Of a stretch of DNA of 39,334 nucleotides, positions 1 through 39,334 are shown one piece after another (the stretch's first letter is position 1; each line of letters begins with the position of its first letter). A program made the translations under genes and the position numbers. The notes under the pieces are model-generated. The model was not told where the DNA came from and did no database searches. It worked only from the letters and a program-made list of their open reading frames with translations. Origin of the DNA: Gammaproteobacteria bacterium (GTDB lineage: Bacteria > Pseudomonadota > Gammaproteobacteria > UBA6429 > Thiohalophilaceae); contig WFVC01000023.1 of assembly GCA_015491815.1 (NCBI GenBank), positions 1 through 39,334 on the forward strand, in the 5' to 3' direction.

Positions 1-1421
1 ATGCGTTGCAGTTCTTCTTCGGCTTTCTGGCTGACGGCCTTGGCTTCAAGTTTGAGTTTGGCGGCCTTTTCTTCCGCCTTGCGCGCGCGTGTGGCTTCGC
101 TTTCGATACGCATTTTCGCGGAGCGAATGGCGGCGTCGCGCTGGTTAAGTTCTTCCTGTTGTTGACGTTCAACTTCTTCGGCGGCCTTGCGGCGGGTGGC
201 TTCCGCTTCTTCGACGCGCTGGGCAATGGCGCGGGCTTCGTCGCGCGCCTTTTGCGCCTGTTGTTTTAATTTTTCTGCTTTTTCTTCGGCGGCTTTGAAA
301 TTGCGATCCGCTGCCTGGGTTTTACTGGTTTCGACTTTGGGGGCGACTGAGACCGAGAGGTTGGCTTCGGGAAGTTTAATATTGGCCTTATCGAGCCCGC
401 CGCGCAGCACATGGCAGGTTAGACCGTGCTGGGTGAGGAGGAAGGCGGCGGCGGCGCTGCGGGCGCCGTCGGAACAACAGAGAATATAGTTGCGATTGTT
501 GTTCATACCCTCCAGTTTTAGACGCAGCATGGAAAGTGGAATGTTAACCGAGCCTTCAACGCGAGTGCGCTGGTATTCCTCATTAGTACGTACATCAATA
601 AGCAGGCTGCCTTTGGCAATTTCAGCCAGCACGTCTTTTTCGTCGGTGTACTGGATCAGGGGATTGGCGAGATGCTGCAGGAAGTCTTCTTTTTTTAGAC
701 GCATCAGTATGCCGTTTTCGAGCATGGTGACGCTGGCGTTGCGGGCGCCATTGGTGATCAGGGCTTCTTCGCCAAAGCCATCGCCTTCGGAGAGAATGGC
801 GAGTTGCATTTCGGCTGCATTGGGCGCCGGACGGCGGCTGACCGAGCATTTTCCTTTTTGCACGATGTAGTAGTAGTTATCTCTGGCGCCCTGCTGGATG
901 ATGATCTGGCCTTTTTCCACCGGCATTTCTTCCAGAGCCATGAGCAGCGCCTGGATATTTTCAGTCGGCAGGTTGAGAAAGGCGCGAGACTGCAGGAAAC
1001 GCATCATCCAGTAGCTGCTGTCATCACTGCTGAGTTCATCCACCTCGTAGGTGCCGGAGGGGTTATCATCCAGCAGAATTTCAAGAAGATCCGAGTCGAT
1101 GGCGAGTATGGTCGCATCGGTTTTCGTGCGGCAGGTTTGGCTGCGGGGAACCTCATTGGCCAGCGCCTGTTTAGCTTCACGGGATTTGGCGCGGATAACT
1201 TTGCTGCGTGAGTCGCCAATGCTGGCTAATTCCACCTGTCCGGCAAGCAGAAACAGGGTGCGTTTGTCCCGTTCACCCTGTTTGAACAGCATGCGACCGG
1301 CCGGAATATCCTCGATGCTGGATTTATTGACCAGTTCATCAAGTTTGTCAAAACTCAACTCGCTCAGGGGATCCAGCGTTTTCAGCAGTTTCTTGTCGAG
1401 GATAATTTTGCTTGCAGCCAT
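1..1421 (-). CDS. Tandem cyclic-nucleotide-binding domains + rhodanese + coiled coil (3' end outside window)
   Basis: Reading leftwards from an ATG at 1421, the open frame runs past the window edge (473 codons visible). Residues about 10-125 and 145-250 are two cNMP-binding (Crp-like) beta-barrel domains. The second has a good phosphate-binding cassette (GFGEEALITNGARNAS, with the Arg and Ser expected to contact the cyclic phosphate); the first is degenerate. Residues about 255-350 form a rhodanese domain with the active-site loop CSDGARS (CxxGxR). From about residue 365 the protein becomes an Ala/Glu/Lys/Arg-rich heptad coiled coil that continues off the window. There is no signal peptide and no DNA-binding domain, so it is probably a cytoplasmic cNMP-gated scaffold or sulfur-relay protein rather than a transcription factor. 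The domain calls are visible in the sequence; the role is inferred. The start has only a weak ribosome-binding site, but an in-frame stop lies about 40 bases upstream. Confidence 0.85.
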   Translation of the reverse strand, partial: MAASKIILDKKLLKTLDPLSELSFDKLDELVNKSSIEDIPAGRMLFKQGERDKRTLFLLAGQVELASIGDSRSKVIRAKSREAKQALANEVPRSQTCRTKTDATILAIDSDLLEILLDDNPSGTYEVDELSSDDSSYWMMRFLQSRAFLNLPTENIQALLMALEEMPVEKGQIIIQQGARDNYYYIVQKGKCSVSRRPAPNAAEMQLAILSEGDGFGEEALITNGARNASVTMLENGILMRLKKEDFLQHLANPLIQYTDEKDVLAEIAKGSLLIDVRTNEEYQRTRVEGSVNIPLSMLRLKLEGMNNNRNYILCCSDGARSAAAAFLLTQHGLTCHVLRGGLDKANIKLPEANLSVSVAPKVETSKTQAADRNFKAAEEKAEKLKQQAQKARDEARAIAQRVEEAEATRRKAAEEVERQQQEELNQRDAAIRSAKMRIESEATRARKAEEKAAKLKLEAKAVSQKAEEELQR

Positions 1422-1718
1422 GGGGGAATGTTTACTCAGTCTGTGATAGTTCAATCGTCAAACCTCAGTTCGACACTTTATAAGCGGATACCGGCGTCAG
1501 AACTTTAAAATTTGATCCGCCATTCTGGAATACTGACAGGTTAAATATTAGCCGATATTGGCTGGATGAGGTGTGAATTGACGCACAACGCCGGATTCTG
1601 TTGCTTACTATATATTTGAAAATAGACAGATTTGTGACGTGGTGCAAATAGTAATATTAGAAAGTCATTATATTTGAGTGTGGTTTAAAGAATAGCGTTC
1701 AACATGGGAACCGGCGCT
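1422..1718. other. AT-rich intergenic stretch
   Basis: About 300 bases separate the end of the TonB-like gene from the start of the cNMP/rhodanese gene, both on the minus strand. It is clearly richer in A+T than its surroundings and should carry the promoter of the cNMP/rhodanese gene, but I could not find a convincing -35/-10 pair or a hairpin terminator. A 60-codon open frame on the minus strand here has no ribosome-binding site or recognisable product. Confidence 0.4.
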
Positions 1719-2651
1719 TTATGAGGGCAGGAAGTCGATCGGGTAGGTTACGGTTACGGTATCCACATCCCGAGCGACGAAGCGGAACAACCTGATGCGA
1801 CTGAGCAGGCGTTTCTCCAGTTTGGGCGAATTCAGTTCACTGCTGAGAATACGCGCCGCCGTTACCTGTCCCCCGGGGGAAATGGTAAGCTCGAGCAGCA
1901 CCTTGCCCTGCAAGCTCGGATCCCGGCGCAGGGCGCGGTTATAGAGGCTGTAAATCGCGCCCTTGTTTTTCTGGAAGACCAGTTCAATTTCTTCCTGGCT
2001 GCGGGCCAGTTTGTGTCCGGGGCGCGTCTTTGGCGCGACTATGCTTTTCTCGATTTTGCTTTCGACCTTGCTGGTTTGTCGACCGGCCAGCGCCTGTCCG
2101 CCGGTGCTGCGGCTGAGGCTGCGAGTGTTGATGCCGCTGCTGCCCTTGCCCGCCACAGCGGAGAGCACGGCGGCGGTTTGCGGCTGGCTGCGGGTTTTGC
2201 CTTTGTTTTTCTGAGGTGTGTACGTTTGCATGGTGGCGACGTCAAAACTGTCGCGCAAATCAGCCAGCTCATCCTGCATCGCCAGCAGGCCGCTGCTTTG
2301 CGCCTTTTTACGGGCCTTTGCGGTCTTATCGATGCTTTTTTTCTTTTCGAGCTTTTTCTTTTTGGCTTTCTTTTTCTCGACCGGTTTTTTCTTTTCAACC
2401 TTTTTTATTTCCGGAACAACCGGTTTGGGTTTGGGCGCCTGTTTTTTCTGCAGGATCAGTTTGGCCAGTCGAGGTGAAATCTGTTTGAGTTCCTGCTGCT
2501 GGACTTCCGGTTTGGGTAAATAGGGAACGATGCCGCCAATAATGGCGGATAGAATCAGGACGATGATCAGGATGCGGCGAAAACGCCGATCATGCCTGGT
2601 CTCGCTCCAGGGCAGCAGAGGGGTATGAGGATAGGCGTTGACCAGCACCAC
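1719..2651 (-). CDS. TonB-like energy transducer with AgmX/PglI-type C-terminal domain
   Basis: 310 residues with the layout of an inner-membrane-anchored, periplasm-spanning transducer. A short cytoplasmic N-terminus is followed by one membrane segment at residues about 27-45. A long Lys/Pro-rich extended region at about 70-115 (repeated KKxKPVEKKK-like runs) and a Ser/Gln-rich linker follow. The C-terminal domain at about 215-310 (start EEIELVFQKNKGAIYSLYNR, end DTVTVTYPIDFLPS) is the fold annotated as AgmX/PglI C-terminal in Myxococcus gliding proteins and resembles TonB C-terminal domains. It is the last gene of the operon and starts 2 bases after the second exbD-like gene, so it is presumably the partner driven by that motor. 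The classical TonB box-binding context is not obvious. Domain assignment is from recalled family pattern; the specific partner is unknown. Confidence 0.85.
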   Translation of the reverse strand: MVLVNAYPHTPLLPWSETRHDRRFRRILIIVLILSAIIGGIVPYLPKPEVQQQELKQISPRLAKLILQKKQAPKPKPVVPEIKKVEKKKPVEKKKAKKKKLEKKKSIDKTAKARKKAQSSGLLAMQDELADLRDSFDVATMQTYTPQKNKGKTRSQPQTAAVLSAVAGKGSSGINTRSLSRSTGGQALAGRQTSKVESKIEKSIVAPKTRPGHKLARSQEEIELVFQKNKGAIYSLYNRALRRDPSLQGKVLLELTISPGGQVTAARILSSELNSPKLEKRLLSRIRLFRFVARDVDTVTVTYPIDFLPS

Positions 2652-2653
2652 GA

Positions 2654-3157
2654 TTATGAACCCTCAGCCGATTTCTGGATCACCGCCAGCGATATGTTGG
2701 TGAATTTGCTGCTCGCGCAGGTAAGCATGATTTTTTTCAAAAGTTTATAGGGAATATCCTTATCCCCCATGATGGTCACAGCCTGGCGATTAACTTTTAT
2801 ATTACGTGAGGGCGCGCCCTTGCGGTAATCAGTGAGCGCCTGTTGCAGCGCGGGGATGGTGGTTTTTTTATTGGCCATGACCTGCGCGACGGGCGCAATC
2901 CGTTTGTCATTGATGCGGATGTCCCTGTCGTTGACCATGATCACCAGTGTTTCTTTGGGAAATTTTTCCGCGCTGGATTCCGGCAGGTTGACCGCCTTGG
3001 GCGTGGGTAGCACTTCCGAATCACTGGAGGTGACGAGCAGGAAAAAAACCAGAATGGTGAAAATATCCATCAACGAGACCATGTTCAGCGAGGCCGAGTT
3101 GTTTTCGCCACGTTTGTGGTGGCGGATAATGCGTTTAATGCGACGGGATTCTTTCAT
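2654..3157 (-). CDS. ExbD/TolR/AglQ-family proton-channel subunit (Asp retained)
   Basis: 167 residues. A basic N-terminus (RRIKRIIRHHKRGE) is followed by one membrane segment at about 27-46, SLMDIFTILVFFLLVTSS, carrying the conserved membrane aspartate (D31) that takes up protons in ExbD, TolR and MotB. The rest is a periplasmic ExbD-like domain with a short beta-strand pattern (TLVIMVNDRDIRINDKRI). It is the second of two exbD-like genes in the operon, 11 bases downstream of the first and 2 bases upstream of the TonB-like gene. One TolQ-type plus two ExbD-type subunits is the composition of AglR-AglQ-AglS in Myxococcus xanthus. Because the other ExbD-like protein lacks the Asp, this subunit is probably the one that conducts protons. 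Confidence 0.9.
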   Translation of the reverse strand: MKESRRIKRIIRHHKRGENNSASLNMVSLMDIFTILVFFLLVTSSDSEVLPTPKAVNLPESSAEKFPKETLVIMVNDRDIRINDKRIAPVAQVMANKKTTIPALQQALTDYRKGAPSRNIKVNRQAVTIMGDKDIPYKLLKKIMLTCASSKFTNISLAVIQKSAEGS

Positions 3158-3168
3158 GCAGTGACTCG

Positions 3169-3669
3169 TTACTTCTTCTGCGGCGCATCGCCAATCGAGA
3201 TATCGGGAAACAGTTCGGCGCTCACCGTCTGTCCGTCGATCAGGGCGGGGTAGACGCGCACGGTATCCATGACTCTTACCAGCGTGTCATAGGGGGTGTC
3301 GCTCTGGGATAGAATGGTGGCGTCGGTTTTGTCCGGCAGGCGCGCCTTGATCTGTTTCAGGGTTTCACGCAGGACAAGATACTGTTTACCGGACTTATCG
3401 GTGACCGGAATATGTTTGATCAGGCCGCCCTTGCTGTCGGCGACCAGCAGCGCATCATGATTGATGATGATCTGGATCTGAAAGCCCGGCTTGTTATTGC
3501 CCGGCTTGCCGGCGCCATCCGGCAGATTCAATTCCAGAATCGTCAGGTGTGAAAAGACCGCCGTCATCAGCAGAAAGGGAACCAGCACCACCATCAGGTT
3601 CATGAAGGCGGTGATATTCAGTTCGACGCTGGCGGGTTTGCGCCGGTGACGGTGACGGATACGGCTCAT
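3169..3669 (-). CDS. ExbD/TolR/AglS-family subunit with Asn in place of the channel Asp
   Basis: 166 residues. A strongly basic N-terminus (MSRIRHRHRRKP) leads into the membrane segment VELNITAFMNLMVVLVPFLL at about 15-34 and then a periplasmic ExbD-type domain with the usual LELNLP strand just after the membrane. The position that holds Asp in nearly all ExbD/TolR proteins is Asn here (N24 in FMNLMVV). The frame is otherwise intact, so this is not a decayed gene. It overlaps the end of the TolQ-like gene by 4 bases, implying translational coupling. It likely forms a heteromeric ExbD-type dimer with the neighbouring Asp-bearing subunit inside the TolQ-like pentamer. That stoichiometry is inferred from known ExbB5D2-type complexes, not from this sequence. 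Confidence 0.9.
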   Translation of the reverse strand: MSRIRHRHRRKPASVELNITAFMNLMVVLVPFLLMTAVFSHLTILELNLPDGAGKPGNNKPGFQIQIIINHDALLVADSKGGLIKHIPVTDKSGKQYLVLRETLKQIKARLPDKTDATILSQSDTPYDTLVRVMDTVRVYPALIDGQTVSAELFPDISIGDAPQKK

Positions 3670-4307
3670 GCGTCAGCGATGTTTTTGCGTTGCATCATCA
3701 GGTTGGTGAACTTGACCGTGGCCATTTCCAGACTGTCGACCACCTGAGTGGTCTTGGTTTGCAGTACGGTGAAGAACAGCAATAGTGGAATCGCCACCAT
3801 TAGACCAAAGGCCGTGGTGTTCATAGCGACGGAAATACTGGTGGAGAGGATTTCAGCCTTCAGTGATGGGTCAACGGCCGCAACGGCGGTAAAGGCCTTG
3901 ATCAGGCCGATAATGGTGCCGAGCAGACCGAGCAGGGTGGCGATGTTGGCGAGCATGGCCAGATAATGGGTGCGACGTTCGAGGCGGGGAATGGCTTCGA
4001 GCATACTTTCTTCCATTGCAGTTTCGATATCATCACGGCTGTTGGCCGAATTAAAACGCGCCAGCCCCTGTGAGAGCATCCGACTGATGGCGTTACTGGA
4101 TTTGCTGGAAAGATTATAGGCCTGTTTGAAGTCACCGTTTTGCAATAATGGCAGCACCTGATTGAGCAGCTTGCTGTTGCTGCGTTTAGCGGCGGTGATA
4201 TAAACGTAGCGTTCAATGGTGATGGCCAGACCAATAGCCAGCACCACCATGATTGGATACATGAAGGCGCCGCCCTCCTGAAAAAATCCTACGACACTTG
4301 CGTACAT
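3666..4307 (-). CDS. MotA/TolQ/ExbB-family proton channel subunit (AglR-like)
   Basis: 213 residues. Membrane segments lie at about 15-33 (FMYPIMVVLAIGLAITIERYVYI), about 118-140 (IATLLGLLGTIIGLIKAF) and about 155-182 (the SVAMNTTAFGLMVAIPLLLF stretch). The second and third carry the LLGLLGTIxG and STS-x-A(M)NTTAxGL signatures of the TolQ/ExbB/MotA family. The large cytoplasmic loop lies between the first and second segments. The protein conducts protons with ExbD-type partners and powers periplasmic machinery. Its stop overlaps the start of the downstream exbD-like gene by 4 bases. A 121-base gap separates it from the upstream 95-residue gene, the largest gap within this operon, so an internal promoter is possible. 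Confidence 0.93.
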   Translation of the reverse strand: MYASVVGFFQEGGAFMYPIMVVLAIGLAITIERYVYITAAKRSNSKLLNQVLPLLQNGDFKQAYNLSSKSSNAISRMLSQGLARFNSANSRDDIETAMEESMLEAIPRLERRTHYLAMLANIATLLGLLGTIIGLIKAFTAVAAVDPSLKAEILSTSISVAMNTTAFGLMVAIPLLLFFTVLQTKTTQVVDSLEMATVKFTNLMMQRKNIADA

Positions 4308-4428
4308 TCCCGTCTCCTCTTAAAAAATTCGGTTCGCCAGAAGCGATTGCCCATGCTCATTGTCAGACTGGTATAGCTGATTCTAATGCAGGCGCCTGAA
4401 CCCGCGGGAAACTGATTCCCGATTATTA

Positions 4429-4716
4429 CTACTGGTTCTCAAAAAACACCCGATGATAATATATTTCCCGCCGAAATTCTTCACGATCCAGCGGCGCCAG
4501 TACTTCATCTATCAGTTGAGAAATGGGCGGGCGACGCATATCCGGCAGACCGGATTTTTTCCAGGGGACGATATAAAGAATTTTTGGCAGTTCCTGATTG
4601 CCGATCACTGCGGTGCCCTGCATCTCGATGCGGGTTTCCGCCTGAGTAAACGTACTTGCGGATAGAAGCAGCAGAGCCGGCAGGATTTGAGGTTTTCTAC
4701 AAGCTTGTTTAGCCAT
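4429..4716 (-). CDS. Small secreted protein of unknown family in the envelope-machine operon
   Basis: 95 residues. An N-terminal signal peptide (basic MAKQACRKPQ, hydrophobic ILPALLLLSASTF, likely cleavage after TQA) precedes about 68 mature residues. The mature part begins TRIEMQGTAVIGNQELPK and includes the segment LYIVPWKKSGLPDMRRPP and a charged, Glu/Arg-rich end. I do not recognise a domain. The gene overlaps the end of the upstream TPR lipoprotein gene by 8 bases and precedes the TolQ-like gene, so it is translated as part of the operon. It is probably a periplasmic accessory of the machine. The neat signal peptide, overlap and operon position make it a real gene despite its size. Confidence 0.8.
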   Translation of the reverse strand: MAKQACRKPQILPALLLLSASTFTQAETRIEMQGTAVIGNQELPKILYIVPWKKSGLPDMRRPPISQLIDEVLAPLDREEFRREIYYHRVFFENQ

Positions 4717-5353
4717 GAGCCTGTTCTCCTATGCGAGGGCTTAACTTGGATTGTTTGGGGATTCGGCGTTTCAACTCGACGATCCATTTACCGACTTTTT
4801 TATCGGTTTTGCCGGTGAGATGTTGATACTGTTCATATTGTGGCAATGCCTGGGCGGGTTTGTCCATGTAAATATCATACAGAATGCCAAGATTAAGCCA
4901 GGCGATGGCATAAGCGGGATCCGCATCGATGGCTTTTTTATAAGCCTGTTCCGCCTGTTTAAACTGACCGAGGTTGCGCTCAACCACGCCCAGATAATTG
5001 TAGGCGGGGGCGAGCTTTGGATTCAGGGCAACGGCCTGCTGTAAAGCCTGTTGGGCTTTTTCCCATTCACGCGCCTTGATGTGAATCAGGCCGAGGTTGG
5101 CCCAGGCGCCGGTCATTTGCGGGTAGCGCTCGATCAAGTCATGAAATTTTTCCGCCGCGCCGCGCAGGTTTTTTTTCTGCATCAGCGCCAGCGCCTGTTG
5201 AAACTCGCGGTTGATTTTGTTCTCAACCGGCTTTTTCGGTTTACCGATCTGACTGTCAGTTTGGCTTGGCGGCATATTACTGCATGCCGGCAACAAAATT
5301 ATTAGCAGCAGAATAAGAGTATTTTTATAGCGACTAGTAAAGGCTGGAGACAT
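4709..5353 (-). CDS. TPR-repeat lipoprotein
   Basis: About 214 residues from the ATG at 5353; a TTG three codons earlier (5362) is an alternative start. The lipoprotein signal is clear: TLILLLIILLPAC with the lipobox LPAC. The mature protein has a disordered start and then about three tetratricopeptide repeats with good consensus (AWANLGLIHIKAREWEKAQQ, then APAYNYLGVVERNLGQFKQAEQ, then AWLNLGILYDIYMDKPAQAL). It should sit on the periplasmic face of a membrane as a protein-protein scaffold. It overlaps the 3' end of the 940-residue TPR lipoprotein gene by about 20 bases and the following small gene by 8. The Myxococcus machine also contains TPR lipoproteins (GltE/AglT type), the most likely functional comparison, though no orthology can be shown here. 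Confidence 0.88.
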   Translation of the reverse strand: MSPAFTSRYKNTLILLLIILLPACSNMPPSQTDSQIGKPKKPVENKINREFQQALALMQKKNLRGAAEKFHDLIERYPQMTGAWANLGLIHIKAREWEKAQQALQQAVALNPKLAPAYNYLGVVERNLGQFKQAEQAYKKAIDADPAYAIAWLNLGILYDIYMDKPAQALPQYEQYQHLTGKTDKKVGKWIVELKRRIPKQSKLSPRIGEQAHG

Positions 5354-8156
5354 GGCTGTCAATTCTCTCTGTTTTGGCGTAGCGAATGGGTTGCAGTTTT
5401 TGCAGCTGCTGCAAACTTTTTTTCACCCATTCATCGTAGATGCCCTGTTGCATGTTTTTAAGATTGGCCTGATGAATATCGATGGCTTTTTCTTCGAAAG
5501 GAAAGGCCTGTTCTTCCAGCAAAATGTCATATTGTTCCAGCGCATCGGCGGACAGGCCTTTGGGTCGTTGTGAATTCATTAAGGCGCGGGAAAAATTATT
5601 ATAAATCTCGGCAATCTCATAGCTGGCCTGCGTGCTGATTTCAGCTATCTGGTAGCTCAATGCTCGTTGATAGGCCTTGATGGATTTTTTCATGAGTTTC
5701 TTTTTCCTTTTCAAACTCTTTTTCAACGGCGTCGTGAGTCGGGCTTTTTGATAAGCCATGCGTGAGGGAGTGGCGAGTTGCAGGGCGGCGTTGGCGGCAA
5801 GATAACGACTGCGATCAGTGCGTTGTTTGCCGGCGTTTCGATCCGACTTGATGATTTCATTCATCCAGTAGTAGGCGAATTTGTAATTTTTCCGCGCCAG
5901 ATAATATTCGACCAGATTTTGCCGCGCTTCGATCGAACTCGCCAGAGGCTGCGGGTAAAGTTTGATATATTTTTTATACAACCGCGCAGCATCGGTTTTA
6001 TGATCGGCTTTGGCGTAGAGTTCGGCGGACTGCCAGAGCATCTCACGTTTTTCTTTGGCGCTGTTTTTGTTGTCGCCGGCAAAGGCCAGTTTTTCGAGTT
6101 CTTTGGCGGCTTTTAATGACTGTCCGGTTTGTGAATAAATGAAAGCCAGCTTGGCGGTAATCCCGGCTTGCAGCGGACTTTGTTTTGGATAGCTGCGCCG
6201 CAGGTTTTCCAGTATGGGCTGGGCTTCGGCAATCTTGTTGGACTGGATGAGCAGGGAGGCGGCATCATAATCAGCCGTCAGGCGAATTTTTGAATGAGGG
6301 GCGATAGTTTTTATGCGTGAAAAATGCGAAATCGCCAGTTCAATTTGGCCCTGTTTTTTCGCTGTCTCGCCCTGTTTGTAAATACTGGCGGCAAGGCGAT
6401 CCTGGATGGCCTTGCGTTGTTTTTTGTTTTTACTGTTTGCCGGAATATATTCAAGCGTATGACTGTAGGCGGTTTCCGCCTGTTTAAAGTCGTTTAGTTC
6501 AAAACTTGCATGTCCCAGCACTACCCAGGCGGTGCGATGCAGAGCCGGTTTGTTTGCGACGGTGAGCCGCTGGCTGAGGGTTTTGGCGGTATCCCGCGCA
6601 CGTGCATAATCGCCGCTGGCGTAAAGTTTTTCCGCGGTTTTCGCCAGTACCGGAATCGCGCGTTTGTCCTCGGAGAAATAATCACTGAAACGCAGGGCGC
6701 TGTTAAATTCTTTTTGTTGCCATGCTTTGCGTTGCGCCTCATCCTGTTTCTTGCGATAGCTTTTTTCAATTTTTGGATAAATCAGCAGGGCGGCATAGGC
6801 GGCTTCGGCGCTTTTGGCATTGCGTGGATAGTCGTAGGCGGTGTGTTCAAATTCAGTAATTGCGCGTGAATAATTTTTACCTTCATACAATACTTCGGCC
6901 AGCAGGAAATTAATCGCCGGCGCATCTTTGTCATTTGGAAAGCTTTGAAGATAATAATTATACCAGTAGGCGGCCTGCTGATAGTCTTCTTTTTTATGTC
7001 GTTTCCGTGAAGCGGCATGATAATAACCGGCCAGATCGCGGATATGTTGATTGATTAGAGGCAAAACCTGTTTGCGAACGTCTTCACCCTGGGTCATCCA
7101 GAAACTGCTGTAGCGATCATAGCGCTTGATAAAGTCGGCCTTGGCCGGCAGCACCTGATGCGGTAGTCGTGCTGTCTGGTAGGCTTCGATTGCCTGTTGG
7201 TGAAATTGTGGGGCAAGCGCATTACCCGGGTGCCGTTCGACAAAGGCAAGCAAGGTGTCAGCGGCATCGGTATAACGGTTTTTGCTCAGATAAAGTTTGG
7301 CCAGACTATTATAAAGCAGGGCTTCATATTGCTGGGCCTGATGTCGGGACAGATAGCTGTTCAGGGTTTTGGTGCCTTGCAGATAAGAGACTGACAGCGA
7401 GATGGCGCGCATCACGTCTTCGAGCAGCGCCCGGTCGGCGCCGGAAATTTGCTGCGGAAAATCCATGGCATTGAGCAGACCATGTTGTTGCTCCGCATCC
7501 AGTAACTTGAAAAAGGCGTTCAGGGCGTTGTTATACCGGCTTTGTTTAAACAGGGTCCATGCATATTTGTAGAGCGCCTTTTCCCGATAGGGGGAAGCGG
7601 GATGCGAGCCGATGACATAAAAGGCCTGTTCGGCTTCGGCATAACGTTGCAGAGAAAAAAGAATTTCACCGCGGCGAAAATAGGCTTCATCGACGTATTG
7701 GCTATGAGGATAACGTTCACCCAACTGTTTCAGGGTCGCGAGGGCTTTTTCTGTTTCACCGCGCAATTCATAAGCCTTGGCTTGTTGGTAAAGAATATGA
7801 TCATTGTTGGGATCATCGGGGTAGGTGGCGAGATAGGTGGCATAGAGTTTTATTGCGTTGCCCGCCTGCGCGCGTGATTTTTTGATGTCAGCTTTTTGCC
7901 CTGAGGTGTTGGCTTCTTCCGCATCGAGTACTTCCAGTTCGGCCAGCCGCCGCAGCGCCTGTGGATACATCGGGCTGTCGGGGGCCAGCTTGATAAAACG
8001 GCGATAGTGTGCGATCGCCTGTGCGCGGGTGATGTTAAGATCCGTTTTTGGGCTTACCGCAACCGGGGTGTCGGATAACGAGTCAATGGTGGCTGGGCCG
8101 GAGGAGCAGGCGCCCAGCATAATAATTGGCAGCAGTAGAAAATAGCGCGAATTCAT
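5334..8156 (-). CDS. Large TPR-repeat outer-membrane lipoprotein
   Basis: 940 residues. Signal peptide and lipobox are clear (FLLLPIIMLGACSSGP, Cys at about 17). Most of the chain is tetratricopeptide-like helical hairpins (YPQALRRLAELEV; ILYQQAKAYELRGETEKAL; YVDEAYFRRGEILFSLQRYAEAEQAF; INFLLAEVLYEGKNYSRAITEFE, and many more), similar in feel to BamD/YbgF-type TPRs (the 'YPxSxYxxxA' pattern). The C-terminal quarter is very Lys-rich and less regular. Start: ATG at 8156 with GAGGGC a few bases upstream, overlapping the stop of the preceding TPR gene by 4 bases. A TPR protein this long inside an ExbBD-type operon suggests a periplasmic scaffold that spans or lines the envelope. Comparison with GltC/GltE/AgmK-type TPR proteins is inference. 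Confidence 0.88.
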   Translation of the reverse strand: MNSRYFLLLPIIMLGACSSGPATIDSLSDTPVAVSPKTDLNITRAQAIAHYRRFIKLAPDSPMYPQALRRLAELEVLDAEEANTSGQKADIKKSRAQAGNAIKLYATYLATYPDDPNNDHILYQQAKAYELRGETEKALATLKQLGERYPHSQYVDEAYFRRGEILFSLQRYAEAEQAFYVIGSHPASPYREKALYKYAWTLFKQSRYNNALNAFFKLLDAEQQHGLLNAMDFPQQISGADRALLEDVMRAISLSVSYLQGTKTLNSYLSRHQAQQYEALLYNSLAKLYLSKNRYTDAADTLLAFVERHPGNALAPQFHQQAIEAYQTARLPHQVLPAKADFIKRYDRYSSFWMTQGEDVRKQVLPLINQHIRDLAGYYHAASRKRHKKEDYQQAAYWYNYYLQSFPNDKDAPAINFLLAEVLYEGKNYSRAITEFEHTAYDYPRNAKSAEAAYAALLIYPKIEKSYRKKQDEAQRKAWQQKEFNSALRFSDYFSEDKRAIPVLAKTAEKLYASGDYARARDTAKTLSQRLTVANKPALHRTAWVVLGHASFELNDFKQAETAYSHTLEYIPANSKNKKQRKAIQDRLAASIYKQGETAKKQGQIELAISHFSRIKTIAPHSKIRLTADYDAASLLIQSNKIAEAQPILENLRRSYPKQSPLQAGITAKLAFIYSQTGQSLKAAKELEKLAFAGDNKNSAKEKREMLWQSAELYAKADHKTDAARLYKKYIKLYPQPLASSIEARQNLVEYYLARKNYKFAYYWMNEIIKSDRNAGKQRTDRSRYLAANAALQLATPSRMAYQKARLTTPLKKSLKRKKKLMKKSIKAYQRALSYQIAEISTQASYEIAEIYNNFSRALMNSQRPKGLSADALEQYDILLEEQAFPFEEKAIDIHQANLKNMQQGIYDEWVKKSLQQLQKLQPIRYAKTERIDSHVSSLY

Positions 8157-10072
8157 TCTTCGCCCTCTATTATCCGAAAACGATCAGAGGATAATTTGTC
8201 CAGCAAAAGCGAAATATTATATTGCGCGCGAATTTGATAATTCTTGAGTTGCTCCTGACGTTGCTGAAGTTCCGCCAGCGCCAGGGTTTTCAGATGACGC
8301 GCCTGAGCGCGAAGCAGGGCGTCAAGACGCACATTCAGATGCTTGATTTTTCGATGCCGACTTTTCAGTTGATAGGCATAGCCGCGGAAATTTTTTGGTC
8401 CGTCTTTCCAGCTGCGGGTCAGCGACTGTTCGGCCTGTCTGGCATTGCTCAGACTGGTCTTGAGCTGTTTGAGCTGTTTTTCCGCCTGCCACAGGCGTGG
8501 TGCAAAATCGGTGCTGATCTTCCAGTAGAGAATGCCGTAGTAAAGCCGGTATTTTTCCAGTTGGGTCTGGAGATCGGTATCCAGACTGTCTTCGGCCTGC
8601 AGACGATCAATTTTTTCGTGGATGGATTGCAGCAGCGCAAGCTGTTCCTGTTCATTAGTGGAAGCCAGCGCCAGCGTATTTTGCTGTTGACGGATTTTCC
8701 GCAGTTCCGCGTCCAGTTGTTTTTCTAATCGCACATGCTGTTTCAGTTTGTGCAGACGCGGATCGGTGCTGATGTGATTCAGTTTTTTCTGCCAGGCTTT
8801 TTTGCGCTCGCTGAGCATGGTTTGCAGCACCGGAATTTGCGCTTCCCAGTTGCGCAGAACATGACGGAGATAAAACAGATCGCGGTAGTTTTTATAGGCC
8901 ACCTGAAATTCATAACTGGCGAGCAGCTTGCTAAGATAAGGTAGTGATTGGGTTGAGCTGGCCTGTTTGATTTCCAGTGGGGTGATGATTTCCAGATCGC
9001 GGCTGTCGGTGCGCAGTATTTTTTCAATCTCGCCCTGTTCGACCGCATGAATAACGCGTTTCAGTCGCGCCTGTTGCTGCGTGTAAATTTTAATGGCCTG
9101 TTCGTATTCCTCCAGCGCGCGGCCCGGCGCGCCGACCGTATCGGTGGAATAGGGAATCGCTAACAGGGCTTCCTGTACTGCCGGATCTATTGCATCGCGT
9201 TTCGCCAGTTCACGCCAGGCGGAAAGCGCGCGCCGATGATCACCGGCCAGATTGTAGGCCCAGCCCAGCCCCAGCAGGGCTTTATTGGAAAAAGGGCCGT
9301 GCAGACGTATTTGTTTCAGATATTCAACCGCCGCCTTGCTGTCCTGTTGCTGGATGAAGGAAAAGCCCAATGCCAGATTGGCGCGATCTTTCAGGGCGGC
9401 GTGTTCATCATCATGGGCTTTGATGTCGCCACTGTCTTCGAGCAGATCCTGACCTTTTTCTGTTTCCCCTGTTTTTATCAGAGCGACGCCGAGGTTGAAC
9501 TGGGCGTAGTGTTTCCAGACTGAATTACTGTTGAGATCTTCCAGCACCTCAACCGCCTTTTCCGGTTTTCCCTGGTGCTGATAAATATTGGCGAGCAGGT
9601 TGAATCGCTCTTCGTTGCGAATCGGCGGCAGGGTGTCGCGTATTTTATTTAGCGCTTCACTGGCTTTTTCATATTCGCCATATTGATAATAAGACTTGCC
9701 CAGATAATACCAGGCCTGATCGCGGGTTTCGTAATCAATGTCATTTTTTAGAAGTTCAGTAAAAATACGTCGCGATTCATCGCGCAGGCCGTAACTTTGA
9801 TAAAGCCCGCCAAGCAGAATTTCCGGCATGTCGCCGTGATTTTTTATTGGCGCATATTTTCTGGCGCGCATCAGGCGGGTGATGGCGGAGAAATATTTTT
9901 CCTGATAAAAATAATACAGGGCTTCGCCATAACGCAGGTCACGAATAACTTCGTCTTCAGCGACCTCAGCCGATGCCGGGAAGCTAAATAGATTGCCCAG
10001 CAGCAGGATCAGTAGGCTGATTGATGCGATGACGGGATGTTTGGTGTGAGGAGTATTAAGGGCAATTAACAT
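8153..10072 (-). CDS. Secreted TPR / coiled-coil protein
   Basis: 639 residues. It has a signal peptide (hydrophobic stretch VIASISLLILLLGNLFSF, cleavage near PASA) but no lipobox, so it is predicted periplasmic. Residues about 45-330 contain tetratricopeptide-like repeats (YGEALYYFYQEKYFSAITRLM; AWYYLGKSYYQYGEYEKASEAL; ALLGLGWAYNLAGDHRRALSAW). Residues about 335-620 are a charged, Gln/Leu/Lys-rich helical region likely to form coiled coils (KKLNHISTDPRLHKLKQHVR; LDTDLQTQLEKYRLYYGILY). It is the second gene of the operon, 9 bases after the 196-residue gene, and overlaps the 940-residue TPR gene by 4 bases. It is probably a periplasmic structural part of the envelope machine. The precise family is unrecognised. 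Confidence 0.85.
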   Translation of the reverse strand: MLIALNTPHTKHPVIASISLLILLLGNLFSFPASAEVAEDEVIRDLRYGEALYYFYQEKYFSAITRLMRARKYAPIKNHGDMPEILLGGLYQSYGLRDESRRIFTELLKNDIDYETRDQAWYYLGKSYYQYGEYEKASEALNKIRDTLPPIRNEERFNLLANIYQHQGKPEKAVEVLEDLNSNSVWKHYAQFNLGVALIKTGETEKGQDLLEDSGDIKAHDDEHAALKDRANLALGFSFIQQQDSKAAVEYLKQIRLHGPFSNKALLGLGWAYNLAGDHRRALSAWRELAKRDAIDPAVQEALLAIPYSTDTVGAPGRALEEYEQAIKIYTQQQARLKRVIHAVEQGEIEKILRTDSRDLEIITPLEIKQASSTQSLPYLSKLLASYEFQVAYKNYRDLFYLRHVLRNWEAQIPVLQTMLSERKKAWQKKLNHISTDPRLHKLKQHVRLEKQLDAELRKIRQQQNTLALASTNEQEQLALLQSIHEKIDRLQAEDSLDTDLQTQLEKYRLYYGILYWKISTDFAPRLWQAEKQLKQLKTSLSNARQAEQSLTRSWKDGPKNFRGYAYQLKSRHRKIKHLNVRLDALLRAQARHLKTLALAELQQRQEQLKNYQIRAQYNISLLLDKLSSDRFRIIEGEE

Positions 10073-10081
10073 CGTGCCGGA

Positions 10082-10672
10082 TTATTCCCAGACCTTGATC
10101 TTGAATTCAGGTTGTTGCTGACGGGTGTTGTCGGTAATTTGCAATTCGACAAACTGGGGATCGCTGCCTTTCTTCAGTTTGATGCTGCTGCCGCGACGGT
10201 AATCCCGGCCTTTTGGACCTTTACCGGTAAAGAAGGCGACCAGCTCATGCTCACCCGAGGGCAGATTGCCGAGGTAGAGGCGTTGCGTGCCTCCACGCCG
10301 CAGCGCATTGAGTTCGCGTTCAGTGTAAAGATGGTTGGCGACAACCTTGTCATTGAGTTTGATCTGCACCGCATCCAGATTGAAATATTCGCCGATATCG
10401 AAAGAAAGAAAAATGGTGAACTGGGTATTGGCCGGAAATAATAATTCCTCTTCAAGCTGGAATAGATCGCGGTTGAGTTCCAGCACCTGTTTTTTCAGAT
10501 CCTGAATCCGGCTTTCCAGCGACTGTTTTTTTTCCGCGCTCGGTTGCGCGCCTGTTGTATTTTTTGCGGGGGCTGTTTCCGCCGCCTGCAGATTGGTGCT
10601 GGAAATAAACAGCGCCAGCAGTATGAGGTAGAGTTTTATCATGGGGTGGGTTGTCGATGTTGTTAAGGTCAT
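10082..10672 (-). CDS. Secreted protein of unknown function, first gene of the envelope-machine operon
   Basis: About 196 residues from the ATG at 10672, which has GGATC about 10 bases upstream. An internal ATG at 10642 gives a shorter and more classical signal peptide (MIKLYLILLALFISSTNLQA) but has no ribosome-binding site; a still longer frame begins at 10705. After the signal peptide comes a Lys/Gln/Glu-rich heptad segment (SLESRIQDLKKQVLELNRDL), then a beta-rich domain (FTIFLSFDIGEYFNLDAVQIKLND; LYLGNLPSGEHELVAFFTG), which has the pattern of an immunoglobulin-like or PEGA-like beta sandwich. I do not recognise a named family. It is likely a periplasmic component exported with the TPR proteins that follow 9 bases later. 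Confidence 0.78.
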   Translation of the reverse strand: MTLTTSTTHPMIKLYLILLALFISSTNLQAAETAPAKNTTGAQPSAEKKQSLESRIQDLKKQVLELNRDLFQLEEELLFPANTQFTIFLSFDIGEYFNLDAVQIKLNDKVVANHLYTERELNALRRGGTQRLYLGNLPSGEHELVAFFTGKGPKGRDYRRGSSIKLKKGSDPQFVELQITDNTRQQQPEFKIKVWE

Positions 10673-10835
10673 TATTTGATCCGGCCTGCAAGACGCCCGG
10701 GGCATTCGTGACAGACTCTAGCATTTTACAGGAAGGGGCTTTTTTTACATACCCCGAAGTGGCTAATGCAGATAGTGGGCAAGCGCTTATTTATCAGGAT
10801 GTCTCTGCATCTATGACTTTAGCGGCTGTTGCCGG

Positions 10836-10864
10836 AATATGCTGTAGAAACGGTCACAAAACAA
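10836..10864 (-). promoter_or_regulatory. Possible sigma-70 promoter of the envelope-machine operon
   Basis: On the minus strand TTGTTT (10864-10859) is followed after exactly 17 bases by CATATT (10841-10836). The match is four of six at each box, so this is only a plausible promoter. It lies in the 200-base gap between the end of apbE and the first gene of the operon, the one place in this stretch where a promoter is expected. Confidence 0.3.
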
Positions 10865-10878
10865 TCACTTGCCACCTT

Positions 10879-11907
10879 TCATTTCTGCTCGGCAGACGCC
10901 GGGGGCATGAGTCCATCTGAATAGTAAAGCCGGCCACGGGCGTCGATAACAACCGCGTCGAATTCAGGCAGACGGTTGATCAGCGCAATGCCTTTTTGCG
11001 CGCCGAGGATAAAGACGCTGGTAGAGAGCGCATCGGTGATCGTCGCCTCGGGGCCAATCACGGTGGCGCTCTGGCTGGCGCGGGCGGCGCGGCCGGTGCG
11101 GGTATTGATAATATGGTGATAGCGTATGCCGTCTCGGATGAAATAGCGTTCGTAATCGCCGGAAGTGGAAATGGCGATATCCGACAAAGGCAGCACGACC
11201 GGGCTGGTGCGCGCCTTTTCCGCCGTGGTTTTTTTCGGCGTGTCGCGGGGATGACGGATGCCGATCATCCACGGACGTCCACCCCGATCCCCGAGCAGGC
11301 GGCTGTCACCCCCGGCGCTGACCAGCGCATGCTGAACACCGCGCCGGCGCAGCAGTTCCATTGCCCTGTCAACGGCGTAGCCTTTGGCGATGCCGCCCAG
11401 ATCGATGCGCATGCCGGGGCGGGTGAAAAAGACGCTGCGGGTTTTGGGATCGAGCCGGATGGCGCGGTAATTGATAGCCGGCAGTTGTGTTTTTATTTCC
11501 TTATCTGAAGGGTGGATGCCTTTGCGGTAGTCATACAGGTAGCCGACGCTGGCGAAACTGATGTCAAATACGCCCCCGGTCAGTTCGGCGATCCGCTGCG
11601 CCCGCTGCATGAGCTGGAACAGTTCCCTGCTGATAATGACCGGTTTTTTACCGGCTTCACGGTTAATACGCGCTAACTCACTGTCCTGTTTGAAGGGACT
11701 CATCAGGGCATCGATGCGGCGCATCTCCTGCATGACGGCGGCGATGGCGGCGCGAGCCTCGGCCGGTTTTTCCGCCCACAGTTCGACCCGCACCGGCGTG
11801 CCCATGATCGCCTGTTCGTCCTCGAACCACTGGGCCATGAGCGGGAAGGCGAGCATGAACAGCACAGACAGGAGTGTCGCGCGGGGTTGAGAGAATAACG
11901 CGCTCAT
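10879..11907 (-). CDS. apbE: Periplasmic FAD:protein FMN transferase (ApbE family)
   Basis: 342 residues. ApbE enzymes transfer FMN from FAD onto Ser/Thr of periplasmic or membrane proteins, with Mg2+. Family marks: the N-terminal QAIMGTPVRVELWAE strand; IDALMSPFKQDSELARIN; FDISFASVGYLYDY; IDLGGIAKGYAVDRA (highly conserved glycine-rich segment); HALVSAGGDSRLLG; ISTSGDYERYFIRDG; HHIINTRTG; and ATITDALSTSVFILG, which holds the metal-binding TDALST motif. A signal peptide is present (LLSVLFMLAFPLMA) without a lipobox. The start overlaps the stop of the upstream START-domain gene by 4 bases. No classical target (NqrB/C, RnfD/G, FMN-bind protein) is encoded in the window. In other genomes I recall ApbE next to DUF4266/DUF3570/TlpA genes, which here lie 11 kb away on the other strand. 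Confidence 0.93.
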   Translation of the reverse strand: MSALFSQPRATLLSVLFMLAFPLMAQWFEDEQAIMGTPVRVELWAEKPAEARAAIAAVMQEMRRIDALMSPFKQDSELARINREAGKKPVIISRELFQLMQRAQRIAELTGGVFDISFASVGYLYDYRKGIHPSDKEIKTQLPAINYRAIRLDPKTRSVFFTRPGMRIDLGGIAKGYAVDRAMELLRRRGVQHALVSAGGDSRLLGDRGGRPWMIGIRHPRDTPKKTTAEKARTSPVVLPLSDIAISTSGDYERYFIRDGIRYHHIINTRTGRAARASQSATVIGPEATITDALSTSVFILGAQKGIALINRLPEFDAVVIDARGRLYYSDGLMPPASAEQK

Positions 11908-12539
11908 GGGCGTTCGGCCCGCGCGCGCAGGTTTTTCAGCATGCGAAAGGGCAGATGCCGCTGCACGATATTGATGATCCAGACCGGCAGCCAGCCTTTG
12001 AGATCGGCATGGAAGATGAGTTCCACCCGCGTGCGCCGGGGCGTCAGGGCGGTGAGCGTGTAGACGCTTTCGACCAGTTCGGCGCGGATGGCGTCGGCCT
12101 GTTCCGGCATCAGCGGATTCGGTTCTGATTTCATCCGGAAAATCAGCCGATCATTCCGCTCCTGCGAGAGCCGGATGCGATAGACAAAATCACGATCAGA
12201 GGCGGGCCAGGGGGCGTCGAAGCGGCTGTACTCCAGACGCTGCGTTGCTGAGACGGGCTGTAAAATTTTTGAATCATTCAGATAGGGGATCCACTGCGCG
12301 CGTCGGGGAGCGTCATCCAGAATCCGGCGAATGCGCGCCAGCGGCGCGTCGATGACGACCTCGGTTTTGACCTTGATGATATCCGAGCCGGGCACGTCGG
12401 CGGTATAGATCAGAATCCCCCGGTCATCTTTTATTTTTGTCCAGTTGGTTTGCGGAGATTGGGCGAGCGCGATGGCGGAGGCAAAAATCGGGCTTAAACA
12501 GATCGCGCCAAGCCGGAGACTGAAGGGTCGGTTTTTCAT
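11904..12539 (-). CDS. Secreted START / polyketide-cyclase-like lipid-binding protein
   Basis: 211 residues. A signal peptide (ICLSPIFASAIALAQ) precedes a START/SRPBCC helix-grip fold: WTKIKDDRGILIYTADVPGS, then the conserved VVIDAPLARIRRILDDAPRRAQWIPY, SRFDAPWPASDRDFVYRIRL and VELIFHADLKGWLPVWIINI. This looks like the START-like proteins often exported by gammaproteobacteria, which bind a hydrophobic ligand. The ligand is unknown. The gene ends inside the start codon of apbE (4-base overlap), so the two are probably made together; whether there is a functional link to flavin transfer is not evident. Confidence 0.85.
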   Translation of the reverse strand: MKNRPFSLRLGAICLSPIFASAIALAQSPQTNWTKIKDDRGILIYTADVPGSDIIKVKTEVVIDAPLARIRRILDDAPRRAQWIPYLNDSKILQPVSATQRLEYSRFDAPWPASDRDFVYRIRLSQERNDRLIFRMKSEPNPLMPEQADAIRAELVESVYTLTALTPRRTRVELIFHADLKGWLPVWIINIVQRHLPFRMLKNLRARAERP

Positions 12540-12591
12540 GGCTCAGTATTTAGCACGCCGGGATGCTGCGCCGCAAGCGGACGGGGTATCC

Positions 12592-12655
12592 GTTGCAGGT
12601 TCGACTTCAGTCGCATCTGCATTGGTATCGGTACGACTGAAGTCGTACCTACAGT
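12592..12655. repeat. REP-like inverted repeat pair (copy 1)
   Basis: Two arms face each other: GCAGGTTCGACTTCAGTCGC on the left and the reverse complement of TGTAGGTACGACTTCAGTCG on the right. Each arm contains its own small palindrome CGACT-TC-AGTCG. The same arm recurs at 24.75 kb and in a diverged form at 21.2 kb. It sits between two minus-strand genes (DUF1501-like and START), in a 170-base gap with no other feature. This is the layout of REP/BIME elements spread by RAYT transposases; no such transposase is encoded here. Confidence 0.7.
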
Positions 12656-12709
12656 AGGGCTTCGCCGCAAGCAGCGGGAAATGACCCACAGAGATTAAAG
12701 CGGGCGGAA

Positions 12710-14347
12710 TCAGACAATGTTGTTAAAGGCCAGATATTTGTCCAGATCGCTGCCGAGGCCGTGATTGGGGAACAGGCTGGCAAAATTGCCCTGTTCGCCA
12801 TGCAGAGCCATGTAGTTGAGCACCACCATTTCCACCAGCAGATTGACGTTGTTGGCCGCCGGGCTGGAGGAGGTGACGGTGGAAGCGCCGCTGTCCATAT
12901 AGCCGATTTGCTGATGCACGGCGGTATCGCCGGCGGTGTTGCGCAGAACCGGGCGACCACCGGGGCTGTAAACCAGAAAGAAGGATGCAGCGGTGGAGCC
13001 GTTATCGCCGGTCCAGACGCCCTTGCCACCGCCATCTACTGTGTTGTCTAGTGTGCCGTTACTAAATACGGAACCATCACTGAACACATACAGCATCAGC
13101 GGCTGACCGACAGCAGCGGCATATTCCAGACAGGCGCCCATGCACTGGCCGGCGCGGAAATCCCGATCTTCACCGGCAGAGCGGTTGCCGGTATGGTAGT
13201 CGAAGCCACCCATCTGAATGGTGCCGGCGCCGGCAAAGCCATTGATTACCAGTTTCATGACCGAGGCGGTTTTCTGAAATTCGGTTTGGTCGCGCCGCAT
13301 GTTTCTCTTCGTGTTCTTTATGGGAGAAGAGTCTGTGTCTATGTAGCTAAAGTCGGGATTTAAATCATCAAAGATATCTTTAATGTTGGCGTCACCGACA
13401 CCATTATCATCTAATGGGCTGGGGTTGAGAATGTTGGGATTGCCGTAGCGATCCACCAGTCCGGCGCTTTTCACATAGGCGCATTCAATCTTGTCCTTGA
13501 TGGCGGCATCGGTGCTCAGGCTGGTGCTGACCTTATCCAGTTTTTTCCGGCTCAGGCGGGTGACTGATTCCATCACTTTGACCGCATCGCTATTGCTCAT
13601 CTGACCGACCAGATTGCCGGTATCGACCATGCCGGTCACATCGCTGGGCCGGTCGACCTTGGTTGGACGGGCTTCGACATCAACCATGGACGGCGGCGCG
13701 ACTGAATTGCCGCCGGATTCGGAATTGCGTGAGCCGATCAGGTCCAGCAACTCGCCGCGCGCGCCGGCCTTGTAAATGCCATACATGGGGTTATGCGGAT
13801 TGTTGGCGGTGTCATTGCCGGAGCGGGCCGGGATGACGGCGCCATTGGTATTGGCCAGCGTGCCGGCGCTGGCGCGCGCCTGAATGCCGCGTAAAAAGGC
13901 GCTGTCCGAATGAAAGGCCAGTCCCATGTCGGTATTGATAAAATTGCCCTGACTGGCCGAGGGCAGCATGTCGCCGGGCAGGCCGAGTTTGCTGTAACCG
14001 GCGGTGGAAAGAAAATCCAGTTGTCCGCCGCGTCCGCCGACCAGCACGTTGGAGCCGGAAATATTGGCGCCACCGGCCAGATCAAAACAGATGAAGGGGA
14101 CTTTGCCCGCGCCGGCTGCGGTAATGCCGCAGGCGGTTTGCAGAGCCTGCATGTCACTGGCCAGTGCCGCATTGGCGACCCCGGGACGGGCAAACAGACT
14201 CAGCAGCGGGCTGCTGCCGAGCACCAGTCCGGAACCAGCGAGAAAGCCCTGACCGAGAAAATCACGGCGGCTGACCGGGCGTTTGTGATCCCGGTGATAA
14301 AAAGGACCGTCATTATTTGTATTTGTGTTTCTGGATTTTTTGGCCAT
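12710..14347 (-). CDS. Tat-exported DUF1501-like protein
   Basis: 545 residues. The N-terminus has a twin-arginine signal, VSRRDFLGQGFLAGSGLVLG (Arg27-Arg28), so it is exported folded. The body has the features of the DUF1501 family, relatives of the sulfatase/alkaline phosphatase fold: FICFDLAGGANISGSNVLVG near the start, the MGGFDYHTGNRSAGEDRDF segment, and LMLYVFSDGSVFSNG near the end. Catalytic activity is unproven for this family. It is the third gene of a leftward operon, 12 bases after the LamG/cytochrome lipoprotein, with GAGGA before its ATG. DUF1501 proteins in planctomycetes and proteobacteria are usually encoded with c-type cytochrome-containing partners, and that is the case here. 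The substrate is unknown. Confidence 0.82.
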   Translation of the reverse strand: MAKKSRNTNTNNDGPFYHRDHKRPVSRRDFLGQGFLAGSGLVLGSSPLLSLFARPGVANAALASDMQALQTACGITAAGAGKVPFICFDLAGGANISGSNVLVGGRGGQLDFLSTAGYSKLGLPGDMLPSASQGNFINTDMGLAFHSDSAFLRGIQARASAGTLANTNGAVIPARSGNDTANNPHNPMYGIYKAGARGELLDLIGSRNSESGGNSVAPPSMVDVEARPTKVDRPSDVTGMVDTGNLVGQMSNSDAVKVMESVTRLSRKKLDKVSTSLSTDAAIKDKIECAYVKSAGLVDRYGNPNILNPSPLDDNGVGDANIKDIFDDLNPDFSYIDTDSSPIKNTKRNMRRDQTEFQKTASVMKLVINGFAGAGTIQMGGFDYHTGNRSAGEDRDFRAGQCMGACLEYAAAVGQPLMLYVFSDGSVFSNGTLDNTVDGGGKGVWTGDNGSTAASFFLVYSPGGRPVLRNTAGDTAVHQQIGYMDSGASTVTSSSPAANNVNLLVEMVVLNYMALHGEQGNFASLFPNHGLGSDLDKYLAFNNIV

Positions 14348-14359
14348 TGAGTACGTCCT

Positions 14360-16912
14360 CTATTGAATCAACATGGCGGCGCTGCCGAGTACGGCGGTGC
14401 ACATGCCCTTGACGATGATGCGGGTGCGGGCGGCGTCACCGCAATTACTGCTGCAGCCGTTGGTCAGGCGCTCGTAGAGACCATCGCCGATGCCGTCGCT
14501 GTCGCCGTCTGTATCACTGCTCAGTTCGGTGCGTATTTCGTTATAGCTCGGCGCAGTCGCGAGATTCGTGCTGATCATCCTGTTGTACAGGCTGGTCGCC
14601 AGCGCATCGATGGTGGCGGACTTGTTGGCGAAGGCGCTGTCCACGTTGGCGTTAAAATCGAAGCCGTTACCGAAGAAGGCGCTGCGCAGGGCGCTGTCTT
14701 CAACCAGTGAACTGCAGTAGTCGAAGGACAACTGGGTAATCGCGACCTGATGGGCGGAGACGAAGCCTTCGATATTTTCCACCGAAGGCAGTTGTTGTTT
14801 GACCGTACTGAAGGTTGAACTGTCGTCATCGGTCTGGGCGTTGACGCCGGTGACTTCCGCCATCGTATTGTTTATTTCCTCAAAGGTGCGCAGGCCGATA
14901 TCCGAGGCCGGATCCGGCGTCGGAATGGCGGCCGGGCTGTAGCTGCCGCCACGGCTCATGGCGTTGGTGTTGCCGCCAATGATGTCGAAGGTGAGGAAAA
15001 ACTCATCGCTGTCCGCGCCTTTTTCCAGCGGGAAAATGGTGCCCATGGGCGAGAGCAACTGGCCGTTCTCGGTGTAGGCGGCGGCCGTGAGCGTGGCGTC
15101 CACATTCACCCAGGCCTGTCCCACCTCGGCTTCAGTGCCGTTCATGCCCAGACGAATGCCCTTGATCTGAATATTGTCGGGGCGGTCGTCGCCGAGGGTG
15201 ACGTAGGTCGGTTTGGCGAACATGTAGCTGTAATCATCGAAGCGGGACATCTCGAACATAATATAACTGTCAGGGACATCGACAAGATGGCTGATGTTGA
15301 ACAGCATGTAGAGTTTCTGGCCGACGCCGGCGTCGAAGTTCTGCTGAATCTGCGCCTGGGTCAGGGCGCGGTTATGAATGGCCACCATGCGGATGCGGCC
15401 CTGCCACTGCTGATCGCCGGAGGCTTCATTGCCGAGAATAAAGGCATAGCTGTCGTCCCAGTCTTCAAGGCTGGCGCCGCTGTCGGGATCGGCATCGCCG
15501 GTGTACTCGGCGTTTACATAGATGCGCCGGCCGACCCGGGAGCTGTAGGTGACGACTACGTGTTGCAGGGTCGCCTGCAGGCGTTCGTCATCATCATTGG
15601 TGGAAAGATCCGGGCTGCCGTTGAGATCAGAGTTGGCGTTGCGGTTGAGATAGTTGTAGTTATACAGGGTCTGCCCGAGGGTGAAGTTGCGCGCGCTGTT
15701 GCCGGCGGAGTAACTGATGATGCGCGCCGGGCCTTCCTGAGTGACATTGGCGGGCACCAGCCAGGCTTCGATCGTATATTCGCCGGTGGCGCGGATCAGA
15801 TCATGCAGTTTTTTACTGGCGCTGGTTTTGCCCTGCGCCTTGCCGCTGACGATTTCGATGCCGTAATTACTCAACCAGTTGATTTCACCGGAGAGACTCA
15901 GGTTCAGAGCAGGTTCGACGCCGCTGGTGTCATAGGCGATGGTGTCGGCGCCGATATTCTGGAATTCATACAGGGCGATGATATTGGATTCATGCCGCTG
16001 GCCGCCGCTGGCGACCAGACCGTGTTCCATGCGCAGGGCGCGGCTGGGCACCAGATCGCTGTCCACCGGCGTCGGGGTAATGGGCGAGGCGTAATTGCTG
16101 ATCGCGGTTTCCAGTTCAGAGGCGTTGCTGCTGCAACTGCTCCAGCAGTTGTGGAATTCGTCACGCAGGCGAATAACCAGACGCGAGTTGGACGGGTTGT
16201 CCAGATCGATTTTGCTTTTCGCCGCTTCCAGCGCCAGATCGATATCGCTGTTGGCGAAAAACGGCGCCGTGGGCGTGCTCGCGGATTCGGTGTGACAGGC
16301 GTTGCAACGCTGGCTCAGGATGCTGTGAATACTGCTGAACAGGGCGCTGTCGGCGGGGAAGGTTTTGCTGCTGCCGGGTTCCAGTTCGTTGGGAACCGGA
16401 GCCTTGAGTTCGATCTTGCGCGGCGCGTCGCTGATTCCGCCAATCCAGTTGTTGATATAGGCGACGATGGTGTCGGCGCAGACCTGAGGATTCGGATCCC
16501 AGCAGTTATGATCGCCGGCGACCTTGGTGACCAGACGCGAGGACGAGGGATCATCCAGATTGATGTAGGGGATGCCATTGACGTTGACGCCCTGCGCTTC
16601 GCGGAAAGCCAGATTGACATCGTCCGTACGCGCAAATGTCGGGGTCTGGCCGATGCTCTGGTTATGGCAGGCGCCGCAGCGATTCTCGCCGTTGAGTCCG
16701 TTCAGGCCATCCCATACCGTGAGCCGGAATGACTGGGTATCCGCCGTCGCGGGTTCCGGTCCGGTGTATTCGGTGGAGGCGACCGTCAGGTTCGGCGCCG
16801 ATTCGGTTTCCGCGCCGCCGCCGCAGGCGGACAGTAACGCCGCGCTCAGCAGCAACAGGCCGGGTTTGAGATTTTTTTTCATACTGAGAGAAATCGCGTG
16901 TTTGATGGTCAT
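14360..16912 (-). CDS. Lipoprotein with two cytochrome c-like haem modules and a LamG domain
   Basis: 850 residues from the ATG at 16912 (GGGAGA six bases upstream); an internal ATG at 16882 would give the shorter leader MKKNLKPGLLLLSAALLSAC. The lipobox is LSAC (Cys30). Residues about 58-160 and 187-285 are two copies of one module: a CxxCH haem site (CGACH at 79-83; CNACH at 203-207), a Leu/Ile-Asp-Asn/Asp-Pro-Ser-x-SRLV segment, and a terminal HNCW motif. Residues about 300-530 form a LamG/concanavalin-like domain (HDLIRATGEYTIEAWLVPAN; WQGRIRMVAIHNRALTQAQI). The remaining third is unrecognised. It starts 2 bases after the stop of the cytochrome-like gene. It is expected at the outer membrane, perhaps binding a polymer or a partner through LamG while the haems carry electrons. 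Confidence 0.85.
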   Translation of the reverse strand: MTIKHAISLSMKKNLKPGLLLLSAALLSACGGGAETESAPNLTVASTEYTGPEPATADTQSFRLTVWDGLNGLNGENRCGACHNQSIGQTPTFARTDDVNLAFREAQGVNVNGIPYINLDDPSSSRLVTKVAGDHNCWDPNPQVCADTIVAYINNWIGGISDAPRKIELKAPVPNELEPGSSKTFPADSALFSSIHSILSQRCNACHTESASTPTAPFFANSDIDLALEAAKSKIDLDNPSNSRLVIRLRDEFHNCWSSCSSNASELETAISNYASPITPTPVDSDLVPSRALRMEHGLVASGGQRHESNIIALYEFQNIGADTIAYDTSGVEPALNLSLSGEINWLSNYGIEIVSGKAQGKTSASKKLHDLIRATGEYTIEAWLVPANVTQEGPARIISYSAGNSARNFTLGQTLYNYNYLNRNANSDLNGSPDLSTNDDDERLQATLQHVVVTYSSRVGRRIYVNAEYTGDADPDSGASLEDWDDSYAFILGNEASGDQQWQGRIRMVAIHNRALTQAQIQQNFDAGVGQKLYMLFNISHLVDVPDSYIMFEMSRFDDYSYMFAKPTYVTLGDDRPDNIQIKGIRLGMNGTEAEVGQAWVNVDATLTAAAYTENGQLLSPMGTIFPLEKGADSDEFFLTFDIIGGNTNAMSRGGSYSPAAIPTPDPASDIGLRTFEEINNTMAEVTGVNAQTDDDSSTFSTVKQQLPSVENIEGFVSAHQVAITQLSFDYCSSLVEDSALRSAFFGNGFDFNANVDSAFANKSATIDALATSLYNRMISTNLATAPSYNEIRTELSSDTDGDSDGIGDGLYERLTNGCSSNCGDAARTRIIVKGMCTAVLGSAAMLIQ

Positions 16913-16914
16913 GT

Positions 16915-18123
16915 TCAGTCTCCCATGCAGTAGGAAACAGCATCGGCAAATACGCTTTTCAGGCGATAGCCGCTGTTCTTGAAATTGCTGGTCAGACTGC
17001 TGATTTGCGCGCCGCTGGGTTCACGCAGGCAGACCGCGCGGAAAACTTTCTTGACCTGACAACTGGCGAAGGCTTCGGTGTGCGCCAGTTCCTGTCCCAT
17101 CGATTTGGCGCCGTTGCCGCTGCCGGGCAGGGCCGCATCCCAGCCGAGTACGGAGTTGGGGCCTTCGCGCCAGTAGTTGTCCCAGCGATCATCGGGGGTG
17201 ACGTAACCATAAGGAAAGACCGTGGCGTTTTGCAGGAACTTGGGCTGTACCCGGCTGCCGGTTTCCGGATCGTTGGTTTCGTTGTATTCGAGCGCACCGG
17301 TTTCGACATTATCGGTGTAGGTGAAATCATAATAGGCATAGGCCTGCATCATGGGATCCATGCCGGCATGACAGCCGCTGCAGGCGTTGATGTAGATGCG
17401 GCTGTCGCCGCCGGGACTGCGGCTGGCGTCCTGACGAATGCGATCGGTGGCGCGGGTGTTGTCCTTGATTTGCTCCATGTCGGCGCACAGGTGATTGAGC
17501 AGGGTGAAGCGGAACATGGCGCGGTTGGTGCCATCGACGAAAAAGGCGCGGGCGGCGGCGCGGGTGGTGATCACCCCGGCGGTAGCGTCAGCAGGCAGGC
17601 CGGTCACTGCGGACTGTTCTTTTTCCATCAGAACCGCGTCATCGCTGAGATCCAGTCCCTGGGTTTCCATATCAATATAGTGCTGGTTGCTGCTGTTTGA
17701 ATAGGCCGCGAGGCTGGCGTTGTTTTCGTCACCGGTGTAGATAATGTCGCCATAAAGTATTTCACGAAAATCTTTATCGTCACGAATCATGCCGATGACG
17801 GTGGCGGTGTAGTCATTCAAGGGCGCGAAGACGGTTTGCTCTTCATTGGTCCAGGGGGTGATGAAATTTTTCAGGGTGACGTTGTAGAAATTACGGTTGG
17901 CCATGGCGCGGTTGGCGGCGGCGGCGACATCGTTGTTATTGATATCGGTTTCCATGAGTCCCAGCACCGCATCGGTCGGCGGGACGCCGGCGAGGCGATC
18001 ATGAATGCGGCGCGCCTGTTCGCGGGCGCCGGCCTGCAGGCTGTCAATCTGGGCAAAACATAACAGCGTCACAACGGCGAGCAGCGAGAGGCTGTTATAG
18101 TGTCTTTTTTTCTTATCAATCAT
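16915..18123 (-). CDS. Secreted CxxCH protein resembling DUF1588/DUF1585-type planctomycete cytochromes
   Basis: 402 residues when started at the ATG at 18123, giving the signal peptide MIDKKKRHYNSLSLLAVVTL with cleavage near SLQA. The frame stays open to 18258 but that extension is not signal-like. A single haem motif CSGCH (Cys248) sits in the context INACSGCHAGMDPMMQAYAYYDF, which resembles the 'C-x-x-CH-x-x-x-DP-x-GFAxE-x-FD' pattern of DUF1588 proteins. The preceding RFTLLNHLCADMEQI corresponds to their 'RGVLNxLC' segment. Four further cysteines lie elsewhere, two near the C-terminus (ASCQVKKVFRAVC). It is the first gene of the leftward operon, reading away from the hydrazine-synthase-alpha-like gene. 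The family relationship is inferred from motif resemblance only. Confidence 0.75.
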   Translation of the reverse strand: MIDKKKRHYNSLSLLAVVTLLCFAQIDSLQAGAREQARRIHDRLAGVPPTDAVLGLMETDINNNDVAAAANRAMANRNFYNVTLKNFITPWTNEEQTVFAPLNDYTATVIGMIRDDKDFREILYGDIIYTGDENNASLAAYSNSSNQHYIDMETQGLDLSDDAVLMEKEQSAVTGLPADATAGVITTRAAARAFFVDGTNRAMFRFTLLNHLCADMEQIKDNTRATDRIRQDASRSPGGDSRIYINACSGCHAGMDPMMQAYAYYDFTYTDNVETGALEYNETNDPETGSRVQPKFLQNATVFPYGYVTPDDRWDNYWREGPNSVLGWDAALPGSGNGAKSMGQELAHTEAFASCQVKKVFRAVCLREPSGAQISSLTSNFKNSGYRLKSVFADAVSYCMGD

Positions 18124-18336
18124 TTCATCTGACCCTGTTTGTTCACAAGTCTGGAACCTGTCCATAATACTACTGATAAATACTTGGACATTTCGTGACC
18201 ATTGCCACAGAACGGAAAAAGCATTCCGGGAGATAATCCAAAGCGTGTGCCGGTTCAAAAAACAAATGCGCAGAATGAACTGTAATCAGGTTGTTGCCTG
18301 AACCGGCAGAATGTTTGAGATGGATGCAGAAACCCT
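18124..18336. promoter_or_regulatory. Divergent control region with a perfect 9-bp inverted repeat
   Basis: The 213 bases between the two divergent cytochrome genes should hold both promoters. Within it GCCGGTTCA (18249-18257) is matched exactly by TGAACCGGC (18299-18307), and a smaller CAGG/CCTG hairpin lies at 18287-18300 just inside the right arm. The arms are 41 bases apart (about five helical turns centre to centre), as for a looping dimeric operator, but no regulator is encoded nearby. The 879-residue gene starts 29 bases to the right. No convincing -35/-10 pair was found. Confidence 0.4.
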
Positions 18337-20976
18337 ATGAATAAAGTAATAGACCTTTCCTCCCGCGCACAACAGCGTGTTGTTAAAACGGGCTTGTTGT
18401 TGTGCGCGTTGATGCTGTTGCAGGCCTGCGGGGGCGGCGAAGGCGATACCGGGGAGGCCGTTGATCCTATTATTCAGGATTCGGGCATCGCCTATGTGAA
18501 ACGGCCGATTCCGGTTGATGAGGTCACCGGCGAACAGCTTGACGATGATGCGCGCGATCCTCAGCCTTATCGCGCCGGGGGCGACTTATATTATCGCGTG
18601 CGGGCGTTGCCGAGCGCGCTGGAAACGAATATTACCGGTGAGATTACCGGTGGCGTGGGGGATGTGAAAAATGTACAGGTCTCCTATGACGGGACAAAGC
18701 TGCTGTTCGCTCTGCGCCTCGCCGATATTCCTGAAGATGAACTGGAAGCAGATGAAAACCAGCCGACCTGGAATATATGGGAATATGACATCACGAAAAA
18801 ATCTCTGCGGCGAATTATTTCATCTGATCTTCGCGCCGAGAGCGGCGAGGATGTGTCGCCGGTTTACCTGCCCGATGGCCGCATTTTATTTTCATCGACT
18901 CGCCAGCAACGCACCCGCGCTATTTTGCTGGATGAAAATAAATCCCAGTTTGTATTGCAGACCGAAGATGGTTCCGGGCCGGTGTTCTCCCTGCATGTGA
19001 TGAATGCCGATGGTACGCAAATTGAGCAACTCACCTTTAATCGCAGCAATGATCTGGATCCCTTTGTTCTGCAAAGCGGTGAAATTGTGTTTAGTCGCTG
19101 GGATAACGTGCGGGGCCGGGATCGTATCAGCCTCTATAAAATGAATGCTGATGGCAGCAACATGCAGCAATACTATGGCGCGCACAGTAACGATACCGGC
19201 ACCGACAATACCACCGTACAATTTCTGCAAACCCGGGAAATGCCGGACGGGCGCATTATGGCGCTGTTAAGGCCGTTTACCGGCACCTATTCCGGCAGCG
19301 ATATTGTGATGATCGATGCGGCAGCCTATATCGACGTGGGTCAGCGAATCGCCGGACGTTCGGCGGTGCAGAGCGTGGCTCAGTTATCGGCTTCGCCGGC
19401 GAACGTGCGCAACGATACGGAAATCTCGCCGGGCGGACGCTACCGTTCTATTTATCCGCTCTGGGATGGCACCAACCGTTTTTTGATCAGCTGGAGCTCC
19501 TGTCGATTGCAGCAGGCGGATGAGCGCATTGTTCCCTGTACTGCTGAGAATCTGGCGGACGCCAGCTTGCAGGAAGCCCCGCCGTTGTACGCCCTGTATG
19601 TGTATGATCTTGACAAACAAACCCAGACCCCGATCTTTGCGCCGCAGGAAGGGGTTATTTTTTCCGATGTGGTGGCCATCAATGAACGCCCCTTGCCGAC
19701 AATATACCGCGCCGCAGAGAATCCGGATTTTGATCAGGATCTGGCGAATCAGGGCGCCGGCATTCTGCATATCCGCAGCGTCTATGATCTGGATGGTGAA
19801 TTTAACAGCCTGGACGCGGATCCCGCGATCACCTCGATTACGCAAATGGCATCCTCGGCCACGCCCTGGAGCGCGCGCCCGGCGCGTTTCCTGCGGGTGC
19901 TGAAGGACGCTGCGGTGCCCGAAGGCGTGCCCGGCGTCGTCTTTGGCCGGGTAGAGGAACAAGTGATGCGCGAGATCGTGGCCTATGCGCCCATTGAGCC
20001 GGACGGCTCGGTCAAGGTGCGGGTGCCGGCGGACGTGCCGCTGATGATCAGCATTCTGGACGAGAATGGCCGCCGCATCAGTTCACCCCATTTCAACTGG
20101 ATTCAGGTTAGCGCCGGCGAGACCCTGACCTGCAACGGCTGCCATGATCACAGTAGCGGCAAACCGCATGGCCGTGCGGACGCCCGCGCGCCGCTGGTCA
20201 GCGGCGAGACCATGGCTACGCGCCGTAACCGGGTTGATCCTTCGGCGATGAATTCAGGTGTGGATCTGGTCTTCAATGACTTCTGGTATGGCGTGGACAG
20301 CGACTTCAGTTATCGTTATGCGGATCTGGACACCCCCGCCCCGGTCGCCCCCGAATGCCTGACAGACTGGAATAATTCCTGCCGTATCGTAGTGAATTAT
20401 GCGACCCATATTCATCCGCTGTGGAGCGTCTCACGCGAGGTGATCGATCCCAATGACGGCGTCACTGTACTGCGTGACGATCGTTGCACATTCTGTCATA
20501 GTCCGGTTGACCCGGCGGATGGTTCGGCGCGGGTGCCTGCCGCCCAGCTTGATTTGAGTGATGGCGATTCACCCAATCCGCGCCAACTGGAATCCTACCG
20601 GGAGCTGTTTTATGGCGATCGGCAACTGGAAGTGGTGGACGGCGTGCTGCAGGTGCGCCGGGTGCGGCGTGAAGACGCCAATGGCGACCCGATTCTGGAT
20701 GAAGACGGCAATGAGATTTTTGACACCTTCGGCGTCTCGGTCGCCATGTTCGCGCCATCCTATACCGCCAGAGGCAGTTATTTTATCGAGAAAATGACCG
20801 AAACCGAACTGGATGCCGGGCGTCGACTAAAAGCGGATGATGGAACCGAGATTTATTTCAACGGCGGAACTTTCGTCGATCATCGTGGGATGTTGAGCGC
20901 GGCGGAATTACGTTTGATTTCCGAGTGGCTTGATATTGGCGCGCAGTATTATAATAACAGTTTTGATGCGCCCTGA
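18337..20976 (+). CDS. Dihaem beta-propeller lipoprotein resembling the hydrazine synthase alpha subunit
   Basis: 879 residues with a lipobox LQAC (CALMLLQACGGGEG). Residues about 60-540 show TolB/PD40-type propeller blades (NIWEYDITKKSLRRI; VYLPDGRILFSSTRQQ; SLHVMNADGTQIEQLTFN; REMPDGRIMALLRPF). A middle domain then runs GSVKVRVPADVPLMISILDE to SAGETLTCNGCHDHSSGKP, with a haem site at C599-H603. A C-terminal domain has a second haem site, CTFCH at 717-721, followed by 150 residues. Propeller, middle haem and C-terminal haem is the order in anammox hydrazine synthase alpha. However, the Tyr that I recall ligating the middle haem four residues after the CxxCH His is Ser607 here, and no beta/gamma subunit is encoded. 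Hydrazine synthesis is therefore not supported; it is better called a relative of unknown activity. It diverges from the CxxCH/LamG/DUF1501 operon. Confidence 0.82.
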   Translation: MNKVIDLSSRAQQRVVKTGLLLCALMLLQACGGGEGDTGEAVDPIIQDSGIAYVKRPIPVDEVTGEQLDDDARDPQPYRAGGDLYYRVRALPSALETNITGEITGGVGDVKNVQVSYDGTKLLFALRLADIPEDELEADENQPTWNIWEYDITKKSLRRIISSDLRAESGEDVSPVYLPDGRILFSSTRQQRTRAILLDENKSQFVLQTEDGSGPVFSLHVMNADGTQIEQLTFNRSNDLDPFVLQSGEIVFSRWDNVRGRDRISLYKMNADGSNMQQYYGAHSNDTGTDNTTVQFLQTREMPDGRIMALLRPFTGTYSGSDIVMIDAAAYIDVGQRIAGRSAVQSVAQLSASPANVRNDTEISPGGRYRSIYPLWDGTNRFLISWSSCRLQQADERIVPCTAENLADASLQEAPPLYALYVYDLDKQTQTPIFAPQEGVIFSDVVAINERPLPTIYRAAENPDFDQDLANQGAGILHIRSVYDLDGEFNSLDADPAITSITQMASSATPWSARPARFLRVLKDAAVPEGVPGVVFGRVEEQVMREIVAYAPIEPDGSVKVRVPADVPLMISILDENGRRISSPHFNWIQVSAGETLTCNGCHDHSSGKPHGRADARAPLVSGETMATRRNRVDPSAMNSGVDLVFNDFWYGVDSDFSYRYADLDTPAPVAPECLTDWNNSCRIVVNYATHIHPLWSVSREVIDPNDGVTVLRDDRCTFCHSPVDPADGSARVPAAQLDLSDGDSPNPRQLESYRELFYGDRQLEVVDGVLQVRRVRREDANGDPILDEDGNEIFDTFGVSVAMFAPSYTARGSYFIEKMTETELDAGRRLKADDGTEIYFNGGTFVDHRGMLSAAELRLISEWLDIGAQYYNNSFDAP

Positions 20977-21170
20977 GCGAAGCGAAGAAGTGCTGATACG
21001 AAGCTCTCGCAGAGAGATTCTACAGTGCGCCCTGAGCGAAGCGAAGAAGTGCTGAATGTGACCAGAACCTTGCGGAGCAAGTTCAGGAAATCCCTAATGA
21101 AGCCCGAAGGGATTCCAGGGAAAGCTCTCGCAGAGAGATTCTACAGTGCGCTCTGAGCGAAGCGAGGAAG
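20968..21170. repeat. Cluster of hairpin-rich repeats overlapping the end of the dihaem gene
   Basis: A 29-base unit beginning GCGCCCTGAGCGAAGCGAAG occurs at 20968-20996 and again at 21027-21055. A 48-base block beginning AAGCTCTCGCAGAGAGATTC occurs at 21001-21048 and, with two changes, at 21122-21169. The blocks contain small hairpins (CTCTC-GCA-GAGAG; CTTGC-GGA-GCAAG at about 21070-21082). The first unit overlaps the stop codon of the 879-residue gene: the last two residues and the TGA are encoded by repeat sequence. No open frame of interest lies within it. It could act in transcript stability or termination. Together with the REP-like copy that follows it fills the roughly 400-base gap before the next gene. 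Confidence 0.75.
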
Positions 21171-21225
21171 CCGCACCTTAAACAGTTGTTCCAAATACCC
21201 GTACACCTATGGAACAGCGGTAGAA

Positions 21226-21294
21226 TTGTAGGTACGGCTTCTACCCTTCGGGTACAGGTGAGCCGTACAGGCAGGATTGAAATCGCACCTACAT
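21226..21294. repeat. REP-like composite repeat (copy 2, diverged)
   Basis: It begins TGTAGGTACGGCTTCTACCC and ends with the inverted tail ATCGCACCTACA, so the outer ends match the REP arm seen at 12.6 and 24.75 kb. The inner part (CTTCTACCCTTCGGGT, then AGGTGAGCCGTAC) recurs at 24.83-24.88 kb. A TATAAT-like hexamer at 21314-21319 lies just downstream but has no matching -35. Confidence 0.6.
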
Positions 21295-21393
21295 TTGGGC
21301 GTTCATTGACGGATATAATAATCAACCTTAGACAGACTGATAGTTGGGCGCGTATTTATTTTCCTGATGTCAGTTTATCTGTACCGGAATTTC

Positions 21394-22134
21394 ATGTTTT
21401 ATCAGGGACTCGTATTTTTTTGCAGCCTGTTGCTGCTGGTAAGCTCCGCACAGGCGGATGATGACTACCCGCGTGTACAGGTTGCCGATCCCTATCTTGA
21501 AATGCAGACCGGCGCCGGCAGCGGCTATCCGGTTTTTTATGTGATCGAACGGGGAGAATGGGTTCAGATTCTCAAACGTAAAACGGAGTGGTTCAAAGTG
21601 CGATCCGAACGCGGCAAGGAAGGCTGGGTCAGGCGTGAGCAAATGGAGCAAACGTTGACGCCGACGGGAAGCAAACTGGATCTTCCTGATGTGGCTGAAG
21701 GTGATTTTGTTCGTCGGCGTTGGGAAATGGGCATCAGTAGCGGAGATTTCAGCGGCGCGACAATTATCAGCGCCTGGTCCGGTTATGGTTTTACCCGTAA
21801 TTTGTCGATGGAGCTTTCGGTTTCGAATGTGCTGGGCAGTTATTCCAGCAGTCTTATGGGCAATGTCGGGCTGCTCGCCCATCCTTTTCCCGAATGGCGG
21901 TTCTCTCCCTATTTTACCCTGGGTACGGGTATCATTCAGACGACGCCGAAGGCGTCATTGGTGCAGACGCGGGATCGCACGAACAATACCACGCATGTGG
22001 GCGTGGGTTTGCGGGTTTATCTGGCCAAACGCTTTATTGTGCGTTTTGATTACAAGAGTCTCGTTATTTTCAGCAGCCAGGATGACAATCAGGAAATTAA
22101 TGTATGGCAAATTGGTTTTGCAGCGTTTTATTAA
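21394..22134 (+). CDS. SH3-domain outer-membrane beta-barrel protein
   Basis: About 246 residues from the ATG at 21394, which has GGAA at a good distance and gives the signal peptide MFYQGLVFFCSLLLLVSSAQ; the frame is open from an ATG at 21367. The mature protein starts with a bacterial SH3 domain (VADPYLEMQTGAGSGYPVFY, VIERGEWVQILKRKTEWFKV, then GWVRREQME). Alternating beta strands from about residue 105 to a C-terminal aromatic (GFAAFY) are typical of small outer-membrane barrels. It overlaps the next barrel gene by 31 bases. Such SH3+barrel proteins could anchor in the outer membrane while holding peptidoglycan or a periplasmic partner. A link to the ExbBD/TPR machine on the left is inferred from distance and content only. 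It contains the string SGATIIS, discussed under findings. Confidence 0.82.
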   Translation: MFYQGLVFFCSLLLLVSSAQADDDYPRVQVADPYLEMQTGAGSGYPVFYVIERGEWVQILKRKTEWFKVRSERGKEGWVRREQMEQTLTPTGSKLDLPDVAEGDFVRRRWEMGISSGDFSGATIISAWSGYGFTRNLSMELSVSNVLGSYSSSLMGNVGLLAHPFPEWRFSPYFTLGTGIIQTTPKASLVQTRDRTNNTTHVGVGLRVYLAKRFIVRFDYKSLVIFSSQDDNQEINVWQIGFAAFY

Positions 22135-22778
22135 AATCGGGGCTTTTGTTGCTGGTGTTTGTCAGTAGCTTTGCGCTGTCGCCGCGCGGAGCTGAAGCCT
22201 CGGAAGAGATGCTGAGTGAGGAAAAGCCTGTAATTGAGCCGGAAGTCTACCGGCGCGAAATCGATGCATCGGAAATTGATACGGAAAACTTTGAACTCAC
22301 CGCATTTACCGGCCTGATGAGCGTCGAGGATTTTGGAGTTAATAATATTATTGGCGCAAGGCTGGCCTTTCATATTACCGAAGGCCTGTTTTTTGAAGCC
22401 GGTATTGGGCGCACCACGACGACAAAAACCAGCTATGAAAGGCTGAGTGGTTCGGTGGAACTGCTAACCGATGATCAGCGGGTGCTCAGTTATTACAACC
22501 TGTCGGTGGGATATAATCTGTTGCCGGGCGAAGCTTTTTTAACCCGGAATCTGGCCTTTAATACCGCTTTTTATTTGATTGGCGGTATTGGCAATACCAC
22601 CTTTGCCGGTGATGAACGCTATACCATTAATTATGGTTTTGGTTATCGTTTTCTGGCGACCGACTGGCTGGCGTTGCATGCGGATGTTCGCAACCATGTG
22701 TTTGATATGGAATTGCTGGGTGAGAAGGCGACGACGAACAATATCGAGATGAGTTTGGGTTTGTCGATTTTTTTCTGA
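22104..22778 (+). CDS. Outer-membrane beta-barrel protein
   Basis: 224 residues. The signal peptide (SGLLLLVFVSSFALSPRGAEA) is followed by a short acidic stretch (SEEMLSEEKPVIEPEVYRRE). Then come amphipathic strands with the pattern of the 'outer membrane beta-barrel domain' family: FELTAFTGLMSVEDFGVNNI, GARLAFHITEGLFFEAGIGR, SYYNLSVGYNLLPGEAFL, INYGFGYRFLATDWLALHAD and the terminal EMSLGLSIFF. The C-terminal Phe fits recognition by the BAM machinery. The gene begins inside the 3' end of the SH3-barrel gene and is followed, 33 bases later, by the thioredoxin gene, so the group is an operon. In other proteobacteria such barrels are found beside AgmX/ExbD/TPR gene sets; this is recalled knowledge, not shown here. 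Confidence 0.82.
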   Translation: MANWFCSVLLKSGLLLLVFVSSFALSPRGAEASEEMLSEEKPVIEPEVYRREIDASEIDTENFELTAFTGLMSVEDFGVNNIIGARLAFHITEGLFFEAGIGRTTTTKTSYERLSGSVELLTDDQRVLSYYNLSVGYNLLPGEAFLTRNLAFNTAFYLIGGIGNTTFAGDERYTINYGFGYRFLATDWLALHADVRNHVFDMELLGEKATTNNIEMSLGLSIFF

Positions 22779-22811
22779 GTGAGGTTTAACGGTATTAACG
22801 AGGTGAAGATA

Positions 22812-23318
22812 ATGAACAGGACTGGTTTTTTTAATCTTAAACAGGCTGTATTAGCGTTTTGCGTTTCACTGTTTTTACTGACGGGGGTGCAGGCTGAAGC
22901 GGAAATGGCGCCGAATTTCACCCTGAAAAGTCGCAGCGGAAAAAATATCAAACTCAGCGAGTATCGTGGACAGGTGGTGCTGGTTAATTTCTGGGCCTCC
23001 TGGTGTGGACCCTGCCGGCAGGAAATGCCGATACTGGAGAAACTGTATAAAAAATACAGCTCATTGGGTTTTGTCGTCCTTGGTGTGAACGTTGATGACA
23101 AGCCTGCTCAGGCGGAGTCGTTGCTAAAATTAATCGATGTCAGTTTTCCGGTATTGTTCGATACGGATAAGAAAATCAGCGAGAAGTACAAAGTCACTGC
23201 CATGCCCAGTAGTTTCTTCGTTGATCGCGACGGCAAGATTCGCAGTGAGCACAAAGGTTATCTACCTGAATATGAACTGCTGTATAAAAATGAAATCAAG
23301 AAGTTGATCCGTGAATAA
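22812..23318 (+). CDS. TlpA/ResA-family periplasmic thioredoxin
   Basis: 168 residues from the ATG at 22812 (AGGTGAAG upstream; a GTG at 22779 in the same frame is less likely). A signal peptide or anchor (AVLAFCVSLFLLTGVQAEA) precedes the AhpC/TSA-like thioredoxin fold. FTLKSRSGKNIKLSEYRGQV leads to the redox site WASWCGPCRQEMP, then GVNVDDKPAQA, and the cis-Pro loop TAMPSSFFVDRDG. TlpA-type proteins reduce periplasmic disulfides, for instance in cytochrome c maturation or copper-site assembly. The stop overlaps the start of the DUF4266 gene by 8 bases, indicating coupling. A likely client is the neighbouring Cys-Gly-Cys lipoprotein or the CxxCH proteins of the divergent block; that is inference. 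Confidence 0.93.
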   Translation: MNRTGFFNLKQAVLAFCVSLFLLTGVQAEAEMAPNFTLKSRSGKNIKLSEYRGQVVLVNFWASWCGPCRQEMPILEKLYKKYSSLGFVVLGVNVDDKPAQAESLLKLIDVSFPVLFDTDKKISEKYKVTAMPSSFFVDRDGKIRSEHKGYLPEYELLYKNEIKKLIRE

Positions 23319-23541
23319 GTTTGTAAAAATTATTTTGTTGTCAAGCGGCCCGTTATTGCTGGGCGCCTGCAGTGCGCCTACGCCCTGGGTTAAACCTTAT
23401 GAGCGCGCAAGGCTGGCGGATCCGATTATGAGCTTTAGCCGGGATCCGGTTTCCAGCGCCTATACCAATCATGTTTATCAGGCGCGTGAAGGCGCGCGTG
23501 GCGCCGAAAATGGTCAGGGTGGCGGCTGTGGTTGCAACTAA
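23311..23541 (+). CDS. DUF4266 mini-lipoprotein ending in Gly-Cys-Gly-Cys-Asn
   Basis: 76 residues. A lipoprotein signal (IILLSSGPLLLGACSAP, lipobox LGAC) leaves only about 57 mature residues. The mature part has the DUF4266 pattern: WVKPYERARLADPIMSF, a His-x-Tyr-x-x-Arg-Glu-Gly-Ala-Arg-Gly segment (HVYQAREGARG), and the glycine-rich tail GQGGGCGCN. The paired cysteines at the extreme C-terminus could bind a metal or form a redox pair. The gene lies between the TlpA-type thioredoxin (8-base overlap) and the DUF3570 barrel (15-base gap), the usual company of this family as I recall it. Function unknown. Confidence 0.9.
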   Translation: MNKFVKIILLSSGPLLLGACSAPTPWVKPYERARLADPIMSFSRDPVSSAYTNHVYQAREGARGAENGQGGGCGCN

Positions 23542-23556
23542 AATTGATGTTTAATC

Positions 23557-24711
23557 ATGATCCCGTCTGAAATAAAACACTACCCGCAGTTTATTTTCCT
23601 GCTATTGGGCGGCCTCTTGTTATCGCAAACGTTGATGGCGGCGGTTCTGCCTGTTGATCGCGCCGATGCGCTGTTTCATTCCTATGATGGTGGTGGCGTG
23701 CAGGTGACCGGGCCGTCCATTCTTGTGCGCAAGAGTATCGGCAAGAGTGTTTCCGCGTCGGCCAATTATTATGTTGATGCGATTACCAGCGCCTCGATCG
23801 ATGTGGTGACCACGGCCAGCGCCTATGAGGAAGAGCGCACCGAGACCAGTGTCGGCATGGATTATTTGCATGCCGAGACCATCATGGGGCTGAGTTACAC
23901 CCGCAGTAGTGAAAACGATTACGAGGCCAGAACCATTGCCTTTAATCTCAGCCAGGAAATGTTCGGGAACATGATGACGGTAAGCATGGGCTATGCGCAG
24001 GGCAATGATGTGGTTGGCAAAACCGGCGATCCCCGATTTTCCGAAGACGTTAATCGCCAACAGTATCGGGTGGGGCTGTCGCAGATCCTGACGAAAAATC
24101 TGTTGCTCGATATGGGTTTTGAAACGGTGACCGATGAAGGTTATCTCAACAATCCCTATCGCTCGGTGCGTTATCTCGATAGCAGTAGCGCCAAAGGCTA
24201 CAGCTATGAACCGGAGAATTATCCCCGGACGCGCACCAGCAACGCGGCGGCGATTAGACTTTTATATCATCTGCCAATCCGGGCTTCGATACATGGCGAG
24301 TATCGCCTGTTTGATGATAGCTGGGGAATCACCGCCAACCATGTGCAAGTCGGCTATACCCATGCGTTCAGGGATAACTGGATCTTTGATATCCGCTACC
24401 GGGTTTATACGCAGACAAAGGCGGATTTTTATGGGGACCTTTTCCCGTTCAGTCAGTCGCAGAACTTCTATGGCCGGGACAAGGAAATCAGCACCTTTGA
24501 CAGTCAGACTATCGGCATTGGCGTCAGCTACGATTTTGTGCATAACTGGCATGCGATTGATCGCGCCAGTCTGAACATAAAATATGATTACATCCTGTTT
24601 GACTACAAGGACTTTAGAGATTTACGCGATAGCAGCAGTCCGGTCGGGGATGAGCCGCTGTATGGTTTTTCGGCCAATGTGTTGCAGTTGTACTTTTCAC
24701 TTTGGTACTAA
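23557..24711 (+). CDS. DUF3570 outer-membrane beta-barrel protein
   Basis: 384 residues. A signal peptide (FIFLLLGGLLLSQTLMAAVL) precedes a barrel with the DUF3570 pattern: ALFHSYDGGGVQVTGPSILV, SVSASANYYVDAITSASIDV, the ERTETSVGMDY strand, a run of long amphipathic strands (YRVGLSQILTKNLLLDMGFE; HGEYRLFDDSWGITANHVQV), the KADFY segment and the C-terminal LQLYFSLWY. Length and ending are normal for the family. It ends the plus-strand operon SH3-barrel, barrel, TlpA, DUF4266, DUF3570. A barrel, a Cys-tailed lipoprotein and a thioredoxin suggest assembly or export of something needing reduced cysteines; no substrate is known to me. Confidence 0.9.
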   Translation: MIPSEIKHYPQFIFLLLGGLLLSQTLMAAVLPVDRADALFHSYDGGGVQVTGPSILVRKSIGKSVSASANYYVDAITSASIDVVTTASAYEEERTETSVGMDYLHAETIMGLSYTRSSENDYEARTIAFNLSQEMFGNMMTVSMGYAQGNDVVGKTGDPRFSEDVNRQQYRVGLSQILTKNLLLDMGFETVTDEGYLNNPYRSVRYLDSSSAKGYSYEPENYPRTRTSNAAAIRLLYHLPIRASIHGEYRLFDDSWGITANHVQVGYTHAFRDNWIFDIRYRVYTQTKADFYGDLFPFSQSQNFYGRDKEISTFDSQTIGIGVSYDFVHNWHAIDRASLNIKYDYILFDYKDFRDLRDSSSPVGDEPLYGFSANVLQLYFSLWY

Positions 24712-24747
24712 AAAAGTTCCGGATACCAGTACACTTCATTGCATAGT

Positions 24748-24895
24748 CTGTAGGTACGACTTCAGTCGTACAAACCGCCTTGTATATAACTACCATCGCG
24801 TACGATTGAAATCGTACCTACAGATATGAGGTACGGCTTCTACCCTTCGGGTGAAATGCCCGGCAGGGTGCACAGGTGAGCTGTAGTACCTGCAC
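24748..24895. repeat. REP-like inverted pair (copy 3) and attached composite repeat
   Basis: The left arm CTGTAGGTACGACTTCAGTC (24748 on) and the right arm ending ATCGTACCTACAG (to 24823) form a near-perfect inverted pair, the same element as at 12.6 kb. From 24829 to about 24853 the segment GAGGTACGGCTTCTACCCTT repeats the core of the 21.2-kb copy, and an AGGTGAGC piece follows at about 24873. The pair may also terminate the upstream operon. Together with the MITE that follows, it fills the 376-base gap between the DUF3570 gene and the next gene. Confidence 0.7.
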
Positions 24896-24941
24896 TACAA
24901 CTGCCTATATCTTTAAGTTCCTGCGTATGAGAAGCACTTAG

Positions 24942-25087
24942 GGAAGCTCTGATTAATTCCGCCGTTCGTGGTGAAGTCCTGAGCCTGACGAAGGGTCGAA
25001 CCATGAACGCCAAGCATTGTAAAATCATAATGTTATATGGTTCACCCTTCGACAAGCTCAGGGCGAACGGAATTAATCAGAGCTTCC
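24942..25087. mobile_element. 146-bp MITE with 20-bp perfect terminal inverted repeats
   Basis: The ends are GGAAGCTCTGATTAATTCCG at 24942-24961 and its exact reverse complement at 25068-25087. Both flanks carry TTAG (24938-24941 and 25088-25091), consistent with a 4-bp target duplication. Inside, a second imperfect inverted repeat is present, the right copy reading TTCACCCTTCGACAAGCTCA, a sequence seen as a dispersed repeat in many bacteria. No transposase is encoded. The right flank TTAG contains the stop codon (TAA on the minus strand) of the next gene. Confidence 0.85.
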
Positions 25088-25795
25088 TTAGAAACGTCGC
25101 CGGAAATAAATCCGTCCCCCCTCGCGATTACCCGCCAGCCAGTCGAAGCCGATGCTCGCACCACGATCAACCACCACATCGATGCCGGCGCTGTAACCTG
25201 TCGAGGTATCGTCGCTAAACCGGTTGACGCCGGATACGGGACCACTGTTGCGTTGTTCACCACTGATATTATAAATGTTGGCGGCAAGCCGTATGCCGAC
25301 CCGTTCGCCAAGGGGAATTTTTGCCGCCAGTGTTGCCTGTGATTGCATCCATACATTGTTGATGCGTTGATCGCCATCATAATTTTGGGTGCTGTTATAA
25401 AGAAAAGACAGATTTAGTTTTAGACTGAGATATTCAGCGTCAACAATCGTTCCATCAAGTTGCAGGCCACCATAATAGCCAGAGCTAAATTGCCCTGCAT
25501 TGACAGGATTGTCCGCCTGGCTGAGATCCAGATAACCGAGCAGCAGGCCACCGGATAAATATGAGTTCAGGGTTTCCGACCAGCCAAAGCCGGCGCGTCC
25601 GATGCGGCTGCGTCGTTTGTTATTATCATAACGCCAGTCTGAGCTTACCGATTGCAGATGAACGTTGAAATCTACTCGACCCTGATAATTGAATGTTTGT
25701 GCATTCAGGTTCAGAGGAAGAAGAAAAAACAGGCTGGCAAGCGACAGAAATTTAATCGTTATTTTAGTGTGCTGAAAGTTTCTGTGCAAAATCAC
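25088..25795 (-). CDS. Small outer-membrane beta-barrel protein of unknown family
   Basis: 235 residues. The signal peptide (FLSLASLFFLLPLNLNAQ) is followed by alternating amphipathic strands (FNYQGRVDFNVHLQSVSSDW; RRSRIGRAGFGWSETLNSYL; GGLLLGYLDLSQAD; YLSLKLNLSFLYN; GERVGIRLAANIYNIS) and a terminal strand ending RIYFRRRF with a C-terminal Phe, as BAM substrates have. I cannot assign it to a named family. It lies 69 bases downstream of the M48-like gene on the same strand. Its stop codon coincides with the target-site duplication of the MITE, so the original C-terminus may have been longer or unchanged; the strand pattern looks complete. Confidence 0.78.
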   Translation of the reverse strand: MILHRNFQHTKITIKFLSLASLFFLLPLNLNAQTFNYQGRVDFNVHLQSVSSDWRYDNNKRRSRIGRAGFGWSETLNSYLSGGLLLGYLDLSQADNPVNAGQFSSGYYGGLQLDGTIVDAEYLSLKLNLSFLYNSTQNYDGDQRINNVWMQSQATLAAKIPLGERVGIRLAANIYNISGEQRNSGPVSGVNRFSDDTSTGYSAGIDVVVDRGASIGFDWLAGNREGGRIYFRRRF

Positions 25796-25864
25796 GATGA
25801 GGGCCGCCCACAGTTAGCATGTGTAAGGGAGCGGCTAAAATAGCAGATGGGCTTAATGGTGTCA

Positions 25865-27028
25865 TTAGTGTTGTTGCATGCGGGTTAACCAACGTTGGTC
25901 AAATTCATCGATGAGCTGTCGAAGGATGGTTTTACTCAGATAATGGGCGCCGGCGCTCTTTGCCATTCGTCGCGGTGCGCGGGGTTTTTCATAACCGATA
26001 TTATGCAGGCGTGTTAGCAGTGATGGCTGCTGCAGGCGGACATCCGGGTAATGCCAGGCTTTCGTTAAGGCATTCTGAATATCTTCAGCCAGCAAACCAT
26101 TTCTAATGACCTTGCTCATATTGGCATAAGGCGGGTAATTGGGTGAAGGACTGCGTCGACTGAGTTGTTTTATCTTGGGCCAATATTTATTCTGCAGGAA
26201 ATTTTCAGTGATAATGATTTGTGAGAAAAGTTCGGCCATTTCCTGATCATTGGTGACCTCCAGGGCGTAACGATCAGCGGCAAGTTCGTACAGTTGATGG
26301 GCGAATTGGTTGCTGTTTTGCAGTATGCGGGAGTAAATACAGAACAGTGTGGCCAGTGGTAGAGCCAGTAGCGATCCCTGTGCCAGAGCTTTTGCATAGT
26401 CGCGCCATGTTTCATTCAAATGGTTGAGCCAGAGCAGAAAAAACTGATCGCGCCCGCCGGCCTGACCGATGCGTCTGGCGAGCATGGCGTGAAATTGGGA
26501 TGGGGAGTAACTGAGCAATACTGGCAGCCCAATAATAAGACTATATTTCGCATTGATTGGTGAGGCCAGTTTTGAATCATTAATAACACGGATATCCATG
26601 CTTTCATCAAGCAGGATTTTATCAATGTTATTGAGGTGGTATGTTTGGCAAAGTTCCGTAATCGTTTTGTGTAAATCGGGAATATCATTGCTTTCCAGTA
26701 AATAGCCTTTGCCGATATCAAACCGCAAACGGAATAGAGGTAGACTGAAGCCGAGTGCGGCGAGTCCGGCCAATAATTGTATTAGGGGTTCCTGAGGCAT
26801 ACTCAAACTGCTTTGCAGTGACCATGATGATGCAAGCTGACCAATGAGCACAACGCTGCTTAATGGAAAAAAGATCAAAAGCAGATAGCCGAGCAGCGCG
26901 AGAGGCGTGAGTAGAGTCAGATAAATACGGGGATGGGCGGCGAGCAGAGATTCCACTTGCCTGAGTAGCTGTTTCTTGCCAAAGCTGCGCAAAAATACAG
27001 GGCGTAATTTCAGAGTTTCGGTTTGCAT
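25865..27028 (-). CDS. M48-family-like membrane protein lacking the HExxH zinc site
   Basis: About 387 residues from the ATG at 27028 (a GTG four codons earlier is possible; neither has a clear ribosome-binding site). Two hydrophobic segments lie near the N-terminus (IYLTLLTPLALLGYLLLIFF; LIQLLAGLAALGFSLPLF) and one near residue 225. The layout follows M48 peptidases: the DESMDIRVINDSK segment, then SQFHAMLARRIGQAGGRDQF where relatives have 'AVLAHEFGHYYGGDT', and later YELAADRYALEVTND, matching the distal Glu/Asp metal-site segment. At the zinc site His-Glu-x-x-His has become Arg-Arg-Ile-Gly-Gln, so all three catalytic residues are absent while the surroundings are kept. It is likely an inactive relative with a binding or regulatory role. 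The frame is intact over its full length. Confidence 0.75.
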   Translation of the reverse strand: MQTETLKLRPVFLRSFGKKQLLRQVESLLAAHPRIYLTLLTPLALLGYLLLIFFPLSSVVLIGQLASSWSLQSSLSMPQEPLIQLLAGLAALGFSLPLFRLRFDIGKGYLLESNDIPDLHKTITELCQTYHLNNIDKILLDESMDIRVINDSKLASPINAKYSLIIGLPVLLSYSPSQFHAMLARRIGQAGGRDQFFLLWLNHLNETWRDYAKALAQGSLLALPLATLFCIYSRILQNSNQFAHQLYELAADRYALEVTNDQEMAELFSQIIITENFLQNKYWPKIKQLSRRSPSPNYPPYANMSKVIRNGLLAEDIQNALTKAWHYPDVRLQQPSLLTRLHNIGYEKPRAPRRMAKSAGAHYLSKTILRQLIDEFDQRWLTRMQQH

Positions 27029-27186
27029 ATAGAACAACACACAGAGCGTTAAGGAACCTGTTAAAACAATAGTTCAGTTCCGATAGAAAGCTCGGGCAGG
27101 GATCACATTTCATCCTTTTGGGAGCAGGGTTTCGGTGATTGAGTTCACCATTTGGAGACTAAATCTTTGGGGCGGACAGCTCCAGT

Positions 27187-27756
27187 TTACTGATCGGCGG
27201 ATTTACCATTGCGGGTATTGATAGTGTGGGTATGCACCGGATAGTGGTTTTGTTTTCGATCCTGAAAATATTTTTCCAGGGTGAAGTGGATGGTGTGAAA
27301 GGCCAGCCTGTCCCAGGGAATATCCTGTTCACTAAATAGTTCAACTTCCAGACTTTCAGCGCCGGGATAAAAATTTTTATCACAGAGTTGCGCCCGGTAC
27401 ATGACATAAATCTGGTTAACATGTGGCAGACTGATTACGGTATAGAGTTGCAGGCTGTCGATATTGGCGTTGGCTTCTTCGATGGATTCGCGTTCGGCGG
27501 CCTGTTCCAGGGTTTCCGCATTTTCCATGAAACCGGCCGGCAGGGTCCAGAGACCATAACGGGGTTCGATTGCCCGGCGACAGAGCAGGATCTGGTTTTC
27601 CGCATCGTTGTTCTCCCAGATGGGCAGGCAACCGGTGATGATCTTTGGATTTTGATAATGGATGGCGCCGCAGTGATCGCAAATATAGCGGGGAAGATTG
27701 TCATTCTCGGGGATGCGCTGGGTTACCGGATGGCCACAGTGGCTGCAGTATTTCAT
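27187..27756 (-). CDS. Nudix hydrolase with N-terminal zinc ribbon
   Basis: 189 residues. The N-terminus has a four-cysteine zinc ribbon (YCSHCGHPV ... YICDHCGAIHYQNPK), followed by the Nudix domain with the box G-x5-E-x7-RE-x2-EE: GFMENAETLEQAAERESIEE. The LLCRRAIEPRYGLWTLPAGF strand before it is typical of ADP-ribose/NADH pyrophosphatase-like family members. The enzyme probably cleaves nucleoside diphosphates linked to another moiety; the exact substrate cannot be read from sequence, and it is shorter than NudC. It is divergently arranged to the thioesterase-like gene (93 bases apart) and lies upstream of the M48-like gene on the same strand with a 158-base gap. Confidence 0.93.
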   Translation of the reverse strand: MKYCSHCGHPVTQRIPENDNLPRYICDHCGAIHYQNPKIITGCLPIWENNDAENQILLCRRAIEPRYGLWTLPAGFMENAETLEQAAERESIEEANANIDSLQLYTVISLPHVNQIYVMYRAQLCDKNFYPGAESLEVELFSEQDIPWDRLAFHTIHFTLEKYFQDRKQNHYPVHTHTINTRNGKSADQ

Positions 27757-27849
27757 TGAGGTTTCGTCTGTATAATGAGTTAGTATTAACAGGGTACGTA
27801 TGATATCTGAAATTATAATACTCTTTTTATCAGGGGCTGTGGATAAGGA

Positions 27850-28353
27850 ATGCGTTTGAATCTGCTGAAATTTGTTTCGCGCCTGAAATTTCTGTCACAG
27901 GCGCGCCGATTGGAACTGTATCCACCTTTTTTCCTGATGCGCATAAAGGTGCTGGAGATAGCCGATAACTGGGAACGGGTGCGCCTGAAGCTGCCTTTGA
28001 ATATGGTCTCAAAGAATATGGGCGGCTCAATGTTTGGCGGTTATCAGGCGGCCTTGTCTGATCCCATTGCCGCATTGGCCTGCGTAAAGCGTTATCCCGG
28101 TTCTGATGTCTGGACTCGCCATCATGAGCTGGATTTTATCAAACCGGGAGATTCGGATCTCGAATTGCGGTTTGAATTTCCAGCGCAGGTGGATGAGCAA
28201 ATTCACGCGGATCTGGCAAAAAAAGGGCGCAGCACACCGACTTTTGAATATGCTTTTTACCGTCAGGACGGGCAACTCTGCACCCGGATTCGCAGCACCG
28301 TGGCCATACGACCGGAAGGCTACCTGTCGGATGTGGGCTCCTGCAGCGAGTGA
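27850..28353 (+). CDS. Hotdog-fold thioesterase-like protein (DUF4442 type)
   Basis: 167 residues without signal peptide. The hotdog pattern is visible: RVRLKLPLNMVSKNMGGSMF with the central GGSMFGGYQAALSDPIAALA helix, the DVWTRHHELDFIKPGD strand, and a last strand TRIRSTVAIRPEGY. DUF4442 proteins resemble PaaI-type thioesterases; activity on acyl-CoA or acyl-ACP is likely but untested. It is followed by fabA, which also has a hotdog fold, after 127 bases, so a role in fatty acid handling is plausible. The ATG at 27850 has GGATAAGGA immediately upstream. Confidence 0.83.
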   Translation: MRLNLLKFVSRLKFLSQARRLELYPPFFLMRIKVLEIADNWERVRLKLPLNMVSKNMGGSMFGGYQAALSDPIAALACVKRYPGSDVWTRHHELDFIKPGDSDLELRFEFPAQVDEQIHADLAKKGRSTPTFEYAFYRQDGQLCTRIRSTVAIRPEGYLSDVGSCSE

Positions 28354-28366
28354 CTGAGCGGCATTT

Positions 28367-28395
28367 TTGTTTTGTCTGGCGGGTGCAGGTACAAT
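28367..28395 (+). promoter_or_regulatory. Probable sigma-70 promoter of fabA-fabB
   Basis: TTGTTT (28367-28372) and TACAAT (28390-28395) are separated by exactly 17 bases and lie about 85 bases before the fabA start. Both boxes match the consensus in at least four of six positions, and the leader between them and fabA contains no gene. Confidence 0.55.
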
Positions 28396-28480
28396 AGCCC
28401 GTATATCGCCGGGTTCTTTTCCGTTTATAACGGAGCACAGAAGGCCGCGTTCACAAATATATAATTTCCGGGACAATTAC

Positions 28481-29023
28481 ATGGATACAGCAAAAGAAAT
28501 GAGTTTCGATAACAGAAAAAGCAGTTACAGCCGCGAGGAATTACTGCAGTGTGGACGGGGTGAGCTTTTTGGTCCGGGAAACGCGCAATTGCCACTGCCG
28601 CCGATGCTGATGTTCGATCGTATTGTGCAGATTAACGAGGATGGCGGCGCGCACGGTAAAGGCGAGATTATCGCCGAGCTGGATATCAACCCGGATTTGT
28701 GGTTTTTTTCCTGTCATTTTGACGGGGATCCGGTGATGCCGGGGTGTCTGGGGCTGGACGCCATGTGGCAGTTGATTGGCTTTTTTCTTGGTTGGAAAGG
28801 TGGGCCGGGGCATGGTCGCGCACTGGGTTCCGGTGAGGTCAAGTTTACCGGCCAGGTGTTGCCAACGGCAAAAAAAGTGGTGTATAAAATTGACCTCAAG
28901 CGGGTCATTATGCGTCGCCTGATCATGGGCATAGCCGACGCCAGTATGGAAGTGGATGGACGCGAGATTTACACCGCCAAAGATCTTCGCGTAGGTTTAT
29001 TTACCTCGACTGAAAATTTTTAG
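28481..29023 (+). CDS. fabA: 3-hydroxyacyl-[acyl-carrier-protein] dehydratase/isomerase FabA
   Basis: 180 residues from the ATG at 28481 (GGGAC upstream); an ATG six codons later (28499) is also possible and matches the usual length better. FabA dehydrates 3-hydroxydecanoyl-ACP and isomerises trans-2- to cis-3-decenoyl-ACP, the branch point for unsaturated fatty acids in the cytoplasm. The diagnostic segment is [20 protein letters not shown] with catalytic His79 and, further on, Asp93 in [12 protein letters not shown]. The N-terminal [20 protein letters not shown] is likewise conserved. It is followed by fabB after 82 bases, the standard gammaproteobacterial pairing, most likely co-transcribed. 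Confidence 0.98.
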
Positions 29024-29105
29024 CAGCCTGAAAATAGTGTTTCACAGAAATACATAGAAAATTATTTTGTGAAGACGCTTACCAAATTTATTTGAGCTGA
29101 GTTTT

Positions 29106-30344
29106 ATGACAACGAATTTCAAAACACAACGACGCGTGGTTGTTACCGGACTGGGTATTGTTTCCAGTATTGGCAATGACAAAAATGAAGTGCTGGAAGC
29201 GCTGCGTGAAGGCCGTTCAGGAATTGAATTTTCACAGGAATATGCGGACATGGGTTTCCGTTCCCATGTACACGGTCAGATTCATATTGATCTGCAAGAA
29301 CAGATTGATCGCAAACTGCTTCGCTTTATGGGCCGGGGCGCCGCGTTTAATTATATTGCTATGCGTCAGGCAATCGAGGACGCGGGTCTGAGTGATGACG
29401 ATGTCTCGAATGTGCGTAGCGGACTGGTGGTCGGCTCGGGTGGGCCTTCCACCGAGTACATTGTTGAAGCCGCAGACATCATGCGTGAAAAAGGCATTCG
29501 CCGGGTCGGACCCTATATGGTGACTCGCACCATGTCGAGCACTAATTCCGCCTGTCTGGCGACGCCGTTCAAGATTAAAGGCGTGAACTATTCTATGAGT
29601 TCAGCCTGTTCGACCAGCGCCCATTGTATTGGTCATGGGGCGGAATTGATTCAGATGGGCAAGCAGGACATCGTTTTTGCCGGGGGTGGCGAAGATGTGC
29701 ACTGGACTATGAGCGTGCTGTTTGATGCGATGGGCGCGCTGTCATCAAAGTATAATGAAACTCCGACAACAGCCTCACGAACTTATGACGTTAACCGTGA
29801 TGGTTTTGTGATTTCCGGTGGCGGTGGCGTGCTGGTTCTGGAAGAACTGGAACATGCGAGAGCGCGTGGCGCTAAAATCTATGCCGAGCTGGCGGGTTAT
29901 GGCGCGACCTCTGATGGTTATGACATGGTGCAACCTTCCGGTGAAGGTGCGGAGCGCTGCATGCAACAGGCGATGGAAACCGTTGATCTGCCGCTGGATT
30001 ATATCAATGCTCATGGCACCAGCACCCCGGCCGGCGATCCGCCGGAGCTAAAAGCGATTCGCAATGTTTTTGCCGATAAAGTGCCACCGATTGCTTCAAC
30101 AAAATCTCTGACCGGCCATGCGCTGGGCGCAGCTGGCGTGAATGAAGCGATTTATTCGCTGTTAATGATGGAAAATAATTTCATCGCCGCTTCCGCGAAT
30201 ATTACCGAACTGATGCCGGAAGCCGAAGGCATGCCGATAGTGCGCGAGCGGCTGGATAATCAGACGCTCAATTGCGTGATGTCCAATAGCTTTGGATTTG
30301 GCGGCACCAACGCGACCCTGGTGTTCACCCGCGTTAACGATTAA
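29106..30344 (+). CDS. fabB: 3-oxoacyl-[acyl-carrier-protein] synthase I FabB
   Basis: 412 residues. It condenses malonyl-ACP with acyl-ACP and is needed to elongate the cis-3-decenoyl-ACP made by FabA. The Cys-His-His triad is present: Cys168 in [14 protein letters not shown], His303 in [12 protein letters not shown], His338 in [13 protein letters not shown], plus the glycine-rich end [15 protein letters not shown]. Length and motifs match KAS I rather than KAS II. It follows fabA on the same strand. The stop codon shares the bases TTAA with the stop of the convergent membrane-protein gene, so the two genes overlap by 4 bases tail to tail. Confidence 0.98.
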
Positions 30345-31225
30345 GCCTGAGACGTATTATTCTTTGGCGTCGCCTGGCGCCGAGGTTTTTGTGCGGGTGT
30401 TTCTTTTCCAGCCGGTTTATCAGCTTCACCATCGGCTGGTTTGGCGCCTGGAAGCTTGATCGGGCTATTTAGATCAAGCTTGGTGGGTGGTTTTATCAGC
30501 AGCGCTTTAATAAATTTAAGCGTTGTCGGATCCATCGCAACAATGAAGTCGGCATAACGCGAGTGCAGGGGAAGGAATAAGAAGTCCTCTGCTTTTTTCC
30601 CCTGTTGCCTGAGAAAGTCCCGATATATTTTCATGTCATCCGGTTTGTCTTTAAGATATTCCTCCATATTTACAGATTTGCTGCGCAAGTAATCGACATA
30701 CGAGAGATCGAGTTTTTTGTAACGTTCTCCCTGTAAATATAATGGGCGAAATTCATGGAAGGCTTTCCGTCTGACAGCTTCCAGTTTTTGTTCATCTTTA
30801 GGCAGGTCTACGACAATTTTGAGTGGGTAATGATCGCCAAATTTTTCAATATCATCGGCGCTGAGTCCGGCATCTTCGATAATCTGATAATAAGGCACAG
30901 GCCGGAATTTATTATCGGCAAAAACAACCGCGAGGGGGCGTTCATTAAAGACAATCCAGGTTCCGGAAATCAGCGCCGCAGTTTGTATTAAGGCAATCAC
31001 ACTCATGTCAAATTTCAGACTGGGCTTGCCGGGTTTAAAAATAATTAAAGTCAGCAGTGGGCCAAGCACCATATCGACGCCGGCGATAATGCGTATCCCC
31101 TGCCAGCCGCCATCAGTGGTAAAGAAAGGCTGGGGATACCAGTGGAAAACAATAAAATAGAGAATGACAAAAAAGATACTGGCGCTAATGCCCAGGTGAA
31201 TAAAAAATGCTTTTAGTTTTGTCAT
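30341..31225 (-). CDS. TfpX/TfpZ-like type IV pilin accessory membrane protein
   Basis: 294 residues when started at the ATG at 31225 ([20 protein letters not shown]); the frame is open upstream to 31387, but that extension has no signal or family likeness and would reach into the response-regulator gene. Hydrophobic segments lie at about 8-30, 46-63 and 70-90. They are followed by [20 protein letters not shown] and a long soluble, Lys/Asp-rich domain with a Pro/Lys/Ala-rich tail. The layout (MxxxKAxxxHLxxS ... YPxPFF ... [23 protein letters not shown] ... [11 protein letters not shown]) fits the TfpX/TfpZ family, known as accessories to pilin glycosylation or processing. No pilin gene is in the window. 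It converges on fabB with overlapping stop codons. Confidence 0.8.
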
Positions 31226-31355
31226 GGCTGGTTCCGTATGAACTATATGCACCTCGTATGTGAAAATATAAACGCTAATTTTCTGAGACTTTTCAGAGCC
31301 GGTTTTACAAGGGGTGAAAATTATAAAAAGTTGTCGCCGGCTGTCAATATTGTTC

Positions 31356-32537
31356 TTAGCCGGCCTGTTCCTGTTTCTCATCTGCATGAGAAATAATTTC
31401 TTCGTAACGACCGAGAAGTAGTTGCAAGTGTTTCAGCGGTTCCTGTAATTCACTTTCGCCATGTCCGGCAAGGAAGGCGAGCAAGGGATAGATTTGCCGA
31501 GTCAGAGGAAGTATCTGCTGTTGCAGAAATTCGGTATTGCCTTCTTCAATCAGGCGGAGTGCGGTGCTGATATCAACGCCCGTGCGGGTGTAATCTTTGC
31601 GCAGGGATTTAATAACTACCTGATTGCCTCCCGCTTCAACGGCCTTGCGCAGATATTTTTCAGTTTCACTCACCAGATTTTCGATATTGGAATCGTCCGT
31701 TATCAGCGGTTCGAGCATGCCGATGCTGACGGTGATGTTGAGCGTGTATTCCCCGGTTTTAAAGTCAACGGCATTGATTCTTTCACGTAGCCGGTTGCCC
31801 AGTTGGGTGGCGCTTTCAATATCGGTGTCGCGCAGCAGCATGACGAATTTGGCCAGACCGATGCGGGCGACCATGTCTTCCTTGCGCACCAGTTTCGCCA
31901 GCACTGCGCCGGTCTGGCGTAATATTTTATCGGCGAACTGTTTGCCATTGGCGATAAAGATAGTGTTGAAGTCATCGATGTCCAGACGCAGAATGATAAA
32001 TTGTCCGCTGTGGCGGCGGGTGTAGGAGAGCGATTCTTCACCGGCTTTCCAGAAATAGCGCCGTCCGCCCAGCCCGGTGAGTTCATCGATAGTCGCCTGC
32101 TGTTCCAGTTTGCTGGATGTTTCGTTAAGTTTTTTGCTGGTTTTTTCAAATTTGATATGGGCTTTGGCGCGCGCCTTAAGCTGTACGGAATCAAAGGGCT
32201 TGGTGATGAAGTCGCTGGCGCCCATGTTTAGAGCCTGTTCCTTGGTTTCGTCATCATCGTCTTTGCCGGTGATGATGACGACCGGCATATCCTGAAAACG
32301 CGTATCCTCAGAGTCGCGCATGCGTTGCAGCAGCCCAAAGCCGTCTAAATAAGGCATGGACAGATCCGTGAACACGATCTGAATATCCGCATCATTGGTG
32401 AGAATCGTCCAGGCGTCTTCACCGTCACCGGCTTCCACCACATCGTAATCTTTGCCCAGCACCTTGGTCATGGCCTTGCGCATGACGCGGGAATCATCGA
32501 CGGCGAGTATTCTGGGTTTAACGGTTTCTTCGCTCAT
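31356..32537 (-). CDS. Response regulator with degenerate GGDEF domain and intact I-site
   Basis: 393 residues. Residues 8-125 form a receiver domain with the acidic pair DD14-15, phospho-acceptor Asp58 (VFTDLSMPYLDGF), Thr90 (VVIITG) and Lys113 (ITKPFD). A coiled-coil stretch (about 130-148) joins a GGDEF-type domain at about 150-310 (ATIDELTGLGGRRYFWKAGE; LRLDIDDFNTIFIANG). The catalytic motif reads GLAKF at 227-231 instead of GGDEF, so cyclase activity is not expected. The inhibitory-site motif RxxD (RKED, 218-221) five residues before it is intact, so it may bind c-di-GMP as a sensor. The C-terminal 80 residues are unrecognised helices. The neighbouring DUF302 gene starts 102 bases away, divergently. 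No histidine kinase gene is in the window. Confidence 0.88.
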   Translation of the reverse strand: MSEETVKPRILAVDDSRVMRKAMTKVLGKDYDVVEAGDGEDAWTILTNDADIQIVFTDLSMPYLDGFGLLQRMRDSEDTRFQDMPVVIITGKDDDDETKEQALNMGASDFITKPFDSVQLKARAKAHIKFEKTSKKLNETSSKLEQQATIDELTGLGGRRYFWKAGEESLSYTRRHSGQFIILRLDIDDFNTIFIANGKQFADKILRQTGAVLAKLVRKEDMVARIGLAKFVMLLRDTDIESATQLGNRLRERINAVDFKTGEYTLNITVSIGMLEPLITDDSNIENLVSETEKYLRKAVEAGGNQVVIKSLRKDYTRTGVDISTALRLIEEGNTEFLQQQILPLTRQIYPLLAFLAGHGESELQEPLKHLQLLLGRYEEIISHADEKQEQAG

Positions 32538-32639
32538 TGTGATATTCTCGAAATATTCCAGATCTGTTCGGGTTTATCGGCATGGAATCCGCTAACATTA
32601 GCATTAGAGTAAATTTGGTTATCATTTCAAGGAGTTAAA

Positions 32640-33113
32640 ATGCGCTATTTCATTCTATGGTTGCTTCTCGGTTCTCTTGTTTCCGCCTCGCAGGCGCAGT
32701 CTGAACGGGATGAGTACATGCGCCTGTTCTCCATCGAGGGAAATTACGAAGACGTGCGCGAGGATCTCGAACTGGCGATAACCGATCGCGGCATGATCAT
32801 CAATAATGTCTCGCATATCGGTAAAATGCTGGCGCGCACCGGCAAGGCGGTGGGGGCGAGCAAGCAGATATTTGTCGAGGCCGAGGCGCTGGAATTTTGC
32901 AGCTCGGTCATCTCCCGAAAGATGATGGAGGCGGATCCGCATAATATCGTGTTTTGCCCCTATATCATTTCGCTCTACACCCTGCCGGGTGAGAAAAACC
33001 GGGTGTATGTCGCCTATCGTCGACCCCTGCCGGTGGGCAGTCCCGCATCGAAGCAGGCTCTGCAGCGGGTGGAGAAATTACTGCAGTCCATTGTCGATGA
33101 TGTGCTGAATTAG
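32640..33113 (+). CDS. Secreted DUF302-family protein
   Basis: 157 residues. A signal peptide (MRYFILWLLLGSLVSASQAQ) is followed by the DUF302 fold: YEDVREDLELAITDRGMIIN, SHIGKMLARTG, AEALEFCSSVISRKMMEADP, NIVFCPYIISLYTLPGEKNR and a helix near the end (KQALQRVEKLLQSIVDDVLN). DUF302 proteins are small alpha/beta proteins, some in the periplasm of sulfur- or metal-using bacteria; their activity is unknown. Two cysteines (in LEFCSS and VFCPY) might bind a ligand. It has a good ribosome-binding site (AAGGAG, seven bases before ATG) and stands alone, divergent from the response regulator. Confidence 0.86.
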   Translation: MRYFILWLLLGSLVSASQAQSERDEYMRLFSIEGNYEDVREDLELAITDRGMIINNVSHIGKMLARTGKAVGASKQIFVEAEALEFCSSVISRKMMEADPHNIVFCPYIISLYTLPGEKNRVYVAYRRPLPVGSPASKQALQRVEKLLQSIVDDVLN

Positions 33114-33254
33114 ACCCCGGTGGAATTTGCGCGCGCTCACAGTCTGCGATTTTTGTTGCTGAAAGCGGTTTTTTCGCCGGAAAAAGCCTAAAGCCCTCCC
33201 TGTAAACAGTCGCTATATTAAGCTGTCTTTTGCATATAATGTGAACCGCTGTTT

Positions 33255-34115
33255 ATGAACCCACAAGATTTGGTAACCGGTGTCATCCGCTTAGTTTCCC
33301 TGCCCGAGGTGTGTTTACGGGTCAATGAAATGATGGAAGATCCGGCGACCTCAGCCAAAGAACTGGGTGAGGTCATCAGCCGTGACACCGGCCTGACCGC
33401 CCGTCTGCTGAAAATCGTTAACAGCTCTTTCTATGGTTTTCCGTCCAAAATTGAAACCGTATCAAGAGCGGTGACGGTGATTGGCCTGCGTGAATTGCGT
33501 GGACTGGTGCTGGCCGCTTCTGCCGTCGAAACCTTTTCCAAAATCCCTACCGAGGTGCTCAACCGGGTGCACTTCTGGCGTCACAGTGTTTATTGTGGCG
33601 TGGTGGCGCAACTGGTTGCCGAAGAGTGTAAGGTTCTGCACAGCGAACGTCTGTTCGTGGCCGGTCTGCTGCATGATATAGGCAAACTGATTATTGCTCA
33701 TCGCTTGCCGGAAGAAATGAAAACCATTAAAAATCGCGTCGCCGCCGAGCAGCGTTTTGATTTTGAAGTCGAGCAGGACGTGCTGGGCTTCGATCATTCC
33801 GATGTGGGCGGCGCCCTGTTGCGGGAATGGAAAATGCCGCCGACGTTATGTGATGCGGTGGAATATCATCACCGCCCGTCTGAAGCCGAGGAAAGCCTGA
33901 TGGATGCGGCCATGGTGCATCTGGCCAACAGCATTACCGGCATGGCGGAAGAAGGTCTGGATGTGGATATTGAGACCATGATCCAGCCGGTGGACGAACA
34001 GATCTGGGCGGTGCTGGGGGTTGATGCCTCGATCATTGAAACGGTTTCCAAAAAAGCCGGACCGCTGTTTACCGATGCGCTGGAAGTGATTCTGCCGAAA
34101 GCCTATCCTGTTTGA
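33255..34115 (+). CDS. HDOD-domain signalling protein
   Basis: 286 residues, cytoplasmic. The N-terminal HDOD pattern is typical: LVSLPEVCLRVNEMMEDPAT, the EVISRDTGLTARLLKIVNSS helix, TVSRAVTVIGLRELRGLVLA. An HD-type segment FVAGLLHDIGKLIIAHRLPE and GFDHSDVGGALLREWKMPPT follow, then AVEYHHRP. HDOD proteins are mostly non-catalytic partners in signalling, often linked to c-di-GMP or stress, though the HD residues are partly kept here. A TATAAT at 33235-33240 lies only 15 bases before the ATG and lacks a -35, so the promoter is uncertain. It is followed by mazG after 65 bases. Confidence 0.9.
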   Translation: MNPQDLVTGVIRLVSLPEVCLRVNEMMEDPATSAKELGEVISRDTGLTARLLKIVNSSFYGFPSKIETVSRAVTVIGLRELRGLVLAASAVETFSKIPTEVLNRVHFWRHSVYCGVVAQLVAEECKVLHSERLFVAGLLHDIGKLIIAHRLPEEMKTIKNRVAAEQRFDFEVEQDVLGFDHSDVGGALLREWKMPPTLCDAVEYHHRPSEAEESLMDAAMVHLANSITGMAEEGLDVDIETMIQPVDEQIWAVLGVDASIIETVSKKAGPLFTDALEVILPKAYPV

Positions 34116-34180
34116 GCCTGCTTTGAAATAATCCTGTGACTGCGGTATGTTGCAGCAAACCCGCTGCTTACCGGAACCGT

Positions 34181-35002
34181 ATGTCCTCCGCTCCTTCTCC
34201 AATTGATAAATTGCTGCAGATTATGCAGCGCTTGCGTGATCCCGAATCAGGCTGCCCCTGGGATCAGCAGCAGACTTTCGCCAGCCTGATTCCCTATACC
34301 CTTGAAGAAGCCTACGAAGTGGCCGAAGCAGTCGAAAATGGCCGTGAAGACGAGCTGGCCGATGAGCTGGGCGATCTACTGTTTCAGGTGGTGTTTTATG
34401 CCCGCATTGCCGAGGAGCAGGGCGCGTTTGATTTCGCTCGGGTGTGTCGAAATATCAGCGACAAGCTCATTCGCCGCCATCCCCATGTGTTTGCCGATGA
34501 ACAGGTGGCCTCGGTGGAAGAACAGAGCAAGGCCTGGGAGCAGCACAAGGCGCGGGAGCGGGCGGCGAAATCCTCAACTGAAAAATCCCGGATACTGGAT
34601 GGCGTCAGCCATGCCCTGCCGGCGCTGACCCGGGCGTTGAAACTGCAGAAGCGCGCGGCGCGGGTGGGATTTGACTGGCCGGATGTGCAGGGCGTGCTGG
34701 CCAAGCTTCAGGAAGAAATAGCCGAAGTGAAGGCCGAGCTGAAAGAGCCGGTCGATGTGGATGCCATGCAGCATGAAGTTGGCGATCTGCTGTTTGCAGT
34801 CGTGAATCTGGCTCGTCATGTGAGGGTGAACCCGGAAACGGCGTTGCGCATGGGCAACCGTCGGTTTGAATCTCGTTTTGCCCATGTGGAGGAGGCGCTG
34901 GGCGGCGCCGACGGACTGGCGCAGGCCAGCCTTGATGAGATGGAATCCGCCTGGGGGGAGGCCAAGGCGCGGGAAAAGGCATCAATGCAGGATAAAGATT
35001 GA
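34181..35002 (+). CDS. mazG: Nucleoside triphosphate pyrophosphohydrolase MazG
   Basis: 273 residues from the ATG at 34181 (CGGAA upstream); an in-frame GTG at 34136 is less likely. MazG hydrolyses NTPs/dNTPs to NMP plus pyrophosphate with Mg2+, housecleaning non-canonical nucleotides. Two MazG repeats are seen. The first has SGCPWDQQQTFASLIPYTLE, EEAYEVAEAVENG and DELADELGDLLFQVVFYARI (the E-x-x-E12-E-x-x-D metal-binding pattern); the second has LQEEIAEVKAELKE and HEVGDLLFAVVNLARH. Length and order match the gammaproteobacterial two-domain enzyme. It follows the HDOD gene on the same strand and precedes the ammonium transporter by 158 bases. Confidence 0.96.
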   Translation: MSSAPSPIDKLLQIMQRLRDPESGCPWDQQQTFASLIPYTLEEAYEVAEAVENGREDELADELGDLLFQVVFYARIAEEQGAFDFARVCRNISDKLIRRHPHVFADEQVASVEEQSKAWEQHKARERAAKSSTEKSRILDGVSHALPALTRALKLQKRAARVGFDWPDVQGVLAKLQEEIAEVKAELKEPVDVDAMQHEVGDLLFAVVNLARHVRVNPETALRMGNRRFESRFAHVEEALGGADGLAQASLDEMESAWGEAKAREKASMQDKD

Positions 35003-35160
35003 ATGCACCGAAATGTTGCAAGACATATATTCAGGGTGGATAATTGCTCATTTTCGGGGCAAGTCGAGCCGATACTTGAATAAGCTCGCCACTCACTGAC
35101 AGCATTTTTGCGACAGATGAACCCCGCGACGTTCATTTATAAACAATAACAGGGGTTCTC

Positions 35161-36357
35161 ATGGGAAATATCAATACTGCTGCCGATGTGCTGTTCATTC
35201 TACTGGGGGCGATCATGGTGCTGGCCATGCATTCCGGCTTTGCCTTCCTTGAAGTGGGAACCGTTCGCAAAAAAAATCAGGTCAACGCACTGGTCAAAAT
35301 TATCAGCGATTTCGCTGTGTCCACCATCGCCTATTTCTTCATCGGCTACTGGGTGGCCTACGGGCTGGGCTTTTTTGAAAGCGCTCAGGTGTTGAGTGAG
35401 AAAAGCGGGTATGAGCTGGTCAAGTTCTTCTTTTTGCTGACGTTTGCCGCCGCGATTCCGGCGATTATTTCCGGCGGCATTGCCGAGCGCGCCAGTTTCG
35501 TGCCGCAACTGATCGCCACTTTTGTGATTGTCGCGCTGGTCTATCCCTTTTTCGAAGGCATCATCTGGAATGGCAATTTCGGCATTCAGAGCTGGATCGA
35601 AGCAACGTTCGGCGCGCAATTCCATGACTTTGCCGGCTCGGTGGTGGTGCACGCCATGGGTGGCTGGATAGCCTTGGGCGCGGTGGTGCTGCTGGGGCAT
35701 CGTCATGGTCGTTATAACAAGGATGGGGTGATTGTCGCCGCCCATCCGCCTTCGAGTATTCCTTTTCTGGCGCTGGGCGCGTGGGTGCTGACCGTGGGCT
35801 GGTTCGGTTTTAACGTGATGTCGGCGCAAACGCTGGACGCGGTCAGTGGTCTGGTGGCGGTTAATTCCCTGATGGCGATGGTTGGCGGCGTGTTGACCGC
35901 CCTGCTGGCCGGACGCAACGATCCGGGCTTCGTGCACAATGGGCCGTTGGCCGGGCTGGTCGCCGTTTGCGCCGGATCCGACATCATGCACCCGCTGGGC
36001 GCACTGATTACCGGCGCTGTGGCCGGGGCGTTATTCGTCTGGACCTTCACCCTGTGTCAGAACAAGTGGAAAGTGGATGATGTGCTCGGCGTCTGGCCCC
36101 TGCATGGACTCTGTGGCGCATGGGGCGGAATCGCCGCCGGTATTTTCGGCGCCACCGCACTGGGCGGACTTGGCGGCGTAACCTTCATGGGCCAGCTTGC
36201 CGGAACCCTGATCGGAATCGCCGTGGCTCTTGCCGGTGGGTTTGTTATCTATGGCATTCTGAAGTCAACCCTGGGGATTCGCCTGACTCAGGAAGAAGAA
36301 TACAAGGGTGCAGATTTGAGCATCCACCGGATTGCATCCGAGTCGGTGGTTGATTAG
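35161..36357 (+). CDS. amtB: Ammonium transporter (AmtB family)
   Basis: 398 residues, about 11 membrane segments, cytoplasmic membrane. Family marks: GAIMVLAMHSGFAFLEVGTV, KNQVNALVKIISDFAVSTIA, FAAAIPAIISGGIAERASF, the DFAGSVVVHAMGGWIALGAV segment carrying the conserved Asp and the first pore His, PLGALITGAVAGALF, and WPLHGLCGAWGGIAAGIFGA with the second pore His. It lacks the cleavable signal peptide that some Amt proteins have. No glnK/glnB gene follows, which is unusual for this family in gammaproteobacteria, and I saw no -24/-12 (sigma-54) promoter in the 158 bases upstream. AGGGG lies before the ATG at 35161. Confidence 0.95.
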   Translation: MGNINTAADVLFILLGAIMVLAMHSGFAFLEVGTVRKKNQVNALVKIISDFAVSTIAYFFIGYWVAYGLGFFESAQVLSEKSGYELVKFFFLLTFAAAIPAIISGGIAERASFVPQLIATFVIVALVYPFFEGIIWNGNFGIQSWIEATFGAQFHDFAGSVVVHAMGGWIALGAVVLLGHRHGRYNKDGVIVAAHPPSSIPFLALGAWVLTVGWFGFNVMSAQTLDAVSGLVAVNSLMAMVGGVLTALLAGRNDPGFVHNGPLAGLVAVCAGSDIMHPLGALITGAVAGALFVWTFTLCQNKWKVDDVLGVWPLHGLCGAWGGIAAGIFGATALGGLGGVTFMGQLAGTLIGIAVALAGGFVIYGILKSTLGIRLTQEEEYKGADLSIHRIASESVVD

Positions 36358-36368
36358 GTATTAAAATC

Positions 36369-36500
36369 AAACGCAAAGACGCGGAGGCGCAAAGATCGCA
36401 AAGGTTTTTTGGGGAGTTCAAATTTCATTGGCAAAAGCGCCTGATGCTGATGAAACAATAAAAAACTCTGCGTTCTTTGCGCCTTCGCGTCTTTGCGTTG
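36369..36500. repeat. Large inverted repeat between convergent genes
   Basis: The left arm begins ACGCAAAGACGCGGAGGCGC (36371 on). The right arm, read on the minus strand from about 36499, begins ACGCAAAGACGCGAAGGCGC. The arms are about 33 bases long with three differences and are separated by about 62 bases. Between the convergent amtB and PstS-like genes this could form a strong hairpin in either transcript, acting as a bidirectional barrier, or it may be a dispersed MITE-like element; the motif looks like one that recurs in many bacterial genomes. No gene is present in this gap. Confidence 0.72.
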
Positions 36501-36510
36501 AAGCCTTCCC

Positions 36511-37377
36511 TTATTTCACATCAAAGCCATAGATCAGCATCTTCGACATCAGTTGCGGCGCATCGAGATAGGGCACGGTATTGTTTTCACGAATGATCCG
36601 CCGTCCTTCACTGGATGAGGCGAATTCGACGAAATCCTTGGCCAGCTTTGAAGGCCGGGGGCTGGTCACCAGATAAAGCGGCCGATAGAGACCGTAGCCG
36701 CCGTTTTTTACATTTTCATAAGTTGGCGATTTGCCGTCAAAATCAAGTATTTTGACCTTGCGTTTGCGCGCACTGCTGATGCCGGTAATGGCCATGGCGT
36801 TGGGATCTTTTTCGCAGGCTTTTTCCAGTGGTCCGGATGATTTAACGATGTGTGAGCTGGAAAATTCCATGCCACTGTCTTTAAAAATATACTGGCGAAT
36901 GGCGTAACCGACGCCGGATATTTTTCCCCGTCGGATATAGAGATTGATCTGCGCATCACGACCGCCGAGTTGTTTCCAGTTAGTTATCTTTCCGGTATAT
37001 ATGTCCCGGATCTGTTGCATGCTCAAGTTGTTTACCGGGTTAGAGGGGTGGGCAATGATGGCCAGCGCATCCCAGGCCACAGGATGCAGGCTGGCGTAGA
37101 GTTCTGATTTCTCCGAGCCGGGCAGGGACATACGGCAGGTGCCGCCGATGTCCAGTTTTCCGGCAACCGTGTCGCGAATGCCACGCGTGGCGCCGCCGCC
37201 GTCCAGATCAATTTGTACGCCGGTCTTTTTTGTATAGGCGCTGGCCAGTTCTTTCATGAAGGCTTTTTTGGTAATGCCGCAACCCGCCCATGAGAGATGA
37301 TTGTTTTCATCTGCGAAGCTATGGAAACTTAAACCGAAAAACAAAATAAAGATAAGTTGAAAACGATGAAGGTTCAT
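36511..37377 (-). CDS. PstS-like phosphate/oxyanion-binding periplasmic protein (orphan)
   Basis: 288 residues. The signal peptide (FQLIFILFFGLSFHSFA) precedes a type II periplasmic binding fold. Segments: MKELASAYTKKTGVQIDLDG, GGGATRGIRDTVAGKLDIGG (the phosphate-binding loop region), NNLSMQQIRDIYTGKITNWK (typical of PstS-like proteins), and VKNGGYGLYRPLYLVT near the end. It lies alone, with no pstC/pstA/pstB or phoU gene in the window, so it may serve a distant transporter or act as a sensor domain. A Cys in WAGCGITKK is near the N-terminus but not in a lipobox position. It converges on amtB and diverges from the TatT gene. Confidence 0.86.
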   Translation of the reverse strand: MNLHRFQLIFILFFGLSFHSFADENNHLSWAGCGITKKAFMKELASAYTKKTGVQIDLDGGGATRGIRDTVAGKLDIGGTCRMSLPGSEKSELYASLHPVAWDALAIIAHPSNPVNNLSMQQIRDIYTGKITNWKQLGGRDAQINLYIRRGKISGVGYAIRQYIFKDSGMEFSSSHIVKSSGPLEKACEKDPNAMAITGISSARKRKVKILDFDGKSPTYENVKNGGYGLYRPLYLVTSPRPSKLAKDFVEFASSSEGRRIIRENNTVPYLDAPQLMSKMLIYGFDVK

Positions 37378-37465
37378 GTGTTGACCTGCTATTTTTAAGT
37401 TGTGTAGCGGTGGCCGGGTAAATGGCTAAACCGCGTTATTATTGTTAGCAAAGACTACTGATGCG

Positions 37466-37494
37466 TTGTTTTTATTCCATAAATAGAGTATAGC
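37466..37494 (+). promoter_or_regulatory. Probable sigma-70 promoter of the TRAP operon
   Basis: TTGTTT (37466-37471) and TATAGC (37489-37494) are exactly 17 bases apart and end 45 bases before the TatT start, which itself has AAGGAG upstream. The match is good, four of six at each box. Confidence 0.5.
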
Positions 37495-37539
37495 TTGATG
37501 GTATCACGATTGTTCGGTAAATAGTTTAAGGAGCAGGGG

Positions 37540-38412
37540 ATGGGGGGAATATTTATACGGCTTATATTGTTGTCGGCGCTGCTGGGGCTGTTGAACGCCT
37601 GTTCAATGGGCAAGATTACGGTGCGCGCCTCGCTGCCGATGATCGAAGGTGGCGTTGTCGCCATGAATCGCGAGACTGATCTAAAACTGGCGCAAGCAGC
37701 CATCCCCGCCAACCTGGGTATGCTCGAAGGCATGCTGGTCAAGGATCCGGAAAATCGGCTGCTGCATGAATATGCCGCGCAGGGCTATTATGGATTTGCC
37801 TATGGTTTCATTGAAGATGATGATCGCGCGCGCGCCTCAAAGCTTTATTATCGAGGTTTTAAACATGGCAAGCTGGCGCTGGCTGAACATGATTTAAATG
37901 AGACTCAACTTAATGGCCGTCTGGACAGCTTACAGGTGGCCCTGCAACAACTGGATGAAGACGCCGTTCCCGCTCTGTTCTGGACAGCGTCTAATTGGGC
38001 GAAATGGATTGACATGAATCGTGACAGCGCAGAAAGTCTGGTGCAAATGCCAAAGGCGGCGATGCTGATGCAGCGGGTTCTGGAACTGGATGAAACCTAT
38101 TTTCTGAGCGGCGCGCATATTTTCTTCGGGGTTTATTATGGCAGTCGTTCGCCGATGATGGGCGGGGACTTTAGCCTGTCAGAGAAACATTTTAATCAGG
38201 CGCGCAGCAATACTAAAAACAGGCTGCTGCTGATTGATTTATTACAGGCGCAATATCTGGATCGCCAGCGGTTTGCGCAAAAAGCTTTCCATCAACGCCT
38301 GCAAACGATTATTAATGCTCCCGCTGATTTGTATCCGGCGCAGGGCCTGATTAACACCATTGCCAAACAAAAAGCCGTGGAATTATTAAAGAGGGAAGAC
38401 GAATGGTTTTAA
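37540..38412 (+). CDS. TRAP transporter-associated lipoprotein TatT
   Basis: 290 residues, lipobox LNAC (LSALLGLLNACSMG). The sequence follows TatT (T component, TRAP-associated) proteins: the IEGGVVAMNRETDLKLAQAA start, MLEGMLVKDPENRLLHEYAA, GYYGFAYGFIEDDDRARASK, LFWTASNWAKWIDMN, and GAHIFFGVYYGSRSPMMGGD. TatT proteins are TPR-like lipoproteins that bind the TRAP substrate-binding protein. The downstream gene overlaps by 10 bases and encodes that partner, which supports the assignment. AAGGAGCAGGGG precedes the ATG at 37540. Confidence 0.9.
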   Translation: MGGIFIRLILLSALLGLLNACSMGKITVRASLPMIEGGVVAMNRETDLKLAQAAIPANLGMLEGMLVKDPENRLLHEYAAQGYYGFAYGFIEDDDRARASKLYYRGFKHGKLALAEHDLNETQLNGRLDSLQVALQQLDEDAVPALFWTASNWAKWIDMNRDSAESLVQMPKAAMLMQRVLELDETYFLSGAHIFFGVYYGSRSPMMGGDFSLSEKHFNQARSNTKNRLLLIDLLQAQYLDRQRFAQKAFHQRLQTIINAPADLYPAQGLINTIAKQKAVELLKREDEWF

Positions 38413-39334
38413 TCCGTTATGGCCTGCTGGCGCTATGCCTGTGTCTGTCATTCAACACGATGGCAAAAGATAACTGGATATTCAAATTTGCCACCCTGAT
38501 TCCGCCGGATACCGCCTGGATGAAAGAAATCGATCGCTGGGCGGCGGAAGTCGAAAAAGAAAGTAAAGGACGCCTGAAGTTTAAAATTTATCCCGGCGGC
38601 ATTATGGGCGATGAACCGGATGTGCTGCGTAAAATTCGCAGCCGTCAGTTGCAGGGCGCATTTTTTACCGGTTATGGCATTGGCCGGATCTACTCGCCGG
38701 CGCGGGTGCTGGAAATGCCCTTCCTGTTTAAAAATACCGATGAGTCCGATTATGTGCGTGATCAACTAATGCCGGAGATTGATCAGGGTTTCAGAGAACA
38801 CGGCTTTGAATTACTGGGTTGGCCGGAGCTGGGCTTTATTCACTTTTTTTCCAAGTATCCGATTGGCTCACTGGAAGAATTAAAAAGCCGGCGTATCTGG
38901 TTATGGCAGGGGGACCCCATGGGCGAAGCCTTCGTTAAAGTCGCCGGCGTGGCGCCGATTCCACTTTCCATCATGGATGTCTACATGCAACTGTCAGCCA
39001 AACATGGCAGCATTGATACGGTATATAACTCACCCTTCGGCGTGCTGGCGCTGCAGTGGTATACCAAATTGAAATACGCCAGTAATATTCCGGTGACCAA
39101 CGCGATTGGCAGTCTGGTCGTCAGCAATCGTTTTTTTAACAAATTGCCGAAAGATTTGCAGGCGCTATTAAAACGCACCGGAAAAATTGCGGGAGATAAC
39201 ATTAATAAACTTGCCCGACGTGATAACCGGAAAAGTATTGAATTATTAAAGCAAAGCGGGATTGAATTTATGTGGGACTGGAATGAAAAGGAATTCAACG
39301 AGCTGTTGTCGATGCGTGATCAGGCGGCAAAAAT
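38403..39334 (+). CDS. TRAP transporter substrate-binding protein, DctP family (3' end outside window)
   Basis: 310 codons visible; the frame runs off the window. ATG at 38403, within the last codons of the TatT gene (10-base overlap), with GAGGGAA upstream. The signal peptide is MVLIRYGLLALCLCLSFNTM, cleavage near MAK. Family segments: FKFATLIPPDTAWMKEIDRW, GRLKFKIYPGGIMGDEPDVL, QLQGAFFTGYGIG, PARVLEMPFLF, and the substrate-contact helix PIPLSIMDVYMQLSAKHGSI. DctP proteins bind organic acids in the periplasm for the DctQM permease, whose genes are expected just beyond the edge. The substrate cannot be read from sequence. Confidence 0.93.
   Translation, partial: MVLIRYGLLALCLCLSFNTMAKDNWIFKFATLIPPDTAWMKEIDRWAAEVEKESKGRLKFKIYPGGIMGDEPDVLRKIRSRQLQGAFFTGYGIGRIYSPARVLEMPFLFKNTDESDYVRDQLMPEIDQGFREHGFELLGWPELGFIHFFSKYPIGSLEELKSRRIWLWQGDPMGEAFVKVAGVAPIPLSIMDVYMQLSAKHGSIDTVYNSPFGVLALQWYTKLKYASNIPVTNAIGSLVVSNRFFNKLPKDLQALLKRTGKIAGDNINKLARRDNRKSIELLKQSGIEFMWDWNEKEFNELLSMRDQAAK

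Follow-up and report, generated by a model that had tools for sequence, protein, structure and literature searches.

The window is an entire 39-kb contig (39,334 nucleotides) from a draft genome of a gammaproteobacterium. Its four exported genes form the surface end of a larger envelope gene set that is conserved in Gammaproteobacteria. They encode a lipoprotein resembling the alpha subunit of hydrazine synthase (HZS) and, divergently, a trio: the haem protein P447, a LamG haem protein and a DUF1501-like protein. A sequence-only reading had placed the four genes correctly, with the same coordinates and strands, and had treated them as a unit. As a whole system the four-gene block is rejected: the flanking genes are equally conserved, and the conserved unit also includes two outer-membrane (OM) barrels, TlpA, DUF4266 and DUF3570 genes, often ApbE, and an Agl/Glt-type core. 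The linkage of core, redox genes and trio is well supported. It is read here, tentatively and with a probability of roughly 0.45, as one envelope system, in which an OM electron-transfer complex would be docked on a proton-driven Glt-type machine and act at the surface. The features of the set are as follows.

1719..2651, minus strand: GltG-like TonB-type transducer; AgmX/PglI C-terminal domain, 73 bits against a cut-off of 40
2654..3157, minus strand: ExbD/TolR-like protein (AglQ/S-like); PF02472, E 3e-18
3169..3669, minus strand: ExbD/TolR-like protein (AglQ/S-like); PF02472, E 3.5e-13
3666..4307, minus strand: ExbB/TolQ-like motor protein (AglR-like); PF01618, E 7e-29
4429..4716, minus strand: p95, small exported core protein; in relatives its gene keeps its place between those of the GltE-like protein and ExbB
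4709..5362, minus strand: TPR217, TPR lipoprotein of 217 aa, putatively GltE-like; GltE model NF033758, E 1e-10, below its cut-off
5334..8156, minus strand: TPR940, TPR lipoprotein of 940 aa, putatively GltD-like; TPR models
8153..10072, minus strand: TPR639, TPR protein of 639 aa, putatively GltC-like by size and position; TPR models, order kept (Glt sizes from PMC3169522)
10082..10705, minus strand: p207, exported protein without a family; opens the Glt-type core in relatives
10879..11907, minus strand: ApbE, FAD:protein FMN transferase; PF02424, E 1e-82
12710..14347, minus strand: Tat-exported, divergent DUF1501-like protein of 545 aa with a twin-arginine signal and without a haem motif; assigned by hhalign only
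14360..16912, minus strand: dihaem lipoprotein of 850 aa with a LamG (Laminin_G_3) domain, E 1.4e-20, and two CxxCH sites
16915..18126, minus strand: P447, Sec-exported monohaem protein of 403 aa, distantly PSD2/DUF1585-like (PF07624 in the family; start taken from relatives)
18127..18336, no strand: divergent intergenic region of about 210 bp, from the sequence and the corrected P447 start
18337..20976, plus strand: HZS-alpha-like dihaem lipoprotein of 879 aa; Pfam, Foldseek, lipobox
21367..22134, plus strand: OMP255, OM beta-barrel of 255 aa with an SH3 domain; OMP_b-brl and SH3_3; adjoins the HZS-like gene in 34 of 36 loci
22104..22778, plus strand: OMP224, OM beta-barrel of 224 aa, TIGR04565 (OMP_myx_plus family), 166 bits against a cut-off of 60
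22779..23318, plus strand: TlpA/ResA-like thioredoxin of 179 aa, GTG start uncertain; AhpC-TSA, E 2e-32, and ResA model
23311..23541, plus strand: DUF4266 lipoprotein of 76 aa with a C-terminal CGC; PF14086, E 2e-22
23557..24711, plus strand: DUF3570 protein of 384 aa, candidate ApbE substrate; PF12094, E 1.5e-35

Conservation and variation of the gene set

Co-occurrence was counted in an even draw of 274 Gammaproteobacteria genomes. HZS-like proteins were found in 39 genomes and P447 in 33, with both in 31 (Fisher p 4e-31), and TPR940 was found in 63 genomes, among them 38 of the 39 with an HZS-like protein (Fisher p 1.5e-28); these p-values assume independent genomes, an assumption that relatedness breaks. 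The co-occurrence check that the sequence-only reading had proposed was thus passed, with 31 of 33 P447-type genomes also carrying the HZS-like protein. The neighbourhoods of the homologues in this draw gave 36 HZS-like loci, whose 20-kb edges leave some neighbours uncounted; they contained OMP255 (34), OMP224 (33), DUF3570 (33), DUF4266 (32), TlpA (31), p207 (25), TPR639 (24), each member of the trio (23), TPR940 (20) and ApbE (17). Among named genomes, 35 complete 22-kb neighbourhoods show, almost without change, the order DUF1501-LamG-P447 and then, divergently, HZS-OMP255-OMP224-TlpA-DUF4266-DUF3570; being the closest relatives, they form a biased set. The genes are carried by, among others, Candidatus Thiodiazotropha, tubeworm symbionts, Aliiglaciecola, Aliikangiella, Porticoccus and Pseudomaricurvus. 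No paper tying these modules together was found in the literature.

In a tree built from 78 TPR940 proteins, the label for HZS linkage requires 12 changes, compared with a mean of 23.5 for shuffled labels, and none of 500 shuffles was as low. HZS-linked cores cluster, though not as one clade, and the linkage is therefore non-random, yet it arose, was lost or was exchanged on several occasions. Genome G048 (locus L158) was counted as linked by assumption, because its HZS fragment sits on another contig.

Parts of the set also occur apart. The core is present without HZS in 25 of the 63 core-bearing genomes and therefore does not need the redox part. Loci L177-L196 hold Glt-type core clusters in which the HZS module is missing; at L179 the core lies beside OMP255, OMP224, TlpA and DUF3570, but without HZS. 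The trio was found together and in the same order in all eight loci that lack an adjoining HZS gene. Where the HZS-like protein has two CxxCH sites, the trio is in the genome in 27 of 27 cases; for forms with three sites it is in the genome in 2 of 8 cases and adjacent in 0 of 9 loci (p 2e-5), as if the haem parts were interchangeable. In loci L056, L057 and L059-L065 the third CxxCH is borne by a C-terminal extension, and no trio is adjacent. In genome G035 the place of the HZS gene, with the trio on one side and OMP255 on the other, is taken by the gene of a lipoprotein of 168 residues whose CSRSGCH motif is haem-like (L270:9290-9796). Together with the pattern of three-haem forms and trio, this replacement suggests that a haem carrier is required here more than HZS chemistry is. 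At L066 (G034:C1:1998599-2000179) the HZS-like gene is in separate pieces and other right-arm and core markers are missing, with the trio intact; the locus is probably decayed.

Other genes of the window were considered as parts of the set and rejected. A START-domain gene (11904-12539) adjoins ApbE in the window, is not kept there in relatives, and was found in 0 of 36 and 0 of 80 loci. The OMP gene at 25088-25795 and the gene at 25865-27040 fared likewise (OMP235 in 1 of 80 loci; M48-like in 1 of 36 and 0 of 80). Further along lie a FabA-like and FabB-like (ketoacyl synthase) pair of ordinary fatty acid genes (28367-30344) and ordinary regulatory and housekeeping genes (31356-35002), namely a response regulator with GGDEF, an HDOD protein and MazG.

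The four exported proteins

Five CxxCH sites in three of the four proteins, claimed earlier, were confirmed (ORF numbering): CNGCH 599 and CTFCH 717 in the HZS-like protein, CGACH 79 and CNACH 203 in the LamG protein, and CSGCH 293 in the 447-residue ORF. An alignment of 33 sequences shows no variation at either HZS-like site, two sites are present in 22 of 23 LamG proteins, and one is present in 22 of 23 447-type ORFs, the odd match being a 33-residue fragment. The five sites are beyond chance, since they are kept across relatives.

The P447 ORF opens at TTG 18258 (447 residues), and ATG 18126 gives 403 aa. The TTG start is probably wrong, as relatives and a predicted signal peptide favour the ATG. 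With the corrected start, the divergent gap measures about 210 bp rather than 78. A promoter scan of 18127..18336 returned a single weak sigma-70-like match, not above chance. A scan of a viral collection returned no relatives, and against a viral fold library there were only weak matches, of propeller type.

The HZS-alpha-like protein consists of a TolB-like propeller, an HZS_alpha middle domain carrying CNGCH 599, and a C-terminal haem domain with CTFCH 717 and an invariant His849; near the N-terminus, Cys31 is invariant in a lipobox-like LQAC. Pfam HZS_alpha was matched at residues 543-604 (E 7e-13), and by 33 of 33 members of the family. HZS-alpha (5c2v) was the sole return of a profile search of the PDB (E 1.3e-14). 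An AlphaFold model built from 56 sequences (pLDDT 84, pTM 0.83) has Kuenenia HZS-alpha (5c2v_A) as its best Foldseek match, over 941 columns and the whole model length (E 5.2e-28, TM 0.53/0.59), with TolB propellers far behind at about 1e-11. The propeller, middle-haem, C-terminal-haem order proposed from the sequence is thereby borne out, and the structural comparison suggested with it comes out positive, middle domain included, because Foldseek ranks HZS-alpha first over the whole length. Joint function of the four proteins at the outer membrane, also proposed earlier, is well supported, since the families co-occur, their order is kept and the model matches HZS-alpha end to end.

By fold the protein is related to HZS-alpha, but it is no hydrazine synthase. 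Tyr591 is the ligand of the middle haem (alpha-I) in HZS (PMC12607021) and lies four residues past the CxxCH histidine (spacing taken from the numbers His587/Tyr591). A tyrosine at this position was found in none of the 48 relatives that were read, and hydrazine-synthase-like chemistry is not supported. Tyr591 has also been lost in other non-anammox HZS-alpha homologues, and HZS-alpha-like proteins are common outside anammox, with over 600 structure hits (PMC12758564). The score against NF052339, the curated model of true HZS-alpha, was 59.7 bits against a cut-off of 800. As the sequence-only reading had stated, no beta or gamma subunit is encoded among the window genes scanned with profile models. 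Hydrazine synthase activity was rejected on these grounds. At the C-terminal haem the likeness is retained: CxxCH is kept, and the invariant His849 aligns with the second histidine of that region in HZS-alpha. The protein also differs from Kuenenia HZS-alpha in being a lipoprotein and, in the trio-linked form, in an invariant His611 past the middle haem.

Within the trio, PF07624 (PSD2/DUF1585) was matched by 15 of 21 P447 family members (best E 1.5e-6), and Laminin_G_3 by all 24 members of the LamG family. Profile searches of the PDB with the 447-type and DUF1501-like families returned nothing significant. Plain Pfam membership of the DUF1501-like protein was rejected: none of 23 scanned family members gave a direct Pfam match, and PF07394 (DUF1501) reached its cut-off neither in these members nor in the genome. 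The kinship signalled by the earlier name holds at the profile level, as a distant one: hhalign aligned the family with the proteins of 25 DUF1501-search loci over full length (386 columns, probability 93.8, E 2.8e-8 for a single comparison), against 0 for unrelated controls. The model of the protein gave weak sulfatase/alkaline-phosphatase structure matches (best E 4e-3). Among 398 genomes of the phylum it has 8 carriers, all within the same class. A Tat-exported DUF1501-like protein beside PSD2-like and LamG haem proteins recalls the DUF1501 and planctomycete-type cytochrome (PSCyt/PSD) systems, from which this trio differs in that its DUF1501-like member lies below Pfam detection and belongs to a narrow family. 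A literature search joining hydrazine synthase to DUF1501 found no paper.

Redox genes and the Agl/Glt-type core

ApbE, DUF3570, DUF4266 and a thioredoxin are known to occur together as a flavinylation set; in Chlorobium, DUF3570 was demonstrated to be flavinylated (PMC8238504). All four are present here. The window DUF3570 protein has two [ST]xA[ST] sites, TSAS and TTAS, where [ST]GA[ST] is reported; SGAS or TGAS occurs in some relatives. Its flavinylation is therefore only a plausible prediction. Unlike the published clusters, this set is joined to an HZS-alpha-like protein, OM barrels, the trio and a Glt-type core; the main text of PMC8238504 makes no mention of hydrazine synthase, DUF1501 or ExbB. 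CcmF and DsbD are encoded in the genome.

The Agl/Glt core complex was found in Gammaproteobacteria, without known function, by Luciano et al. in 2011 (PMC3169522). Judged by its predicted proteins, the left cluster of the window matches this complex. The order in relatives is p207, TPR639, TPR940, TPR217, p95, ExbB, ExbD, ExbD, GltG-like, and the AglR-, AglQ- and AglS-like motor proteins are represented by a MotA_ExbB gene with two adjacent ExbD genes, also in the same order in relatives. The GltG model gave E 2e-20 for the 1719..2651 protein, under its cut-off of 650. The GltD-, GltE- and GltC-like assignments are putative and are based on size, domains and order. The clustering of ExbB, two ExbD, a GltG-like protein and TPR proteins is shared with the Agl/Glt-Nfs machines of Myxococcus and with the gammaproteobacterial core, as described in the available parts of PMC3169522 and PMC3858216; an OMP_myx_plus-type OM barrel is a further common feature. 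In those same parts, the Agl/Glt machines are described without a haem/flavin/thiol redox module or the trio, both of which are joined to the core here.

Function of the gene set

In the preferred reading of one envelope system, the electron path and its coupling to the motor are inferred from family roles. Electrons would pass from DsbD to TlpA, to DUF4266 and to a flavinylated DUF3570; the c-haems of the HZS-alpha-like lipoprotein would receive them next, followed by the trio's haem proteins. The latter, with the LamG and phosphatase-like proteins, would handle a surface substrate, which the proton-driven core may move or assemble; the HZS-alpha fold would serve as a haem scaffold, not as a hydrazine-making site. 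This reading is favoured by the recurrence of core, two OM barrels, TlpA/DUF4266/DUF3570/ApbE, HZS-alpha-like protein and trio in conserved order across many Gammaproteobacteria. The clustering of HZS-linked cores, the cohesion of the trio away from HZS, the seeming interchange of haem parts, the CcmF and DsbD genes of the genome and the known flavinylation set count for it too. Counted against it are the TSAS/TTAS sites, the presence of ApbE within 20 kb in only 17 of 36 loci, the 25 of 63 genomes with a core and no HZS, and the lack of a single HZS clade in the TPR940 tree. A stronger version, in which one form of the ancestral gammaproteobacterial Agl/Glt core powers or carries a trans-envelope haem/thiol/flavin electron-transfer complex ending at the surface, is doubtful; if true, this would be a previously undescribed kind of redox machine coupled to a motor.

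Redox-assisted surface assembly is unlikely, though several features would suit it. Agl-Nfs moves a carbohydrate polymer during spore coat assembly, and the core was proposed to be a basal transport machine (PMC3858216); a similar core could move or assemble a polymer here, while the haem, flavin and thiol proteins oxidise, reduce or crosslink it or its proteins. A LamG domain and a phosphatase/sulfatase-like protein fit a glycan partner, and TlpA and the CGC of DUF4266 fit thiol chemistry, but the conserved genes include none recognised as acting in polysaccharide synthesis or export. We know of no case of such polymer maturation chemistry in these haem families. The core and the haem/flavin module could also be independent, neighbours by shared expression or chance only, as the 25 genomes with a core and no HZS, the trio sited elsewhere and the one core that has barrels, TlpA and DUF3570 yet lacks HZS would allow. 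That independence is improbable against the core TPR protein in 38 of 39 HZS genomes, an order kept over divergent taxa and the clustering of HZS-linked labels on the TPR940 tree.

Energised acquisition of a metal such as iron, with flavin and haem proteins reducing it at the surface and an ExbB/ExbD/TonB-type motor driving uptake through the barrels, is more improbable again. ExbB/ExbD and TonB-type domains are present, and ferrous iron transporters accompany DUF3570 in 25 clusters (PMC8238504); against this, neither a TonB-dependent receptor nor an iron transporter occurs among the genes scanned, and the barrels are small, of the OMP_myx_plus or SH3-barrel type. An anammox-like role of the large protein, in forming N-N bonds or in handling hydroxylamine, is very improbable. 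The full-length fold match and the HZS_alpha domain would agree with such a nitrogen enzyme, but the missing tyrosine, the low score against true HZS-alpha and the lack of beta and gamma genes among the window genes scanned speak against it, as do conserved partners that are not nitrogen enzymes.

The gammaproteobacterial Agl/Glt core has been known without an assigned function (PMC3169522, PMC3858216), the role of DUF3570 flavinylation clusters is not settled (PMC8238504), and HZS-alpha homologues outside anammox are without a confirmed function (PMC12758564). All three share one conserved neighbourhood, so that one set of gene deletions could address them together. Since the gene set joins the core to haem, thiol and probably flavin carriers, it offers a testable idea of the role of the core. 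If the redox reading is true, an envelope motor driven by protons cooperates with an electron chain in the outer membrane, which would be new.
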